From IMG/VR virus record IMGVR_UViG_3300043607_000048, positions 1 through 57,857 of that record: a DNA stretch of 57,857 nucleotides, one strand, 5' to 3'. Both the position numbers and the translations under genes were made by a program. The notes below the pieces were generated by a model, which ran no database searches, had not been told where the DNA came from, and saw only the letters and a program-made list of their open reading frames with translations. Below, one piece after another: positions 1 through 57,857 of this stretch (the first letter of the stretch is position 1; every line of letters starts with the position of its first letter). This DNA comes from a virus.

Positions 1-1243
1 ACTGCCCTTTGTTCCGGCGCTTGTTCTGGATCACTGCACCGGTTTGGTCAGCGCCAAGGTTGTCCATGACAAACTGCCACTTGCCACCGAAATCACGATG
101 ACCGAAAGGCAGCTCAGGATTGAGCGGAGCGCCTTCGGGAACGAGAAGCTCCATGCCTTTCTTGTGATGGATTTGCGAAAGGCGAAACTGCGCCCGGTCG
201 AAGTCCGGGTTGTAATCGGAGCCGATACCTGCGGAGCCGCCCGCGCCGGTGGTGACCGTATTCTTATACGGCAGGATCACCTGATACCGGAAACGGTTGG
301 GAGCCGCTGCCGCTCCCAAGTCGGTGACGAAATTGAACCTGAGTCCCATCGGGTCCACGCGCACCATATAGTTGCCGATCTGCCCGGAGAAACCGTATCT
401 CCAGTATTTGGTGCTGTCGTCAAACTGCGTAAAGCGCCAGTTGCCAAGCACGTTCGGGTTATTGGCACCGCCAACGCCGGTCTGCCCGCCAAGGTGATCC
501 AGCTCCCAAGTGGTGTCCATGTCAGACACGAATTCGATGAAGGGAGAGGTATCCTTGAACGGATTTTTGCCCGCGTAACCGATGAGCATGAGCGGGTTGA
601 AACGCTTCTGGAGCATCTGAGGCACCAGTTTGAAAATACGGGTGGGGTGGGCAGAGCAGTCGAAGAAGATTTCTTCGTCGCCGTTAATGCCGCCCAAGGT
701 CCACGTGAACGTGAAAACGCCGTCCGTGCCGGTCACGCCGAAATTGGCGTTCGCAACTGCCTTGACCTTGCTCCAGAGGAGATGCCGCTTGCGGAGGAAA
801 TTGCTGCTGATCGCCGTGGTCGCGGGCTTCAAAATCTCAGAGATGATCTGAGAGATGTGTTGCTCGGCGGCGGTGATGTGCATGTCTTGGTCGTAGCACA
901 GCAACGGCGTAGCCCAACTCTGTTGCTCGGCGTAGTAGGTCAGCCGATCCGCGCCCCAACCGATTTGATGCTCGGTGAAGTCGCAAGGGTTACCAGTGCA
1001 ACCCGGGCCGTTAGCCACTTTGCGAGTCCATTGCTTGGTCGTGTTCGGCCACACGGAGCGAAAACGATCCTGCGTGATTTCAACGGGCGTGCCGTTGGGG
1101 GTTGAGCCGGTGGAGACATTGTAGAGCCAGCCGTCGCTGGGCCGGATGTCTTCCATGATCATTTCATCGAAGCGCGGGGTTTGATCCACCATTGCTTGGA
1201 TAAAATCGCAAGCCTGAATAATTCCTGATGTCGGGCAACTCAT
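1..1243 (-). CDS. Major capsid protein, N-terminal part, cut by the left window edge
   Basis: The frame is open without a stop from an ATG at 1243 to the window edge, giving at least 414 codons. The translation begins MSCPTSGIIQACDFIQAMVD and ends at the edge ...NKRRNKGQ. It has the look of a phage capsid subunit: no catalytic motif, mixed alpha/beta composition, and a long Gly/Asn-rich region. It sits downstream of the portal and a scaffold-like protein, which is the usual order in a head operon. A sigma70-like promoter and a leader of about 150 bases lie just upstream. The C-terminus is missing here. It is probably the minus-strand fragment at the right edge, which ends in the same orientation. 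The capsid call rests on position, length and composition. Confidence 0.72.
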   Translation of the reverse strand, partial: MSCPTSGIIQACDFIQAMVDQTPRFDEMIMEDIRPSDGWLYNVSTGSTPNGTPVEITQDRFRSVWPNTTKQWTRKVANGPGCTGNPCDFTEHQIGWGADRLTYYAEQQSWATPLLCYDQDMHITAAEQHISQIISEILKPATTAISSNFLRKRHLLWSKVKAVANANFGVTGTDGVFTFTWTLGGINGDEEIFFDCSAHPTRIFKLVPQMLQKRFNPLMLIGYAGKNPFKDTSPFIEFVSDMDTTWELDHLGGQTGVGGANNPNVLGNWRFTQFDDSTKYWRYGFSGQIGNYMVRVDPMGLRFNFVTDLGAAAAPNRFRYQVILPYKNTVTTGAGGSAGIGSDYNPDFDRAQFRLSQIHHKKGMELLVPEGAPLNPELPFGHRDFGGKWQFVMDNLGADQTGAVIQNKRRNKGQ

Positions 1244-1402
1244 AACAAAACGGTCTTCAAAAGCGGTTTCTGGTTACGAAAGTCGGCATCGTGGTGTCCA
1301 CGTGCTCTCTCGTTTTCAGTTTTTGAAGCGGCGTTGTCTTCGGCGACTGATCGCCTTTTTGGCCGTCGCTGCCCTGCCGCACTGGCAGAGCAACTATTGA
1401 GG

Positions 1403-1431
1403 CTTCTACTCCTGCTTTAGAAATCTGTCAA
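1403..1431 (-). promoter_or_regulatory. Sigma70-like promoter of the capsid gene
   Basis: Read on the minus strand, TTGACA (1431-1426) is followed after exactly 17 bases by TAGAAG (1408-1403). This matches the -35 perfectly and the -10 in four of six positions. Transcription would start near 1396 and leave a leader of about 150 bases before the capsid ATG at 1243. The leader contains a GGCGA/TCGCC hairpin with a 4-base loop. On the opposite strand that same hairpin is followed by five Ts, so it could also stop plus-strand transcripts. Confidence 0.5.
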
Positions 1432-1435
1432 AGTA

Positions 1436-1732
1436 TTATTTGTCTTCCTTCTTCGGCATCGGGGTGTAGCCGTTCACCAAAGCCCACTTGTAAAGGCCAA
1501 TAGCTGAGTGGACTCCAGCGAATTTATTGAGCTTCGATCTGTGGTGTTCCACCGTTTTGAAGGATACTCCAAGGAGCCGGGCAATCGTGGTATTGGAGAG
1601 GTCATTGCAGATGAGCGGCAAAATCTCTTTCATACGGCGCGTCATACGGCGGCTCTTGTTTTTTTCTATCCAGTTGCGCTGTTGAATCTGCGCGGGCGAC
1701 AGGTGCCGATTCAAAATATCTACCATGCCCAT
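1436..1732 (-). CDS. LuxR/GerE-type helix-turn-helix protein
   Basis: This 98-residue protein is essentially a free-standing GerE DNA-binding domain. Residues about 28-90 give the LuxR four-helix pattern, with LSNTTIARLLGVSFKTVEHH as the recognition core. There is no receiver or ligand-binding domain. The gene lies 2 bases after the scaffold-like gene and ends just before the capsid promoter. It is therefore placed to bind DNA and tune capsid expression, which is inference. A second ATG at codon 3 is an equally good start. A LuxR-type regulator inside a phage head operon is unusual. The fold assignment is firm; the target is unknown. Confidence 0.8.
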   Translation of the reverse strand: MGMVDILNRHLSPAQIQQRNWIEKNKSRRMTRRMKEILPLICNDLSNTTIARLLGVSFKTVEHHRSKLNKFAGVHSAIGLYKWALVNGYTPMPKKEDK

Positions 1733-1734
1733 AA

Positions 1735-3054
1735 CTATTTTGCTTTGGCCCGGATTGCCGCGAACAGTGACTCCCGGGCGCTGCCGGTCTTCGGCGCTGT
1801 GCTGCCGGGCAGTGTTCCATTGATCCCCGGAGTCGAGGCTTTGTAACCTTCCAGCTCTTTTTCTGCCGCCGCCAGCTTGGCCTGAGTGCGTTCCAAATCC
1901 AGTCGAACGGCTGAGAAAGCGGCGGCTCGTTTGCTGACCGCGACATGCCGCCTGATGATAAGCGAGCGCTGATCTGGAGTAAGCTTTGGATCGTTGGGAT
2001 TACCGCTCAGGGCTTCATCGACAAATTTGTAACCGTTCTCCAGTTTGGTATTCCAATCGGCATCGCCTTCCCGGGACTTGAAAAACTTCCCAACCTTTTC
2101 GTCGGCGAGGACGGCGGCAGATTCGCGCTCCCAAGTACCTTTGATCTGGCCGGTCAACTCATCGTGCATTTTTGTGTAATGCTCTTTGGCTTTTTGCTCC
2201 CGCTCGGCACCGGTCTTCTTAATCTCCTCCAGCTTGGTCATTTTGGATTCGAACAAGTTTTTGATTTCCTTCCGGTGCGCCATCACGTCATCGGCGAAGT
2301 CACCGAAGGCGGCAACGGCAACCTCCCGGGCCTTGCCTAATGGCATATTTACCAGCTCAAAAATATCCTGAGACGTCACCGCACGCGGCTCCCGGGTAGC
2401 GCCGTCAATCACGGAGATTTCAGACAGCTCCGACACTGCCCTTTTCCAAGCGCGCTCATAGTCGGCGTTCGCTTTCAAAATCTCCGGGTCGTACTTCTCG
2501 GCGTTGAAGTAGCGCAAATCATCTTCCATCTCTTTGACGCGCTTCTCGTAGGTGGTCAGGCGCTCCTCAGTCTCTTTGCGCTTGGCTTCCGGCATCGCGT
2601 TCTTTTCCAACTCCAGCGCCCGGGCTTCGGCGGCAACGGCGCGGGCCTTGAACTGGTCAACGAGCTTCCACGGGCTTTGCTTGCCTTTGGGATCGGCTGG
2701 AGCTGCGGCTGCGGCAGGCGCACCGGGCGCGGGTGGTTCGCCCGGCGCTGGCTCCGGTTCTGGAGCTGCGGGTTCCGGGGCTGGGTTTGGTTCCGCGCCC
2801 GGGCGAGGAGGCTCCGGGACAGGTGCCGCCGCCGCGCCTTTCGGTTTGGCGGGAGCGGGGTCGGGCACACCCGCTTTCTTCCGCATCTCGGAAAACATTT
2901 TGGCCTTGGCGCTGCCTTCCTTCGGCTGTGTCAAGCCGGGATTGCCTTCGGTGCCGGTCGGCGCTGGCGTGACGTGAATCTCTCCACCGGACGGCGGTGC
3001 GACTGAACCGGAGGCAGGAGGAGCGGCGGGTGGGGCTGGTATGGCGGCGGGCAT
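1735..3054 (-). CDS. Scaffold-like coiled-coil head protein
   Basis: This 439-residue protein begins with about 130 residues of Pro/Ala/Gly/Glu-rich low-complexity sequence. Charged, probably coiled-coil helices follow (about 135-210 and 270-420), and the protein ends in a basic RAKAK tail. No enzymatic motif is visible. An extended, charged, helical protein encoded between portal and major capsid protein fits a head scaffold or assembly chaperone. It is longer than many scaffolds, so it could instead be a fused head-assembly factor. The ATG at 3054 follows the preceding gene by 5 bases. Confidence 0.55.
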   Translation of the reverse strand: MPAAIPAPPAAPPASGSVAPPSGGEIHVTPAPTGTEGNPGLTQPKEGSAKAKMFSEMRKKAGVPDPAPAKPKGAAAAPVPEPPRPGAEPNPAPEPAAPEPEPAPGEPPAPGAPAAAAAPADPKGKQSPWKLVDQFKARAVAAEARALELEKNAMPEAKRKETEERLTTYEKRVKEMEDDLRYFNAEKYDPEILKANADYERAWKRAVSELSEISVIDGATREPRAVTSQDIFELVNMPLGKAREVAVAAFGDFADDVMAHRKEIKNLFESKMTKLEEIKKTGAEREQKAKEHYTKMHDELTGQIKGTWERESAAVLADEKVGKFFKSREGDADWNTKLENGYKFVDEALSGNPNDPKLTPDQRSLIIRRHVAVSKRAAAFSAVRLDLERTQAKLAAAEKELEGYKASTPGINGTLPGSTAPKTGSARESLFAAIRAKAK

Positions 3055-3059
3055 AAAAA

Positions 3060-3365
3060 TTAAGCGTTGTGATCTAAGGATTGACTGGCGAGCTTCGGCA
3101 TGGACGGGGCAGGCTCGGCGAGCATTCGAAGCACGCCCATGATTTCAATAGCTCCCTGCAATTTGTAACCGGCTGCGGCTGCGCTGTTGCCGTCCTTTAC
3201 CTGAGTCGAAAGCATCCTCTGATACTCAAGCATCGTGAAGTGAACACCGCGCTCAAACTGCGGCGAATCTACGAGGGTCCGGTGGAGGGAGATGTTGTCG
3301 GCCTTCTCTCGGAATTGATCACGGGGAGTAGGATTTTTGATGGGCGCTACATTTGGTGAGGGCAT
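3060..3365 (-). CDS. Small head-operon protein, unknown function
   Basis: This 101-residue protein starts at an ATG. A polar N-terminus (NPTPRDQFREKADNISLHRT) is followed by an amphipathic central helix and a short Ala/Met-rich helix. No motif is recognised. It lies between the portal/ATP-grasp genes and the scaffold gene with gaps of 34 and 5 bases, so it is probably cotranscribed with the head genes. A role in head assembly or head-tail joining would fit the position but is not shown by the sequence. Confidence 0.6.
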   Translation of the reverse strand: MPSPNVAPIKNPTPRDQFREKADNISLHRTLVDSPQFERGVHFTMLEYQRMLSTQVKDGNSAAAAGYKLQGAIEIMGVLRMLAEPAPSMPKLASQSLDHNA

Positions 3366-3399
3366 GGCACATTAGCTGTTGTTGTTGTTGCGCAGACCT

Positions 3400-3627
3400 T
3401 CAATAGAAAATCTGCTTGTGCTTTATCGCCACAGATTGGTTGGCTTGCAACCCTTTTCTTCCAGAGCCGTGCGAGCGCGCCGGTGGTTTACCGGGCTTTC
3501 CGGGCAGCTTTGCCTTCATCATCCGGCCCAAAAGTTTGAGCATCGGCTTGGCCTGATCCCGGTTGGCAACGTGAACGTGAGGAGAGGAGGGCAGGTGTCC
3601 GGGTCGGAATGGCTCTTGGTCTGGCAT
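3400..3627 (-). CDS. Small basic protein, translationally coupled
   Basis: The gene encodes 75 residues and starts with ATG at 3627, inside the ATGA that also ends the upstream 47-residue gene. A longer frame exists upstream to 3654, but the ATGA overlap makes 3627 the likely start. The protein is rich in Lys, Pro and Gly with a basic middle (MKAKLPGKPGKPPARS) and has no recognisable domain. It is expected to be expressed with its neighbours in the head operon. Confidence 0.5.
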   Translation of the reverse strand: MPDQEPFRPGHLPSSPHVHVANRDQAKPMLKLLGRMMKAKLPGKPGKPPARSHGSGRKGLQANQSVAIKHKQIFY

Positions 3628-3770
3628 CACTTCACCCAAAACTGTTTGGCGCAATTTTTCGCCGGTCGCCCGGCCTTCGGCTTCTTCTTGAAGATACGAT
3701 CGTACTTGGGATTCCGGTCAACCATTGCCTGAGGAGCTGTCCGGGGAGCCGATGATGTTGTTGCGTTCAT
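3627..3770 (-). CDS. 47-residue basic protein with ATGA overlaps on both sides
   Basis: This short frame runs from ATG at 3770 to TGA at 3627. Its start shares ATGA with the stop of the ATP-grasp gene, and its stop shares ATGA with the start of the next small gene. The C-terminal half is basic (DRIFKKKPKAGRPAKNCAK). The paired overlaps in the same arrangement as the rest of this operon are the main evidence that it is translated. No function is recognised. Confidence 0.5.
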   Translation of the reverse strand: MNATTSSAPRTAPQAMVDRNPKYDRIFKKKPKAGRPAKNCAKQFWVK

Positions 3771-5056
3771 TCGATTGCTGCTGCCGGTTCTGGCACTTTT
3801 GCGTCTGTTATATGAATCCCCTCTTTACGCGCCGTGTCAATCTCTTTGAGGACACCGGCCAAATCTTCAACCTTCGCGTCCAGACCATCCGGCAGTTGGT
3901 CGGCCATCCACTTAATCACGTCCAGCACTTCCTTGGGACTATCGCCAATCGCGCAGAGCCAACCCAAATCACCGCCGCGCAGCTCGCTCGGCGGGAAGCT
4001 GTAACATCCGTCAATCATCGCACAGTTGGAAAACCGGCAGCTTCGGCGTATCGACTCCGGGATTGGTACCACGTCCCAGCAATCTTTCTCGGGCTTGGTG
4101 GAAACCATCGTCTCAATCGAAAACTTTGCCACCGGCTCCGGTTCAACCAGCTCACCGTTTGCACCGGACCAAATAATCTCCGGGTAGTTTCCCCAAAGCA
4201 ATTGTTGAGAGGCTGAGGACGGCAACCCGCCGCGTACAGTCGCGTCAATGAAGTAAGCTTTATCCCCCTTGACGCGAACCTCCATTGACCAAAATTGCCG
4301 GTACTGGTGAGACTTCAAGAATGGGGTAAATGCCTCCATCACGTGGAGAGTTTCCTCAGGCACGTCTTTGCGTTCGGTGACCGCGCCGAAGTAGCTTTTA
4401 TCTTTCCACTCCAGACCGTTGAGCATCACGCCCGGCCATTGGCCGTCAATGCAGTAGGTGTCACCTCCAAGCTCAATGTCGGTGTCGATAGAATTGAAAA
4501 CGAGAAACCTCATCTTGTTCTGGACCGGCCCCAACCAGACCGCCATCGCATCCAGCCAGCAAGAATCCTGAGTATAGGAGCGCCAGTGGAACGTCTCCAT
4601 GTCTCCCCGGTACCGGGAGACTTTTATGTATTTGTCCTCTTTGTAACGGAGATGGAGCCGCAAGGATTCGATCCCGCGCACTTCCTGATAGCCGGGCACG
4701 TCCAGCTCCAGCTCCTTCACCATCTGCATGAACGATGATCGGTTTAGCTCCAGAACGTCACTCGCGCCGGTACCCCACACCGGTTTTCCCATCGCGGCAA
4801 TGTGGCGCTGCAACCCGGAGTGGTTCACGTCCGGGAAAATGAAAAGGTCAATCTCATCGAACAAAGGCCAGAAGTCCCGGACCTGTTCAATGTTGGGAAA
4901 GCCGTCACCTACGCACGCCGTTCGAACGCTGCACGGGGTCTGCTCGCAAGGCTGTGAGAATATTACGCGCTTGCACTCCTCGGCCATTCGGAAAGCTACC
5001 GGCAGGAAAAGCCCGGAGTCGATCACTGCACACGTTACATCAGAGACGGGTTTCAT
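3767..5056 (-). CDS. ATP-grasp-fold ligase-like protein
   Basis: This 429-residue protein resembles the ATP-grasp superfamily, in the style of PurD or carboxylate-amine ligases. A Rossmann-like N-terminal domain ends in IDLFIFPDVNHSGLQRHI. The preATP-grasp transition follows (GKPVWGTGASDVLELNRSSF, about 88-110), with a candidate ATP lysine in KYIKVSRYRGD. A C-terminal domain follows with acidic and Asn-like metal positions (MEVRVKGDKAYFIDATVRGG). Family members join a carboxylate to an amine or thiol using ATP. The ATG at 5056 overlaps the TGA of the preceding tiny ORF as ATGA, so I prefer it over an in-frame TTG at 5065. The substrate is unknown; its place among head genes suggests modification of a virion or cell-surface molecule. 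Confidence 0.65.
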   Translation of the reverse strand: MKPVSDVTCAVIDSGLFLPVAFRMAEECKRVIFSQPCEQTPCSVRTACVGDGFPNIEQVRDFWPLFDEIDLFIFPDVNHSGLQRHIAAMGKPVWGTGASDVLELNRSSFMQMVKELELDVPGYQEVRGIESLRLHLRYKEDKYIKVSRYRGDMETFHWRSYTQDSCWLDAMAVWLGPVQNKMRFLVFNSIDTDIELGGDTYCIDGQWPGVMLNGLEWKDKSYFGAVTERKDVPEETLHVMEAFTPFLKSHQYRQFWSMEVRVKGDKAYFIDATVRGGLPSSASQQLLWGNYPEIIWSGANGELVEPEPVAKFSIETMVSTKPEKDCWDVVPIPESIRRSCRFSNCAMIDGCYSFPPSELRGGDLGWLCAIGDSPKEVLDVIKWMADQLPDGLDAKVEDLAGVLKEIDTARKEGIHITDAKVPEPAAAIE

Positions 5057-5112
5057 TCGTCGCAATCTTCCGGCGCGTCTTCGTCGTCGGTCCAGTACCA
5101 GCCCTCAGGCAT
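5053..5112 (-). CDS. 19-residue acidic ORF between homing endonuclease and ATP-grasp gene
   Basis: The ATG at 5112 lies inside the last codons of the HNH gene (overlap ATGCCTGA), and the TGA overlaps the ATP-grasp ATG. The product, MPEGWYWTDDEDAPEDCDE, is strongly acidic. It may act only as a translational coupler, or be the remaining 3' end of a gene disrupted when the endonuclease inserted. I cannot tell which. Confidence 0.3.
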   Translation of the reverse strand: MPEGWYWTDDEDAPEDCDE

Positions 5113-5569
5113 TTGGTGTGGCGAACTCGCCAAATACTTTTATGGCTATTCGGTTGTAAGCGCTGGCGGCTTCCTTTTTGGTGTGGAATAGCCCTATGTA
5201 TTTTCCGCACACTGTTACCTGCCACTTTTTTCCAGCCTTGTGACGGGTTACGCCCTTAATTCCCGATGTGTTGTTACGGCTTATATTTTTATTGGCCTGA
5301 CTCTGCCTGTGGGTCGCTGGCCGCAAATTTTTGCGTTGGTTATTCAAACCGTTACGGTCGCGGTGGTCGGTGATCTTGCCGGTCGGAAGCGGCAATATAA
5401 GGCGGTGCATCCGAATGAATTTTTTCTTGCCGTTTTCCCGTTTTGAAAGGCTGGCGTACCAAACACCTTTTGTGAAAACAGCCTGCCACTTCCCCATCGA
5501 GTTTATCCGGTCGAAGTCCGAGTCATCTACTAGCGCTGACTTTCCGTGAGTTAGTTCTATGGTCTTCAA
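5105..5569 (-). CDS. HNH homing endonuclease with AP2 DNA-binding domain (copy 1)
   Basis: This 154-residue protein has an HNH_3-type core at about 50-95: MHRLILP, then DHRDRNGLNNQRKNLRPAT. A C-terminal AP2-like three-strand domain follows (GVTRHKAGKKWQVTVCGKYI, ending FGEFATPN). This combination is typical of free-standing mobile endonucleases in phages, which cut intron- or insertion-free alleles and spread by repair. The ATG overlaps the portal TGA as ATGA. The protein is clearly related to the copy at 7850-8341 on the other side of the portal gene, sharing NGLNNQ-x-NLRPAT and FGEFA-x-PN. Confidence 0.88.
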   Translation of the reverse strand: MKTIELTHGKSALVDDSDFDRINSMGKWQAVFTKGVWYASLSKRENGKKKFIRMHRLILPLPTGKITDHRDRNGLNNQRKNLRPATHRQSQANKNISRNNTSGIKGVTRHKAGKKWQVTVCGKYIGLFHTKKEAASAYNRIAIKVFGEFATPNA

Positions 5570-7860
5570 TCCTCAATGCTTTTCAGGCGATTATGGCGAA
5601 TGTCCTGCTGTGCCTCAATCTCCTTTTGTGCAAGTTCCGCCTGATGCTTCTCCTCGTCCTGACGTTGCTGTTGCTCAAATTTGATTTGGTTTTGAGCGGT
5701 TCTAAGGGCATTCGATTGTTTGGAATTATCCGCTTTGACCTTCGCGGCGAGCATTGTTGCTTGGATTTTCGCGGCGTCTTTTGGATCAAGTTTACCATTG
5801 CCTTGCTGTTGTTGCTCTTGGGCCTTTTTGAGCATTTCCTGCTGGCGCTGGGCCATTGCCTTCACTTCGTTCATTACCTTGCCCAAAGCGTCTTGCAGCT
5901 TTTTAACAACCTGTTTTTCGTCCGGGTCTTTTGCGAGCTGCTGAATGTAAGCGGTCGCGTAGGTGTTCGCCGTGGAGAGTCCCAACACATCAGCCGGGGT
6001 GCCAACGCCTCCCTCTTTCATTATTTGGTTCACCTTGTTCTGCATCATCTGGATAGTCTTGCCAGCGACTTCGACGGCGTTCAAACCATCCTTCGGCGTG
6101 ACCGGCGTGCCCGTCATCAGCGTGCCAAACAATCCCTCAGTGTCGTGGATGGAGTTGGATATTTGAGGAGTCTCCGGTACCAGCTCCTCGGCCTGCGCGG
6201 AGTCGTCGGTGATCGCCAACACTGCGGAGCGGAGAATCATTCGCTGCGGGTCCGGGTCAAATTTATCGCGCCACTCCATGAGCTGCTGGGCAATGGTCAT
6301 CTCCAGAGTTTTATTGCCGCCGCCCATGATCCGCTCGCTTTCGATGTCCCAAACCTCGGGCACCAAAAGCTTTTCCGGTACCCCCTTCTTCAACATCTCG
6401 GCGCGAGCTGCACGCACGTCTGCGTCTTTCGAGTTGGGCCGCATAAAGCGCCGGAAGATTTCGATGTACTGGTGATTCTGGTATTCGTACGACTGACTCA
6501 GCCCGGCTGAAACCATCGCTTGCATGGCATTCATTTCGGCCATGACTTGAAATTTGGTTTTCTCCGTGCTCTCCCCGGAAAAATTCTGTTGCTGCGTGTA
6601 AGCGCTTCCGTTCTGCGTGATCAGGTTAGCGTTTTCGGTCAAACCGAGTTGGACTAGTCCCTCGTTGGGTTGCCAACGTTCATCCCTCGGGATCGGGTTC
6701 ACCGTCTCATCAATGAAAGCTTGGTTGTACAGCTGCACGTTAAGCGCTCGCTGAACATCGTCCATCGACTTCACCCGGAATAACTGCATCAGGGTTTCGA
6801 ACACCGCCTCTTGCATCTTGCACCGGAGCCGGTTTTGCAAATGGCAAACGCCGTAGAGGAGAAAGCCCAACGATCGTACTGAGTGATACCGGAATGGGGC
6901 CACGGCTGACAGGTCGGCGAACTGACAATGAAACAGCTCCTCCCGGGTATTGGCGAAACTGCGAGCGCCACCGTTATACAGAAATTTCCCCTTGGAGAAA
7001 TCCATCTTGGCGTTGCGGGACCATGAGACAACCCCGGCCTGATAGTTGCCGCTCCAGTCATCAAGGATCATCCGTCGCCGCCAACCTTCTTTGTCCTTCT
7101 GATCGCTCCAAAAGTAAAAGTCAAAGGTGTCGATGGTGGGCACCGAATCACCGGAGTAGAAAGTCCCGTCGCCTTTGATCCGCTCCGCAATTTTTTCCGG
7201 TGACCAAACTTCCGGGTAATTGTTTCCAAAGAGGGCGCTGGATTCCTTGTCGATATACTCAATCGCGGAATTCACCACTTCCATATTCCAACCCGGGTCC
7301 ACGTGCGGCCCGCGTGTGAGCTTTATCAATTCGGTCGCGGTGAAGCTGCGCATGACGGCGAAGAAAGGGAGATTTTTGAAAGTCAGGTGGGTGTTGGCAG
7401 GTATCAGGATGTCCTCAATGCCGCGAGGATCGGGGCACCAAGTTTCATTGTCCTCCCATGTGGCCGGGCCGATCCCGTGAAGGATGTCGAGAGCGAACTG
7501 GGAGCGCAACGTCTCCATGTAAACCAGACTTTTCTTCATCCGGCGATTGATCGCGGTGCTGACGATGGAGCCGTATGACTGGCGCTTGTGCCGCGCTCCC
7601 GTGTCGGTGCGCGCCGTGAAGAATTTGCCGGGCTTCTGGAACGCGTTGGTGAACTGGGATCGGGCGTCGTGCGCCAGCCGGGTGCTCTCCAGAAAGTTTA
7701 CGTTGACCGAAATGTGGTTGTCCTGAACCTCCGTGTCGCTGTAAGGGGGAACACCGTTGAACAAATCGTTTATCCGGGCGCGGTTCTGTCCCCGGTAGTA
7801 GTCGGCTTGCTTTAGCATCCAGCAAACGCTGGAGACGTCATCGCCGTTTTTAAACTCCAA
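5566..7860 (-). CDS. Portal protein
   Basis: This protein of about 764 residues has a portal-like N-terminus: a 'YYRGQNRARINDLFNGVPPY' segment, then long conserved alpha/beta regions. The C-terminal 150 residues are Gln/Lys-rich and coiled-coil-like (QQQQGNGKLDPKDAAKIQAT), as in large podovirus portals that extend a barrel into the head. It would form the dodecameric DNA gate at one capsid vertex. I place the start at TTG 7860, because GAGGAGG lies 6 bases upstream and the longer frame would run deep inside the preceding endonuclease gene. An ATG 14 codons further in is the alternative. The Shine-Dalgarno site lies inside the endonuclease coding sequence. Confidence 0.8.
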   Translation of the reverse strand: MEFKNGDDVSSVCWMLKQADYYRGQNRARINDLFNGVPPYSDTEVQDNHISVNVNFLESTRLAHDARSQFTNAFQKPGKFFTARTDTGARHKRQSYGSIVSTAINRRMKKSLVYMETLRSQFALDILHGIGPATWEDNETWCPDPRGIEDILIPANTHLTFKNLPFFAVMRSFTATELIKLTRGPHVDPGWNMEVVNSAIEYIDKESSALFGNNYPEVWSPEKIAERIKGDGTFYSGDSVPTIDTFDFYFWSDQKDKEGWRRRMILDDWSGNYQAGVVSWSRNAKMDFSKGKFLYNGGARSFANTREELFHCQFADLSAVAPFRYHSVRSLGFLLYGVCHLQNRLRCKMQEAVFETLMQLFRVKSMDDVQRALNVQLYNQAFIDETVNPIPRDERWQPNEGLVQLGLTENANLITQNGSAYTQQQNFSGESTEKTKFQVMAEMNAMQAMVSAGLSQSYEYQNHQYIEIFRRFMRPNSKDADVRAARAEMLKKGVPEKLLVPEVWDIESERIMGGGNKTLEMTIAQQLMEWRDKFDPDPQRMILRSAVLAITDDSAQAEELVPETPQISNSIHDTEGLFGTLMTGTPVTPKDGLNAVEVAGKTIQMMQNKVNQIMKEGGVGTPADVLGLSTANTYATAYIQQLAKDPDEKQVVKKLQDALGKVMNEVKAMAQRQQEMLKKAQEQQQQGNGKLDPKDAAKIQATMLAAKVKADNSKQSNALRTAQNQIKFEQQQRQDEEKHQAELAQKEIEAQQDIRHNRLKSIED

Positions 7861-8341
7861 GGGAAACCTCCTCTGTGAAATTTGGTCTGGCAAACTCTCC
7901 GAAATGTTCTCTCGCTGCGGAGTCGTAAACCAACGCTCCTTCCCGGGCATTGGTGAAATACCCAAGGTGAATCTTGCGTTTGTTTACACTGATAGAAGCT
8001 TGAAACTTGTCAGCCGATTTTGACCAAAACACTCCTTTGAACGGTGACGAGTGTTTTTGGTTCCTTCTGTTTTGTCCGTTCTGTGACCGAGTAGCAGGCC
8101 GCAAATTATGCTTTTGGTTGTTGAGTCCGTTTTGGTCCCGGTGGTCTGTGTGCGGAAGGTCGTGCGGCAGAATGAAGCGGTGCATGGGAAGCGTGTACTC
8201 TTCGTCACCGATCTTGACGGTCCTTACTGCGTATCCCCGATGCTTCTGCCGGATGTAGCGCCATTTGAGTTTCGAGACGCGTTCAAAATCCTCGTCATCC
8301 ACCAAAGCAAACTTACCTTTTGTTAGGGGCACCTGTTTCAC
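7850..8341 (-). CDS. HNH homing endonuclease with AP2 domain (copy 2)
   Basis: This 163-residue protein has the same architecture as the copy at 5105: an HNH_3 core (MHRFILPHDLPHTDHRDQNG, then LNNQKHNLRPAT) and an AP2-like C-terminus (SPFKGVFWSKSADKFQASIS to FGEFARPNF). A seven-residue tail, EEVSLGV, encodes the ribosome-binding site of the portal gene, and the stop lies 8 bases inside the portal frame. Two related but diverged endonucleases bracketing an essential gene is a classic drive arrangement. It follows the methyltransferase gene by 10 bases. Confidence 0.88.
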   Translation of the reverse strand: MKQVPLTKGKFALVDDEDFERVSKLKWRYIRQKHRGYAVRTVKIGDEEYTLPMHRFILPHDLPHTDHRDQNGLNNQKHNLRPATRSQNGQNRRNQKHSSPFKGVFWSKSADKFQASISVNKRKIHLGYFTNAREGALVYDSAAREHFGEFARPNFTEEVSLGV

Positions 8342-8351
8342 TGACAGGCGA

Positions 8352-8933
8352 TTACTCCCGTTTGCGCATTATCGCAAGCTCTTTCGAAAAGTGGATCGCG
8401 TCCACGTCGCCAGCTCCAGCGTGAATGTTCCCAACGAATGCGAGGAGCCAAGCCTTGGCATCGGCAGCAACGTTAAGGTCTTCAATCTCGTAGATACCGC
8501 CCGGTTTCACGCTCGGCCAAAGGAATCCAAACGTGGTGATGATGTCGCTGGAGATATGGGAGCCGTCATCAATGATGATGTCCCACTCGTTTCCATAGTC
8601 GGCTACAAAGCACTTCCAAAAAACTTCGCTGGTCTGATCCCCGCAATTGAACACGTATCGCGGGACTTCGGTTGAAAAGGGGGTGTTGTACGGGTTCGTG
8701 TCGTGAACGATGTCAACGCCGTGAACTAACGCCTTTGGGAAATACTCCAGCCACGTGCGCGCTGACTCGCCGCCGCCGATTCCGATTTCCAAAATCTTAA
8801 TTGCCTTGTAGCGCACCGGATCAAAGAACCGTTCAAGGTGTCGGCAATAGTCGTGAGGCTTGGCGTACGTGCGCGTGAACTGGCTGGCTTTATCGGTCTG
8901 ATGCTCAATCGCAATTTGGTCGAGCGTCTTCAT
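8352..8933 (-). CDS. SAM-dependent O-methyltransferase-like protein (MycE/demethylmacrocin type)
   Basis: This 193-residue protein carries an N-terminal 'QTDKASQFTRTYAKPHDYC' block and motif I ILEIGIGGGESARTW. The motif II/III region is WDIIIDDGSHISSDI, followed by KPGGIYEIEDL. The TDK block with IIIDDGSH is characteristic of the macrolide/sugar O-methyltransferase group. A sugar or small-molecule hydroxyl is therefore the likely acceptor. The ATG at 8933 overlaps the upstream TGA as ATGA; an in-frame GTG at 8942 is rejected. It closes the glycan-modification cluster before the endonuclease and portal genes. Confidence 0.82.
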   Translation of the reverse strand: MKTLDQIAIEHQTDKASQFTRTYAKPHDYCRHLERFFDPVRYKAIKILEIGIGGGESARTWLEYFPKALVHGVDIVHDTNPYNTPFSTEVPRYVFNCGDQTSEVFWKCFVADYGNEWDIIIDDGSHISSDIITTFGFLWPSVKPGGIYEIEDLNVAADAKAWLLAFVGNIHAGAGDVDAIHFSKELAIMRKRE

Positions 8934-9250
8934 TCTTTCCACAGCTCCATAGGTACACTTTTACCAGCGAGCGCGTGACGGCAATCTGTTTGGTAATTCA
9001 GAATGCCGCTGGTGATGACTACGTGACAATCGCTCTCTTTCCCATCGGTGAACATTATCCGCAATGACGGACTTATTGTTGGGCACATGGGGTTCCCGTC
9101 GTAACACCAAACCACGGGTGCCGTTGGAGCTGGAGGAGGAGCGTTTATGAACGGGACGCAATGCGCCCGATTGCAGCCGGGGCACCAAAAGCAAACATGG
9201 CTATGACTGCCGGGAGCGTGCTGCGGATAATGGACTACCCAGCCATTCAC
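8930..9250 (-). CDS. DUF6527-like small zinc-motif protein
   Basis: This 106-residue protein has CPGCNRAH (a CxxC plus His), a WCYDG segment, PTISPSLRI and CHVVITSGILNYQTDCRHAL. The order CxxC, W-x-x-x-G, PT-x-SPS, CH-x-x-I-x-x-G, D-C-x-H matches my memory of the short DUF6527-type family, common in phages and next to metabolic genes. Its biochemical role is unknown. The start is GTG at 9250, overlapping the TGA of the upstream methyltransferase (GTGA). Confidence 0.6.
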   Translation of the reverse strand: MNGWVVHYPQHAPGSHSHVCFWCPGCNRAHCVPFINAPPPAPTAPVVWCYDGNPMCPTISPSLRIMFTDGKESDCHVVITSGILNYQTDCRHALAGKSVPMELWKE

Positions 9251-9849
9251 AGTTTCTTAATCACAAAGGTGAAACCGTTCCCTACTTTGTCATCGGCTTC
9301 CTGAGTGGCGACTACTTCACAGCCGCCGATGTATTTGACTGCCTCCAGAGCATCCTCCAAATGCCAGACCGTGTGATGAAACAAAACCCAAGTGTGGACG
9401 GTCGGAACGAGTCCAACCATGTCCGGTGGCAAATACCTTCCCTCGTGCCGGTAAATCAAATCCTGCAATTTGGTTCGGAGCCGTCCCTTATCGAACGTGC
9501 GTTCTGGATGCGGGAAAATCGTAAAAACCAATCCGCCCGGCTTCACTACCCGGAGCCATTCCTTGAGCGCGCCCAACGTATCCCAATTGTGCTCCAGACA
9601 ATGCGAGCTAACTACGAAATCCCACTGGCCGGTTTCAAACGGTAGTTTGCAGCCATCGGCGATGACATCGACTCTGGCAGTCTCACCGCAATGCTCCATC
9701 TCCTCCTTCTTCCAAGACGTGTCGAGGCTATCGGTCCAATCAACGTTGAGAGTGTCCAGACCAAAAGGGTTGTGGGCTGAGGCTCCCATTTCAATTCCCT
9801 TCAATCCGGTGAGGAGTGAGTTTGCCAGTGCGCTAGTCGGTGATTTCAT
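9247..9849 (-). CDS. Class I SAM methyltransferase (type 11-like)
   Basis: This 200-residue protein has the motif I variant GIEMGASAHNPFGLDTLNVD, a motif II region PFETGQWDFVVSSHCLEH and motif III RVVKPGGLVFTIFPH. These are hallmarks of the methyltransferase_11 fold found in sugar and lipid modification clusters. The ATG at 9849 lies inside the last codons of the radical SAM gene (17-base overlap). The longer frame to 9945 runs through that gene and is less likely. The acceptor is not identifiable. Confidence 0.78.
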   Translation of the reverse strand: MKSPTSALANSLLTGLKGIEMGASAHNPFGLDTLNVDWTDSLDTSWKKEEMEHCGETARVDVIADGCKLPFETGQWDFVVSSHCLEHNWDTLGALKEWLRVVKPGGLVFTIFPHPERTFDKGRLRTKLQDLIYRHEGRYLPPDMVGLVPTVHTWVLFHHTVWHLEDALEAVKYIGGCEVVATQEADDKVGNGFTFVIKKL

Positions 9850-10918
9850 CAGTGCGCCACTTTGCCCGGTCCACGATATGGAAGTAAAGATTTGTCCGGT
9901 AGAAAAGACACTGCTTGCAAATGGAGTGCCCGGTCCTCTGCTCAATCATTTGGTCAGGAGTCGTGTCCAAATAATCTCCAACTGTGATCCTGCGGTCGGC
10001 AACGCACGCGCACATGGACGTCTTGCCGTCATGCCGGATAAACGTGAACATTGATCCAGCTCCCACCGGACAGACTTCGCGCATCGGGTGATGGGTGTAC
10101 AACTCCCGGGCCTGATCGGGCGGGATTTTAAGGCGCTGCATCGTGTCGATGTAGGTCTGGCCAACGGGCGGCAGCGCGGTATTCCAGTCGGGCCTGCCTG
10201 CCTGAATCTCAAACGGAGCTGCCAGCGGGTCTTTGGATCGGCAATACTGGATCGCGTTCTCCATTGAGATTGCCCGGGCGAGCGATGTGAAAAACTCAAT
10301 GCCTAAACCGGTAGCGTATTCCTTCATCAGCTCAATCTCATGGCCGTTGTCGTTATACACGTGGTAATTGACCGCGATTCTTACCTTGGGATTCAGCTTC
10401 GCGTTGGCTTCCGCGATGGTCACCATGTTGGCCATCACCTTTTCGATCTTACCGCCCGCGTGCCCCTTCTCGTAAACCTCCTGAGTAAACCCGGAGAGCG
10501 AAATGATGATCATGTCGGGCTGCTCGGCGAGCGTTTCGTCAACGCGCTGGATGAAATTCAGGTTGGTGGAAAACTCCGGGTGCAGACCGCGCCGTTTGAT
10601 CGCGGCGATGCACTCAGGTAACCGGGGATGCAAAAACGGCTCGCTGTTGCCGTAGAGGAACACAATCGCGTTCGGATTCTCGGAGGCAATCTTGTCCAGA
10701 ATCTTCTCCATCAACTCAGGCTCCATGACCCCGGTCAGGTGATCGTAACCTTTCTGGTTACCTTTCGTGCAGGTGGGGCAATGCAGGTTGCAAACGGAAT
10801 TAACCTCCAAGAAGTAGCGCCACGATTTTAGCCGGGTGTGCTCCATCGCAATTGCCCCGCCGCTCTCGGCGAAAGGGATCGCCGCGTCATCATAAGCTTT
10901 CTGCATCTCTGCCGTCAT
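9833..10918 (-). CDS. Radical SAM enzyme with C-terminal cysteine cluster
   Basis: This 361-residue protein has the canonical CNLHCPTC motif (Cys43, Cys47, Cys50) for the [4Fe-4S]-SAM cluster. A TIM-barrel-like sequence follows. A C-terminal Cys-rich region (CPVGAG about 285, CACV about 304, C-x2-C about 340) looks SPASM-like and would bind auxiliary clusters. SPASM-type enzymes modify peptides, sugars or other small molecules. Flanked by glycosyltransferases and methyltransferases, it may act on the same glycan or on a virion peptide. It follows the glycosyltransferase-like gene by 12 bases. Substrate unknown. Confidence 0.85.
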   Translation of the reverse strand: MTAEMQKAYDDAAIPFAESGGAIAMEHTRLKSWRYFLEVNSVCNLHCPTCTKGNQKGYDHLTGVMEPELMEKILDKIASENPNAIVFLYGNSEPFLHPRLPECIAAIKRRGLHPEFSTNLNFIQRVDETLAEQPDMIIISLSGFTQEVYEKGHAGGKIEKVMANMVTIAEANAKLNPKVRIAVNYHVYNDNGHEIELMKEYATGLGIEFFTSLARAISMENAIQYCRSKDPLAAPFEIQAGRPDWNTALPPVGQTYIDTMQRLKIPPDQARELYTHHPMREVCPVGAGSMFTFIRHDGKTSMCACVADRRITVGDYLDTTPDQMIEQRTGHSICKQCLFYRTNLYFHIVDRAKWRTDEITD

Positions 10919-10930
10919 AGGCTCACGCTA

Positions 10931-11608
10931 TCACGATCCGATTGGCCCGGCATAATAATTTTTGATGAACGGCAGGCGCGGGCCGTTGCCAAGGATTACC
11001 TCAGCCTCATACCTGCTCTCCAATGAACCGATCCCGGAATCTTTGATGCGGCGGCGGGTGAAGATGCTGGGGATGGTTGAAAAGAATTCCGATCGTACCC
11101 AATAGAAGTTTCCCGCGAAATAGTGCTGAGAGTGATCCCAACCCTGCCCGGTAAGCCAGTGGCACCCTACCGCTTCGTAAACAGAAAGGTCGGCGACACA
11201 ATGCCGCCAGTGCGTTACGCAGTAGTGCATCATGCGCCTTCGCCAGTTGCCCGCGAACGTGCCGTAATCGCTGCCCTCGGCGTGAGTCGATCCTTTGCAG
11301 TGAAAGTACAGGACCGCCCATTGCGGGTGAGTCTTAACCCATTTCTCCATCATCACCAGCGTGAGATTTTCAGAGCGGCTGTCCAAGCCGTGGTAAGTGA
11401 CCTGCGCTTTGTCCGGGAGCAATCCCTGAGCATATACTTTGCTCTCCTCCCCGCCGTTCACGCCAATGTGAATCTCCTGAGCGGCTTCCTCCAGCCCGCT
11501 CTCTTTCATCATGGCCATCTGCTCATGGACAACGTTTAGCGCGTTGGGTACCGCATCGTTGCCGATCTGGAAAAGGCAGTGATAGAAGACGGCAATGGGC
11601 AGGGGCAT
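10931..11608 (-). CDS. Glycosyltransferase-like protein (HCKG/FAGNF type)
   Basis: This 225-residue protein contains WAVLYFHCKGSTH and, about 55 residues later, HYFAGNFYWVRSEFF. These landmarks match a family of putative GT-A-type glycosyltransferases in phages and polysaccharide loci (HTKG ... HFSGNFWW). The N-terminus MPLPIAVFYHCLFQIG is a typical first strand. The ATG at 11608 shares its A with the TAA of the upstream gene (TAATG), so the longer frame to 11635 is rejected. It probably transfers a sugar to a glycan on the virion or host surface. The acceptor is unknown. Confidence 0.68.
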   Translation of the reverse strand: MPLPIAVFYHCLFQIGNDAVPNALNVVHEQMAMMKESGLEEAAQEIHIGVNGGEESKVYAQGLLPDKAQVTYHGLDSRSENLTLVMMEKWVKTHPQWAVLYFHCKGSTHAEGSDYGTFAGNWRRRMMHYCVTHWRHCVADLSVYEAVGCHWLTGQGWDHSQHYFAGNFYWVRSEFFSTIPSIFTRRRIKDSGIGSLESRYEAEVILGNGPRLPFIKNYYAGPIGS

Positions 11609-12288
11609 TATTCGCAGTGATAATACGGCGGGCACGTGAGCCGGTCGCCGATGATGATATTTTCTTGGGAAGCGTTGTGGAATCCGCCGCGCATAGAGTC
11701 GCAGTCGTGGAGCGGCTTCACTTCATTCCAGCCCGCAATCCAAACGGGCTTTTGCTGCCTGAGCGTCCACGTGGTCAAACCTTCCGGGCCGTGCTCGTAG
11801 GGATAACGCTGGGCATTGTTGGTGACGCGCAACGGATGATCGTTGACTAGCTTCGGCGAACACCAAAATCCGGTAGTTCGAACATGCGGGAACACGTTGA
11901 AGCGTGAGTCACCTTGGTTCCCGGTGCATCCGTAAAGTCCATCGCCGTAGGTTTGATAAACGTTCACGATGCGAGCCAGCCAGTGCGCGCCGCGAAAGTA
12001 GCTGTTGCCACCACAGAAAACCATCAGGTCACACGGCACACTCCTTGCCGCCAACTGGAATCCCCCGATGTCGAATCCGCTATCGTCGTGCTCCAGAAAT
12101 TGGCAGTTGGGCATAGACTCAAACAGGAACCGGGTTTGATCGTCGGCCTTGCCGCCGTTGCAGATTATCACCGAGTCGTGGACGTATCCGGCAGGGTGCG
12201 CGTTGTAGCTGGCGATGAATTTTATTGCCCGGTCAAGGTGACCGTTACCTCCGTTCTCGGGGTAGATGAAAACTACAGCGACTTTCAT
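11608..12288 (-). CDS. Glycosyltransferase-like protein, RgpF-style DIGG motif (paralogue A)
   Basis: This 226-residue protein has a GT-A-like beginning (MKVAVVFIYPENGG), a sugar-nucleotide-type motif EHDDSGFDIGGFQLA, then CDLMVFCGGNSYFRGAHWLA. The 'D-x-G-F-D-I-G-G-F' block resembles the NxGxDIG motif of rhamnan/RgpF-like glycosyltransferases. It is a diverged paralogue of the adjacent 12285-12920 gene: both have CDLMV-x-x-G, PHxRTT-x-FW and YxxEHGP in the same order. The start overlaps the upstream stop as ATGA. Confidence 0.62.
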   Translation of the reverse strand: MKVAVVFIYPENGGNGHLDRAIKFIASYNAHPAGYVHDSVIICNGGKADDQTRFLFESMPNCQFLEHDDSGFDIGGFQLAARSVPCDLMVFCGGNSYFRGAHWLARIVNVYQTYGDGLYGCTGNQGDSRFNVFPHVRTTGFWCSPKLVNDHPLRVTNNAQRYPYEHGPEGLTTWTLRQQKPVWIAGWNEVKPLHDCDSMRGGFHNASQENIIIGDRLTCPPYYHCE

Positions 12289-12920
12289 TCCCCGAAATCT
12301 CTAAGGGAATGTTGGTCCCTTGCCAATGCTTCTTCTATCGGAATCGCGTGCCAGTGTTTGAGCGAGTACGCCCCGGCCCATGTAACTTGAAACGGTTCAA
12401 AGCCCAATCGCCAGCTCCAGAGCGCGATACTCTGAGGGCCGTGCTCAAACGCGTATCTATCAGCGTCGGATTCAAGATAGGGATAGCTCGCCAGCATCTC
12501 CCGGGGGAGCCAGAAGAAAGTGGTCCGTATGTGCGGCGTAGGCTCCTGAAAGGCCCATGCCCCGTAAACTGCCGGGCCGATGTGCAGGTAGGAATTCACA
12601 ATCACGTCCAGCCAACCGGGCTTCCAAAAGTTGACGTGTGATCCCATGCAAACCATCAGGTCACAATCAATCGCCTGAGAGGCAAGGTAGAACGCGCCCA
12701 AATCCTTTGCCCAATTGTTGTGCGAATGGAATACCGGCGAGAGCGGCTCAAACCATTGCCGGGCTTCTTTAACTGAGGCGGTGCCGTTGACGATGACGTG
12801 AAGCTCATGGTCGGCGGCACCGCCCGGATGCTCCATGTAGCTCTCTACGAATTTACGGGCGGCGGGGCAATACTTCGCGGGATCGACTGTCGGGAAAACG
12901 TAAACGAGCGCAACGCGCAT
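12285..12920 (-). CDS. Glycosyltransferase-like protein (paralogue B)
   Basis: This 211-residue paralogue of the next gene has MRVALVYVFPTVD at the N-terminus, HNNWAKDLGAFYLAS as the nucleotide-sugar-like motif, CDLMVCMGSHVNFWKPGWLD, and PHIRTTFFW ... YAFEHGPQSI. The DIGG of paralogue A is DLGA here. The pair probably arose by tandem duplication and may add successive sugars. I start at ATG 12920, although a GTG codon precedes it. It is the first gene of the sugar/methyl cluster; a gap of about 100 bases separates it from the upstream small genes. Confidence 0.6.
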   Translation of the reverse strand: MRVALVYVFPTVDPAKYCPAARKFVESYMEHPGGAADHELHVIVNGTASVKEARQWFEPLSPVFHSHNNWAKDLGAFYLASQAIDCDLMVCMGSHVNFWKPGWLDVIVNSYLHIGPAVYGAWAFQEPTPHIRTTFFWLPREMLASYPYLESDADRYAFEHGPQSIALWSWRLGFEPFQVTWAGAYSLKHWHAIPIEEALARDQHSLRDFGE

Positions 12921-13018
12921 CACTCACGGAAAAGGTTAGACTCTGTGCCTACGACCGCAGTTTTTACATTTCATAAATTATTTCTCTGCGTATTCGTTGG
13001 TCGGAGGGTGGAAAATGG

Positions 13019-13354
13019 TCAATGATTGGTGCCGTCCTTCAACCCTCGGTTATACCAAGTTCGGTTAATGGCGTCGATATACCCACCGCATTTGGAGCAC
13101 CGCCACTTGCAGTCGAATGTTTGTTGATGATGTGTAGGATTCTTTATTGGCTTTTTGGTGTGCCGGTCCAGCGCGATAGAAAAATCGTGGCCGGCGCAAG
13201 ATTCCAGTGCGGCAGTGTTGGCCAACACCTGTTGCAGAATTTGTTCGGATACGGTTTTTGGAATGCCTACCATCTCTGCGACTTCGTGGATTGTTTTGGC
13301 CCGTTTATTCGGTATTCCTTTTGGTAGGCTCACGGCGTTTGGCTCCTTTTCCAC
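13019..13354 (-). CDS. Small zinc-ribbon/HTH-like protein
   Basis: This 111-residue protein has an N-terminal helical segment (TIHEVAEMVGIPKTVSEQIL) that could be a helix-turn-helix. The C-terminus carries CKWRCSKCGGYID, a CxxC knuckle with further Cys/His. Nucleic-acid binding is plausible but unproven. It overlaps the lipoprotein-like gene upstream by 25 bases and is the last member of the small-gene chain before the 98-base gap at 12921-13018. That gap holds only a possible 12-codon ORF (12936-12974, MKCKNCGRRHRV). Confidence 0.6.
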   Translation of the reverse strand: MEKEPNAVSLPKGIPNKRAKTIHEVAEMVGIPKTVSEQILQQVLANTAALESCAGHDFSIALDRHTKKPIKNPTHHQQTFDCKWRCSKCGGYIDAINRTWYNRGLKDGTNH

Positions 13355-13506
13355 GGATAGGTTATTGGACCACTGACGCCAACGTAGGTGGACAGGTCGC
13401 CGCTTCGATGGTCAACCGCTTCGGTTAGATTCCATGTGTCGGGCAGGCTCAAGCAGCCGGTGCAAAGCACGCAAATCGACAGAACGACGACAAGAGAGGG
13501 GGTCAT
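13330..13506 (-). CDS. 58-residue lipoprotein-like protein
   Basis: The start is ATG at 13506 in an ATGA overlap with the upstream stop. A short N-terminus and a hydrophobic stretch (PSLVVVLSICVL) lead to CTGC at residues 15-18, resembling a lipobox, although the -3 residue is Cys rather than Leu. About 40 polar residues follow. This is the size and shape of phage outer-membrane lipoproteins, including Rz1-like spanins, but it lies far from the holin and has no partner beside it. Membrane lipoprotein is likely; spanin is only a possibility. Confidence 0.55.
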   Translation of the reverse strand: MTPSLVVVLSICVLCTGCLSLPDTWNLTEAVDHRSGDLSTYVGVSGPITYPWKRSQTP

Positions 13507-13760
13507 GGCGTTTGGGGTCCGGCCAGCCATTTGAGGTGGTATAGGATCGATCGCAGGTCCGCTTCCCCATCTTCACGTTGCTCCTGAACGTATTTCCGCA
13601 CGTTCTCCAGCACTTCGGCGCGGATTTCCTGCACGATGGGAACTAGGCATTGCTCAGAGTCAATGCCGCCCTGTTTTTCTGATAGTTCGATTAGCTCGGA
13701 AGCCCAATCTTCTGCCGGTTTAAGTCGTATGGATTCACTCATAATGGATGTAGTTTTCAT
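13503..13760 (-). CDS. Small acidic helical protein, unknown
   Basis: This 85-residue protein starts at ATG 13760, overlapping the TGA of the upstream gene (ATGA); its own TGA overlaps the next ATG. It has a mostly helical, charged sequence (EIRAEVLENVRKYVQEQRED) with no cysteine motif or membrane segment. No family is recognised. The tight overlaps on both sides support translation. Confidence 0.62.
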   Translation of the reverse strand: MKTTSIMSESIRLKPAEDWASELIELSEKQGGIDSEQCLVPIVQEIRAEVLENVRKYVQEQREDGEADLRSILYHLKWLAGPQTP

Positions 13761-14116
13761 TGCTTCCTGATTAGTTTTGCTGCTTGGTTAAGAGCGTCTT
13801 CGACCTTTCCGCCTAGTGTTCCTCGCCCTTTGCATTTGCTGCACTTTTTAAATCGAACGGACGGCGTAAGCGCCTCGTTGTGATATAGCAGCCGTTGTCC
13901 GTGCCCTTGGCAATGTGGGCAGAAGTTGGATTGATGATGCGGACATAAGTGGGGTGCACCGTCAATTATTTGTGTTTTGCACTTGGGCACGGCGCAGAAG
14001 TGATAGTCTGACCTCGGCAATTCAGCCCGCCGCAATGTCACGCTGACGCCATTAGGGACGGTTGGAGAATAATCGTGGATAGGTGTGACCTTGATGGATT
14101 TATTCACTTCGCTCAT
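13757..14116 (-). CDS. Double CxxCxGxG zinc-motif protein
   Basis: This 119-residue protein has CAVPKC, CPHHQSNFCPHCQGHG and CSKCKGRGTLGG, so two copies of the CxxCxGxG knuckle known from the DnaJ central zinc domain. It lacks a J-domain. The number and spacing of cysteines suggest two zinc sites and protein or nucleic-acid binding. It is linked by ATGA overlaps to the 38-residue gene upstream and the 85-residue gene downstream. The function is unknown. Confidence 0.65.
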   Translation of the reverse strand: MSEVNKSIKVTPIHDYSPTVPNGVSVTLRRAELPRSDYHFCAVPKCKTQIIDGAPHLCPHHQSNFCPHCQGHGQRLLYHNEALTPSVRFKKCSKCKGRGTLGGKVEDALNQAAKLIRKQ

Positions 14117-14229
14117 AATCTTTCTTTAGTTTGACTATCACGAGATTCCCCGCACATACAGATGTTCAGGTAATCAACGGGAATACCCAAACTCTCCGCC
14201 ACAGCCACACGCATTTGTTCAGCGGTCAT
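14113..14229 (-). CDS. 38-residue protein with overlaps on both sides
   Basis: The frame runs from ATG 14229, sharing one base with the upstream TGA (TGATG), to TGA 14113, overlapping the next ATG (ATGA). The product begins MTAEQMRVAVAESLGIPVDY and ends with a CMCGESRDSQTKERL tail. It is too small for domain recognition. It exactly fills the space between its neighbours, which is the main evidence that it is a gene. Confidence 0.5.
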   Translation of the reverse strand: MTAEQMRVAVAESLGIPVDYLNICMCGESRDSQTKERL

Positions 14230-14951
14230 CACGATCCTGCCAGCTCTCTAGCTATCCAACATCCGGGGACGGCGCGGAGCTGTGAGAGGGTTTCGTCGGA
14301 GACTTCGCGCCGGATATATTCCAGCGGGACGTGAACCTTTAGCTTCATCGGGCAGAGACAGACTCCGCACACGTTTAGCTTTTCGTCGTTGGGCGTGGTG
14401 AGATTTCGGCCCTTGGCTTTGTCGAGCTGGCGGCGGATCGCTTCGGAGGCGGGCTTTGTAAACCAAGCCGTGAAATCGCCAGCCGTATTTTGAGGACAGG
14501 CTACGCACACTGAGGAGCGCGATGTTGAAACCTCGGGAGAAACAGCCGGGGCTTCCGCGTCCAGCCATTCATTCAGCGTGCGAACGCCTGCCCAAATCTT
14601 TTTCAAGCTACCTGCCGCAGCAGCTAGTGCGCTTGGGCTGCTCGGGTTCTGGCTCGGATGACCGAGAAAAGGGGGAGGGTCGGGCTGACCTCCCTCAGCC
14701 ATTACGTATTGAGCGAAACCTCTCTGGAGACACACGGCGGCGTTGTACTCATCTATCCGGTCCATCATGCCGCCTATCGACAAATCCCACTGGAGTTGCG
14801 CCTGCACTCGCGGGTTGGCGTTCAACAGATTGATCACCGCTCGGGCGATAAAATCCATTGAAGAGTAAGGAGGCGCGCTCCATTTGAGTTGCGGGATATA
14901 AAATTGCAGTCCGTTTGGAATCTGCATCTGGCGGTTTTTTAGTCGAGCCAC
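14229..14951 (-). CDS. Cys-rich conserved phage protein, unknown
   Basis: This 240-residue protein's C-terminal half has CVACPQNTAGDFTAWFTKPA ... LNVCGVCLCPMKLKVHVPL, giving at least five clustered cysteines that probably bind zinc or an iron-sulfur cluster. The N-terminal half (LQFYIPQLKWSAPPYSSMDF, then helical) has no known fold. The start is ATG at 14951, 27 bases after the membrane-protein gene. The pattern looks like a conserved family, but I cannot name a function. Confidence 0.65.
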   Translation of the reverse strand: MARLKNRQMQIPNGLQFYIPQLKWSAPPYSSMDFIARAVINLLNANPRVQAQLQWDLSIGGMMDRIDEYNAAVCLQRGFAQYVMAEGGQPDPPPFLGHPSQNPSSPSALAAAAGSLKKIWAGVRTLNEWLDAEAPAVSPEVSTSRSSVCVACPQNTAGDFTAWFTKPASEAIRRQLDKAKGRNLTTPNDEKLNVCGVCLCPMKLKVHVPLEYIRREVSDETLSQLRAVPGCWIARELAGS

Positions 14952-14978
14952 GGGCTGGTTTCTATCAGGGTCCGGGAA

Positions 14979-15701
14979 TCATTGCAACTGCACACCGCGC
15001 CAGAGACGTAGGGCCATCGTTTCCTTGGCTGGCATCACCGGCCCGAAATCGCTCACCATCGTGCCGTTTGTCCAGTAGCACGGGCCAAAATTCGTCATCA
15101 GTGGCAGGCCGTTCGAATAAATGATCGAGACAAATTGGGCGTTGTTGAACCAGTTGGTGACGGTATATTCGTCCTTCCAATCCGCGCCGTTGGTTGAGCT
15201 TTGGAACGTCATCACCGCCGTGTCCCAGTCGTTGAGCTGGGTGATTTTCCAATCTGGCATTACGAGCGCCGGGCCGTTGGTGTCCATGCCGAAGACGAAA
15301 TTTGGATTCGGCGGCGGGTTGGTGACTGGCGGGTTTCGAGTTGTCGGCGGCAGGCTCGGCAGCTTCTTGCAGAGCTTCCAAAGCCCGTAAACGATGATCG
15401 CGCCGACAATGAGGATCGCGCAACCAGCGAGCACCGCCGAATCTTTTTCAGGAGGAGGAGGCGGCTGTTCCCCGGCCTGCGCCGGTGCCAGCGCCAGCGC
15501 CCCGCACAGGATCAGCGCCACAATGGCTTTGCTTTTTATCAACGCCGCCAGCGCCATTGAGAACGCCAGCGCATTCATCAGCATGAAGCCGTAAATGACA
15601 ATCCGATAATCGTTAAAGCACGAAAGGACGGCTAGAACGAGCGCGTAGAACAGTGTCCCGGCAAAGAATTTCCACAGGGGTTTAATCGAAGGGGTTTTCA
15701 T
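14979..15701 (-). CDS. Membrane-anchored protein, first gene of the left minus operon
   Basis: This 240-residue protein begins MKTPSIKPLWKFFAG and has three or four hydrophobic segments (about 12-35, 38-55, 60-75 and 88-107). Between the last two is a signal-peptidase-like LALAPAQAGEQPPPPP. A Pro-rich linker and a soluble domain with SSTNGADWKDEYTVTNW and YSNGLPLMTNFG follow, a style common in verrucomicrobial secreted proteins. The start at ATG 15701 avoids running into the divergent control region. It probably sits in the host inner membrane facing the periplasm. The role is unknown; superinfection exclusion is one possibility. Confidence 0.6.
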   Translation of the reverse strand: MKTPSIKPLWKFFAGTLFYALVLAVLSCFNDYRIVIYGFMLMNALAFSMALAALIKSKAIVALILCGALALAPAQAGEQPPPPPEKDSAVLAGCAILIVGAIIVYGLWKLCKKLPSLPPTTRNPPVTNPPPNPNFVFGMDTNGPALVMPDWKITQLNDWDTAVMTFQSSTNGADWKDEYTVTNWFNNAQFVSIIYSNGLPLMTNFGPCYWTNGTMVSDFGPVMPAKETMALRLWRGVQLQ

Positions 15702-15779
15702 ATTGACTCGTTTCTTACACCCGGCGAAAAGATTTTGCAAGTAAAATGTTGACATGCAAGGCTTACATGATTTACAGCT
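15702..15779. promoter_or_regulatory. Divergent control region between the left minus operon and the XRE-led plus operon
   Basis: On the plus strand a consensus -35, TTGACA, lies at 15749-15754, with a weak TTACAG 17 bases later. On the minus strand TTGCAA is followed after 17 bases by TAAGAA, just upstream of the 15701 start. TGCAAG occurs twice at 19-base spacing (15737 and 15755). This spacing could place two operator half-sites on the same DNA face for the adjacent XRE protein. Confidence 0.4.
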
Positions 15780-16046
15780 GTGCCCGTGATCGTAAAAAAT
15801 AAAGCTTTGTGCGAGCATTGCGGCGGGACCGGGTTCATTTGGAAAGTCGATACCAAGTCACTTACAGCGACTCGGCTGGAGGCTGGTCTAACGCTCCGTG
15901 ATATGGCGCAAAGGGGTGGAGTTTCTCACTCCTATCTCCACGATGTTGAAAACGGTCATCGGCACTGCACATTGCGCGTAGAGGAGATGTATTCGAATTT
16001 GGTCAGCATCCGTAAACAAACAACCAAAAAGAAAGGTAAGCGATAA
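15780..16046 (+). CDS. XRE-family HTH regulator with an N-terminal zinc knuckle
   Basis: This 88-residue protein starts at GTG 15780. Residues 11-18 are CEHCGGTG, a DnaJ-like CxxCxGxG half-site. Residues about 27-65 form a Cro/C1-type helix-turn-helix (TRLEAGLTLRDMAQRGGVSH, then SYLHDVENGHR). The C-terminus is Lys-rich. It is placed at the divergent boundary like a phage early repressor or Cro. The TAA overlaps the next ATG (TAATG). The HTH call is firm; the regulatory target is inferred from position. Confidence 0.78.
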   Translation: MPVIVKNKALCEHCGGTGFIWKVDTKSLTATRLEAGLTLRDMAQRGGVSHSYLHDVENGHRHCTLRVEEMYSNLVSIRKQTTKKKGKR

Positions 16047-16324
16047 TGCCTCCACAACCAGAAGACCTGCCCGGCGTAGAGGGCGAAGGGGTCAGTCAGC
16101 AAAAGAGAATCAAAGCGGTCGAAGAAGCCTTCGGCGATTTGCTCGCTCACCGCGCCAAGCGCATGAAGGCGGGAGAGAATGAGCAAGCCTCCTCGGCTGT
16201 CCTGACGGCGCTCTTTCACAAGCACAACCTCAAACATTACTTTTACGATGACGTGAAGTACATGCTGCAAGGGAAAGAGAAGATCATCAAAGCGCCCAAA
16301 GATGTTGACGTTGACGGCGAGTGA
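16046..16324 (+). CDS. Small charged protein, unknown
   Basis: This 92-residue protein is coupled to the regulator gene by TAATG. Its sequence is highly charged and helical (QQKRIKAVEEAFGDLLAHRA), with an acidic C-terminus PKDVDVDGE. A His/Tyr/Lys-rich middle (FHKHNLKHYFYDDVKYML) may bind nucleic acid. No family is recognised. Confidence 0.6.
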   Translation: MPPQPEDLPGVEGEGVSQQKRIKAVEEAFGDLLAHRAKRMKAGENEQASSAVLTALFHKHNLKHYFYDDVKYMLQGKEKIIKAPKDVDVDGE

Positions 16325-16641
16325 TTTATGCGGGGGCGGTCGGCGTGAGGAGCGTGCGTCACTACGCCGTTCGCTGGCTGTCTCCGCGCCAGAATTCTTA
16401 TGATGCGAAAACGCCAGTCGGCAACGGCTGGCTGAGTAGTGTGAAAACCTCAGTGTCAGTAAACCCTAACAACTCAGTGGCGGTGATTTTGCTCGGCGGG
16501 TGTAACGCTGTGTTTGATGCCCGCCCACGGCCCGGCGTGACAGCAACCGGGAACTATTTTAGCGTGAGCGGTGGACTGGACCCCCATTCAAATCCTTTGC
16601 CCGGTACCCTCCGGGACGCTTGCGTGATTTCAAAACTATGA
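16321..16641 (+). CDS. Hypothetical 106-residue protein, GTG start
   Basis: The start GTG overlaps the upstream TGA (GTGA), and the stop overlaps the next ATG (ATGA). This is the pattern of real genes here. The composition is unusual for the region (Asn/Ser/Val-rich, SVKTSVSVNPNNSVAVILLG) and there is no recognised domain. It contains one copy of a recurrent AGTCGGCAACGGCTGG element (16416-16431), which reads VGNGW here. It could be noncoding sequence that happens to be open. Confidence 0.42.
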   Translation: MIYAGAVGVRSVRHYAVRWLSPRQNSYDAKTPVGNGWLSSVKTSVSVNPNNSVAVILLGGCNAVFDARPRPGVTATGNYFSVSGGLDPHSNPLPGTLRDACVISKL

Positions 16642-16952
16642 AACTGGATCGTAACTTAAACCTGAACGGGCGCGGCAAGTACGCGCTGATCAAACTGCGT
16701 GAGGTTCACCATCTCGTTGAAAGCGCAAACTCTCACTGCACGCCGATTTACGAGCTGCCCGTTCACGTGGTTGACTTCGGCAACAGTCCGGGGACTGATT
16801 TCTTCGTGATCCGGCTCAAAGACAAATACGCGGCGAAGGCGCTCACAGCTTACGCCTGCGCGGCGGCTGAGGATGATCCTGAGTATGCTGAGGAGATTCT
16901 GGAGCTGGCGCGCCGGGCTGAACTGCACCCTGACAAAAAGAAACCTGACTAA
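16638..16952 (+). CDS. Small protein, unknown
   Basis: This 104-residue protein starts at ATG 16638 (ATGA overlap). An in-frame TTG at 16620 is less likely. The middle looks like a compact alpha/beta domain (YELPVHVVDFGNSPGTDFFV, then helical AAKALTAYACAAAEDDPEYA). No motif is recognised. The Asp/Glu-rich helix and basic tail suggest a small binding protein. Confidence 0.58.
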   Translation: MKLDRNLNLNGRGKYALIKLREVHHLVESANSHCTPIYELPVHVVDFGNSPGTDFFVIRLKDKYAAKALTAYACAAAEDDPEYAEEILELARRAELHPDKKKPD

Positions 16953-16956
16953 TCCC

Positions 16957-17124
16957 ATGATCATTAAACCGATCCGTAACTCCAAAGACGGTTTTAATAG
17001 AGCAACAGCGGTCAAAAAGGCTTGGTCGGAAGAAAGCTTTTTGAGCCTACTGTTAAGTTGCTACGCCTGTGAATTGCTGGAGAAGATCGAACGCAATACA
17101 CGGCATAGAAAGGTTAAGAAGTGA
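16957..17124 (+). CDS. 55-residue protein, unknown
   Basis: The ATG at 16957 is 4 bases after the preceding stop; the stop overlaps the next GTG (GTGA). It is basic and helical (ELLEKIERNTRHRKVKK at the end). The longer frame upstream overlaps the previous gene and is rejected. No function is recognised. Confidence 0.5.
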   Translation: MIIKPIRNSKDGFNRATAVKKAWSEESFLSLLLSCYACELLEKIERNTRHRKVKK

Positions 17125-17399
17125 CACAAACCCGCGTCCTTCGTCTCGTAAAAAACTTGGTGGCGCTCCAGCCGATGCGCCGGTTTCGCTCCGAGTCAGG
17201 CATCCTGTTTGACATGGGCCGAAACGATGACCGGCTACAATGGCTCGTCATCAACATGAGCGAGCGCGCTTGGCGGCAGGGCAACGTCAAAAACGGTGAC
17301 TTGGTGATCGTGCAGAAAAGCGCCGAACACGTGCATGAATTCCCTGACGGGATTATCCTGACTGATGCAAAGAACATCCTCTTGGTGGTCGGACAGTAA
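17121..17399 (+). CDS. Small protein, unknown
   Basis: This 92-residue protein has a GTG start in a GTGA overlap. Its alpha/beta sequence, with strands LQWLVINMS, GDLVIVQ and GIILTDAKNILLVVG, suggests a small folded domain. No known family. Confidence 0.6.
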   Translation: MTQTRVLRLVKNLVALQPMRRFRSESGILFDMGRNDDRLQWLVINMSERAWRQGNVKNGDLVIVQKSAEHVHEFPDGIILTDAKNILLVVGQ

Positions 17400-17571
17400 A
17401 GCGAGGGAAGATGAGTTGCGGGTCGCTGAGGAGTATAAAACTCGCACCGCGATTGAGCGATTCAAAAATCGCCTGACAACCGCCCGATCAATGGAGCGCC
17501 GTCACCGCTACGGCAAAAAGATTCGGCAGCTACAGGCAAAGCTCGGTTACCTTTTGATCAGCAACACATGA
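17365..17571 (+). CDS. Small basic helical protein
   Basis: This protein of up to 68 residues has an ATG at 17365 that overlaps the previous gene by 35 bases. A TTG at about 17413 is an alternative start. The body is Arg/Lys-rich (RFKNRLTTARSMERRHRYGK), suggesting nucleic-acid contact. The stop overlaps the next ATG. Confidence 0.5.
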   Translation: MQRTSSWWSDSKAREDELRVAEEYKTRTAIERFKNRLTTARSMERRHRYGKKIRQLQAKLGYLLISNT

Positions 17572-17795
17572 GTGAGCAGGAGTACGATCGCGTTGTCAGG
17601 TGTCACCCGGAGCTGAGACTGCCGGAATACTGGAGACTCCACACCGATTTCAGGTTTAAGCTGATGGGCATGACTCCAGAAAATTTGATCGCCGGTCGCA
17701 GCGCGGCATTGATCGCCCGGGACGATCCATCAACTCCACTCAGCTCTTGGGAACGGCACGACTTAACTCCGCTCGGTGACTACAAAATCGTGTGA
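17568..17795 (+). CDS. Small protein, unknown
   Basis: This 75-residue protein has ATGA overlap at the start and GTGA at the stop. It has a polar sequence with two Trp-containing segments (LPEYWRLHTDFRF; SSWERHDL). No motif is recognised. Confidence 0.55.
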   Translation: MSEQEYDRVVRCHPELRLPEYWRLHTDFRFKLMGMTPENLIAGRSAALIARDDPSTPLSSWERHDLTPLGDYKIV

Positions 17796-18163
17796 GCCTG
17801 CAACTCCCCCTCATGAACACCCGGGGCATGTCGAGCGCCCGGGAGATGCGCAAGCTGCGCCGGGATCGGGAAGTCGAGCGGCTGAGGATAGAGCGCAAGG
17901 CCAAGGTGGTTTGCGCGGTCCAAAACTGGACTGAGGACGGCCTGCATTTCCCCGATGAAGACCGCAACTTCACCGTCTACGTTGGCAAATGCTGGATGTG
18001 CGGTCGGGACGGTGGTCACTGGCTCGCCAAATTCAAAAAGCCAACCGGCATCGTCTACCGAATCATCTGCAACAACGACAAGTGCAAAAACATGACGTCG
18101 GAATTGCCATCCTCCAAACTCGCCATCCAAAACTGGAAGGTCACTCAAGCGCTCCACAAATGA
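17792..18163 (+). CDS. Zinc-motif protein, unknown
   Basis: This 123-residue protein has a GTG start. The basic N-terminus (REMRKLRRDREVERLRIERK) is a probable helix. The C-terminal half has CWMCGRDGGHW and CNNDKCKN, which could form a four-cysteine zinc site. The stop overlaps the next ATG as ATGA. A nucleic-acid-binding role is plausible. Confidence 0.6.
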   Translation: MSLQLPLMNTRGMSSAREMRKLRRDREVERLRIERKAKVVCAVQNWTEDGLHFPDEDRNFTVYVGKCWMCGRDGGHWLAKFKKPTGIVYRIICNNDKCKNMTSELPSSKLAIQNWKVTQALHK

Positions 18164-18453
18164 ACACCCTTGAAAAGTTAAAAAGCATTTTAGAAATTCT
18201 ATCGGCTGTGCAAATTCAGATCAAGGAGGAGCGTGAGCTGCACATCATGCAACTGGCGGCAATCTCCACGGCATCAATCCAGAACACCCGACAGAGCGCC
18301 AAGGCCCGCATTGATCAGTCCAGTCCCTACTGCACTCAGGCGTATCTGGATGTCTGCCGCGCCGTGGACCGGGAGATGCAGCATCGTGAGAATCTGGAAG
18401 CCGTGAACGAGGAAGCCGCTCACAAAGCGATGGAGAAAGATTTTAACACGTGA
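18160..18453 (+). CDS. Helical protein, unknown
   Basis: This 97-residue protein starts at ATG 18160 (ATGA overlap); the longer frame upstream lies inside the previous gene. It is almost entirely helical and charged (LKSILEILSAVQIQIKEERE), probably coiled-coil. No family is recognised. Confidence 0.58.
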   Translation: MNTLEKLKSILEILSAVQIQIKEERELHIMQLAAISTASIQNTRQSAKARIDQSSPYCTQAYLDVCRAVDREMQHRENLEAVNEEAAHKAMEKDFNT

Positions 18454-18656
18454 AAGACTGCCCCATCTGCGGCGGGGGACACCCGCGTAAAGGTCCGTTC
18501 CGGTACCGTGTCATCGGTCGCTTCCATGATCGGTCCGATCCTCAGGAGCTTGCCTCCAGCCAACATGAGCGCGGTGCTAAGGAGTTGCTCGAAAAGTTAA
18601 AGAGCTGGCCCGCGATTGATCCTGACTCGCTCACCATCAACGATTCCTTAGCGTGA
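18450..18656 (+). CDS. Small CxxC zinc-knuckle protein
   Basis: This 68-residue protein has a GTG start (GTGA). The N-terminal CPICGGGHP gives a CxxC-x4-H half-site, followed by a basic strand FRYRVIGRFHD and a helix. It is one of many small zinc-motif proteins in this window. Function unknown. Confidence 0.58.
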   Translation: MKDCPICGGGHPRKGPFRYRVIGRFHDRSDPQELASSQHERGAKELLEKLKSWPAIDPDSLTINDSLA

Positions 18657-18880
18657 AAGCTGTGGTGATCGAATGGCGCTGCAAGAGCCGATGGAAATAT
18701 CTTCCAACCGGTGACCTGAAATGGACCCGCTTTGGAAAGTCACCGGCCAACGTGGTGCGCGCTGCCGTGCGGCGGCTGAACAAGGGTGACAGCGTTTTCG
18801 AATACCGGATAAAGCCGCCCAAAGAAACCGTGCCGCTCTCCCCGGCCTGCCTGCCGCACTGTGACAACGATCCTTATTGA
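18653..18880 (+). CDS. Small protein, unknown
   Basis: This 75-residue protein has a GTG start (GTGA). The strand-rich N-terminus (KAVVIEWRCKSRWKYLPTGD) and basic helix (NVVRAAVRRLNKGD) resemble a small nucleic-acid-binding fold. The C-terminus has CLPHC. No family is recognised. Confidence 0.55.
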   Translation: MKAVVIEWRCKSRWKYLPTGDLKWTRFGKSPANVVRAAVRRLNKGDSVFEYRIKPPKETVPLSPACLPHCDNDPY

Positions 18881-18883
18881 ACC

Positions 18884-19537
18884 GTGAGCCAGTGGATACT
18901 TGAAACTCCGTGGTACTGGCTTCCGCCAACCAAGATTAAAAAACTTATGAGCAACAACCAAATGGGCGCAGTCGCCGCAACCGCCGCCATCGCGCAAGAG
19001 CCGGTCACTCAAACCGTTCGCTTCTCCATCACCGGCGACACGGAAACTGATTTCATCGCCGCCATCATGGCCTGCTTTGAAGCGATGCGCTCGGAGCCGC
19101 ATCCCGCTCCGTCCACCGACAGCAACCGCATGGCGCAACGCGTCTGTGAATATCTCGCCGGGCGCTTCAAGGCTCAGGCTGAGGACAATGACAGAAGGGC
19201 GGATCGCCACAGTGAACCCGCAAACGATCAGCTCCGTGAATTGGCGCGCCAGCTTCGGGAGCAGGAGCATCGGGATTCTGCAAAAACTTGGGCGGGCAGC
19301 GCGGAGAGCCGCGTGACCAAATCCGAAATGGAACGGGCATCAACTCACGCAAAATCCTTGTACGAAAAAGTCAGGAGCAAGCCCGACATCAGCCCCGCTC
19401 AATCCGGCACCCATTCGCCGTCAATCATCCGGCCTGACTCTGCTGCTCCCTCAGATTCACCGCTCGGCTGTCCCGGAGACGGCTCCGTGCTCAAAGGACC
19501 GCCTCCCGGTGACTGGCTCGTCGCTGACAAATTCTGA
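18884..19537 (+). CDS. Hypothetical protein, 3' end antisense to the replication-like gene
   Basis: The frame is 217 codons from GTG 18884; an ATG at 18948 is an alternative start. The first 130 residues look protein-like (TVRFSITGDTETDFIAAIMA, then a charged helix RELARQLREQEHR). The last 46 codons run antisense to the minus-strand gene ending at 19399 and are Ser/Pro/Gly-rich, so they may be an unconstrained extension. The convergent overlap of 139 bases has no terminator. Confidence 0.45.
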   Translation: MSQWILETPWYWLPPTKIKKLMSNNQMGAVAATAAIAQEPVTQTVRFSITGDTETDFIAAIMACFEAMRSEPHPAPSTDSNRMAQRVCEYLAGRFKAQAEDNDRRADRHSEPANDQLRELARQLREQEHRDSAKTWAGSAESRVTKSEMERASTHAKSLYEKVRSKPDISPAQSGTHSPSIIRPDSAAPSDSPLGCPGDGSVLKGPPPGDWLVADKF

Positions 19538-20040
19538 CCGCGCAACGGAATCTCAGGAATTTCCCCATTTTCCTCTGGCCGCGAGACTGGACTACTTTCC
19601 GGGATCACCGGCGAATTTAGCCCATCCAGTACTCGAGCCGCTCCCGCCGCATCCCCATTGTCCAGCGCCTTCACGTACGCCGCCTCTCCCGGCAACGGCG
19701 CGCCGGTACCACCACGCTGTCTCTGCTTTCGCTTCCGGGCACGATCAGCCGCACGCTTCTGCTCCGCGTTGTTTATCTCCAAATACTTTGCCCCGTTCAC
19801 TACCTGATAACTGAACTGCCCCAACCGCACCAGCCGCCGCCCCTCACTCTCCGGTGTCCTGCTCTTGGGATCAGGCGCGCAAAGTTTACCAATCACCCGC
19901 TCAATTACCTCCTCCTTCTCCCCGATCAAAATGCAAAGCAGCTTCGGGTTCAGCTCCACCTGCGCCCCCACTGTCGCGTCACCCCGCATCTTCGTGATTA
20001 TGTAAGTCCAAACCGCAAACATCGGACTGCCCGCCCCCAT
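19399..20040 (-). CDS. Replisome-organiser-like winged-helix protein
   Basis: This 213-residue protein's N-terminal 110 residues are PMFAVWTYIITKMRGD, LNPKLLCILIGEKEEVIERV, a DPKSRTPESEGRRLV block, FSYQVVNGAKYLEI and a basic RARKRKQRQR stretch. I recognise this as a widespread phage replication/initiation-associated winged-helix type. The C-terminus is Pro/Ser/Gly-rich and disordered. GAGGGG lies 6 bases before ATG 20040, which I use; 20058 and a GTG at 20082 are alternatives. It probably recruits host replication proteins to the phage origin. Confidence 0.62.
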   Translation of the reverse strand: MGAGSPMFAVWTYIITKMRGDATVGAQVELNPKLLCILIGEKEEVIERVIGKLCAPDPKSRTPESEGRRLVRLGQFSYQVVNGAKYLEINNAEQKRAADRARKRKQRQRGGTGAPLPGEAAYVKALDNGDAAGAARVLDGLNSPVIPESSPVSRPEENGEIPEIPLRGQNLSATSQSPGGGPLSTEPSPGQPSGESEGAAESGRMIDGEWVPD

Positions 20041-20071
20041 CATGCTCCCCTCGTACATGCTCTCAAAAACT

Positions 20072-20383
20072 CTACCGTACACAGAAAGCTCCCTTCCAAT
20101 GCCGCCCGGCGCGCAACACACTCTCCGTCTTCGTCTGCCCCACCAAATTCTCACACCCCACCCGGCTCTCTACCTCCAGCCTCCCAGTCACCAATATCCT
20201 CACCCGATCCCAAAATCCTACCTCGCACCGCGAGACTACCGTCAACACGTCCACCCACTTCGACGGCAGCTCCGGCACCGGGCACGGTCGCCAAGGACAA
20301 AGCCGCCGCATTACCCGCTCCTTAAAACCCGGCTTCTCAGGCTGCGAAAATTGCCAGCTCCCATGCAAATTTGATGTGTCCAT
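20072..20383 (-). CDS. Conserved small phage protein (DRVRILVTGRLEVE type)
   Basis: This 103-residue protein contains FWDRVRILVTGRLEVESRVG and CENLVGQTKTESV near the C-terminus, a pattern I recognise from a common family of small phage proteins of unknown role. The N-terminal part has CPWRPCP. It ends 31 bases before the replication-like gene and follows the repeat-rich intergenic region, so it is probably the first gene of that short operon. Confidence 0.6.
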   Translation of the reverse strand: MDTSNLHGSWQFSQPEKPGFKERVMRRLCPWRPCPVPELPSKWVDVLTVVSRCEVGFWDRVRILVTGRLEVESRVGCENLVGQTKTESVLRAGRHWKGAFCVR

Positions 20384-20626
20384 TTCTTACTACTTTTGTC
20401 ACGCTATGTCACACTGTCAACCGGAATCAACGTGACATCCCGGAATCTGCGGAATCACCCGGACGTGTCGCAATCGTCACGAAATGTCTCCCCTCAGAGG
20501 CAGAGGCATACTCAGGGGGAGTACAGAGGGGGATTTCACAGCGCCCGCACACCCAATTTCACGGGCTGAATCACCCCGGAAACGGTTTAGATAAAATGGG
20601 GGGTTGTGAAAAGGAGGCCCGGTCGC
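20384..20626. promoter_or_regulatory. Repeat-rich intergenic region, operator or iteron-like
   Basis: This stretch is gene-free. Near the 20383 start it holds TGTCA three times (20397, 20407, 20415) and one inverted TGACA (20433), plus CGGAATC three times (20422, 20441, 20450). On the minus strand TTGACA (20420-20415) could serve as a -35. GAATCACCC also recurs further along (20452 and about 20568). The sites suggest an operator, or a replication origin with iterons for the adjacent initiator-like protein. Confidence 0.4.
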
Positions 20627-21049
20627 TCAGGTCCCCCCGGGGGTGGGGTCCGTGGGGACGGTCCCGTCCTGCGAAAGAGATTCCTTTCCTTTTTGTTCGG
20701 TCGTGGTCGTTGGCGGTGTCTCGCTGGGTGCTTCGAAGGTGATGAGTGAGGCAAGCTCTATCGGGTGTCTGGAGCGCGAACGCTTTAGCGCTTTGGCAAG
20801 CTGCACGGGGTCAAGGTCAGGCCGCAACTGCCCGGGAGAAGGAACACCGCGCCAAACCCGGATAGCGTCTCCAAGCACGGCATAAGCACGGGCAATGGTG
20901 GAGCGGACGACTGGCGTAGTTTTCCGGTCGCAGGCGTCTCTTACGAGCAAGTCCATGATGAGTCGGGCGTTGGAAACGATTTTGGCTTCGGATCGGTTTG
21001 GGCGTTTGCGTGGGGGTCGTGGCTTTGGGATTGGAGCGAGGGTATTCAT
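20627..21049 (-). CDS. Basic protein, unknown (small-terminase-like at best)
   Basis: This 140-residue protein has an N-terminus that is Pro/Arg/Lys-rich (KPRPPRKRPNRSEAKIVSNA). A helical core (LIMDLLVRDACDRKTTPVVR, then STIARAYAVLGDAIRVW) is followed by a disordered Thr/Pro tail. No family is certain. It is about the size of a small terminase, but its position next to replication genes argues against that. It heads the minus island and diverges from the plus region starting at 21140. Confidence 0.5.
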   Translation of the reverse strand: MNTLAPIPKPRPPRKRPNRSEAKIVSNARLIMDLLVRDACDRKTTPVVRSTIARAYAVLGDAIRVWRGVPSPGQLRPDLDPVQLAKALKRSRSRHPIELASLITFEAPSETPPTTTTEQKGKESLSQDGTVPTDPTPGGT

Positions 21050-21120
21050 AGTGCGAGCGGTGGTACGTTGTTGAGCATCACCATTTGAGTAAGGTGTAGG
21101 GGCAATTAAGCTTCTGCAAT

Positions 21121-21132
21121 ACTGAAAGGCAA
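21121..21132 (+). promoter_or_regulatory. Leader element ACTGAAAGGCAA before the first plus-strand cluster
   Basis: This is a near-copy of the ACTGAAAGGAAA element that precedes most gene clusters to its right. It lies 7 bases before the ATG at 21140 and contains AAAGG as the ribosome-binding site. Confidence 0.5.
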
Positions 21133-21139
21133 ATTAGTT

Positions 21140-21304
21140 ATGCAATTCGAATTCATGTTTACGGTGGCGGGGCCGGTGATGGCCAAGGTTTGGGTGATGG
21201 AAGGCAGGTACCGGATGACTACGTTGGTGCCGGTGATGGAGTTGGAGCGGTTGAATGGAAAGGTGTGGGGCTGGTCGCACCTTGGGAAGCGGGGTGCCAA
21301 GTGA
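21140..21304 (+). CDS. 54-residue protein, first gene of the plus-strand middle region
   Basis: The ATG at 21140 follows the leader element; the TGA overlaps the next GTG (GTGA). It begins MQFEFMFTVAGPVMAKVWVM and is strand-rich. A longer minus-strand frame covers the same bases but has a poor composition. Unknown function. Confidence 0.5.
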   Translation: MQFEFMFTVAGPVMAKVWVMEGRYRMTTLVPVMELERLNGKVWGWSHLGKRGAK

Positions 21305-21606
21305 GCGAGGTTAAGAGCGGTTGTCAGGTGCGTGCGGAGCGACTGACGGCAAAGACGTTGCGCATCTCGTACAATTACTGCGGCATTTGTGGTCATACGC
21401 CGAAGACAAATGCTGATGAGCCGAACTATGCTCCCATTCGTTGGTGGGACTGTGACGATGGGTGGAAAATTGGGACGTTGTGTCATTGGTGCCATGATGA
21501 GGTTGCCAACGCGGTACCTAAACCCGGTGATTTTGCTTTCGAGCGAACTAACGGGGTGATGGATCAGAGTGATACGGATGAGGATGAGACGATGGCGCTT
21601 GAGTAG
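21301..21606 (+). CDS. Zinc-finger protein, unknown
   Basis: This 101-residue protein starts at GTG 21301 (GTGA overlap). CGICGHTP and CHWCHDEV, spaced about 40 residues apart, give a four-cysteine zinc site with nearby His, in HNH- or treble-clef-like spacing. The catalytic His/Asn of an HNH nuclease is not evident. The C-terminus is acidic. Confidence 0.62.
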   Translation: MSEVKSGCQVRAERLTAKTLRISYNYCGICGHTPKTNADEPNYAPIRWWDCDDGWKIGTLCHWCHDEVANAVPKPGDFAFERTNGVMDQSDTDEDETMALE

Positions 21607-21686
21607 TCGCACGTTGAGCCGCTCGGGTTTGATTCCCGGGCGGTTGACCGTGGGCAATTCCGCTCACAAGAAACTGAAAGGAAATT
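21607..21686 (+). promoter_or_regulatory. Spacer cassette: hairpin plus ACTGAAAGGAAA
   Basis: A 9-base-pair hairpin (CCGCTCGGG 21619-21627 with CCCGGGCGG 21635-21643, one G-U) is followed by ACTGAAAGGAAA at 21673-21684 and ATG at 21687. Confidence 0.55.
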
Positions 21687-21998
21687 ATGACAGCGTTTGA
21701 GATTAAGTTGGCGCGTCGGTTGGCGGCGTCGGATGAGGATTTGAGCCGGTACAATGATGACGTGCTCTTTGGGTGCGCGTGCTCGGATTTCGTTCACCCG
21801 GTCAACGTGTCGCTGGGGACTGTGGCTAAGCTGATGCGGTGGCAGTACGTTTGTTTCGACGGGTCGTGGGATGAAAACCTGTGGAATGAGGAGCTGTGGG
21901 TTTACAAGCGGCGAATCAGGATTGACGATATGAACACCGGTGAAGTCCAGACTTACTTGCGCGATGGCGTGCTCGCTGCGCTAAGGGGGAACGCGTGA
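21687..21998 (+). CDS. Small protein, unknown
   Basis: This 103-residue protein starts at ATG after the leader element. It is helical at the start (FEIKLARRLAASDEDLSRYN), with CAC and several Trp. The stop overlaps the next GTG. No family is recognised. Confidence 0.6.
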   Translation: MTAFEIKLARRLAASDEDLSRYNDDVLFGCACSDFVHPVNVSLGTVAKLMRWQYVCFDGSWDENLWNEELWVYKRRIRIDDMNTGEVQTYLRDGVLAALRGNA

Positions 21999-22393
21999 AG
22001 CTGATCGAACCTGTCATCATCACGCCGCGTCTATTGCCCGGCGTGAAAGTGGGGGATGGGTTTGTGTCCATTGAGTACGCCCGGCGTGATGGGCGCGATG
22101 GGCGCACGCGTTTTCAGTGGTACGTGGATTTGCCCGGGGGAAAGGAATTCGCTGGGGATGACCTGCAAAGCGGTTGCCAAGGTGGCTGCTTGCAAGGTGG
22201 GCTTGAAACCCTGCTTACGTTTCTCTCGGCGGCGGGGGATGCGTACGGCTTCACTCTCCGAACGGGCAGAGAAACGGAAAACTCGGAGCTGTTTCCGCAA
22301 GAGGTTGTGGAGTGGGCGTATCAATTCTGTGAGGAGCTGTCGTGGCTTCAAATGGAATTGGATGAGTCTGACGGTCTATTGATTGAGGAGTGA
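21995..22393 (+). CDS. Hypothetical protein, GTG start
   Basis: This 132-residue protein has a strand-rich N-terminal half with a CQGGCLQGG segment. An acidic C-terminal helix (EVVEWAYQFCEELSWLQMEL) follows. It is coupled to the previous gene by GTGA. Unknown function. Confidence 0.6.
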   Translation: MKLIEPVIITPRLLPGVKVGDGFVSIEYARRDGRDGRTRFQWYVDLPGGKEFAGDDLQSGCQGGCLQGGLETLLTFLSAAGDAYGFTLRTGRETENSELFPQEVVEWAYQFCEELSWLQMELDESDGLLIEE

Positions 22394-22468
22394 GTTTCGA
22401 GCGTGGCGCGCTTTCGGGCGCGTCCCTCTCGGCATTCAATAACGGGTGTCGTTAACTGAAAGGAAAAT
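22394..22468 (+). promoter_or_regulatory. Spacer cassette: GAGCGTGG-hairpin-TCCCTCTC plus ACTGAAAGGAAA
   Basis: A GCGCGC/GCGCGT hairpin with a TTTCGG loop is flanked by GAGCGTGG and TCCCTCTC. The leader element lies at 22455-22466, directly before ATG 22469. The flanking words recur in the spacer at 24377. Confidence 0.55.
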
Positions 22469-22768
22469 ATGTTTACTCGAAAAGATTACATGGATGGACG
22501 GGTTACCCATGAACAGTACTACGGGCAGTACGTCACGCCGGGTCTGGTCAAGCTGGTCGTGGATCGGTTTGGGCTGGATCGCCTGTGTGCGTGTCCTGCC
22601 GGTGATCACTTCAACTCTATCCCTCTTTCAAGCTGGGATATGTTGACCCGGTGGATCGGTGTGAAGTGGGCACCGGATGACGGTGATTCATTGGCCGGGC
22701 GCGTGTGCATCCTGAAAGCGGCTGCGCGTGCGGCGGTTGCCGGGCATTGTGCTGGGGGTGCCAAGTGA
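22469..22768 (+). CDS. Small protein, unknown
   Basis: This 99-residue protein begins MFTRKDYMDGRVTHEQYYGQ, a style common among small phage early proteins. A folded middle (LVVDRFGLDRLCACPAGDHF) precedes an Ala-rich C-terminal helix. The stop overlaps the next GTG. Function unknown. Confidence 0.6.
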   Translation: MFTRKDYMDGRVTHEQYYGQYVTPGLVKLVVDRFGLDRLCACPAGDHFNSIPLSSWDMLTRWIGVKWAPDDGDSLAGRVCILKAAARAAVAGHCAGGAK

Positions 22769-22974
22769 GCATCTTCAAACGCGGCAATCCTGATCCCGTG
22801 AGTGATCGGGAAAAGGTTCACAAAATCGTGCCGGTCGTCGGCGTGCATCGTGAGCACGCGCTTTGCTGGAATGGAGCTTTCCATTGTTGGTTTACGGAGA
22901 AAGATTCCGAAGTGACGTGTCGGGCGTGCTTGCACGTGTCCGAGGGTGGAAAGCCGGGGGAAGTCAATCCATAA
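22765..22974 (+). CDS. 69-residue zinc-finger-like protein
   Basis: GTG start at 22765 (GTGA). The His/Cys pattern H-R-E-H-A-L-C-W then H-C-W and CRACLH suggests a single zinc site. It is one of the small zinc-motif proteins of this region. Confidence 0.55.
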   Translation: MSIFKRGNPDPVSDREKVHKIVPVVGVHREHALCWNGAFHCWFTEKDSEVTCRACLHVSEGGKPGEVNP

Positions 22975-23087
22975 TCGTTCGCGGGATGGAGAAACGATAA
23001 GCTTCACCTATGGCCAAGCATCACCCCTTGGCTATAGTAGAAGCCGATCAATGACGGTCGGTGGTTTACTGAAAGGAAAAGCAAGTT
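22975..23087 (+). promoter_or_regulatory. Spacer cassette before the MoxR gene
   Basis: A GCCAAG/CTTGGC hairpin is followed by the leader element at 23068-23079 and ATG 23088. A 14-codon ORF (MAKHHPLAIVEADQ) lies in the spacer and could be a short upstream ORF. Confidence 0.5.
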
Positions 23088-24146
23088 ATGAGAATTGGTG
23101 AGTTTGAAGATTTCTTCCGGCGTGCGCTGGTTAAGAAAAAGCGTGTCCTGACACTCGGCAAGCCCGGCGTCGGGAAAACATTCGTGCGCGAATCAGTGTG
23201 CAAGGCGCTGGGGTACGATTACATCGGGGTGACTGCCCCGTTAATGTCCCCGGTGAAAATCGGCGGCTACCCCCGTGCGCCATTGGTCGAGGGCGGGGAT
23301 GCAACTCATGCGCTGTTTGACGGGATCGCCCGGGCATTCCGCGCAACGAAACCTACCCATCTCCACATTGACGATTTGGGCATGGCGAACGGCGAAACCC
23401 TGAAAGCCATTGTTGACCTTGTGCAGTTTGGCAGGATCGACAATCGCACGCTCCCTGATTGCGTGGTCGTGGGCGCGTCATCAAATGACGTGGGGCACGG
23501 TGCTGACGTGCAGGGCATGATTGAGCCGCTCAAAAGCCGGTGGAATACCATCGTTGAAGTCGAGTGCTTCATTGACGATACGGTTATCTACGGACTGAAC
23601 AAGGGATGGCCAGCGTGTTTGCTCGGCTACCTTCGAAACGACAATGAAGCGCTCCATGATTGGAAACCTTCGAAGTCGATGAAGATTGACGGCGCGTGTC
23701 CCCGGGGATGGGAATACGTTGCGGAATGGATCAATGACGGCTTCGATGATCCTGAGGTTATCGCGGGTTGCGTCGGCAAGGGCCGGGCGACTGCTTATCT
23801 GGCCTACCGGGGTTTGGTCAACCAGTTGCCGGACATTAACGCAATCATGGCCGATCCTGAGGGCGCGCTGGTACCGGAAAAAGCTGACGTCAAATACTTC
23901 GTGGCGATGGCGCTCGCTTCGAAAATCAAATGCGGGACGTTTGGCCCGGCGTTGCGATACCTGAACCGGTTGCCGCAACCGTTCCGGGCATTCTCGGTGC
24001 GGGACGCTATCAAAGCGGAGTCAGCTAAGAGCAAGGCCGGTACTCTCCCGGACAACTATAAGCCGATCCACTTTGACCGTGACTATGTGGCATGGAGCTG
24101 CACAAAGGACGGTCAGGAGGTTGTCAGCGCTGCCAGCACCAAATGA
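23088..24146 (+). CDS. MoxR-type AAA+ ATPase
   Basis: This 352-residue protein has Walker A GKPGVGKT (24-31), Walker B HLHIDDLG (about 93-98), a sensor-1-like VVGASSND, and an arginine-finger candidate in SRW. The arrangement and the small alpha-helical lid match MoxR-family AAA+ chaperones. These ATPases work with VWA-domain partners to remodel or activate proteins. Such a partner is encoded two genes downstream (24698), and a DUF3150-like gene follows. The gene starts a cluster with the conserved leader element and is coupled to the next gene by ATGA. Confidence 0.82.
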   Translation: MRIGEFEDFFRRALVKKKRVLTLGKPGVGKTFVRESVCKALGYDYIGVTAPLMSPVKIGGYPRAPLVEGGDATHALFDGIARAFRATKPTHLHIDDLGMANGETLKAIVDLVQFGRIDNRTLPDCVVVGASSNDVGHGADVQGMIEPLKSRWNTIVEVECFIDDTVIYGLNKGWPACLLGYLRNDNEALHDWKPSKSMKIDGACPRGWEYVAEWINDGFDDPEVIAGCVGKGRATAYLAYRGLVNQLPDINAIMADPEGALVPEKADVKYFVAMALASKIKCGTFGPALRYLNRLPQPFRAFSVRDAIKAESAKSKAGTLPDNYKPIHFDRDYVAWSCTKDGQEVVSAASTK

Positions 24147-24376
24147 AACCGCTAACGGAATCGGAGATACGGCAATGCCGGTACTGGTCTGCGCTGGTCC
24201 GGTCAGCTATGCAACTCGGGTTAGTTGATAAGTTTTGCCGATCCCGGGTGTTCGTTGACTGGTCAATGAGCGAAACCGGTTGGCGGGTCGTGAGAGCGCT
24301 AGGCGCTAGTGATCCCGCATTGCTAAAGGCGTTGTCCGAAGTGAGAGCGGCATTTCCCGTTTCTAAAAAGTGGTGA
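24143..24376 (+). CDS. Small protein between MoxR and VWA genes
   Basis: This 77-residue protein starts at ATG 24143 (ATGA overlap). It is helical and basic (ESEIRQCRYWSALVRSAMQL). No known family. Its tight linkage to the AAA+ gene suggests an accessory or adaptor, which is inference. Confidence 0.58.
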   Translation: MKPLTESEIRQCRYWSALVRSAMQLGLVDKFCRSRVFVDWSMSETGWRVVRALGASDPALLKALSEVRAAFPVSKKW

Positions 24377-24462
24377 GCTAGAGCGTGGTTGCCCGGTGTC
24401 GTTTGCCGGGCAATCCCTCTCTGTTCACAATGACGTGAGCGGATTACTGAAAGGAAATTATT
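24377..24462 (+). promoter_or_regulatory. Spacer cassette: GAGCGTGG-hairpin-TCCCTCTC plus ACTGAAAGGAAA
   Basis: TTGCCCGG/CCGGGCAA forms an 8-base-pair perfect hairpin. It is flanked by the same GAGCGTGG and TCCCTCTC words as the spacer at 22394. The leader element is at 24446-24457 and the ATG at 24463. Confidence 0.58.
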
Positions 24463-24696
24463 ATGGAGCAATGGCAAATTGCTTGGGATAACGGTCACGC
24501 TTCCGGCGTGTTCCCGGTTATCTTCAAAACCAAAACAGAAGCCAGCAAGTACGGCGCGAATTGGAAGCGTGACATGGTGGCTTTAGAAGCTGATCCGAAA
24601 GAGCGAGCTGAGGCCCGGCGCGCTTACCAGTGGGAAGTGATCCCGTGGACGGTTCACCCATCGGGCCGGGCGGGTAACTCTCAATGGGGATACTGA
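24463..24696 (+). CDS. Small protein, unknown
   Basis: This 77-residue protein starts at ATG after the leader element. A strand-rich start (MEQWQIAWDNGHASGVFPVI) is followed by a helix (EASKYGANWKRDMVALEADP). It ends 1 base before the VWA gene. Confidence 0.58.
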   Translation: MEQWQIAWDNGHASGVFPVIFKTKTEASKYGANWKRDMVALEADPKERAEARRAYQWEVIPWTVHPSGRAGNSQWGY

Positions 24697-24697
24697 C

Positions 24698-25936
24698 ATG
24701 AACGATAAAACTCGAATGAAGCGAATAGAGCGCGCTCAAATGCGGGTGCTGTTCACGGTGCCGTTTTTCGCGCCGGGAGTGGTCAAGCTGCCGGTGGAGT
24801 TTGACGACAAGGTTGAGACGGCTTGCACCAATGGGGAGCGAATCCTTTTCTCTCCAGCGTTTTGTGACAAGCTCAGTGATCAGGAATTGGTGACCGTCCT
24901 GTGTCATGAGGTTTGCCATTGCATGTTTGGACATCTCTGGCGCGCTCCCGATCCCTGCAATTGGGACGTCTGGAATCAGGCAACCGATCACGCGGTCAAC
25001 CTGATGCTGAAAGAATTCAGCGCTGGGGTGATGGCAAAGGGTCTGGCCGATCCGTTCCCGTTCCCGCAACCGGAGTCGAATTACTGCATAGACCCTCAGT
25101 TCAAGGGCGTGGCCGAAGAAGCCATATACACCCGGCTTAACGTCCAGAAGCCCCCGGGCGGGTCTGGCGGGGGTCAAGGGCAGGCCGGGAGTGGAAAAGC
25201 CTCTCCTAGTGGCAATCCCGGCACGGGCCAAGGGCAGGGAAAGCCATTTGGTCAGATTGAAAAGCCCGCAAACCCGGGTCAACCGGGCGCAACCCAGTCA
25301 ACCAGCAAGCAGTTGCAGAATGATTGGACGGCTACCCTGCTCCAGTCGGCAAAGCTGGCGGCGGGTCAGGGTGATTTGCCCGGCTCCCTTCAACGTCTTG
25401 TTCAGGATATTGTGAATCCCAAAATTGATTGGGTGCAGGTGCTTCGGTCGTGGTTGCGGGAGCAATGCGCCGATGACTGGAATTGGCAAGCGCCAGCGCT
25501 GGAGCTGGAAGGCAGCGGGTTCATCATGCCGTCCCTCAAATCTGAGAAGATGGGGCCGGTCGTGTTTGGGTCAGATTGGTCGGGATCGACGTTCGGGGAG
25601 TTGGTCACCAAATTCCATGCGGAAAAAGTGAACTGTCTGAACGATATGCGGCCAAGCAAGCTCATAGACATCGGCTTTGATACCCGAGTCGTTTGGGAAA
25701 AGGAATATACGCCCGGTGACGTGATTGACAGTCACGTTGCCGGGGGCGGCGGTACGTCGTTTGTGGACGTGCTGAGGCGGTGCTCGGAATTGATTCCGGC
25801 ACCTAAGTGCGTGGTGATCCTCACTGATCTGATGGGTGAATTTCCGAAAGAAGCTCCCCCGTTCCCGGTCGTGTGGGTTGTCTACGGTGGTTTGGACAAC
25901 GCCCCTTTTGGGCAAGTGATTAACGCCGATGAGTGA
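24698..25936 (+). CDS. VWA-like protein with N-terminal metallopeptidase domain (DUF2201 type)
   Basis: This 412-residue protein has a zinc-peptidase HExxH motif (H70-E-V-C-H74, in VLCHEVCHCMFGH). WNQATDHAVN about 20 residues later supplies the further conserved Asp. A Gly/Pro/Gln-rich linker (about 150-205) separates this from a C-terminal VWA-like domain. That domain has MIDAS-type DWSGS, GGGGTSF and ILTDLMGEF. The organisation matches the DUF2201 metallopeptidase/VWA pairing known as a partner of MoxR ATPases. The AAA+ protein probably drives conformational change in this protein. Substrate unknown. Confidence 0.8.
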   Translation: MNDKTRMKRIERAQMRVLFTVPFFAPGVVKLPVEFDDKVETACTNGERILFSPAFCDKLSDQELVTVLCHEVCHCMFGHLWRAPDPCNWDVWNQATDHAVNLMLKEFSAGVMAKGLADPFPFPQPESNYCIDPQFKGVAEEAIYTRLNVQKPPGGSGGGQGQAGSGKASPSGNPGTGQGQGKPFGQIEKPANPGQPGATQSTSKQLQNDWTATLLQSAKLAAGQGDLPGSLQRLVQDIVNPKIDWVQVLRSWLREQCADDWNWQAPALELEGSGFIMPSLKSEKMGPVVFGSDWSGSTFGELVTKFHAEKVNCLNDMRPSKLIDIGFDTRVVWEKEYTPGDVIDSHVAGGGGTSFVDVLRRCSELIPAPKCVVILTDLMGEFPKEAPPFPVVWVVYGGLDNAPFGQVINADE

Positions 25937-26111
25937 AGCATCACCAAAAGGTAAAGGTATGCAGCATAGACTATGCTGGGCGCGCAACGTGGTGAAGAAG
26001 TTTGAAAGTGAACACTGGGAAACGTGGGATGAGGCGCGCCGGGCAGTTGCCCGAGAACGTTACGAGCGAGCTGTCGCGCTGATCCTGTACGACAAGCTGA
26101 AAAACTCTTAA
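25929..26111 (+). CDS. Small basic protein, unknown
   Basis: This 60-residue protein has an ATG at 25929 overlapping the VWA gene end by 8 bases; an ATG at 25959 is an alternative. Its helical body is Trp- and Arg-rich (KFESEHWETWDEARRAVARE). No family is recognised. Confidence 0.52.
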   Translation: MSEASPKGKGMQHRLCWARNVVKKFESEHWETWDEARRAVARERYERAVALILYDKLKNS

Positions 26112-26229
26112 CTCATTCAACCGCTAGGTGGTTCGGGTCAGTCGGTGACGGCTTTCCTTGCGGCATCATATAGCGGTTGACTGAGCCGGTCAGGAATTAA
26201 CCTGAACGGAATTACTGAAAGGAAAATAA
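26112..26229 (+). promoter_or_regulatory. Spacer with long stem and leader element
   Basis: TCAACCGCTA (26117-26126) and TAGCGGTTGA (26171-26180) are perfect 10-base complements. A smaller TCAGG/CCTGA hairpin follows. The leader element is at 26214-26225, just before GTG 26230. Confidence 0.55.
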
Positions 26230-27099
26230 GTGAATAGTTACAAGTTAAGTGAGAGAGCGGTACTGATGCAACTGAGCGCCGGGATGCCGGGCAAGCATCG
26301 TAAGGATCGGCAGTTGTCCGATCAGGTGAAGTCTGACAAAAACCTTGGTTCCCATTCCGGGTCGTGGATCAAAAACAAGTATCCTGAGTCAGCGCTGGAG
26401 CCGATTGAGAAGCTGGTAACGGCTGCGCGTGCGTATCACGGTGCGGTCACTCTGCCGTACGCGAACGGGATCGGGATTCTACCGGCTGCGCTGATTGCGG
26501 AGTACGGTGAGAAGATGCGGGAATTCGCCGGGCGGTTTGAAAACCTGCGCGATTCTCACTTCCGGGCGAAATACCCGGAGTTCATTGAGTGGGCGAAGAA
26601 GGAGCATAACGGCACGTTCGATGCCAGCGATTATCCGGAGGTCGATGAGGTTTGCAAAGCGTTCTACTTTCGGACTGAGCCGGTGCCGGTACCCGATGCC
26701 GCGCACTTCGAAACAACCGTCAAGAGCTTGCTCGGTGTCGATGCTGATAGCGTCAACATGCGCGTGCAGGATGCGATGGAAGAAGCTCAGAAAGAGCTGA
26801 TGCGCCGATTGATTGAGCCGGTCAAAGCAATGGCGGTGAAGCTGGCAGAGCAACCGAAAGAGGGAAAAGACTCCCCGGTGTTTCGTGATTCGCTGATCGG
26901 CAACGTGAAAGAGATTGCCCGGCTTGCGCCGAAGCTGAACATTGCCGGTGATCCCGCGATTGACAGCTTTGTGAAAGAGATGTCAGCGCTGATCAGCTAT
27001 GACGCTGATGCGCTCCGCAAGTCTCCTAACGCGCGGGAAAAGGCGGCGGAAGATGCCCGGGTGATTCTGGCGAAACTGGAAGGATACAAAGGATTCTGA
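26230..27099 (+). CDS. DUF3150-like protein of the MoxR/VWA locus
   Basis: This 289-residue protein has a GTG start. It is largely helical. The N-terminal block (RAVLMQLSAGMPGKHRKDRQ, then LSDQVKSDKNLG) and the 'AYHGAVTLPYANGIGILPAA' segment match my memory of DUF3150 proteins, encoded next to MoxR ATPases in phages. No catalytic motif is visible. It is probably the substrate or adaptor of the AAA+/VWA pair. Confidence in the family name is moderate; confidence that it belongs to this locus is higher. Confidence 0.62.
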   Translation: MNSYKLSERAVLMQLSAGMPGKHRKDRQLSDQVKSDKNLGSHSGSWIKNKYPESALEPIEKLVTAARAYHGAVTLPYANGIGILPAALIAEYGEKMREFAGRFENLRDSHFRAKYPEFIEWAKKEHNGTFDASDYPEVDEVCKAFYFRTEPVPVPDAAHFETTVKSLLGVDADSVNMRVQDAMEEAQKELMRRLIEPVKAMAVKLAEQPKEGKDSPVFRDSLIGNVKEIARLAPKLNIAGDPAIDSFVKEMSALISYDADALRKSPNAREKAAEDARVILAKLEGYKGF

Positions 27100-27189
27100 A
27101 CATTTGGGGGCCGGGGGTAGGGAGTCGGAAACGGCTCGGAGTAACTCCTAAGACGTAAACGTGACTATCACGGTCCCTTTTTAAATTTT
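27100..27189 (+). promoter_or_regulatory. Spacer with GNRA-type hairpin and weak terminator-like hairpin
   Basis: AGTCG-GAAA-CGGCT (27123-27136) can form a 5-base-pair stem with a GNRA tetraloop. It is one of several copies in the window. CGTGA-CTA-TCACG with CCCTTTTT downstream resembles a weak terminator. The usual leader element is absent here. Confidence 0.4.
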
Positions 27190-27450
27190 ATGGACACAAA
27201 CGAAAATCAACCAAGCCAGCATCAGGCCAACAAGGTGCTGCGCGTGTTCAAAGGTGAGCGCATGAAATACACGATGCGGCTTCACAAGCTTGACGGTACG
27301 ATCGTGGAATTTCAGTGTAACGAGATGCCCAAGGTGGAGTGGAACGATTCCCTTCGTCGGCCATTTCTTTCAAATCGGGACTGGTCCGGGCACCCCATTA
27401 CGGAATGGGAGCCGGGCATGATCCTGCTCGGTGAAGAAAATCCGAAGTGA
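27190..27450 (+). CDS. Small protein, unknown
   Basis: This 86-residue protein starts at ATG 27190. A polar N-terminus precedes a strand-rich segment (MRLHKLDGTIVEFQCNEMPK). It ends PGMILLGEENPK. No family is recognised. Confidence 0.55.
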   Translation: MDTNENQPSQHQANKVLRVFKGERMKYTMRLHKLDGTIVEFQCNEMPKVEWNDSLRRPFLSNRDWSGHPITEWEPGMILLGEENPK

Positions 27451-27673
27451 CCTTTTGTGTGTTTGGTGGTGGTGCCTGAAGTCGGAAACGGCTCGGGTCA
27501 CGTTGGCGAGTACGCCGATGAAAACCAAACATACTCCTCATTCTTATGCCCGGGTGCTTCTAGTCGGCAACGGCTGGGGCCAATCTAAGATTGTTCCGCA
27601 TCGCGGCTCTACGCGGGCATAAGACTGAGCCTGCCAGCATGAAGCTGGCGGGTTAACTGAAAGGAAACGTTAG
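27451..27673 (+). promoter_or_regulatory. Untranslated spacer with two GNRA hairpins, a 9-bp hairpin and the leader element
   Basis: AGTCG-GAAA-CGGCT (27480-27493) and AGTCG-GCAA-CGGCT (27562-27575) repeat the hairpin seen at 27123. CCTGCCAGC/GCTGGCGGG (27630-27638 with 27644-27652) is a further hairpin. The leader element is at 27656-27667 before ATG 27674. A weak 34-codon ORF from about 27520 (MKTKHTPHSYARV...) is not convincing. Confidence 0.48.
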
Positions 27674-27907
27674 ATGAATACGATAGATGAAGCCTTTGTA
27701 AAAAAGGTAGAGGCCGCGCACTTCCGCACGGTCCACGATACGGGCGCAAATGAGAATGCGCTTTTGATCTGGAACATTGTCCGGGAACACGTGGGCTTGC
27801 CTTGGCTTAAAAAGTCGGACCTGCCGGTGTACTGCGAGACGCATGACACTTACCATTTGTTCCGGGACGGCTACGGCTGCAAACCTAGAACGGAGAGTGT
27901 CCAATGA
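27674..27907 (+). CDS. Small protein, unknown
   Basis: This 77-residue protein starts at ATG after the leader element, with ATGA at the stop. Its helical first half and C-terminal His/Cys (YCETHDTYHLFRDGYGC) could bind a metal. No family is recognised. Confidence 0.58.
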   Translation: MNTIDEAFVKKVEAAHFRTVHDTGANENALLIWNIVREHVGLPWLKKSDLPVYCETHDTYHLFRDGYGCKPRTESVQ

Positions 27908-28125
27908 ATCCGAAAAATGATCCGTTGGTAAAATCTCTCCGCAAGACGTATAGGGAGAGCGCCGTGGGGCAAATCGAAACCCTGATAAAAGAGGAGCGCC
28001 GGTGGAAATCGAAAGAGACGCTGGCCAGCAACAAGCTGCGAGCGGTTCGGGATAAGATTGCCCGGGCGGCGGTCGTGCTGGCCAAGGGTGCCGATGCCCG
28101 GGGCGAAAGGGGGCAAATCCTGTGA
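27904..28125 (+). CDS. Small basic helical protein
   Basis: This 73-residue protein has an ATGA start and GTGA end. It is Lys/Arg-rich with a long helix (LIKEERRWKSKETLASNKLR, then AVRDKIARAAVVLA). Possibly coiled-coil or nucleic-acid-binding; unrecognised. Confidence 0.58.
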   Translation: MNPKNDPLVKSLRKTYRESAVGQIETLIKEERRWKSKETLASNKLRAVRDKIARAAVVLAKGADARGERGQIL

Positions 28126-28421
28126 AAGAGCTTACTGAAATTGAAAAAGCCGCGATGCGGTTGCAGTCTGATTTTCAGGTCAAGATTGCGGAGCGTGCGG
28201 AGCGCGATATTAAAGGCTGGAAGAAACGCGTTACGCGAATGTCGTTCATCATGGACCTTTGCAGCGTGCCGGATTTGGATTTGCCCGCTCTGCTTGCTGC
28301 GCCAGCATTCGATTTCGCGCATGATGTGTGCGGTATCGTTCGGCACATGGATCGCGGTCATTATCCCGGAACACTAACGGACTGCTTTGTTCCTCGGTTT
28401 TCACGCGGGGGTGAGAAGTGA
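28122..28421 (+). CDS. Small helical protein, unknown
   Basis: This 99-residue protein has a GTG start (GTGA). A charged helix (AERAERDIKGWKKRVTRM) is followed by LPALLAAPAFDFAHDVCGIV, which reads like a small helical bundle. No family is recognised. Confidence 0.58.
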   Translation: MKELTEIEKAAMRLQSDFQVKIAERAERDIKGWKKRVTRMSFIMDLCSVPDLDLPALLAAPAFDFAHDVCGIVRHMDRGHYPGTLTDCFVPRFSRGGEK

Positions 28422-28762
28422 GCCAATCATTCAACTGCCATTGCCCGGAGCGGCAGAAGCCGATTGAACGGCGCAACTGGGGCGTGAGTCAGCGTTACTC
28501 CCGGTGCTCCGCGTTTGACGGCTATCAAACAAAGTCCAGCGATTGGTCGTGCATCGTGTGTCTGTCGTGCAACATGACGGGCCGCACCAAAGCCGCGTAC
28601 GTGTCCCACCTGCCAGACCTGAGGCTTGGTGAGGGCGCGCAATGGGAATACGCCACACCGCAACCGCTCAGAGCGCCAACGCCGGAACAAGCCTGCTCGT
28701 TCTGCAAGCTGCCGTCACACCGCACGGAGAATTGTCCGTACATCCAGCGAGGTCCAAAGTGA
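28418..28762 (+). CDS. CCHC zinc-knuckle protein
   Basis: This 114-residue protein has a GTG start (GTGA). Residues 93-106 are CSFCKLPSHRTENC, exactly the C-x2-C-x4-H-x4-C spacing of a retroviral-nucleocapsid-type zinc knuckle. The N-terminal half has Cys7, 9, 30, 45, 48 and 51 (CIVCLSC), probably a second zinc site. CCHC knuckles bind single-stranded nucleic acid. The gene lies a short distance upstream of the recombination genes, so RNA or ssDNA binding is plausible but unproven. Confidence 0.65.
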   Translation: MSQSFNCHCPERQKPIERRNWGVSQRYSRCSAFDGYQTKSSDWSCIVCLSCNMTGRTKAAYVSHLPDLRLGEGAQWEYATPQPLRAPTPEQACSFCKLPSHRTENCPYIQRGPK

Positions 28763-29214
28763 AGCGCGGCAAACATCAATTCGAATTGCCCGCTGCCGGG
28801 ATCGGCTCGGTGTTCAACCTGTCGAGCGAGCGCGGCGATGATCCATTCCGTGTCGAGCGCGAGCGCTGGGAGCAATCTGAGCGTCATCGTGAAGCCCGGG
28901 AGTATGCGGCCAAGATGCAAATGCAACTGGAGCAATGCCCGGGGTTCATTGGTGCCGATGCTCCTGAGAGCGACACCGGGCGCGGGCGCATCGTCATTGA
29001 TCCGGTCCGGGTCACTGAGGCGCACGCGTGGCTCAAGCGCCGGTTTCATACCAGCGAGAACCTTGAACTATCTGACAACGGCTTGTGCATAGAGCTAAAG
29101 CCGCGTGTCCGTAGTAAAAGCGTTTGCGCAAATCGAGGTAAGAGATTACCTGTTAGCTTCGAACGGCCAACTCAGTTTGAGCTGGGCCTGAATACTGAAA
29201 CGGAAATTGTCTGA
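28759..29214 (+). CDS. Hypothetical protein, GTG start
   Basis: This 151-residue protein starts at GTG 28759, overlapping the upstream TGA. A charged helical middle (RERWEQSERHREAREYAAKM) is followed by a strand-rich region ending in a basic Cys-containing tail. No family is recognised. It is the last gene before a terminator-like region. Confidence 0.58.
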   Translation: MKRGKHQFELPAAGIGSVFNLSSERGDDPFRVERERWEQSERHREAREYAAKMQMQLEQCPGFIGADAPESDTGRGRIVIDPVRVTEAHAWLKRRFHTSENLELSDNGLCIELKPRVRSKSVCANRGKRLPVSFERPTQFELGLNTETEIV

Positions 29215-29232
29215 AATATTCTTCTTCTTTTA

Positions 29233-29337
29233 GAGTTGGGACGGTGTTGGATCAGCGCGAGCGGTTCACCGTCTTTTTTGAATCCGGGCCTAATCAGTCA
29301 CCGGCTTCTTTCCTACGGAGTAGCGCCGTCCCAACTT
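29233..29337 (+). terminator. Intrinsic terminator with a competing long-range helix (attenuator-like)
   Basis: GACGGTG (29240-29246) pairs with CACCGTC (29267-29273), followed by six Ts (29274-29279), a normal intrinsic terminator. AGTTGGGACGG (29234-29244) is also perfectly complementary over 11 bases to CCGTCCCAACT (29326-29336). The two helices share bases 29240-29244, so they are mutually exclusive. The ATG at 29358 follows. Confidence 0.62.
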
Positions 29338-29357
29338 TCATTTCTAAAATTTAACTC

Positions 29358-29606
29358 ATGAAAAATTTAGGTAAACAGATTGTAGTTGTGGACAACGGTT
29401 TTGTTCACGTTGGAGATTGCTCTTTGAACGATGGGCTGCTTTGCATTGAAAATGCCAAGAACATTCGGAAATACGGTACGTCACAAGGGCTTGGTCAACT
29501 GGTGGCTGGGCCAATGAAAGAAACGGTTGCTGATGAGATGGGCACTCTCTTGGTTCCATTGGCGCGGGTTGTGTTTTTTCTTCGCGTGGTGGAGGGCTGG
29601 AAATGA
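29358..29606 (+). CDS. Small protein downstream of the attenuator
   Basis: This 82-residue protein starts MKNLGKQIVVVDNGFVHVGD. It is hydrophobic and strand-rich, and ends ARVVFFLRVVEGWK. No family is recognised. Its expression may be controlled by the upstream terminator/antiterminator pair. The stop overlaps the next ATG (ATGA). Confidence 0.55.
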   Translation: MKNLGKQIVVVDNGFVHVGDCSLNDGLLCIENAKNIRKYGTSQGLGQLVAGPMKETVADEMGTLLVPLARVVFFLRVVEGWK

Positions 29607-29971
29607 CTTTTAATTTCGGCGACGGCGACGGCTCCGGCTCCGGCTACGGGCCCGGCTCCGGCTCCGGCTCCGGCTACGGCGACGGCGACGGCTACGGCTA
29701 CGGCGACGGCTACGGCTACGGCTCCGGCTACGGCTCCGGCTCCGGCTCCGGCTACGGCTCCGGCTCCGGCTCCGGCTACGGCTCCGGCTCCGGCTCCGGC
29801 TACGGCTCCGGCTACGGCTCCGGCTACGGCTCCGGCTCTACAATTGCTCGTCACGACTGCGATATTTTAATTAGTCGAATTCTTTTAGCACAGCACATGG
29901 GAACCGCCGCCCTGTGTGGGATGAAAACCAATGGCGGATTATTGAAAGGAAAACGTTTAGCAAAAATATGA
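29603..29971 (+). CDS. Gly-Ser-Tyr-Asp dipeptide-repeat protein
   Basis: This 122-residue protein starts at ATG 29603 (ATGA). After MTFNF come about 37 consecutive G-x dipeptides, x being Ser, Tyr or Asp and once Pro. A 44-residue C-terminal tail includes CDILISRILLAQHM. The low-complexity region resembles silk-like or phase-separating sequences. The tail reads through ATTGAAAGGAAA (29941-29952) and ends in an ATGA shared with the annealing-protein gene. The overlaps on both sides argue that the repeat is translated. Function unknown. Confidence 0.55.
   Translation: MTFNFGDGDGSGSGYGPGSGSGSGYGDGDGYGYGDGYGYGSGYGSGSGSGYGSGSGSGYGSGSGSGYGSGYGSGYGSGSTIARHDCDILISRILLAQHMGTAALCGMKTNGGLLKGKRLAKI
29618..29838 (+). 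repeat. Hexanucleotide tandem repeat GGC(TCC/TAC/GAC)
   Basis: About 37 units of 6 bases, each GGC followed by TCC, TAC or GAC, run without interruption except one GGGCCC at about 29648. All repeats keep the frame of the 29603 gene. Length variation by whole units would not shift the frame. Confidence 0.9.
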
Positions 29972-31104
29972 CTCCACAACAGCAAGCCAGTAATCAGCAA
30001 GCGCGCCCTGCGCCGGTCACTTCAACTCGCCCCGCTGGGGGTGCCGCTCCCAAAACCGATTTCGAGCGCCTGATGGATGAAAAGGTGATGATCTATTCAC
30101 CCTTCGGCGCGCCGGAAAAAGACACGATCAAACTCACGGTGAAAATCGTGCAGGATTTGATTGCCGTTCCCACCAAGAGCGGCAAGACCTGCTCTGAGGC
30201 TGATGCCATTCGGTTTATGATGATGTGCAAAGCCAGAAGGCTAAACCCGTTTGAGGGTGACGCGTATCTGATCGGGTACGACACTCAGAACGGGCCTAAG
30301 TTTTCTCTGATCACCGCGCACCAAGCGTTCCTCAAGCGCGCTGAGGTTCATGCGGAATATGACGGCATGACAAGCGGGGTGATCCTGCTGGATGACGGGA
30401 ACATCGTGGAGCGCGAAGGCGATTTCCATTTGCCGGGAGAAACCGTTGTTGGCGGCTGGGCAACCGTCTTTTTAAAAAACCGTTCGCATCCCACGACTCG
30501 AAAGATTCGGCTGGAACGGTTCAATACCAACATGGCGCAATGGGCGAAAGACCCTGCGGGTATGATCGTCAAATGCTCTGAGGCTGATTCGCTTCGCTCC
30601 AGCTTTCCGACACTGGTTGGAGGTCTGTACCTTGACGGTGAAATCGAAATGGATTTTGGAGACATCTCCAAGATTAACACGTCACGACCGCTCTTTGAGA
30701 AGTCAACGCCGCGCACGCGCAAGCCGGAAGCCGCCGCGCCGGAAGCTCCAAAGCCTGAGGCACCGCCTGAGAAACCTGCCGATGATGCTCCCGCGAGCGA
30801 GCCGCCGAACGAGCCGCTGTTTGACCGTGAGGAGGCTGCCCCTGAGCAACCCGCCGCACCTGCACCTGCGCCGGAGCAACCGTCCGGGTTCAATCCACTC
30901 AAAGCGCTCCGCAATCTCCTCAAGGCAGGTGGCTTCAAGGAATCCCACATGCTGGATTTCTGGTCAACGACTGGCGCAACCGATGGCAGTCACTCCTCAC
31001 TGGAGGAGGTCATGATGGCGCTGCCGCTGGTGGTCAGCTCCACGGTTGAAAACTTCTCGCCGGTCGCGGATAAACTCAAGGAACTGAAAGCGGGTGCCAA
31101 GTGA
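29968..31104 (+). CDS. bet: Bet/RecT-type single-strand annealing protein
   Basis: This 378-residue protein's residues about 25-250 carry the Bet-family pattern: MMMCKARRLNPFEGDAYLIG, FSLITAHQAFLKRAEVH, then AEYDGMTSGVI. WATVFLKNR and MAQWAKDPAGMIVKCSEADS follow. A Pro/Ala/Glu-rich linker (about 255-320) leads to a short C-terminal helical domain. The protein anneals complementary single strands during recombination. ATG 29968 (ATGA overlap) is the start; a frame opening at 29914 lies inside the repeat gene. The nuclease follows immediately, as in lambda Red. Confidence 0.86.
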   Translation: MTPQQQASNQQARPAPVTSTRPAGGAAPKTDFERLMDEKVMIYSPFGAPEKDTIKLTVKIVQDLIAVPTKSGKTCSEADAIRFMMMCKARRLNPFEGDAYLIGYDTQNGPKFSLITAHQAFLKRAEVHAEYDGMTSGVILLDDGNIVEREGDFHLPGETVVGGWATVFLKNRSHPTTRKIRLERFNTNMAQWAKDPAGMIVKCSEADSLRSSFPTLVGGLYLDGEIEMDFGDISKINTSRPLFEKSTPRTRKPEAAAPEAPKPEAPPEKPADDAPASEPPNEPLFDREEAAPEQPAAPAPAPEQPSGFNPLKALRNLLKAGGFKESHMLDFWSTTGATDGSHSSLEEVMMALPLVVSSTVENFSPVADKLKELKAGAK

Positions 31105-32240
31105 GCGAAACCGTTATTGATCCCATTCGTAAGGGCTGGACGTCTGCCAGCAATGCCGCCGCTGATGCTGCGTGCCCGGGCCGTCACTTGGCGCAACGCG
31201 GCATCCCGGAGCCGCCGAAGTCTGCCGATGCGAGTCACGGCACGCTGATCCACCAAGCGCTTGCTGCTACCGGTGACGATGGCGTGACCCTCAAAAAGCT
31301 GTCACTGGAGCAACGTGAAGTATTCGACGCCTGCCGAGACATTGAAAAGCGCATTGTGTCGGGTTACTTGGGCGACACGAAAGACCCGGTTCGCGTGTGG
31401 CGGCATGAGCGGTCGTGGACAAAGGTGCAGCCGCAAAACTACATGCACTCCGGTGAGGCCGATGTCATCTATCGCTGTGGCAACCGGGCGATAATTGCTG
31501 ACTACAAGACGCTGGCAGGTGATGTGCAGGATTCACCGCGCAACCTACAGCTCCGTGATCTGGCGGTGTTGGTCCGGGGCGCGCTCGTAACTGTAACCGA
31601 AGTGGCTACACTTATCATTCAACCGTTTGTGACGCATACCCCTGAGGTTTGCGTTTACGGCAAAGAGGATTTGGACAAGGCGCAAGCGGAGATGTTTGCG
31701 CGCATCATCGCGTCCAACGATCCAAACTCCCAACGCGTTGCCGGGGAAGCTCAATGCCAATTCTGTTTGGCGGCGAATGGTCACTGTCTGGAAAACCAGA
31801 AATGGGCGAGTCAGATTGCACCGCCGCAATTGCTTACCGTCATGGAGACACCGTTCGCTCTGTGGTCACCGGCGCAAAGGGCGCTGGCGGCGGCTGCGCT
31901 CGGCCCGGCGCTGGACCTGCTGGAGAAGCTCAAGGCGCATCTGAAAGAGGGTCTGGCTAAAGACGCTGAGTTTGTGCCCGGCTTTTATTTGAAGCCCGGC
32001 AATAAACGCGAGACGATCACCAACCCTCAGGAATGTTTCACGCGGTTTGCTGCGCTCGGCGGTACCATGGAGCAATTCATGGGTACGATCGCCGTTGGCA
32101 AGACGGCGCTGAAAGAGGCGGTCAATCAGGTGACCGGAGCAAAAGGAAAACCGCTGGACGCGGCGATGAACGCTCTCACGGTCGGCATCGTGGAAGTGAG
32201 CCAGAACGCACCCAGCCTTAAAAAGAAGGAGGATCAATGA
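31101..32240 (+). CDS. PD-(D/E)XK exonuclease with a predicted iron-sulfur cluster (Cas4/AddB-like)
   Basis: This 379-residue protein has SHGTLIH (about 45-51), GEAD (Asp121), IIADYKT (Asp134, Lys136) and NLQLRDLAVLV as the Q-motif, defining a RecB/Cas4-type nuclease core. Cys25 (in AACPGRH) plus Cys219, Cys222 and Cys228 (CQFCLAANGHC) repeat the one-plus-three cysteine arrangement of AddB and Cas4, which binds [4Fe-4S]. It probably resects ends to load the annealing protein encoded just upstream. GTG start at 31101 (GTGA). Confidence 0.8.
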   Translation: MSETVIDPIRKGWTSASNAAADAACPGRHLAQRGIPEPPKSADASHGTLIHQALAATGDDGVTLKKLSLEQREVFDACRDIEKRIVSGYLGDTKDPVRVWRHERSWTKVQPQNYMHSGEADVIYRCGNRAIIADYKTLAGDVQDSPRNLQLRDLAVLVRGALVTVTEVATLIIQPFVTHTPEVCVYGKEDLDKAQAEMFARIIASNDPNSQRVAGEAQCQFCLAANGHCLENQKWASQIAPPQLLTVMETPFALWSPAQRALAAAALGPALDLLEKLKAHLKEGLAKDAEFVPGFYLKPGNKRETITNPQECFTRFAALGGTMEQFMGTIAVGKTALKEAVNQVTGAKGKPLDAAMNALTVGIVEVSQNAPSLKKKEDQ

Positions 32241-32704
32241 GAAGAAAGCCGATGCAGAGTAATACGGTCAGTGTCCATTACAACGGAGTCGAAATCACGT
32301 ACCGGGAACGCGGAAACAAATGGGTATTTGATGTGCGCGGGCGTGAGCGCGAGGCTGACTCGCTGGAGGCGGCAAAGTTGATCATTGACAGACCGGAGCC
32401 GAAGGAGAAGCCGCCGTTTGATCGGTTCAAAGCGTGGTGGGTTAGTTATGGCGATGAGCCTGTGCTCGTGGAAGTAACCAGCGTTGCCCTTGTCACCGCG
32501 AGCTGGCGCAACAACAAAGAGGTTTGGATCACAGAGTATTCGAAGGAACGTAGGAAGGTGAACGCTGCCGACATCTATCCGTGCAACGCGCACAATGACG
32601 CGCTGATCGCGGAGATGAAAACCCTGAGCGCCCGGCAGCATGAGCTGGCCGAAGCTGAGGACGCTGCGAAGAAGAAACTGAAAGCGTTCAAGGTGCCAGC
32701 ATGA
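32237..32704 (+). CDS. Hypothetical protein
   Basis: This 155-residue protein is coupled to the nuclease by ATGA. An N-terminal strand-rich domain (VSVHYNGVEITYRERGNKWV) is followed by a strand-rich middle and a C-terminal coiled-coil helix (LAEAEDAAKKKLKAFK). No family is recognised. Confidence 0.6.
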   Translation: MRRKPMQSNTVSVHYNGVEITYRERGNKWVFDVRGREREADSLEAAKLIIDRPEPKEKPPFDRFKAWWVSYGDEPVLVEVTSVALVTASWRNNKEVWITEYSKERRKVNAADIYPCNAHNDALIAEMKTLSARQHELAEAEDAAKKKLKAFKVPA

Positions 32705-33033
32705 GCCGCCGCATCCTCTGCCTGAAATGCGGTGACGACGCGAAGCCGCATCCCGAAGATACCAAAATGGGCATCGGCTTCCGGCGCTGTTACATCTCCC
32801 TGCACGGTCGCGCCGGGCCGGATCACGGCGCAACAGTTATCACCGATACGTCCTCCACGTTCACACATATGCCGGATTATCACTGTGATCGCTGCAACGA
32901 AATCATCTCCGGGCAAATCGCGGTGTGCGTCACCACTACTCCTCCGGGCCGGGAGATTGGCCCTTGGGAGTATGAACACGGCAACGTGATCCCGGATGAA
33001 ACCGTCAACAATTATCGAAAGCTGTCCTCATGA
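32701..33033 (+). CDS. Zinc-ribbon protein, unknown
   Basis: This 110-residue protein starts at ATG (ATGA). CLKCGDD near the N-terminus and CDRCNEI about 60 residues later form a two-CxxC zinc site. Between them is a His-rich loop. No nuclease motif is evident. Confidence 0.62.
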   Translation: MSRRILCLKCGDDAKPHPEDTKMGIGFRRCYISLHGRAGPDHGATVITDTSSTFTHMPDYHCDRCNEIISGQIAVCVTTTPPGREIGPWEYEHGNVIPDETVNNYRKLSS

Positions 33034-33263
33034 GCTGGCGCAACGCTGGACACCGCTCAATTCTCCATCGCGGTTATCCCCGGATGGTCGTGCGCTTCAA
33101 CGCCGAAGGCAAAGGTACCGGCAAGCTGCTGTGCAATGAGCTGGAGTTTGTCCAGAACGAGATAGCTGCGGGACGGGTGCCGGATAAGACAATCGAAACT
33201 CTGGTCAAAGACGCTGAGAAAGCTTGGCCTGAACTGAAACCAAAAACTGAAAGGAAAAAGTGA
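33030..33263 (+). CDS. Small basic protein
   Basis: This 77-residue protein starts at ATG (ATGA) and is Arg/Lys-rich. Its last codons encode TERKK within the leader element ACTGAAAGGAAA (33246-33257), which serves the next gene at GTG 33260. Function unknown. Confidence 0.55.
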   Translation: MSWRNAGHRSILHRGYPRMVVRFNAEGKGTGKLLCNELEFVQNEIAAGRVPDKTIETLVKDAEKAWPELKPKTERKK

Positions 33264-33538
33264 ACTGGTATTTTACAATCGCTGGTGGGCATACGCACGT
33301 GAGAGTTTTTTTAAACGGCGGCAAGTGCGGTGATCTGTGCTTCCGCAATGAGGAGTTTGAGCAAATCCAAGGAAAATCTACGGGGATAAACTTCTTGGCC
33401 GATGGCGAGCATCCGGTACCGGAGACTGGTCCCTGCGCGCACGATGAAGTGCGTTGGATGCCCGGCACAACTCGCACCGGGATCAAAGTCGGTCACTGCA
33501 TCGCCTGCGGTGAGCAAATCGAAATGGACCTGTCATGA
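33260..33538 (+). CDS. Zinc-motif protein, unknown
   Basis: This 92-residue protein has a GTG start after the leader element. A strand-rich N-terminus with CGDLC is followed by CAHDEVRW and CIACGEQIE, a probable zinc site. The stop overlaps the next ATG. Confidence 0.6.
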   Translation: MNWYFTIAGGHTHVRVFLNGGKCGDLCFRNEEFEQIQGKSTGINFLADGEHPVPETGPCAHDEVRWMPGTTRTGIKVGHCIACGEQIEMDLS

Positions 33539-33681
33539 GCCTGTACGATGCTGCCCGGGATACGTGTCACTCAATGGGCCTGCCGTGGACTGATCGTAGA
33601 ACGGGGATCACTTACCCGCCGCCGCGTGCAAAGGTGCTGGAACGCCGCAAGCGCCGGGCCAAACAACGGAGGCGGAAATGA
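33535..33681 (+). CDS. 48-residue highly basic protein
   Basis: The ATG at 33535 and TGA at 33681 overlap both neighbours as ATGA. The C-terminal third is almost all Arg/Lys (ERRKRRAKQRRRK), so it should bind nucleic acid. Unknown family. Confidence 0.55.
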   Translation: MSLYDAARDTCHSMGLPWTDRRTGITYPPPRAKVLERRKRRAKQRRRK

Positions 33682-33827
33682 AGCTCCTCAAGCTTCTCAC
33701 GCTCGGCGCTGCGGTCGCTGGAGCCGCCGCAATGGCACCGGAGCGGCATCAGGGCGCGGTGATCGTCGGCCTGATCCTCGTTTTCTCCGGGCGTATGCTG
33801 TGGAGACTGTGGACGTTCAACGGATGA
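33678..33827 (+). CDS. 49-residue two-segment membrane protein
   Basis: Starts MKLLKLLTLGAAVAGAAAMA, with a second hydrophobic segment GAVIVGLILVFSGRML and a short polar end WRLWTFNG. It would be a small inner-membrane protein; a holin- or toxin-like role is possible. ATGA overlaps on both sides. Confidence 0.55.
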   Translation: MKLLKLLTLGAAVAGAAAMAPERHQGAVIVGLILVFSGRMLWRLWTFNG

Positions 33828-33892
33828 AACCTTTTGGGGTGTTGGCGGTTAAGTTGTGCGACAACAAGCGCACTCCTTTCGTTCGCCGCTAA
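33824..33892 (+). CDS. 22-residue ORF inside a terminator hairpin
   Basis: The ATG at 33824 overlaps the upstream TGA; the stop is TAA at 33890. The product, MKPFGVLAVKLCDNKRTPFV plus RR, is encoded almost wholly by the two arms and loop of the terminator at 33836-33904. Translation would disrupt the hairpin. Confidence 0.35.
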   Translation: MKPFGVLAVKLCDNKRTPFVRR

Positions 33893-33904
33893 CACCCCTT
33901 TTTT
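33836..33904 (+). terminator. Strong intrinsic terminator
   Basis: GGGGTGTTGGCGG (33836-33848) pairs over 13 bases (one G-U) with CCGCTAACACCCC (33886-33898), followed by six Ts (33899-33904). The loop is long (37 bases). The next gene starts directly after the T run. Confidence 0.75.
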
Positions 33905-34096
33905 ATGACCCGCAAAAAATGGAATCGGCTCAGGCGGCAGCGCCCGGAGCTGTTTTACGGTTTTGCTAATACTTGCTGGGAGAGGATGAATCCAAAAGCC
34001 CGCTGGTGGATCGTAAGGCAGTCCAAGCGTGACATGATTGCCCGGCTCACGTCATTCACCCTCAACGACAAAAAGCGTTTGCCGGAATGGGAATAA
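33905..34096 (+). CDS. Small basic protein
   Basis: This 63-residue protein has its ATG directly at the end of the terminator T-run, so it lacks a normal ribosome-binding site unless the CCCC-T tail substitutes. It is Arg/Trp-rich (MTRKKWNRLRRQRPELFYGF). Probably nucleic-acid-binding; unrecognised. Confidence 0.5.
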   Translation: MTRKKWNRLRRQRPELFYGFANTCWERMNPKARWWIVRQSKRDMIARLTSFTLNDKKRLPEWE

Positions 34097-34114
34097 CTTG
34101 TGAACAACTCAGGA

Positions 34115-34143
34115 TTGACCATTGCGCTCGACTGGGTTAAAAC
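34115..34143 (+). promoter_or_regulatory. Sigma70-like promoter before the gene-free stretch
   Basis: TTGACC (34115-34120) and TAAAAC (34138-34143) are separated by exactly 17 bases. A transcript would start near 34150, about 390 bases before the next start codon. Confidence 0.45.
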
Positions 34144-34543
34144 CCCACCTGTCAGTGATGGCCTAGACTGGCGATAGGGCTTGAAAAAATGAAGCAGTAA
34201 GAACAAATTCACTTTGCTCAGTGTGGCCGCAAGGCTGGCCTACTGCTTCAATCTTCAAGAAAGGTCGCCAGCACTGAGCGCTTCTTTTTAGCCTGCCCCA
34301 CTGATCGGCTCTGTACGCAGCAAGCTCTGCCTTCGATAGCGGCAACTTGGACAACCCTTAACAGGATGGAGTAGCAGCCTCACGCCCCGGTTACGGCTGC
34401 AAGCTACCTGCCAGCCATGAAGGGTGATGCGTGGGAAGGGGCGGCAAAATGCTTGGCTCCAACGAATGAGAAACAGGCCCGGACCTTGGTGCTGGTGTAA
34501 GCCAAGGGAAAGCTATCGCTTTCACCAACGAATGAGAAGTTTT
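34144..34543 (+). ncRNA. Candidate structured RNA in a gene-free stretch
   Basis: There is no credible ORF over about 450 bases. GAAGCAGTA (34191-34199) pairs with TACTGCTTC (34241-34249). GCTCAGTG (34216-34223), inside that loop, pairs with CACTGAGC (34272-34279) outside it, an H-type pseudoknot pattern. Five Ts follow at 34285-34289. Further on, CTTGGCT (34452-34458) pairs with AGCCAAG (34500-34506), and GAAAGC-TATC-GCTTTC (34508-34523) is a hairpin. CCAACGAATGAGAA occurs twice (34459, 34525), the second just before the next ATG. It does not resemble tmRNA, RNase P, 6S or SRP RNA by their usual landmarks. Confidence 0.4.
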
Positions 34544-34912
34544 ATGCTTAATGTAATCGGCTATCCTCGGCGGTTGTCCGAGTTTGAGATGCAAGCGACA
34601 ATCTACAGCGCGTTGAGAGCTATGAAGGTCGATTGTCGCGGCTGCGTCCCGGCTCGGTGTGAAGATTTCGGGCGGCATCCGAAGTGCTATTTTGATTTAG
34701 TGGTGTTCGGCAGAAACAAAATGCCGGTCGTGATCGTTGAGGTAAAAGTGAGGCGTGAGAAGTCTCCTGAGGCCCGGTTAGGTTCCCGCCAGCATCGCCG
34801 GTATTCAAAATTCAACGTCCCGCTGGTTGTCTGTGATCGTGAGTCGAAGATTTTCCCAACGGTTGACCGAGTGATTGAGCTGGCTTGGAAGTCTGGAGGA
34901 ATCAGTTTATGA
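34544..34912 (+). CDS. PD-(D/E)XK nuclease-fold protein
   Basis: This 122-residue protein starts at ATG 34544. After an N-terminal Glu-containing helix (LSEFEMQATIYSALRAMKVD), YFDLVVFGRNKMPVVIVEVK gives the D...ExK catalytic core. QHRRYSKFNVPLVVCDR is the usual following block. Such small proteins are endonucleases or Holliday-junction/VRR-type enzymes. The stop overlaps the next ATG as ATGA. Confidence 0.68.
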   Translation: MLNVIGYPRRLSEFEMQATIYSALRAMKVDCRGCVPARCEDFGRHPKCYFDLVVFGRNKMPVVIVEVKVRREKSPEARLGSRQHRRYSKFNVPLVVCDRESKIFPTVDRVIELAWKSGGISL

Positions 34913-35352
34913 AATCGGCCCGCACCGAGATGTTGCTACGTCCCTCAATGGAGGAGTGCATTGCCGCCGCCGCCAAGTGTGATCCTCCGATGCCTGCGGC
35001 TGAGGGCAGGAAATTCTTTTACCATTACGAGAGCAACGGCTGGAAGGTTGGCAAGGTGGTGATGAAATCTTTTGCCGGGTCAATGGGCGGGTGGCATGAG
35101 CGCTGGCTGGAGAGGACGGGTGGGAATTCTCCTCAGGGCAACGGGAACGGTGATCATGGGCCTGCCCCGATGACGGGCGCGCAACTGATGCTCAAGCAGA
35201 AGGAGTATGAGCGCATCCTTGCCCGGCAGAAACAGATTCGGGACAGCTACGATTCTCACGCGGATTGTATGCGGCCTTCGGATCGCGCTGAGTGGTTGAA
35301 GCTGGTAGCGCGGAAGAAGCTTTTAAAAGCGGAGCTGGGGATCGTGATATGA
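34909..35352 (+). CDS. Replication-accessory-like protein
   Basis: This 147-residue protein has FFYHYESNGWKVGKVVMKSF followed by AGSMGGWHERWLER. This matches the C-terminal 'YY-x-S-x-GW-x-VG-x-x-x-M-x-x-W' block of phage replication proteins that load the host helicase. The rest is helical with a Gly/Asn linker. It may cooperate with the replisome-organiser-like protein at 19399. ATG at 34909 (ATGA). Confidence 0.58.
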   Translation: MKSARTEMLLRPSMEECIAAAAKCDPPMPAAEGRKFFYHYESNGWKVGKVVMKSFAGSMGGWHERWLERTGGNSPQGNGNGDHGPAPMTGAQLMLKQKEYERILARQKQIRDSYDSHADCMRPSDRAEWLKLVARKKLLKAELGIVI

Positions 35353-35546
35353 AACAAAGGACTGTCTCTATTAAATTTTGGCGTAAGAGTTGGTTAACGG
35401 TCGAGTTTCGGCCTGACGAGCGATGGCCGGATGCGTGGAGCAGCACCGGTAACGAGCGCGAGATTCGATTTCCAATTATTCCGTTTGTGGCTATCCGTTT
35501 GTTTTGGTGGTTGCGAGGTCGTTACGAGTTGGAGGCAGAGCTATGA
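35349..35546 (+). CDS. Small protein, possibly membrane-associated
   Basis: This 65-residue protein starts at ATG 35349 (ATGA). The N-terminal basic/aromatic segment is followed by FPIIPFVAIRLFWWL near the C-terminus, which could be an amphipathic or membrane helix. The stop overlaps the next ATG. Confidence 0.52.
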   Translation: MKQRTVSIKFWRKSWLTVEFRPDERWPDAWSSTGNEREIRFPIIPFVAIRLFWWLRGRYELEAEL

Positions 35547-35809
35547 GTAAAAAAATTGGAATGCGGTTTCAGGCCATTGTGTGGTTTGATGAGGACGGGA
35601 AGCTGATCCTGCGAGAGTGCGATGCCTCTTGGGCAATCACTCCGCTCAAGGAAATTGCAACGCCTGAAATGCGCAAGCAGCTCCGCGAGTTCATTCTGGA
35701 AGACGTTTTCCGAGAGGGTGTAGTTGCTGACGATGACGGCGAAACGACTACAACAGTTTGCCCATCCACCGGCAAAATTACCAGAACCCCGCGCCAGACG
35801 GAGCCATGA
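35543..35809 (+). CDS. Small protein, unknown
   Basis: This 88-residue protein starts at ATG 35543 (ATGA). A strand-rich start (GMRFQAIVWFDEDGKLILRE) is followed by a helix and a Thr-rich end. No family is recognised. Confidence 0.57.
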   Translation: MSKKIGMRFQAIVWFDEDGKLILRECDASWAITPLKEIATPEMRKQLREFILEDVFREGVVADDDGETTTTVCPSTGKITRTPRQTEP

Positions 35810-36090
35810 GTAAACGCCTTTCAACCCGCAAGAAGATGTGCGAAACGTGCCCGTTCCGGCCCGGCAGTCCGTACTCGGATTTGGCCGATCACCTTGCTAA
35901 ACGGTCCATGAAAGAGGGACGCATCTGCCATTCAACGGGGGATAGCGTCATCGTCGGATTCACGGGCAAAAAAGAGCTGCTGTGTCGCGGGTCCAGAGAT
36001 TTGCAGTTGAAAATGTTTGCCGGGATGGGGTTCATTGAGGCGGCAACCGATGAAGCTTGGGACAAGAAATGTAAAGAGATGGGACTATGA
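35806..36090 (+). CDS. Cys-rich small protein (CPFR...CH...CRG pattern)
   Basis: This 94-residue protein starts at ATG 35806 (ATGA). CETCPFRPGSP, then RICHSTGD and LLCRGSRDLQL, give Cys, Cys, Cys-His and Cys in order, reminiscent of the DUF6283 type found in phages and actinobacteria. It probably binds zinc or an iron-sulfur cluster. Function unknown. Confidence 0.58.
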   Translation: MSKRLSTRKKMCETCPFRPGSPYSDLADHLAKRSMKEGRICHSTGDSVIVGFTGKKELLCRGSRDLQLKMFAGMGFIEAATDEAWDKKCKEMGL

Positions 36091-36284
36091 CTCTGAAACA
36101 GATTGAGCAATTTGAGCGCGAAAAGCGCGAGCTGGCCCGGCGCAACATTGAGCGGCAGCGTGCGGCTGGAGAGCAAGTTGAATTCCCTGACTCCGTGCGT
36201 AGCGCTGGCATGGTGATGGGGATGACTGATGAACAGCGTAAACAATGGTTCAAGAAAATGAGAGAGGAGTCAGGAGTTGAATGA
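36087..36284 (+). CDS. Small charged helical protein
   Basis: This 65-residue protein has ATGA overlaps on both sides. It is almost all charged helix (KQIEQFEREKRELARRNIER). It could be a coiled-coil or DNA mimic; unrecognised. Confidence 0.57.
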   Translation: MTLKQIEQFEREKRELARRNIERQRAAGEQVEFPDSVRSAGMVMGMTDEQRKQWFKKMREESGVE

Positions 36285-36535
36285 CTGTCGATGAAGTAAT
36301 TAACGATGTGTTCCTCAAATCGGGCATATCACCGGAGCACGTGAAACGCGTGGAGGAGGAGGCAGCGAGGGTCGATCCCATGACCGTTGAATGGGGCCGA
36401 AACGAGCTGACTCCTGAGGATGAAGCTCACATGCGCGAGCTGATGAGCAAACTGCTAAAGCTCCCAAAGCCCGTGATTGCCGCGATGTTGAAAGACTGCC
36501 AAGCGCTGGCTCGGAGGCGGTCGGTTGTCAATTAA
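36281..36535 (+). CDS. Small acidic helical protein
   Basis: This 84-residue protein starts at ATG (ATGA). Its sequence is acidic and helical (VKRVEEEAARVDPMTVEWGR), ending with a basic tail. No family is recognised. Confidence 0.57.
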   Translation: MTVDEVINDVFLKSGISPEHVKRVEEEAARVDPMTVEWGRNELTPEDEAHMRELMSKLLKLPKPVIAAMLKDCQALARRRSVVN

Positions 36536-36807
36536 GAAAATGATTTTTGCGAGCGCCATTAGGGCAGGTTTGGAGTGGTATCTCCTGCGGAGTCCTGTGA
36601 GGTTCCCGCTTGCGTTACGGGTGCTGCCTTTTTGTTCATTGTTGAGGCAGCGCCCGTTAATTTTCCGTTCGCTGGTCGGCACTTTTGCCGGGGCAGGTTA
36701 CGGTAACTGTGTGACCGTGCTCAAACCATGAACATCACCCGGCCCATCATCGCTCCTTTGGAGCAACGTGATCCAGCGAGCGGGATACTTAGCTGAAAGG
36801 AAAAACT
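36536..36807 (+). promoter_or_regulatory. Gene-poor spacer with a 12-bp hairpin and leader element
   Basis: ACGGGTGCTGCC (36617-36628) pairs with GGCAGCGCCCGT (36646-36657) over 12 bases with one G-U. AATTTT follows a few bases later, so it may terminate weakly. GCTGAAAGGAAA at 36792-36803 precedes ATG 36808. A 68-codon frame from TTG 36525 crosses the hairpin and is probably not a gene. Confidence 0.5.
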
Positions 36808-37002
36808 ATGACGACTGAGCAAATTGTTGAATCGCAAATCAAAGGGCTGGTGAACGCGCTCACGCCGGAAGCGAAGGATAAAATTCTCGCCTGCGTGGTG
36901 GAGATTCGCGCCGTGATCGCCAAACACGGAGACATTGACGGCGTAAAGGTTGGTGACGTCTCCATCGCAATCATCGGCTCTGAACTGGCGGCACGATCAT
37001 GA
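36808..37002 (+). CDS. Small protein, unknown
   Basis: This 64-residue protein starts at ATG after the leader element. It has a helical N-terminus (EQIVESQIKGLVNALTPEAK) and an alpha/beta end. The stop overlaps the next ATG (ATGA). Confidence 0.57.
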   Translation: MTTEQIVESQIKGLVNALTPEAKDKILACVVEIRAVIAKHGDIDGVKVGDVSIAIIGSELAARS

Positions 37003-37157
37003 AAGAGATTATTTGGTTTTGGCTGTTCATCCTGTTCGTGTTCGGCCTTGGCTTGTTTATCGGCTGGTTCATCGCCGCGTGCCGGTACCGGCGGCGTGAG
37101 ATTGAGCGGCTGGATTACTACAATCATCAACTGCGTGAGGAGCGCCGGATACTATGA
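36999..37157 (+). CDS. 52-residue single-pass membrane protein
   Basis: Starts MKEIIWFWLFILFVFGLGLF, a single strong membrane segment to about residue 27, then a basic/acidic cytoplasmic helix (RYRRREIERLDYYNHQLREE). Overlaps both neighbours by ATGA. The shape resembles inner-membrane spanins or superinfection-exclusion peptides, but there is no lysis context here. Confidence 0.58.
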   Translation: MKEIIWFWLFILFVFGLGLFIGWFIAACRYRRREIERLDYYNHQLREERRIL

Positions 37158-37582
37158 GCGATGAAGCACCGCCTGACGGTCCCAAGGACGATAACGCCCG
37201 GAGCGCTATGCAAGAGATTGCGCAACTGGTAGATGAACGGTTGCCGCGTGGATGGGGTTTCTTCGTGCTGGCGTGCCCCACCAACGGCGAGCCGGGCAGG
37301 ATAAATTACGTGAGCAACCTGCCGCGCAACTCCGTGATTAAGGTGATGAAGGATCAAATAAAACGGTTTAAGGACGGAGTATCGTTCAAACACATTCCAG
37401 ACAAGGGAATAAAAACCAAAGAGTGTCTCAAACACGGCTGCAACAAGGCGCGGCTGATTTTCTTAAACAAGGGAAAAAGCCTCCAGACACAAAACGGATT
37501 CTTGACCGCTGGCATCTCAGGCTACTACTGCCCGGTGTGCTCAGGGTCTTACGGAGCTGCCAATGAACGAGAAAGCGAGTGA
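37154..37582 (+). CDS. Zinc-motif protein, unknown
   Basis: This 142-residue protein starts at ATG (ATGA). An N-terminal helix and an alpha/beta segment (RGWGFFVLACPTNGEPGRIN) precede a C-terminal CLKHGC ... YYCPVCSGSYG, likely a zinc site. It overlaps the next frame by 20 bases. Confidence 0.6.
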   Translation: MSDEAPPDGPKDDNARSAMQEIAQLVDERLPRGWGFFVLACPTNGEPGRINYVSNLPRNSVIKVMKDQIKRFKDGVSFKHIPDKGIKTKECLKHGCNKARLIFLNKGKSLQTQNGFLTAGISGYYCPVCSGSYGAANERESE

Positions 37583-38105
37583 GGCATGGGCGCGCCGTGG
37601 GTTCAAGGTCGTCAACGGGGAACTGATAAGGATTAACCGAGATGCAAACGGACATGTTCACCAAACCGGCTCCAGCTCCGGTGATCCTAACGCTGGAGAT
37701 TCGGGGGAAAATTCCCAGCTTCAAGAACAACAAGATGCTGATACGCCCATCGGCCAAAGCGTTGCTGATGGCGCTGGCGCACGGCGATTTGTCGGCTGTG
37801 AAAGGCCAACTGATGGCGTACCTGAAAAAGCCGATCCTGATGATCACCAAACCGGAGTATCAGCAAGCTATGGATCGGATGATTGCCAGCATCGAGTCAC
37901 AATTACTGTGCGCTTCTCAAACCGGCTCAGGACAGACCTTTCCGGCAAACTCGACACTCTGCTGGATTGCATCGTGCGTGCCCGAAGACGATTGTTGGAC
38001 AAAGCTCCCGGAAATCCAAATCAGAGCGGAGCTGTGCGAACCGGGAAACGAGGGAGCAACCGTGGTGATCGAAAGAATCAACTGAAAGAGAAGGTGCCAT
38101 TTTGA
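37563..38105 (+). CDS. Overlapping frame A, 180 codons, possibly translated
   Basis: It opens with MNEKASEAWARRGFKVVNGE, a sensible N-terminus, overlaps the previous gene by 20 bases and ends TTTTGA overlapping the next TTG start. A disordered middle precedes RVTITVRFSNRLRTDLSGKL DTLLD, which reads like part of a RusA-type or other folded domain, and a basic tail. It fully contains the 37642-38085 frame in another phase. It may be a real overlapping gene, or the frame may be open by chance. Confidence 0.35.
   Translation: MNEKASEAWARRGFKVVNGELIRINRDANGHVHQTGSSSGDPNAGDSGENSQLQEQQDADTPIGQSVADGAGARRFVGCERPTDGVPEKADPDDHQTGVSASYGSDDCQHRVTITVRFSNRLRTDLSGKLDTLLDCIVRARRRLLDKAPGNPNQSGAVRTGKRGSNRGDRKNQLKEKVPF
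37642..38085 (+). CDS. Possible RusA-like Holliday-junction resolvase (overlapping frame B)
   Basis: This 147-residue protein has LTLEIRGKIPSFKNNKMLIR at the N-terminus, like the start of RusA-family resolvases. PEDDCWTKLPEIQIRAEL near the C-terminus resembles the RusA 'DDxxV' strand. The usual DxDN motif is not visible, so activity is uncertain and the family call is weak. AAGGA lies about 9 bases before ATG 37642. It sits inside frame A. Confidence 0.42.
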   Translation: MQTDMFTKPAPAPVILTLEIRGKIPSFKNNKMLIRPSAKALLMALAHGDLSAVKGQLMAYLKKPILMITKPEYQQAMDRMIASIESQLLCASQTGSGQTFPANSTLCWIASCVPEDDCWTKLPEIQIRAELCEPGNEGATVVIERIN

Positions 38106-38386
38106 GCGACGTTAACAAATTCTATGACGGACAGGGGTTGGAAGGCGTTGAACACTTCGAAGCGCTGTGGGCTTTGCGCCATGTAATCGCCTTTAATGAG
38201 GATGAGCGCCAAACCGTGTTGCTGGCGCTCGCAGAGCTTTCAATCGCCCGCCCCGGGTGGGTGAATATGCTCAATGAGATTGCGCTGAAAATGGACAACA
38301 AGGATCAGCATGGGCACGCGGAGATGTTTGAAGGGTTCCGGCAGCTTCACGCCGGGCCGGTGACTGACGCGCTGAAAAACTCCTAA
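38102..38386 (+). CDS. Last gene of the plus-strand region, unknown
   Basis: This 94-residue protein has a TTG start at 38102 after a leader-like ACTGAAAGAGAA (38081-38092). It is helical with His-rich segments (DNKDQHGHAEMFEGFRQLHA). Its stop overlaps by 4 bases the stop of the giant minus-strand gene (38383), and there is no terminator between the convergent genes. Confidence 0.55.
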   Translation: MSDVNKFYDGQGLEGVEHFEALWALRHVIAFNEDERQTVLLALAELSIARPGWVNMLNEIALKMDNKDQHGHAEMFEGFRQLHAGPVTDALKNS

Positions 38387-41300
38387 GGCTGCGCGTTCAT
38401 GAAGTCATAAAACTGGTCTAACAAATCCTGCCGCTCCTCATTCGCCCGCGTGTAAATCTCCAGCTCTTTATCTGAGAGCGATTGCTGAAAGAGATGCTCA
38501 TTCTGCCGTTTGCTTCGGGTGAAAGGTGACTTGGCCCAAAGCTTCATTGCTTTGATGATGTCCTTATCGCTGTGAGACTTTTGCAGCGCGGTGAAAATCT
38601 TCGATGCCCCGCCTGTGTCGCCGTTTCGGATCGCCGTCCTCAATTTCGAATAGCTCGGATCGTCCGTCATCACCTGCTCCCAACCGGTGTCTTTCTTCAA
38701 CCCCTCTTTCTCCATGAACTGGTCAGCGAGATGGTACACCTGATTCACGGCGGTTTGACCGGCCTGCACTTTGATGCCTGCGCCTGACGCGAGCAATTGA
38801 CGCGGCAACGCACCCGGAGGATTCGGAGCAATCTGATTCGGGAAAAGAGCGTGCCCGGCAGCGCGCAACGGCGTGCCAATGGTGATCGGAACCGCTCCAG
38901 CGCCCGGCGTGACCTGAGCAAGCCCGGCCCGGAGTCTCGCGCCGCTGGTGGAGTACCGGTACCCCATCGGGTCTTCGCCCTTCCAAAATATGTTGGCCAT
39001 CTTTCCCACCGGTCCAAGCCGGTTCTCGCCCATCTTCACGATCCTGTCGAACACCTGCGGCTTTGTTTCCCCCAGCCGGATGAAGTCATGCGTTGTCTCG
39101 GCGAAAACTGCCATCGGCGAAAGCCAGACACCTTTCTCACCAATCGGAATAAACGCGTCCCATTTGTGCCCCTCCTCCTCATTCTGCCAAGTGGGCTGCT
39201 TTCGCGTGATCAAATTGATGAGCTGCGTGAGAGCGAAGTAGGTTCCAAGGCCGGTCGCCATCATCTTGCCGGTGGTACCCAGCGCCGGGAGTCCCTTGCG
39301 ATACGGCAGCTCCTTGCCCATCAGCGCGGCGGCTCCGCGCAACGGCAGAGCGGCAATCCGTGATGCGGCGGTGATTTCTTTTCGGATCAAACCTTCCTGC
39401 CACATCGGCGCGAGCATTACCAATTGCCCAAGGCTGCGGAACGTGGCGCTCTTGAAAATCCCCTGCCTGCCCAAGTTGCCGTAAATCGTATTGATGTCTT
39501 TGATCACGTCACGCGCCAGCTTCGGCAAAGGAGTGCCGGGCTTCGCTTTGCTGGCCTGCTCCAGACTGCGCACGGCATTCTCAATCATCATGCCCGGCAA
39601 GAACCGGTCAAACAGGAACCGGTTGTAGGGTGAAATCGCTTTGTGGTAAGCCTCACCGATGAAAGGGATGTTCTGCACCGCATCTTTGTAAAGCGCGTCC
39701 GTTATTTTGGACGCGTTCAATCCGTGCCTGAGCAATTCGTCGGCGATTGCCTTGCGCGTAACTTTAACCTTGGTGCCTCCGGGTCCGGTCAGCTCCACTT
39801 CTCCCGTTGCCCAATCGGCTGCGGCTTTCGAGATGTAACCCTTGTCCACGGCAGCTTGCAGATCACCCGCCCGATACGAGAGCGCTGAGTGACCGCCGCG
39901 ATACCCCACCGGGTCTTTCCCACCAATCGCTTTTCCGTACTGCCCCAGCCGGGCCAAGTGGAAGCTATCCAGCAAAAGCAAAACGCCGTGCTTCAAAATT
40001 CCGGTCGCTGCCAGCGCTTCCTTGCCCAAGGGTAAATCCGCAATGACATCGGGCCGGATCAGCGTCCTCACCAAACCGGCATACCCGCGATGCACCGCAA
40101 TTGGTTTCGAGTTGGCGCGAGCAAACACTAATTCGTAATCCGGTGACGGCGATTGCCACACAGGCTCTTTGCTGGTGAGTCCCGTAGTGGGATCAACAAC
40201 ATTCTTCATCGCCATGTTTGGCTGGGTTGCCACTGCCTTGCCGGTCGCCGGGTCTTTGATCCCGGTGAGCGCCTGAGTCCAGAGCATCCGTTCAACGCTT
40301 CTCCTACCGGCCATGATGCGAGTCTGAGCCAGCTCGGCAACGTCCTGACTGGCGAGGTAGTACGGACCGGCAGCAATCGCATCGTAAGGATTCTGGAATT
40401 TCTTGGGCATCCGGTATTGAGTCCCCAGCAACCGCTTGCCCGCAAAGTAATCACCGTGGAACAAGCCCGGGATGTAATTGTCCCGCTCAACGGTCGTGGA
40501 GCCGTGCAGCTTTTCAAACTCAATGGCATCGTGGACTTCTTTCCGGTACGCCTGCGCGCCCTCCACAAAAGTACGATCGGTCCAATTGGTGTTGGCGTAC
40601 TCAACCCCCGCCTGCATTTCCTTCACCGCTTTCATCCAGCGACGTCCCTCTCGCCGCTTCAACGGATTCAGGTCTTGGGTCCATGACCGGGCCTTTGCCT
40701 CCGCGATGTCGAGCTTGGCGCGCCAGTCCACAATCTTGCTCTTGTTGGCCGTCCAGTTCCCGTGCGCGTCGGTTTGACCGGCAGCGATGTAGGCAATGGA
40801 GGCTTTCCGGCGCTGAGTCGCTTCGGCGGCGTTCGCACGTTGCTCCCGCGTCATCTTGCTAAATGGATTTAGGGAGTATTTCCAGCCGGGCGCGGTCTTG
40901 TCCGTGGACGCGAGTTTGATCGCCTCCCGGGCATTGAGGGCAATCTGGCCGGAAGCACTATCGGCACCATCAAGGAGCGCCGGAATCTCCTGCTTAACGG
41001 CGCGCCGGGAGAAGATGTCTTTGATGTCACCGGTGGAGATGTCCCATTGCTCCTTGGCGGCGGCTTTAGCCTTGTCGAATGCGGCGGGCAGGTCTTTGGC
41101 CGGGATTGTTCCACGTGGAGCAATTTTCTCAGGCTTGCGAAACTTGCGGCCAACGGCTCCCCCGGGGCGCTCTCCCCGGGCGTACGGGCTGATGTCGATG
41201 CCCCGGGCTTCCAGTTCCGGGCTGGGCCGGTCCACGGTGGCGCTGTAGCTGGGCGCTTCGTCCAGAGCAGCCTGCGCCTCCAGAGACAGCATGGGACCGC

Positions 41301-44300
41301 CCGGGGGTGGTACCGGGCGCTCTGCACCCACCTTGGGCGGTAAAGGCTCCGCTGGGACTGACTGGCGACCGAATCGGGGGGTTTTAAGCTCTACTCCAGT
41401 CTTCGAAGGGGCCGGTTCATCCGGGATGAAACCGAATGGGTTTGAGGGGCTGGGTTTGCCCGGCGTGGTGATCCCGGCGCGCTCCCGGGCGACTCCAGCC
41501 TCAGGCCCGGTAAAGGAGCTGGTTTTGATCCCCCGGGTGCCCTCAATGCCAGCGTCCCCGAACCAACCAGCAAACGCTTCGGGAGTGGTGAACACCTTTC
41601 GAAAATCCTCCACGGGATCGCGGAGCGTCATTTGGTGCGTCGGCTCGTAGCGCTGGAAAAGCTTGCTGTCGATTTTAACCGAGTTGCCCGCGCCCTCAGG
41701 GTTGGTCACAACCGGCCCGCGTCGTCCATCTTCCCATGCCGAAACAAGGATCGTGCGGTTATTGATTTTGTCCCGGAGCGCCAGCAACCCCTTGGTGAGT
41801 GATACCTTTTCACCCTTCACCCGGGCGTTGGCCGTCACCGCATCGCCGACAAGCTTTGGATCGGCGGCTTGGTCCGGGGTGAACGCTCTAAACTGGCGGC
41901 TCGTCTCAACGTTGGGCTGAGTGAATTCGCCAGTCTCCACTCCACCCTCACCGGGTATTGGCTCCGCTGGCTCAATGACAATAAACCGGCTGGCAATATC
42001 CTCCGGTCCCACTTCACTGCGGAAACTGGAGCGCTTTGGTTTTCCACCGGCCTGCTCGGCGAGCTTGTCATAGATCGCGCCCAATGCCGCCAGCCGCCGC
42101 TTTTGGTCGGGCTTCAAATCTTTGCTGGCGCGTGACTGCCTTCGTGCCGCTGCCTCGGTCTGCGCCTCGGTCTGCATCTCCAGCGCAAACTGATCCATGT
42201 TCTTTTGCTCCGCGTCCGGGATCGAACCAAGGAAAGGGTCTTTCTCCTGCGGCTTCAACGCCTGCGCCACGTCATCAACCAAACCCAGCTTTCCCAACAT
42301 GGCGCGCACGCTTTTGCCGGTGGCGGTGAGCAAATGTTTTTGGATCGCATCGGTCCACGGGTAGAACGCTTTTTCAGGAGTCATCCCGCCGCCGTATTTG
42401 CTCTGTAGCTCGCCCCGGAATTCTTCGAAGTTGGGCACGGCGTCTTTGGCGAGTGCCTCAGTTACGTGCTTGGTGGCAGTCGCCTCAATATCTTTGGCAA
42501 CCGGCGCGGCGAACACTTCACGCTCTTTACCTTTCTCACCGGCACCGAACTGCATCGGATCAGTAAGTGTGTCGGGCTTCTTTTTTGAAAACGCCGCTGG
42601 AGTCGAGCGCTGTTCCCAATCCGGGACCGCTCGCTTCATCGCGTCGGCGTTATTCTGGAAACGATCACTCTCCCGCTGGTAGCGCATTGCCTGCACCGGA
42701 CTGGTTGCACCCTTGGCTAAACGCCGGTACTCATCGGCCTGCTTTTCGCTGTCCCGGATATTGTCACCGATGCGCTCGGAATAATCCTTCTGGAACGCGG
42801 CGGGTTGCTCTTTGGTTGACAGCTCCCGCACGTCCTCAACTCCAACGCCGTGCTTCTGTGCAGCTTCTTCCGGGGACATGCCCGATCGTACTTCCTGCCC
42901 GGCATCAAGCAGCCGCAAGCCTTCATCGAAAAACTGTTTGCGCGCACTGCGCTGAGTCGTCTCCGCGAAAAGTTTCCCCAGCTCATCCGGTTTGGCTCCG
43001 CGCATCCGGCCCAAAGCTTCAACGGTTTCCTTTTCCTGCTGTTTGGCAAATTTCTCCAGCGTCTCCCGTCCAGCTTCGCCGTACTTCTTCGCAAGGTCGT
43101 AACCCGCGCCGGTCGCGCCCCGGCCCGTGGACTTTGCCCATGAGGCAAATTCATCTGGAGCCATCTCAGCAACGCGGGCGGCTTCCTTCTCAGCGCCCTC
43201 AGCGTTTTTATCGAACGCGGCGGGTGCCTGTCCTCCAGTGATTGCTGATCGGGCTGCTTTCAAATTGTCGTCCAGTTGCGAGAGGAGCCGCAAACCTTCG
43301 CCTGCCGCTCTGCTGCCCGCCATCTCTCGCACGTTCCGTACCATCCCTGAGAGCGCGTCCAAACTCTTTAGTGTCCAGCGCTCGCGCATCGCCGCTTCTG
43401 CAATCTCCGAAGTTGTGCCATTCATCAGCCGTTGCATACGGCGGCGGATCGCCTCATGTCCAAGCTGTGTGTCTGAGAATTGTACACCCCTGTCCTTTAA
43501 CAAGCCGCTCTGTGTCCATTTTCCGGTGTAGGCCCGATGCTCGGCAATCTGTTCGGCTTTGGTGAGCGTGTCCCAATACGCGGCAGCATCTTCACCCGGC
43601 ACGTTCCGGTGGATGTGCTCCTCCAGAACGCGCTGCGCAATGGCGGCAGGTCGGCGCTCCTCTGGAATCTGGAGCAACCAGTCGCGGAAATTCTGCTTTC
43701 GAATCTCCATCCCTTTGCCGGTCGGTCGCATGAACTGCCCGGCGAAAGGTTCATCAGGGCTTTCACCGCTGAACTGATCGACGACACTCGCCGGTGATCC
43801 TAACTTCTCCGCTTCGTCAATCGCCTGACGCTCGGCGGCGGCAACCTGCTCATCTTCGAACATCCGTTTACCGCCAAGCTCACCCTCTAATAAAATCCCT
43901 TCCGGTCTTTCTTTGGAGATTTCCGTTTGTGGCTGAATTCCCGCGCCACGCTCCGGGACGGGCACCCCTTCGGCGGGTGCTTGGCGTGCGCGCACATCCC
44001 CATATACCTTTGCTGACGGGCGGATTTGGCTGGCATTGATACCTTTCTGTATTGCGAGCGGCAGGCCGATGGTCGCGCCTGCGCCCAAGGTTGCGGCGAT
44101 TACGTCTGACGGCGTTTGAGCCTGTTCGATGGATTTAACACTCTCGGGAATTTGGGCAATCATCGGAAGCTGGAAGCTTCGCGCAACTGCCTCGGAAACC
44201 TGTGGAGCTGCTGCCTCAGTCACACCCAGCGCTCGCTGCACGGGTGGAGCACCAAGCGCCATCGGGATGATGTTCTCTCCCTTGGTCAGCTCTGAAATAT

Positions 44301-44742
44301 TCTCCGCTGCGAATTTTCCCGCACCGGTTTCGATGTCGCCCAACACTCCCTCATCTGGAGCCGTGGACAATCCCAACGGTTGAGCAACGCCGCTTTTGAA
44401 CGCGTCGGTGACCTGCTCCCCGGAGACTAACGGAGTGGTGAACGGCTTAAACCCCTGCGTGCCCTTCGGATAGACCCCAAACTTGGAGAGCAAATCAACG
44501 CCAAGCTGATTCGCCTTTTCGATTGCCGCGCCCGGATGAAACCATGCCCCGGCAACGCTCTCAGGAATCTCTGCCGTGCGCTGCAAAAAGCCTTCAACGT
44601 TCTGCCGCATGGACGGCGGCGGCTCAATCTGCTTTGTGGGAATGAACCGGTTTAGGTCGGACTGTAAACCTGCTGCGGAGTCTTCCGGCTGAAAGTCGAA
44701 ATCCTTCGCTGCCTCATCGTCGGCAACAAAATCTAGCGGCAT
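38383..44742 (-). CDS. Giant internal virion/polyvalent-type protein
   Basis: This 2119-residue protein has an N-terminal region (1-1250) that is Ala/Glu/Gln-rich with many charged helices. The middle and C-terminus (about 1250-2119) are more ordered, with hydrophobic segments near 1750-1850 (LPALGTTGKMMATGLGTYFA, then LTQLINLI). It resembles the large internal or ejection proteins of podoviruses that leave the head with the DNA and may span the envelope. The motif PAAFxK recurs at about 507, 646, 714 and 1219. No catalytic domain is identified. The ATG shares its A with the upstream TAA (TAATG). Confidence 0.7.
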   Translation of the reverse strand: MPLDFVADDEAAKDFDFQPEDSAAGLQSDLNRFIPTKQIEPPPSMRQNVEGFLQRTAEIPESVAGAWFHPGAAIEKANQLGVDLLSKFGVYPKGTQGFKPFTTPLVSGEQVTDAFKSGVAQPLGLSTAPDEGVLGDIETGAGKFAAENISELTKGENIIPMALGAPPVQRALGVTEAAAPQVSEAVARSFQLPMIAQIPESVKSIEQAQTPSDVIAATLGAGATIGLPLAIQKGINASQIRPSAKVYGDVRARQAPAEGVPVPERGAGIQPQTEISKERPEGILLEGELGGKRMFEDEQVAAAERQAIDEAEKLGSPASVVDQFSGESPDEPFAGQFMRPTGKGMEIRKQNFRDWLLQIPEERRPAAIAQRVLEEHIHRNVPGEDAAAYWDTLTKAEQIAEHRAYTGKWTQSGLLKDRGVQFSDTQLGHEAIRRRMQRLMNGTTSEIAEAAMRERWTLKSLDALSGMVRNVREMAGSRAAGEGLRLLSQLDDNLKAARSAITGGQAPAAFDKNAEGAEKEAARVAEMAPDEFASWAKSTGRGATGAGYDLAKKYGEAGRETLEKFAKQQEKETVEALGRMRGAKPDELGKLFAETTQRSARKQFFDEGLRLLDAGQEVRSGMSPEEAAQKHGVGVEDVRELSTKEQPAAFQKDYSERIGDNIRDSEKQADEYRRLAKGATSPVQAMRYQRESDRFQNNADAMKRAVPDWEQRSTPAAFSKKKPDTLTDPMQFGAGEKGKEREVFAAPVAKDIEATATKHVTEALAKDAVPNFEEFRGELQSKYGGGMTPEKAFYPWTDAIQKHLLTATGKSVRAMLGKLGLVDDVAQALKPQEKDPFLGSIPDAEQKNMDQFALEMQTEAQTEAAARRQSRASKDLKPDQKRRLAALGAIYDKLAEQAGGKPKRSSFRSEVGPEDIASRFIVIEPAEPIPGEGGVETGEFTQPNVETSRQFRAFTPDQAADPKLVGDAVTANARVKGEKVSLTKGLLALRDKINNRTILVSAWEDGRRGPVVTNPEGAGNSVKIDSKLFQRYEPTHQMTLRDPVEDFRKVFTTPEAFAGWFGDAGIEGTRGIKTSSFTGPEAGVARERAGITTPGKPSPSNPFGFIPDEPAPSKTGVELKTPRFGRQSVPAEPLPPKVGAERPVPPPGGPMLSLEAQAALDEAPSYSATVDRPSPELEARGIDISPYARGERPGGAVGRKFRKPEKIAPRGTIPAKDLPAAFDKAKAAAKEQWDISTGDIKDIFSRRAVKQEIPALLDGADSASGQIALNAREAIKLASTDKTAPGWKYSLNPFSKMTREQRANAAEATQRRKASIAYIAAGQTDAHGNWTANKSKIVDWRAKLDIAEAKARSWTQDLNPLKRREGRRWMKAVKEMQAGVEYANTNWTDRTFVEGAQAYRKEVHDAIEFEKLHGSTTVERDNYIPGLFHGDYFAGKRLLGTQYRMPKKFQNPYDAIAAGPYYLASQDVAELAQTRIMAGRRSVERMLWTQALTGIKDPATGKAVATQPNMAMKNVVDPTTGLTSKEPVWQSPSPDYELVFARANSKPIAVHRGYAGLVRTLIRPDVIADLPLGKEALAATGILKHGVLLLLDSFHLARLGQYGKAIGGKDPVGYRGGHSALSYRAGDLQAAVDKGYISKAAADWATGEVELTGPGGTKVKVTRKAIADELLRHGLNASKITDALYKDAVQNIPFIGEAYHKAISPYNRFLFDRFLPGMMIENAVRSLEQASKAKPGTPLPKLARDVIKDINTIYGNLGRQGIFKSATFRSLGQLVMLAPMWQEGLIRKEITAASRIAALPLRGAAALMGKELPYRKGLPALGTTGKMMATGLGTYFALTQLINLITRKQPTWQNEEEGHKWDAFIPIGEKGVWLSPMAVFAETTHDFIRLGETKPQVFDRIVKMGENRLGPVGKMANIFWKGEDPMGYRYSTSGARLRAGLAQVTPGAGAVPITIGTPLRAAGHALFPNQIAPNPPGALPRQLLASGAGIKVQAGQTAVNQVYHLADQFMEKEGLKKDTGWEQVMTDDPSYSKLRTAIRNGDTGGASKIFTALQKSHSDKDIIKAMKLWAKSPFTRSKRQNEHLFQQSLSDKELEIYTRANEERQDLLDQFYDFMNAQP

Positions 44743-45704
44743 TACTTAACCAGTGTGTAATGGTGAGCGAGGGCATCGTCAAGCTGATCGGCGGGGATGC
44801 TCCCCACCTTACCGTCTGGAGATTGCACGCGAACGCGTTTACCTTGCGCGGCGGGAGCGGCTTTGGGCGCTGGAGGATTCTCCAAATCGTCAATTCTCTT
44901 TCGCAGTTTGTCGGCCTGAGCCTTCAACGCTTTGAATTGGTTTTTCTTGGTGTCCTTCCATTTGGGATCGGCTTTACCATCCTCACTCAAATCAAACTGG
45001 GAATAGTCTGACGAAAGTTTCTCCAAATCCTTCTCATTGCGGTGCAGCTCCATCAGTGTTTGGTTATCGCTCAACCCGCTGGCCTTTGCAGTCTTCGGAG
45101 TTGCCCAATGCGCCGGTACTTCATCGGTCGCCTGAACAAAGGCCGATCCCTCAGGCACCCGGGGCGGTTGCGGTGTTGCTGCCGGGCGCTGAGGTCGCGG
45201 CGGGAAACGAATATCTCCACCACTGCTCTGCAACGTGCTCAACCCGCTGGGCATCGTGACTTCCTGCCAGCTCTTCGGCTGCTTCTGTTCCATCGTGCGC
45301 GCCCGGATCGCGGCGGCAGCTCCGGTGTTGGCTGACATCGCCGGGCCAAACTGGAGCATCGCATCGTTAGGGTCCATTCCCCCAGCGATTGCAGATTGAT
45401 ATTGCTGGAACGCCTGATGCTTTTTAGCAGCCTCCGAAGCGGCGAGACTGAATTTCTGTTCGGCGAGCGCCTGATCCCGCGCCGTCATTTGCTCCTGCTT
45501 TGCCGCCTGCACTTCTTTGAACCGCATTAGCGCGTCCTGCTGCTGTTGCTCCTGAGCCTGCTGCGCTGCGCGTGCGGCCATCTGTTGCTGCCGGAATCGC
45601 TCCTCAGCCTGTTGCTGGCCAAGTTGCACGCCGATCCTCATTCCTTGCGCCATGTGTGTAGCGGGGTCGGCTGCTTGAATCCAAGGAGGTATTTGGCCGG
45701 GCAT
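44742..45704 (-). CDS. Virion-associated protein, Gln-rich coiled coil
   Basis: This 320-residue protein has a long Gln/Ala-rich helix (about 25-110; AEERFRQQQMAARAAQQAQE). A Pro-rich region and a C-terminal charged helix plus a strand-rich end (KRVRVQSPDGKVGSIPADQL) follow. By position it is a tail or internal-virion protein transcribed with the giant gene. No homology is certain. Confidence 0.6.
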   Translation of the reverse strand: MPGQIPPWIQAADPATHMAQGMRIGVQLGQQQAEERFRQQQMAARAAQQAQEQQQQDALMRFKEVQAAKQEQMTARDQALAEQKFSLAASEAAKKHQAFQQYQSAIAGGMDPNDAMLQFGPAMSANTGAAAAIRARTMEQKQPKSWQEVTMPSGLSTLQSSGGDIRFPPRPQRPAATPQPPRVPEGSAFVQATDEVPAHWATPKTAKASGLSDNQTLMELHRNEKDLEKLSSDYSQFDLSEDGKADPKWKDTKKNQFKALKAQADKLRKRIDDLENPPAPKAAPAAQGKRVRVQSPDGKVGSIPADQLDDALAHHYTLVK

Positions 45705-45709
45705 AATGG

Positions 45710-46681
45710 TTAGAATCCGTACATCGAATCCATCGACTCAGGATCGTAATACTGCTGGTCTGCCGCACCGCCTTGGTCCCCGTAGATGCTCGCCAAGTAA
45801 TCCGAGTCTGGAGAAGTCATGTCAGTGCCCGGCACCGCCCCACTGTTCATGTAGGTGTTGCGCCAATGCGCGTAAGGATCAATCTCCGGGCTGGTCGCTC
45901 CCCCGCCGCTCGGACCATACACCTGCGCCGGTCCATACTCCGGGCTGGTGAGCGGTGGAGTTGCAAACGCTGGACCGCCATGCACCGGCAAATTGAATCC
46001 ACCAACGGGACTGCCGCTCACTCCGGTACCGGCGCGGAGCGCATCCAAGTTTGCGCGTGCGGCGGCGGAAGGTACCGGCGCGTTTCCCAACACCTGAGCG
46101 AGATATGCCGCCTCTTGCTCCTGCCCGGGGCTGACGAGCATTGAGGAGGGATCGAACGCGGGCGCTCGCGGGACGCTTCCCATCAGCGAATTCAGCGCGC
46201 TCAATCCCTGTTGTTTCATTCCAAGCGAAGTCAACCCGAGGGAGCGGAGATAGCTCGCATTGGAAAAGGGTGACATCGGTCCCATGCCCGCCCCGGCTCC
46301 CATCTCTGCCGATTGCTGTTGCAACTGGGTGATGACGTCTTGGGGCACCTGACCGGAGAGCAACTCATTGATGTTTCCGGTGGCCGATCCAATTGACCCG
46401 CTCACTCCGGGGATTTCCGAATTCAGAGCAGAGATGACTCCCGCGCCGGAAGCGCTGCCGGTACCGGTCGCAAGGCCGTAAAGGTTTTGGAGGTTCCCGA
46501 GATTCCCGCCAATGGCTGTGCTCGCGGTCGTCGTCGGGTTGGGTACCCGGGGAACGCCGCCGTAAGCTGGATCGTAGTGGTTGGGTGATCCGGGCAGGAA
46601 AGCAGAACCGCCGCCAGTGGGGGCACCGCCGCCGCCAACACCGCCGCCGCCAAACCGAGTAATCAAATCCATTGCCGCCAT
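45710..46681 (-). CDS. Virion protein, Gly/Ser/Pro-rich
   Basis: This 323-residue protein has Gly-rich segments at the start (TRFGGGGVGGGGAPTGGGSA). A helical middle around LSGQVPQDVITQLQQQSAEM and an acidic Tyr/Ser/Asp-rich end follow. It lies in the tail/internal-protein operon; a structural role is inferred from position. Unknown family. Confidence 0.55.
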   Translation of the reverse strand: MAAMDLITRFGGGGVGGGGAPTGGGSAFLPGSPNHYDPAYGGVPRVPNPTTTASTAIGGNLGNLQNLYGLATGTGSASGAGVISALNSEIPGVSGSIGSATGNINELLSGQVPQDVITQLQQQSAEMGAGAGMGPMSPFSNASYLRSLGLTSLGMKQQGLSALNSLMGSVPRAPAFDPSSMLVSPGQEQEAAYLAQVLGNAPVPSAAARANLDALRAGTGVSGSPVGGFNLPVHGGPAFATPPLTSPEYGPAQVYGPSGGGATSPEIDPYAHWRNTYMNSGAVPGTDMTSPDSDYLASIYGDQGGAADQQYYDPESMDSMYGF

Positions 46682-46685
46682 AAAA

Positions 46686-47750
46686 TTAAATCATGCCGAT
46701 GCGAACGCGCTCTAACCGGGCGCTACCGAAGGGAGAAAACTGGATCGCGGGATTATTCTTTCCAACGTAGTGAACGAGCTGCCCGTTCAAAAACTGGATC
46801 GCCGCTTTGTGCCGGTTGAAGGATTCCGTTTTGGCTTCCATGCCGTCAATACCCGCCATTCGCATCGACTGCCCTTCCTCAATGAGCGCCTCCAGACTTT
46901 GGATCAAAAGGTAATCGGTGTCCGTGGTCGCCGGTACCAGCTCCAGCTTCACGATTGCTCGTATGGGGATCGCTTGCGGAGTGATGCAGCCTTGGCTCAC
47001 CGGGCACGTGCAAGGGAGCGAGTTGAAGTAATAGCGTTTGTAATTCGCTACCTGCTCGCTCGGCTCCATCGTGAGGATCAAAGTTTGGGTGCCGGTGGTC
47101 GCGTCCACGGCCATGATCTGGATAGCGCCCACCGTGACATCTTTCTGGATGCCGGTCAGGCGGTTGAAAGCGTTGAGCGAAGTTGCGAACGGTGAGGCCA
47201 GCGTGACGTATTCGCCGATCACTTCATTATTTCCGTCCTGACTGTAAACCACGTTTCCGTTTTGGTCCGGGCCTTGGAACAAAACCCTTCGGGCGGATTG
47301 GATGTCGGCGGGATCGAGAGCGAACACCTGCAAATAAAACGGGAAGGTCGGCGGGTCAATGAACGCCACGGCATCATTGCGCGTGAAAGCGGTGGTCAGG
47401 CAATTGTGATTGAACTGCTGCCCGCAAATCTTCGGGAGCCTGCCGTTGCCGTAGCGGAGATACTCGTAGAACTGATTGTTTAGCTGGATGGGCCGGTTGC
47501 AGACATCAGCGAATTCGATGCGCGCCACTTCACGCGGGAGAGTCACGTAGGGCGTGAGTCGGGATGCTGTCATTAAGATTTCTGCCCATCCACCAAACCA
47601 ACCTTCGTCCCCCGCCTCCTTGGCGTAGAGCAACCGCTCTTGGACTGAGTTTACGAAATTACCAACGCTGACGACATCCTCACGGCAGAGTCCAACCAAA
47701 CCCGGACCCCTGCTCATTCGGAAATCAAAGAGTCGAAGTCTGTTAGGCAT
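46686..47750 (-). CDS. Tail/connector structural protein
   Basis: This 354-residue protein contains GWAEILMTASRLTPYVTLPR followed by EVARIEFADVCNRPIQLNNQ and FYEYLRYGNG. I recognise this from a conserved structural protein of podovirus-like environmental phages. The rest is strand-rich, fitting a tail-tubular or adaptor protein. The ATG at 47750 lies in a short gap after the Ig-domain protein. The family name is not certain. Confidence 0.62.
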   Translation of the reverse strand: MPNRLRLFDFRMSRGPGLVGLCREDVVSVGNFVNSVQERLLYAKEAGDEGWFGGWAEILMTASRLTPYVTLPREVARIEFADVCNRPIQLNNQFYEYLRYGNGRLPKICGQQFNHNCLTTAFTRNDAVAFIDPPTFPFYLQVFALDPADIQSARRVLFQGPDQNGNVVYSQDGNNEVIGEYVTLASPFATSLNAFNRLTGIQKDVTVGAIQIMAVDATTGTQTLILTMEPSEQVANYKRYYFNSLPCTCPVSQGCITPQAIPIRAIVKLELVPATTDTDYLLIQSLEALIEEGQSMRMAGIDGMEAKTESFNRHKAAIQFLNGQLVHYVGKNNPAIQFSPFGSARLERVRIGMI

Positions 47751-47783
47751 CTGATGTGTTTATCGGCTCAATGGCTAAAATAG

Positions 47784-49685
47784 TCAAAAGCTTTCGATGG
47801 TGACGCAATCCGGTCCCGCCCCAACTCCTGCGGTTCTAATGTACGTTCCTTGGGGCAAATCGCCCGTTGCTTTAACCCCTCCCCAAATGATTTGATCTGG
47901 CCCTATACCGATGCAGCGTATTTGGAACGTCCACGGATTTGAGGGTACAAAGTCCAATGAAATTCTTGGCGCGTTGTCTCCCAAAACCCCGGCGTGAATT
48001 TCAAACCCGGCGAAACTTCTAGCCGGTATGATGACTGCGGAGGGCTGAGGGCATCCAGTTCCCGAGAGCCAGTATTTAAGGTTTGCTGCGCCGGTGGTGC
48101 ATTTGACCGGCAGCGTTCCGTCCCATAACGGTTGACCGGTTTGCGGTGTGCATCCCGGGCACGCTCCAATCGCTGCCGTAAACGCGGCAAAGTCTTTTAC
48201 CCTCAGTTGTGCCGGTGCTGCCGGATCGAACACCGCCGATACCGCATTACCGGCATCTGCGCAACATGTCGCCGTCTGGTTGTTGACGATAGAGAGGAAC
48301 GTTGGGCCGGGTCCAAAGAGTTGCGTATAGGTACCGGAGGGATCAACGGGATCAACCTTGGCCAGAGTGTAAATCGCCGCCGTGACGTTGCAGAAAGAGT
48401 CAGCGATGGTCAAAAACCATGTCGCACCGTTAAATTGCAAAAAGGTTAAGCATCCCGATGCCTGCCACGCTCCAGCCGGGTAAAGCACGTTTTGATCTGC
48501 CGAAACAGCAAACCCAGCCATAGACTGACCGATGAAGTATTTGATTGGAAACCCACCGTTAAAGGAGTCCAAATCAAATATGCCATCCCATGCTGGGAAC
48601 GCTGACGGCACTGCACCGCCCAATGCCAATTCCGGTCCCCACAAAGCGACACACGTTGCCAAATCACAAATCCGGTAACCGATTTTACCAGCTACCGCTT
48701 GCGTGTATGCCTTGGAGCATGTTCGGCCCGCGCTGTCGGCAATCTGAACCGTGTAGGAGTACGAAGATGCAACGGTCGGGGTGCCGCTTAGAACGCCTGC
48801 GGTGGAGAGCGTCAAACCGGTGGGGAGCGCCCCTGATGTGGTCGTGAACGTATAAGGGCTGGTGCCGCCTGACGCTGTGAAAGTAAAGGTGAACGCGACT
48901 CCGGTGTTAGCTGACGGGATTGCGCTGTTCGTAAATCCTAGGACAAAAAGCGTGAACGACTTCACCATGAAGTTTCCACGACTGTTCACCACTCGGATGC
49001 TGAAAGCGTAATTTCCGGGCAGGGTCGGAGTACCAGACAAAAGGACCGTGGAGCCGCTTGACGATAACGTTATCCCCGGGGGCAGGCTCCCGCCAACGAT
49101 AGAGTAAGTAAACCCGGTGCCTCCGGTAACGGTAACGGTCGCGCTGAAAGGTCTGCCGACACATGCCGCCGTGTTGGAGAGTGATCCAAAGCAGACTTTC
49201 AAAATCTGCGCCTGCCGACATGCGTAGCTCAGTGCCTCCCGGTCGGCCAAGATTTGTGACTCGGCTACGAAAGCTCCAGCCGCAACCTGAAACGTGAACG
49301 ATGACCCATCTGGGCAAATCGCCGCGCATTGCTGGAGCGTGCTCAGGAAAAGAGGATCGCCTGATGGAGTCGTCGGCGTACCGGGAGTGCCGCCATCCGG
49401 TACCTGCGTGCATCGCTGGCCAAGCCGCGCAACACAAAGATCAGCCTCCTCCTGAGTAGTCCCTACGCACGTGATCACTCCGTTTTCCGTTTCACATTCA
49501 GCGCTCCAGTTGCCTCCGGGTGTCGGGCCAACGCCGCCCGGGCCAGTACCTCTGCCGGGAAGGATCGAGCCGGGACCGCTCCCGTACGCGAAGAAGTGAT
49601 TAACGTCTGGCGCTTCGGAACTGAGATTCTGGAACGGGTTAGCGTCATCCAGACACGGCGCTTTTATGGGGCAAGGCAATTTCAT
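47784..49685 (-). CDS. Cys-rich virion adhesin with two He_PIG Ig-like domains
   Basis: This 633-residue protein has two tandem putative-Ig (He_PIG) repeats at about 170-260 and 265-345, with GSLPPGITLSSSG and LSGTPTLPGNYAFSIRVVNS, then ALPTGLTLSTAGVLSGTPTV. Its C-terminal 250 residues are Cys- and Gly-rich with beta-strand alternation. Such domains are typical of surface adhesins, so it may be a receptor-binding tail protein. The true start is ATG 49685 (ATGA overlap with the upstream gene), not the TTG 9 bases before. Confidence 0.68.
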   Translation of the reverse strand: MKLPCPIKAPCLDDANPFQNLSSEAPDVNHFFAYGSGPGSILPGRGTGPGGVGPTPGGNWSAECETENGVITCVGTTQEEADLCVARLGQRCTQVPDGGTPGTPTTPSGDPLFLSTLQQCAAICPDGSSFTFQVAAGAFVAESQILADREALSYACRQAQILKVCFGSLSNTAACVGRPFSATVTVTGGTGFTYSIVGGSLPPGITLSSSGSTVLLSGTPTLPGNYAFSIRVVNSRGNFMVKSFTLFVLGFTNSAIPSANTGVAFTFTFTASGGTSPYTFTTTSGALPTGLTLSTAGVLSGTPTVASSYSYTVQIADSAGRTCSKAYTQAVAGKIGYRICDLATCVALWGPELALGGAVPSAFPAWDGIFDLDSFNGGFPIKYFIGQSMAGFAVSADQNVLYPAGAWQASGCLTFLQFNGATWFLTIADSFCNVTAAIYTLAKVDPVDPSGTYTQLFGPGPTFLSIVNNQTATCCADAGNAVSAVFDPAAPAQLRVKDFAAFTAAIGACPGCTPQTGQPLWDGTLPVKCTTGAANLKYWLSGTGCPQPSAVIIPARSFAGFEIHAGVLGDNAPRISLDFVPSNPWTFQIRCIGIGPDQIIWGGVKATGDLPQGTYIRTAGVGAGPDCVTIESF

Positions 49686-51793
49686 CGTGCGCAAGGAACA
49701 TTAACATACATACCCCGTTTAAACTCGCTGGCGTGCAAAAAGAATCCGCGCACGCGGCAGCTTCCTTTGATTGTCAGACGGCACTGAAATTGGTGAGCTT
49801 CATTCGAAGGCCGATCCATCTGCGTATCACAAATCGTTGGAGGATTAGGGAAGCCGATGGTCTGCCGGTACCCAAGACCTTGCTGTTTTAGGGGTACCGG
49901 ATACTGGAGCGGAGCCGGGCAAATCGGTGGGATGTTTTCCTGACAATCCCGGGCGCTACATTCCTTCCACGCAATCCACGGGATGTAACAGGAATAGCCA
50001 TCGGGCCGGTACTCCAGTGTGAATTCTACGGTGCCAGAGAGCCGATCAATCCACAGCTCGCCCCCCTGCAACTTCTTCATGGAGAAATCGTCACCCCAGT
50101 TGAACGCCGGGAATTCGATTTGCCACGTGATCCTTTTGTCGTCTGTCTCCACTAATCCAGCCTGCGTGAATTCCCAAAGCCAAATTCCGCCGTCCACACT
50201 GGACACGATAATTGCAAACGCTCTTTGCAATCCGCCAAAGTCGGCGGTGAACATCTGGAGTACCTGCAACCCCTCGTAGTGCCCCTCCCACACGGAAGCC
50301 AAATTGCTTTTCGGTTCATTGAGCGGCGTGAAGTCGAGCGGGAGGATCGCATCGTGGACGACTCCCTGACTGATCCGGCGCGGCAGCGCGCTCTGGAGCA
50401 TCCGGTTATTGAATTCGATACCTGTCGCAAACGAGAGTAGCGCCCGGTCGTTGAACTGGATGATTCGGTTTTCAGGATTGGAGATGGGCGTATTGCCGGG
50501 CTGTCCAAAATAACGAGTGGCGATGATCAGGCTCCGCACGCTCGGCTCCAGCGCTTGGTAATAAAGATCACCATTGACCGGCACCACACACCGATCCCCG
50601 GTTGCTCCGTTGGTGAGCTGCACAACCGTTTGCAGAGGAGCGTTGGTGGAGTTGGCGTTAATCCAGTCAGCGCGACTCACCGGCACTTTCAAAGAGTAAA
50701 TCTGTTTTCGAGTGGAGATGTAGAGCAACCCCTGCCCCAGTGACGCATCCAAATTGGCGGTGTGAGCGAGCGCCCGGATATTCCCGCCGTCGCTGGGAAT
50801 GTGGAAGCCGTCCCCGCCAAGCGCCAGCGGGTTCTCTGTCACCTTCAAAATCGAGTCCGTGAAATTATACGGCTTGGTCCCGGAGCTGGTGTTGCCAACG
50901 ATGTCTCCAGCGGTGTACGTGCGCTGATCCCCGAACACGTACCAAATGCGCTGCATGTAGTAATCCATCGCGTAACCGGCAGGCAGCTCTGAAACCTTCG
51001 GCGGTGCGGTCGCCACGGTGATCAAAACCAAATCCTGATTTGCAGCGCTCACCGCATACGCGGCATTGTTCGCGGAAGTCATCGTCATGGTCACCAATGT
51101 TCCCGCCACGGTGTTGACCAAGAATTGTCCCGTTTGCAAAGTCGTGCCGTGGTTCTGAATCACTACAGTGCTGCCCACTGGTGGGGTGGTCGTCCAGTTG
51201 AGCGCGAGCGTACCGCCCAACGCCGGTACAACAAAACTCGGCTGGTTGTTGGTGCTGATAATCTGCGGGCCTGAGTTTGGGCTGGAGTTGGGGATGAGTC
51301 CGTTTGATCGCCTGAGGGTCGTGCCGTCCCAAAACAAAGGCAGCGTCACGCCGTCGCCAGCTTGAATGACAAGGAATTGCTCTCCCTGACAAAAGTAACC
51401 GTGATCGACGTTGGTTGGATTCTTCAACCCGGATGCCGCGCTGAGATTGGTCGGCGCTGATCCATCCGGGAGCGCTTTATAGATCACTCCTCCCACCGAA
51501 AATATAAAGTAAGGATTGCCGTCCAGTGGTCGGTAAAGGAAGCCGCCTTGGTAGCCGATCGTACTCACAAGGGCTGGGTCCAGTATCCCGATAAGCTTGT
51601 AGAGCTGGAGCCATGCCGCACGCGGCTCAATGCCTCCATCCCGCACGCTGCCGTTGATAAGCCAAGCCAATTGATCACGCCGCAAGCCGTTGGGGTTTGC
51701 CTGAGTCGCTACCGTGGTCGGCTTTAGCGAGTCAACCCCACCTTGGAAATTGAGGGAGCCATCGGTTTTTATTGGCGAGCCGTTGTCTGCCAT
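49682..51793 (-). CDS. Tail-tubular/stabilisation-type structural protein
   Basis: This 703-residue protein's N-terminal block LRRDQLAWLINGSVRDGGIE and the following beta-rich segments (GGFLYRPLDGNPYFIFSVGG) match a widespread tail protein seen in podovirus-like genomes, comparable in role to T7 gp12. It starts at ATG 51793, divergent from the terminase gene with almost no spacer. Confidence 0.66.
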   Translation of the reverse strand: MADNGSPIKTDGSLNFQGGVDSLKPTTVATQANPNGLRRDQLAWLINGSVRDGGIEPRAAWLQLYKLIGILDPALVSTIGYQGGFLYRPLDGNPYFIFSVGGVIYKALPDGSAPTNLSAASGLKNPTNVDHGYFCQGEQFLVIQAGDGVTLPLFWDGTTLRRSNGLIPNSSPNSGPQIISTNNQPSFVVPALGGTLALNWTTTPPVGSTVVIQNHGTTLQTGQFLVNTVAGTLVTMTMTSANNAAYAVSAANQDLVLITVATAPPKVSELPAGYAMDYYMQRIWYVFGDQRTYTAGDIVGNTSSGTKPYNFTDSILKVTENPLALGGDGFHIPSDGGNIRALAHTANLDASLGQGLLYISTRKQIYSLKVPVSRADWINANSTNAPLQTVVQLTNGATGDRCVVPVNGDLYYQALEPSVRSLIIATRYFGQPGNTPISNPENRIIQFNDRALLSFATGIEFNNRMLQSALPRRISQGVVHDAILPLDFTPLNEPKSNLASVWEGHYEGLQVLQMFTADFGGLQRAFAIIVSSVDGGIWLWEFTQAGLVETDDKRITWQIEFPAFNWGDDFSMKKLQGGELWIDRLSGTVEFTLEYRPDGYSCYIPWIAWKECSARDCQENIPPICPAPLQYPVPLKQQGLGYRQTIGFPNPPTICDTQMDRPSNEAHQFQCRLTIKGSCRVRGFFLHASEFKRGMYVNVPCAR

Positions 51794-51831
51794 CTTGAAT
51801 GTGCTGTACCCTTATCGTTAGATTCCCACAA

Positions 51832-53739
51832 GTGAAAACGAATCGTAAAGGTTTCCCAAAATCCGGTCCCAATATGGAAAAGCCCGGTTCCGGCAGAAAG
51901 ATAGAGCTTTACGGTCTTTGGTGGAGAGAAGAAGCGCACCCGGTCAGCATCGAGCTGGCGATGATCGCAAAGGGAGGCGAGTGGGAAAAAGCGCTTGGTG
52001 GGAAAGCGGGCCGGGGCAACCTTTTCCATTACAAAAAGGCTATCGAACTGATTTGGCCAGACATCAAACAGCATCGCTGGTTTGAGTTGTTCCTGAGCAA
52101 CTGGCTAACCCACAAATACGTGGGCGTGATGGGGCCAAAGAATTCCGGCAAGTCAGCGTGTGCGGCCATCTTCCATTTGGTGGACTATTACGCGTTCCCC
52201 ACCTGCACAACGGTTTTGATTTGCTCCACTACCAAGGAGCGGCTGGAGGATCGCATTTGGGGCGACATCAAAAAGCATCACGGATTGGCGCTCCGAAGGT
52301 TCCGATGGTTGCCCGGGCATTTGATTGAGGGACGTCAACGGCTGGTAACCGATGACCGGGATCAGGACGATGACGGCGCGGGCAGGGATTTCAGAAACGG
52401 CATGATGGGTGTGCCGTGCAAAAAGGGAAATCAGTTCGTCGGCGTCGGCGACTTTCAAGGGATCAAAAACAAACGCGTGCGGCTCTGTGGTGATGAGCTG
52501 GGCGCGCTGCCCAAGACGTTCATTGACGCTATCGCCACGCTGGATGAGCAAGGTGACACCAAAGTAACCGGCATGGGCAACCCGGCGCAAACCACTGACG
52601 CGCTCGGAATCCTCTGCGAGCCGCATGTCTCCATTGGCGGCTGGGAAGGCGGCATAGATCAGACTCCAAAAACCAAAGTGTGGCGCACGCGATTTGAGGG
52701 AGGCATCTGCATCCAGCTCCCCGGCTCCGACAGTCCCAACATGGACGCTGATCCCGCCGATCCGGTTCCGTTCCCGTTCCTCATTACGCGCAAGCAAATG
52801 GAGAACGATGCTTTGACGTGGGGCAAAGACGACTGGCATTACACGATGTTCAACGAGGGCCGGATGCCCCGGGGTCAAGGTAGCCGCCGCGTCATCACTC
52901 GCCAGCTCTGCCTCAAGCACGGCGCGATGGAGGCACCCATCTGGAAGGATTCGAACCGCACCAAGATCACGGCGCTGGATGCCGCGTATCGTTCTGTCGG
53001 CGGTGATCGTTGCGTGTTCCTGACAATTGAGTTTGGAGAAGAAGCGGAGTCGGAGCCGGGCGAAATGTTGCTGGAGTCCATCATCAGCCAGACAAATCCC
53101 AACCGGGAGAAGCGGCAAATAATGGCGCTCCTGAACGTGGAGATTATACCGATCAAGGCCAGCGACTTCGAATCCCCTGAGGATCAAATCGTCATGTACG
53201 TGCGCAAGCAGCATGAGCTGATGAACCTGCCGCCAGAGAATCATTTCTTTGACGCGGGCATGAAGACTTCACTGGTAAGCGCGTTCGCACGTGACTGGTC
53301 CCCAATGGTCAACTCTATCGACTTCGGCGGGAAACCCACTGAGCGGCAGGTGTCCTCTGACATTGACGTGAGCTGCCGGGACTACTACTCCAAATTCGTG
53401 ACGGAGCTGTGGTACAGCGTTCGCCTGATCATCGAGGCTGGCCAATTCCGGTCCATGACCGAAGACGTGATGCTGGAAGGCTGCGCCCGGGAATGGAAGA
53501 CGGTCGGCGCGAACAAGATCGAAGTCGAAACCAAGGAGGAGATGAAGTTAAAGACGGGCCGATCCCCGGATTTGTTTGACGCGCTCGTTTGCGCCGTGGA
53601 GGGTGCGCGCCAGAAAGGTTTCAAGATTCAACGCATCTCCAATAAGGAACACCGGGAAATTGATCACCGTTGGAAATCCGAGATGCGGGACAAAGCCCGG
53701 GCCTGCTGGAAGTCTGGATCACTCAACCACAAACCCTAA
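51832..53739 (+). CDS. terL: Terminase large subunit
   Basis: The ATPase domain has Walker A GPKNSGKSA and a Walker B-like VRLCGDELGAL. The C-terminal nuclease half has acidic metal-ligand positions in ITALDAAYRSVGGDRC, FFDAG and SPDLFDALV. It cuts and pumps DNA into the head through the portal. The start is uncertain: GTG 51832 is used here; ATG 51799 and ATG 51874 are in frame. It is the only plus-strand gene in the right half and converges with 53736 on overlapping stops. Confidence 0.88.
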   Translation: MKTNRKGFPKSGPNMEKPGSGRKIELYGLWWREEAHPVSIELAMIAKGGEWEKALGGKAGRGNLFHYKKAIELIWPDIKQHRWFELFLSNWLTHKYVGVMGPKNSGKSACAAIFHLVDYYAFPTCTTVLICSTTKERLEDRIWGDIKKHHGLALRRFRWLPGHLIEGRQRLVTDDRDQDDDGAGRDFRNGMMGVPCKKGNQFVGVGDFQGIKNKRVRLCGDELGALPKTFIDAIATLDEQGDTKVTGMGNPAQTTDALGILCEPHVSIGGWEGGIDQTPKTKVWRTRFEGGICIQLPGSDSPNMDADPADPVPFPFLITRKQMENDALTWGKDDWHYTMFNEGRMPRGQGSRRVITRQLCLKHGAMEAPIWKDSNRTKITALDAAYRSVGGDRCVFLTIEFGEEAESEPGEMLLESIISQTNPNREKRQIMALLNVEIIPIKASDFESPEDQIVMYVRKQHELMNLPPENHFFDAGMKTSLVSAFARDWSPMVNSIDFGGKPTERQVSSDIDVSCRDYYSKFVTELWYSVRLIIEAGQFRSMTEDVMLEGCAREWKTVGANKIEVETKEEMKLKTGRSPDLFDALVCAVEGARQKGFKIQRISNKEHREIDHRWKSEMRDKARACWKSGSLNHKP

Positions 53740-54416
53740 TCACGGTGCTCAATGCCCGTGACGTTATCCCATCGCTGATCCCGGAGGTAAAAGGTAGGGA
53801 GCGGATTTTGCGTCGGCCAATTCGTGTCGGTAGTCCACTGCTTGAAGTTTGGAGACGACTGTAGAGAGTACATCCCTGCGTTGCTTTGCAGCCGGTAGAA
53901 AGCAGTCGGCAGATCGGCAATGTAGGTGCTGTTGGTTTCCCAATTGTCATTGGTTCGGGCGCTCACTCCCATGCTGATGAAGTTGGTCCGGGGTTGTGGC
54001 CAGCGCACGACTGGCGACATCTGGCTCTCCCATCCATCGGTCGCAACTATGGACACGGCAAACTCGTAAAAGCCCGGGTGCCAGAGATTGCTCACCGTTG
54101 CCCAAGTATTGGTGGTGAGGATATTGGTGTAGAAGCTCGGCAGCATGTTGCTGCGCACGTGGAGCGAGTAAGTGAATCCCGGAGATGACTGCCAAGCCAG
54201 AGTGATGTGGTAAGGTCCAAACCACGGCGGTCGAACTATAACGAGCGGTGCTGCCGTAGGTACCGGCGGCATCAAAACCGTATTGGTGGGAGCAACCTTT
54301 TTTGGAGCCGGTATTTTCTTAATCTGGTTCGCTTGGTCCCGTGGAGAACGAATGACCGCACCAGTAAGAACCAGTGCGGCCATAGCGAGACTAACGATTG
54401 CGGTGCGTCGGAACAA
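53736..54416 (-). CDS. Secreted or lipid-exposed protein with YRLQSS/FN3-like domains
   Basis: This 226-residue protein has a TTG start at 54416. The N-terminal MFRRTAIVSLAMAALVLTGA is a signal-type segment, followed by a Pro-rich linker. The rest has fibronectin-like strands (PYHITLAWQSSPGFTYSLHV) and YRLQSNAGMYSLQSSPNFKQ, then WTTDTNW, the repeat style of verrucomicrobial exported proteins. It probably acts outside the inner membrane or on the virion. The stop overlaps the terminase stop. Confidence 0.55.
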   Translation of the reverse strand: MFRRTAIVSLAMAALVLTGAVIRSPRDQANQIKKIPAPKKVAPTNTVLMPPVPTAAPLVIVRPPWFGPYHITLAWQSSPGFTYSLHVRSNMLPSFYTNILTTNTWATVSNLWHPGFYEFAVSIVATDGWESQMSPVVRWPQPRTNFISMGVSARTNDNWETNSTYIADLPTAFYRLQSNAGMYSLQSSPNFKQWTTDTNWPTQNPLPTFYLRDQRWDNVTGIEHRD

Positions 54417-54417
54417 T

Positions 54418-54816
54418 TTACGGCGTCGGTGTTGGGGTCGGGAGGTCGGGGATCAAATCGTCCACGACTTGCGCCTGAGCTTTGACTGCCGCCACAGCGT
54501 CAACAAGTTCCTGACTGGGCGTGCCGCCAGCGGCAATGACCGCTTCCAAATCCGTGATTTTCTGCAACGCCACTGCCTGAGCTTCTTCCAGCGCTTTGAT
54601 TTCAGCGGCGGTTTTCTGTTGCTGCGCTAGCACAGCCTTTAGGTCGGCGGCTAATTCTGTTTGAGTTGCCATGAGTCTTTTCTCCATTTCGTGAAGGTCG
54701 AATTTAGTTGCCAAGCCTGAATGTGCCTTCACCCAATCATGCTCACGCTCCCGTTGCTCCCTGCCCCTCTCTAATTCGTGGACAAGACGGGAAATTGATT
54801 CAATCAAACGATCCAT
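54418..54816 (-). CDS. Coiled-coil protein of the lysis region
   Basis: This 132-residue protein starts at ATG 54816. Long charged helices (LVHELERGREQREREHDWVK; ALEEAQAVALQKITDLEAVI) end in a Pro/Thr tail. It has no clear membrane segment, so it is not a typical inner-membrane spanin, although its position next to a small lipoprotein and a holin would suit one. Another virion or lysis role is possible. Confidence 0.55.
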   Translation of the reverse strand: MDRLIESISRLVHELERGREQREREHDWVKAHSGLATKFDLHEMEKRLMATQTELAADLKAVLAQQQKTAAEIKALEEAQAVALQKITDLEAVIAAGGTPSQELVDAVAAVKAQAQVVDDLIPDLPTPTPTP

Positions 54817-54819
54817 GCC

Positions 54820-54999
54820 TTACGGGATCAACACCCGCATGTTCCGGTTTACGGTGATCGTCGCCCAAGGCGATGACACGGTAACGGAAACGGCATTCGT
54901 GTCTTTCCCCAAAGCTTCAACGAGTTTGGTGATGTTTGTAGTGGAGCAACCGCACAGTACGATCGCGGCAGCGATTATGAGGGCACATTTTGTTTTCAC
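54820..54999 (-). CDS. 59-residue lipoprotein, possible outer-membrane spanin
   Basis: The GTG start at 54999 gives MKTKCALIIAAAIVLCGCST, with lipobox LCGC placing the lipidated Cys at residue 18. A 42-residue polar mature part follows (TKLVEALGKDTNAVSV...). Size, lipobox and the holin just upstream fit an Rz1-like spanin, though the mature part is not Pro-rich. Confidence 0.58.
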   Translation of the reverse strand: MKTKCALIIAAAIVLCGCSTTNITKLVEALGKDTNAVSVTVSSPWATITVNRNMRVLIP

Positions 55000-55038
55000 G
55001 GCGTTTACTTATGACCTATCCCGCGCCCGTGGCAAGAG

Positions 55039-55239
55039 CTATTCTTTAGCCTTCCACTTCCTAACAATACTCCAAAATGACGCCAATCCAACAGCGATGC
55101 CCACAACTAGGGATGCGTCCTTCAGCCATGCCTCTATATTTTGCTGGGAGATTACCGATCCCATTGTGACAGAGCCAATACCCACAGCCCCTTTTATCAG
55201 CGCCGTTTTCATGTCACGATTGTGAAGGAAGTTTGTCAT
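55039..55239 (-). CDS. Holin-like membrane protein
   Basis: This protein of up to 66 residues has two hydrophobic segments, ALIKGAVGIGSVTMGSVI and ASLVVGIAVGLASFWSIV, with a basic C-terminus RKWKAKE. This is the class II holin shape. An internal ATG at codon 10 could give a shorter form, the dual-start pattern used by some holins. No endolysin gene is recognised nearby. Confidence 0.68.
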   Translation of the reverse strand: MTNFLHNRDMKTALIKGAVGIGSVTMGSVISQQNIEAWLKDASLVVGIAVGLASFWSIVRKWKAKE

Positions 55240-55297
55240 CGGTCAAATTTATCGGGCTTTCTCAGACCGCACAGTAGGGTTTTACCTTAGTTGGTGC

Positions 55298-55630
55298 TTA
55301 CCCGTATACGACTACCTCAACCGGCGTGTTCGACAATTCGCCATCCGATAAATTGCCGTCTTTGTCCTGCGTAACCAAAATCAGCGTGTCGTTGTCCTGA
55401 CGGTAAAGGGTTACGAGCATCCCGGGTTCTTGCCATCCATCAACAGTGCTCCCGGCATTGCACATCAGGAAAGTTTTTTCAGCCGGGAACGCAGCCGATT
55501 TTTTTCCCGAATAATGCCCTTGTGATTCTCGGACCCAAAGGATTCCGACGATGCCGTCTTCAAGCACTGTGACTTCCGGGTTAGCGATGGAGTTTTGGCT
55601 AATGAGAGCGCGATATTTTTTGGTGTTCAT
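55298..55630 (-). CDS. Small virion-region protein, unknown
   Basis: This 110-residue protein starts at ATG 55630. It is strand-rich (GIVGILWVRESQGHYSGKKS; GMLVTLYRQDNDTLILVTQD) with no motif. It is encoded between a putative receptor-binding gene and the holin, so it could be a tail-fibre cap or chaperone. Confidence 0.55.
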   Translation of the reverse strand: MNTKKYRALISQNSIANPEVTVLEDGIVGILWVRESQGHYSGKKSAAFPAEKTFLMCNAGSTVDGWQEPGMLVTLYRQDNDTLILVTQDKDGNLSDGELSNTPVEVVVYG

Positions 55631-55643
55631 TTAATAGGTTTAC

Positions 55644-56837
55644 TCAGTTTGTTAGTACGGTGTTTCCTGCCCCGATCAAAATTCCTTTGTCAACTAAACC
55701 GGCAGCATCCGGCGCGGTGTTGGTTCCTCCAGCCAGTGCATAGATACTGACCGTGGTGCCGGAAGCAACTCCGCGTCTGAGGATACCATCTATTCCTGTT
55801 CCGGCTGCGGAGTTTCCAACTGCGATTCCGCACCCTGAAAAATCTAAAGTGGCTCCGTCCGTAATGACAAATGACGGCATGGAGACGTTGGCTAGAGCTG
55901 GGCTTGAGTCTAAATCCATGTTCCCCCCCAAAGTGGTAAACGCGGGGATCGAAAACGTGGTGAGCGCTGGACAACTGGTTCCGCTAATGTCTCCCCCAAC
56001 GGTAGCCAGAGAGGGAAACGAGAGAACAATGAAAGGCGCACCGTTAAACAGCCAGTCCGTACCAATGCTGTTAAGACTACCCGCTGAGATGCTCGACAGC
56101 GAGGCAGAGATTAGGTCCATTATTCCACCAATGGAGGTCAAGCTGGTGACACTGATCGAGTTTATGAAGTTTGCTCCAGAAAAGGAAAATGCTCCACCTA
56201 CAGTCAGCAGTGAGTTGGCGGTTAAAGAAGTGATAGCCGAAGTGTTGAAATTAAAATCAGTTCCCACTGCCGCCAGACTGCTAATATTTGCGGCGGTGAA
56301 AAGTGTGTTCTGAGCCAAGAAACTTCCAAATACCCGCCTCAGTAACGGCATCGTCAAAGTGACGTCTGGTGATCCCGCAAGGGTCAAATTTCCATACGCC
56401 AAAATCAATGTTGGCAAGGTCAACGTTAGTGGAGCGAAGTCCCGGGAAACGCCAACTGACGATGTGAACGCTGAACAGGTGGAACTGCACGCCCTGACTT
56501 GGTATTCCCAATGCGTGTTTACTGCCATTGCCGCAACATCTGTGAATGTGTGTGTGGTACCGGCGACTGACGAGTAGAGAGCAAATGCCCCACCGTTCAC
56601 CGATTTCCAAATCTCATTGGTTGTAGGGACGTCTGAATTTGTCCAAGTCACGATGGTGTTCCCGGCAACCGAAGCGTTAGAAATATCAATGCTGCCGGGA
56701 ATAGCCGGTCCGGTTGGAACATTCGCGTACTGACAGAGGAGATAAGTCTTTATCGACTGCCCAATTGGCCCGCGTGTGCAGTCATTGAAGCACCGGGCCG
56801 CATTGCCGAGCGTGGAAGGATCGCAACTGATCGCCAT
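55644..56837 (-). CDS. Receptor-binding-type beta-solenoid/LRR-like protein
   Basis: This 397-residue protein begins with a 36-residue module (CDPSTLGNAARCFNDC ... IKTYLLC). A fibronectin-like domain (about 45-130) follows. A Ser/Ala/Thr/Leu-rich region of regularly spaced hydrophobic repeats (about 135-350) looks like a receptor-L or leucine-rich solenoid. The N-terminal module repeats those of the next gene, so the two proteins may dock together. Tail-tip or receptor-binding role is inferred. Confidence 0.6.
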   Translation of the reverse strand: MAISCDPSTLGNAARCFNDCTRGPIGQSIKTYLLCQYANVPTGPAIPGSIDISNASVAGNTIVTWTNSDVPTTNEIWKSVNGGAFALYSSVAGTTHTFTDVAAMAVNTHWEYQVRACSSTCSAFTSSVGVSRDFAPLTLTLPTLILAYGNLTLAGSPDVTLTMPLLRRVFGSFLAQNTLFTAANISSLAAVGTDFNFNTSAITSLTANSLLTVGGAFSFSGANFINSISVTSLTSIGGIMDLISASLSSISAGSLNSIGTDWLFNGAPFIVLSFPSLATVGGDISGTSCPALTTFSIPAFTTLGGNMDLDSSPALANVSMPSFVITDGATLDFSGCGIAVGNSAAGTGIDGILRRGVASGTTVSIYALAGGTNTAPDAAGLVDKGILIGAGNTVLTN

Positions 56838-56838
56838 G

Positions 56839-57189
56839 TCATTTGTTTACGATTTGGCAGAGCAAATAATTCTGCACCGCCAATTGTTCTCCGGTTGGTA
56901 TGCAGTCCAGAAAACACCGCGCATTGTTGGCCAGCGTTGACGGGTCCATACTGCCGCCCGCGATGAGCGCCAAGAGGTAGGTCTGCACCGCCATTTGATG
57001 CCCGGGCGGGATGCAAGAATCGAAGCAGGTCGCCGCGTTCGCCAGTGAAGAAGGATCGCAATTTACTGCCATAAGATTTGAAAAGTTACAGAGCAGGTAG
57101 CTCTTGACCGCCGCGCCCATTCCGCGAACACAGTCGAGCTGGCATCTGGCCAAATTCGCCAACTCCGAAGGATCGCAAGTCAAAGGCAC
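56839..57189 (-). CDS. Three-repeat Cys module protein
   Basis: This 116-residue protein has a GTG start at 57189. It consists of three copies of a module of about 36 residues: (C)DPS-x-LA-x-x-A-x-C-x-x-x-C-x-P-x-G-x-x-x-AV-x-x-YLL. Two Cys pairs per module may form disulfides. A fourth copy opens the next gene. A tail-attachment or virion-decoration role is likely from position. Confidence 0.62.
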   Translation of the reverse strand: MPLTCDPSELANLARCQLDCVRGMGAAVKSYLLCNFSNLMAVNCDPSSLANAATCFDSCIPPGHQMAVQTYLLALIAGGSMDPSTLANNARCFLDCIPTGEQLAVQNYLLCQIVNK

Positions 57190-57201
57190 CGGGAGTCATC
57201 G

Positions 57202-57510
57202 TTACCCATACATCGAATCCGGCGCGCCACTTCCGCCCGCGCCCTCTGGAGCCTCTGGAGCCATGCCCTCTTTCGGCGCTCCTTCATCGTCGGCTTTTTC
57301 GGGCGCATAAGAGACTTCGTACTCCTTTTCATGGATCGCCTCAATTTTCACAACCATTTCGTCCCCCACCTTCATGTCCGGGCACACGTCCCGGTTAATC
57401 AGGTAGGTCTGCCCGCTCTCGGCGGCTTCTTTACGATCCTGCTTTTCGGCTGCGGGTTCGGGAGCCATTGAGGGACCGCCGCCGCCGTACATGTCTTCTT
57501 CTCCGGGCAT
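57202..57510 (-). CDS. Acidic small virion-region protein
   Basis: This 102-residue protein starts at ATG 57510. A short folded core (QTYLINRDVCPDMKVGDEMV, then VKIEAIHEKEYEVSYAPE) is flanked by Pro/Glu/Gly-rich disordered ends. It follows the capsid C-terminus, so it may be a head-completion or decoration protein. No family is recognised. Confidence 0.55.
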   Translation of the reverse strand: MPGEEDMYGGGGPSMAPEPAAEKQDRKEAAESGQTYLINRDVCPDMKVGDEMVVKIEAIHEKEYEVSYAPEKADDEGAPKEGMAPEAPEGAGGSGAPDSMYG

Positions 57511-57544
57511 AGGTTGTATTTACGTTTTGTTGTTGTAGGAGCAT

Positions 57545-57580
57545 GGCCCCTGCCGGTCAACAACTTTCCCGGCAAGGGCC
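57545..57580 (-). promoter_or_regulatory. 12-bp hairpin after the capsid-like 3' end
   Basis: GGCCCCTGCCGG (57545-57556) and CCGGCAAGGGCC (57569-57580) are complementary over 12 bases with one G-U on the minus-strand RNA, with a 12-base loop. No T run follows on the minus strand, so it may stabilise or process capsid mRNA rather than terminate it. Confidence 0.5.
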
Positions 57581-57608
57581 AATTCCTTAACCGCTATGTG
57601 CCCTCGGG

Positions 57609-57857
57609 TTAAAGGTCAGAAGCCGGGGTCTGCGGCATAGCCGTGGGCGGCTGAGGCACCGGGCCGTCTGTCGCGCCGGTCGGAACACCCATGCCAAACG
57701 CAGCCGTAGTGTACAAAGGATTGTACGCGGAGGGCGGCGGGCAAGCGGGCAATCCGCTCTCGTAATTCTGAGAGGGGTATCCCGGGCTGGTGTTACAGGT
57801 CGAGATTTCCGGGATGCAGAACTGTTCTCCCCGGTGGAAGTACACTTCCAGAAACTC
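57609..57857 (-). CDS. C-terminal fragment of a capsid-like protein, cut by the right edge
   Basis: The frame is open from the window edge (EFLEVYFHRGEQFCIPEIST...) to a stop at 57609, giving 82 codons. There is no credible internal start; the GTG at 57845 is mid-helix. The 'YFHRGEQFC' and 'YPSQNYES' segments and a Pro-rich tail match the type of C-terminus expected for the capsid protein whose N-terminus runs off the left edge. Direct joining of the window ends creates a stop, so bases are missing if it is the same gene. Confidence 0.58.
   Translation of the reverse strand, partial: EFLEVYFHRGEQFCIPEISTCNTSPGYPSQNYESGLPACPPPSAYNPLYTTAAFGMGVPTGATDGPVPQPPTAMPQTPASDL

What the first reader, a model, noticed from the sequence alone, without database searches (positions are those of the whole stretch)
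23088..27099. Phage-borne MoxR AAA+ / VWA-metallopeptidase / DUF3150-like module
A complete MoxR ATPase, a DUF2201-type protein with HExxH and MIDAS motifs, and a helical DUF3150-like protein are grouped with small unknown proteins. MoxR-VWA pairs remodel metalloenzymes or stress complexes in bacteria, so a phage copy suggests active remodelling of a host or virion complex early in infection. The DUF2201 metallopeptidase site may give it proteolytic activity.
Basis: partly seen in the sequence, partly recalled or inferred. Interest (0 to 1): 0.68.

Follow-up and report, generated by a model that had tools for sequence, protein, structure and literature searches.

The report
Phage ATPase-protease module shared with plasmids
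This virus carries three genes for a ring-shaped ATP-driven motor, a partner that looks like a zinc protease with a docking domain, and a helper protein; the same trio occurs in hundreds of environmental viruses and, in related forms, on conjugative plasmids next to DNA-recombination genes, so it probably remodels or cuts DNA-bound proteins rather than building virus particles.

Summary
[quoted passage not shown] The ATPase/VWA pair is already known in phages (N4 gp24/gp25; jumbo phages, Iyer et al. 2021). The third protein turns it into a strict trio: all 80 fetched IMG/VR loci carrying a relative of it also carry the other two, on the same strand, within 7 kb. The trio also sits on Burkholderiales plasmids. 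A sister trio on IncC/MOBH conjugative plasmids has a homologous DUF3150 protein and a VWA protein with a hidden N-terminal HExxH domain, usually beside ssb-bet/RecT-lambda exonuclease genes. Plasmids have no virions, so the published virion-assembly proposal does not fit well. Best mechanism, inferred and unproven: VWA docks a zinc protease onto a MoxR ring to remodel or cleave DNA-bound protein during DNA entry, replication or recombination. Family membership is solid; substrate and function are unknown. Novelty: new variant of a known kind.

The parts
23088..24146 (+). MoxR-like AAA+ ATPase (352 aa); Walker A GKPGVGKT at residues 24-31, Walker B IDD (second acid Asp, not Glu), sensor-1 Asn133, Arg151, sensor-2 Arg206
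   Evidence: PHROG 1297 E=1e-37; residue conservation; AF2 pLDDT 91.6, closest folds NorQ and CbbQ
23157..23180 (+). Walker A motif GKPGVGKT
   Evidence: sequence
24698..25936 (+). DUF2201 protein: N-terminal HExxH metallopeptidase domain plus C-terminal VWA with intact MIDAS (412 aa)
   Evidence: PF13203 1.3e-36, PF09967 6.9e-18; PHROG 1314 2e-83
24905..24919 (+). HExxH (HEVCH) zinc-binding/catalytic motif; further conserved His79 and N93/D97
   Evidence: conserved 60-62 of 62 nonredundant relatives; N93 87/88, D97 88/88
25574..25588 (+). MIDAS DxSxS (DWSGS) of the VWA domain; Thr353 and Asp377 complete it
   Evidence: 60/60 relatives with sequence at each position
26230..27099 (+). DUF3150-like third component (289 aa), long helical hairpin, no fold match in the PDB
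   Evidence: PF11348 E=0.003; 30/50 family members hit PF11348; hhalign to true DUF3150; AF2 pLDDT 92.9; no PDB match at E<=0.001, viral DUF3150 match E=4e-19
24092..24376 (+). small ORF between AAA and VWA genes, unknown, no family match
   Evidence: not shown to be part of the module
24463..24696 (+). small ORF upstream of the VWA gene, unknown
   Evidence: weak PHROG 15153 E=0.01
25929..26111 (+). small ORF overlapping the 3' end of the VWA gene, unknown
29914..31104 (+). RecT single-strand annealing protein
   Evidence: PF03837 2e-26, PHROG 2760 1e-40
31101..32240 (+). PD-(D/E)XK / DUF2800 exonuclease, likely partner of RecT
   Evidence: PF10926 4e-9, PF12705 5e-7, PHROG 69 exonuclease 1e-17

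Best explanation
The three proteins form one ATP-driven remodelling protease. SHOWN: the three genes are a conserved, co-inherited module; the ATPase has its core catalytic residues and a NorQ/CbbQ (MoxR)-like predicted fold; the partner carries an intact HExxH zincin motif and an intact MIDAS; the third protein belongs to the DUF3150 superfamily. INFERRED: the ATPase forms a hexameric ring; the VWA domain docks on it through its MIDAS metal, as NorD does on NorQ; this places the N-terminal zinc protease at the ring; the DUF3150 protein recruits the substrate or DNA. The likely substrate is protein bound to the element's DNA during entry, replication or recombination (nucleoprotein roadblocks, finished recombination complexes, or attacking host nucleases), not virion proteins.
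For: Trio linkage 80/80 viral loci, same strand, median span 3.4 kb. Pairwise distances of the three proteins correlate at r=0.89-0.90 over 54 nonredundant loci (no background correction made). HExxH E 61/62, both His 60/62 and 62/62, MIDAS 60/60. AAA fold closest to NorQ, NorQ-NorD VWA complexes and CbbQ. Same trio on Burkholderiales plasmids, conjugative and not. Sister trio on IncC/MOBH plasmids: DUF3150 homologous (score 82.3 vs 20.3 best shuffle); its VWA protein has an N-terminal HExxH in 11/11 and an N-x-x-E-D-x-x-I-[ED] motif like N93/D97 here, profile score 41.0 vs 20.2 best shuffle. In 12 sampled plasmid loci of that sister group, 11 have a lambda-exonuclease/YqaJ gene and 8 a Bet/RecT gene, in some inside the trio. 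The window has RecT and exonuclease 3 kb downstream. In IMG/VR loci the trio is on the strand of DNA polymerase (22/22) and helicase (21/21) genes and opposite terminase (23/23) and portal-like (9/9) genes. In N4 the pair lies between the RNAP genes and dCTP deaminase.
Against: No biochemical data; no substrate. Only 6 of 32 searched virus records with the trio have a recognisable RecT, so the recombination link is strong on plasmids but patchy in viruses. Duo phages (N4, phiFa, PA5oct, G) lack the third protein, so it is not needed everywhere. Docking of VWA on AAA is by analogy; no complex was modelled. The window ATPase has Asp in place of the catalytic Walker B Glu (52 D: 36 E over all loci), which might slow hydrolysis.
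Confidence: 0.42

Rival explanations
1. Virion assembly/maturation: the MoxR-VWA-peptidase processes structural proteins, as proposed for group 2.2 jumbo phages and by analogy with the Acidianus two-tailed virus chaperone.
For: Published proposal for the same domain pair (PMC7824862). The PA5oct ATPase gene carries a mass-spectrometry note; an ATPase of 49.5 kDa is in the phAPEC6 virion proteome table, whose identity with this family I did not verify.
Against: Homologous trios occur on plasmids, which have no virions. In viruses the trio lies on the replication strand, opposite terminase and portal-like genes. The phAPEC6 virion list also contains thymidylate synthase, so it is not limited to structural proteins.
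Confidence: 0.2
2. Host takeover or anti-defence: the complex disables or degrades a host defence or repair protein early in infection or plasmid establishment.
For: Early location; the third component is concentrated on phages and plasmids and was found in only 1 of 398 sampled Pseudomonadota genomes, the seed genome itself. Bet/Exo neighbours on IncC elements belong to a system whose published title links it to repair of CRISPR-made breaks (reference).
Against: No defence-system family match. The sequence shows no target. It overlaps with the best explanation if the target is DNA-bound.
Confidence: 0.2
3. Maturation chaperone for a metalloenzyme, like NorQD, CobST or CbbQO; the HExxH domain is structural or metal-handling only.
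For: Closest solved folds are NorQ and CbbQ; the pCAR1 ATPase matches CobS.
Against: No consistent metalloenzyme neighbour seen in the trio loci; Glu of HExxH, needed for hydrolysis but not for zinc binding, is conserved 61/62.
Confidence: 0.12
4. HNH endonuclease, as PHROG 1314 and many GenBank records label the VWA protein.
For: Annotation only.
Against: The domains found are DUF2201_N metallopeptidase and DUF2201 VWA, with no HNH family hit.
Confidence: 0.01

Closest known systems
Phage N4 gp24/gp25 pair (Schitoviridae) and jumbo-phage MoxR-vWA-metallopeptidase pair (PMC7824862)
   Same: Same ATPase and same metallopeptidase-VWA protein (PHROG 1297/1314), close together, early/middle region
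   Different: No detectable third component in N4, phiFa, PA5oct or phage G genomes; Walker B has Glu there, Asp here
AAA - DUF3150 - VWA module of IncC, IncP-7 (pCAR1 ORF100-103) and other MOBH conjugative plasmids; reported conserved in R478, Rts1, SXT and R391 (PMC2642839)
   Same: Three components of the same types; DUF3150 homologous; VWA protein also has an N-terminal HExxH (11/11); RecT/exonuclease neighbours
   Different: ATPase is CobS/CbbQ-like; VWA protein ~600 aa of the CoxE/CobT type, not DUF2201; lies among conjugation genes
Burkholderiales plasmid ATP-binding protein / hypothetical / VWA-like trio
   Same: Same three families as the window, identity 23-35%, Asp in Walker B
   Different: Gene order AAA-DUF3150-VWA; no RecT seen beside it in the four loci examined
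NorQ-NorD (MoxR-VWA) of denitrifiers
   Same: ATPase fold; VWA partner with MIDAS
   Different: NorD has no DUF2201 metallopeptidase domain (from knowledge); different role; no DUF3150 partner

Membership tests
MoxR AAA+ ATPases | Walker A/B, sensor-1 Asn, arginine finger, sensor-2 Arg | tested here: met
   conserved in nearly all of 61 nonredundant relatives; second Walker B acid is Asp in the window
MoxR AAA+ ATPases | closest fold/sequence to MoxR-clade members | tested here: met
   top PDB folds NorQ and CbbQ; profile also hits midasin, NorQ, McrB; bpMoxR 17/45 and AAA_3 15/45 members
MoxR AAA+ ATPases | curated family score for the window protein | tested here: not met
   Pfam hits below cutoff, no NCBIfam hit; so filed as MoxR-like, by fold and partner, not by a curated model
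MoxR AAA+ ATPases | VWA partner gene | tested here: met
DUF2201 metallopeptidase-VWA | PF13203 + PF09967 above cutoff | tested here: met
   127 and 65 bits
DUF2201 metallopeptidase-VWA | intact HExxH and MIDAS | tested here: met
DUF2201 metallopeptidase-VWA | protease activity | not testable with these tools
   needs assay
DUF3150 | PF11348 above cutoff | tested here: not met
   17.3 vs 24.9 bits; so called DUF3150-like
DUF3150 | homology to authentic DUF3150 by profile comparison | tested here: met
   96.8%, 153 columns, score 82.3 vs 20.3 shuffled
DUF3150 | gene between or beside MoxR-type AAA and VWA genes | tested here: met
Known anti-phage defence systems | match to a PADLOC model | tested here: not met
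   no hit
HNH endonuclease (PHROG 1314 label) | HNH domain | tested here: not met
   no HNH domain in Pfam scan

The most novel reading that the evidence does not exclude
Phages and conjugative plasmids share an unrecognised class of ATP-powered, VWA-docked zinc protease (MoxR + zincin-VWA + DUF3150) that clears or processes proteins on mobile DNA so that recombination, replication or repair can proceed: a mobile-element counterpart of p97/Spartan-type DNA-protein processing.
Probability: 0.25. Interest if true: 0.82.

Novelty: new variant of a known kind. Interest (0 to 1): 0.56.

Why it matters
The ATPase/VWA pair has been listed as 'unknown' in N4-like phages since 2009 and is often mislabelled 'HNH endonuclease'. 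Linking it through DUF3150 to a module on more than a thousand, mostly conjugative, plasmids, showing that those plasmid VWA proteins also carry a hidden zincin motif, and noting the Red-recombination neighbourhood turns a vague chaperone idea into a testable one: that mobile elements carry a dedicated remodelling protease for their DNA phase. It also weakens the only published functional proposal I found (virion maturation). If right, the genes beside bet/exo on IncC-type plasmids gain a function.

Tried and rejected
Single-protein scans of IMG/VR for the VWA and third proteins found nothing; alignments of the VWA and AAA proteins were too divergent to scan with; the third protein's alignment worked. 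A tree of the VWA protein does not resolve duo from trio origins (long branches, many open forks), so I make no claim whether the third gene was gained or lost. RecT as a universal neighbour in viruses: rejected, 6/32 records. HNH endonuclease label: rejected on domain content. Defence-system membership: no PADLOC hit. Fold search of the third protein gave no significant PDB relative; weak hits to vinculin- and spectrin-like helix bundles were ignored. Promoter and terminator scans gave numbers close to the shuffled expectation. No literature on DUF3150 found: zero of 5.39 million held papers contain the word. The NAR 2020 paper on IncC/SXT repair of CRISPR-made breaks is not held, so only its title is used, from a reference list.

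Full report
OBSERVATION. The window is a 57,857-base virus record. Three small ORFs lie between them and have no convincing family match. Downstream on the same strand are RecT (29914-31104) and a PD-(D/E)XK/DUF2800 exonuclease (31101-32240). A terminase-like gene (51799-53739, PHROG 2, E=7e-10) marks this as a tailed-phage genome.

KNOWN RELATIVES. The VWA protein has relatives in 550 phage records, including N4 gp25 beside gp24, Thermus phage phiFa, PA5oct and phage G, all with the same ATPase nearby. The pair was tabulated as unknown in N4-like roseophages in 2009 (PMC2784036). It was described as a MoxR-vWA chaperone pair with an N-terminal metallopeptidase in group 2.2 jumbo phages, with a virion-assembly proposal, in 2021 (PMC7824862). 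PHROG 1314 and many records call the VWA protein an HNH endonuclease; its domains do not support that.

THE THIRD PROTEIN MAKES IT A TRIO. Plasmid loci from Burkholderiales have an ATPase, a ~300-aa hypothetical or DUF3150 protein and a VWA-like protein in that order, and all three align with the window proteins. An alignment of the third protein found 285 relatives in IMG/VR. I fetched the best 80: all 80 also contain the ATPase and the VWA protein, all on the same strand. Order is AAA-DUF3150-VWA in 74 of 85 loci (plasmids and window included), AAA-VWA-DUF3150 in six (the window, four close relatives and L072), and DUF3150-AAA-VWA in five; median span 3.4 kb. These loci include near-duplicates; 54 are nonredundant. 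Pairwise distances of the three proteins correlate at 0.89-0.90, which fits co-inheritance but was not corrected for shared ancestry. N4, phiFa, PA5oct and G genomes lack the third protein. It was found in 1 of 398 Pseudomonadota genomes, the one being the seed genome, in 44 plasmids and in 3 cultured-phage records of identical length, 65,014 bases (locus). It is therefore concentrated on mobile elements.

CATALYTIC STATE. Over 62 nonredundant relatives the HExxH glutamate is kept in 61, the two histidines in 60 and 62, a further histidine in 61; all five MIDAS positions are kept in 60 of 60 with sequence. Asn93 and Asp97 are kept in 87 and 88 of 88 loci with sequence. A Variovorax plasmid copy has lost the first His and Glu.

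STRUCTURE. AlphaFold2 models: third protein pLDDT 92.9, ATPase pLDDT 91.6. The ATPase's best PDB matches are NorQ, including NorQ in complex with the NorD VWA domain, and the rubisco activase CbbQ, a MoxR ATPase; sequence profiles also reach midasin, NorQ and McrB. The third protein has no significant PDB match but matches viral DUF3150 models (E=4e-19).

THE SISTER MODULE ON CONJUGATIVE PLASMIDS. pCAR1 carries AAA - DUF3150 - VWA (annotated NorD) with ssb, RecT and lambda-exonuclease genes about 10-16 kb downstream; its ORF100-103 were reported conserved in R478, Rts1, SXT and R391, with ORF101 a MoxR-like ATPase and ORF103 a VWA protein (PMC2642839). The authentic DUF3150 protein (E=8e-92) has relatives on 1,139 plasmids, 983 of them typed conjugative. 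In an IncC example the order is AAA - hypothetical - ssb - bet - exo - DUF3150 - VWA; in others ssb - RecT - exo - AAA - DUF3150 - VWA. Of 12 loci read, 11 have a lambda-exonuclease or YqaJ gene and 8 a Bet/RecT gene. The window family's third protein is homologous to this DUF3150 (hhalign 96.8%, score 82.3; best of 60 column shuffles 20.3; unrelated profiles 18-19). All 11 VWA proteins examined, annotated only as VWA/NorD, have an N-terminal HExxH at residues 57-80 followed by N-x-x-E-D-x-x-I-[ED], which resembles the DUF2201 N93/D97 motif; profile score of the N-terminal domains 41.0 against 20.2 for the best of 40 shuffles and 13.7-15.6 for unrelated families. This last homology is probable, not proven. 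DUF3150 of this plasmid type is almost absent from IMG/VR by the pattern scan used (1 locus).

CONTEXT IN VIRUSES. With loci turned so that the trio is on +, terminase (23/23), a gene that looks like a small terminase (21/21) and portal-like genes (9/9) are on -, while DNA polymerase (22/22), helicase (21/21) and a PD-(D/E)XK gene (16/16) are on + (functions assigned by me from the sequences, and dominated by one virus group). RecT occurs in 6 of 32 searched virus records, so RecT itself is optional.

HOW IT PROBABLY WORKS. MoxR rings with VWA partners are remodelling machines (established for NorQD, CbbQO, CobST and RavA-ViaA; general knowledge). Here the VWA partner carries an apparently active zinc protease domain, so the simplest reading is that the ring pulls or positions a substrate that the protease cuts, with the DUF3150 protein supplying specificity. 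Substrate choice is inference: presence on plasmids argues against virion proteins; the shared phases of phages and conjugative elements are DNA entry, replication, recombination and escape from host defences; the Red-type neighbours on plasmids point to recombination and repair. I put about 0.42 on remodelling or proteolysis of DNA-bound protein, 0.2 each on virion assembly and anti-defence, and 0.12 on metalloenzyme maturation.

NOVELTY. The pair is known. The trio in viruses, its homology to the plasmid AAA-DUF3150-VWA module, and the hidden zincin motif of the plasmid VWA proteins were not found in the literature held (the word DUF3150 occurs in none of 5.39 million papers; most subscription papers are not covered). 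I rate it a new variant of a known kind.

Noticed in passing
L106, L108-L114, L116-L118 (IncC, IncP-7 and other mostly MOBH plasmids): The 'VWA domain-containing' or 'NorD' proteins beside DUF3150 carry a conserved N-terminal HExxH (11/11) and an N-x-x-E-D-x-x-I-[ED] motif; not recognised in a Pfam scan of one member.
   Followed up: yes
PHROG 1314 / many GenBank phage records (e.g. N4 NC_008720, PA5oct, phage G): The metallopeptidase-VWA protein is widely mislabelled 'HNH endonuclease'.
   Followed up: partly
IMG/VR loci such as L062:4508-5185 and L080:14187-15077: Two further unknown families (about 225 and 300 aa) follow the VWA gene in 22 and 21 loci of one virus group; candidates for extra components there.
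   Followed up: no
window 29617-29838: Array of 6/12-base repeats (consensus CGGCTACGGCTC) inside ORF 29603-29971, coding a Gly-Ser-Tyr low-complexity stretch.
   Followed up: no
window 5105-5569 and 7850-8341 (-): Two similar HNH-type ORFs flank a 799-aa ORF (5566-7965), like homing endonucleases around a virion gene.
   Followed up: no
window 8352-12923 (-): Two methyltransferase-like genes, a radical-SAM protein (9833-10918) and three unknown proteins (10931-12923) within the structural strand.
   Followed up: partly
window 38383-44742 (-): A 2,119-aa ORF without any PHROG or Pfam match.
   Followed up: no
L003 (Thermus phage phiFa) and L008 (Variovorax plasmid): Ribonuclease H genes sit right beside or inside the module in both a phage and a plasmid.
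   Followed up: no
L006, L007 (Burkholderiales plasmids): PRTRC (ThiF/ParB-related) cassette genes lie 6-8 kb upstream of the trio.
   Followed up: no
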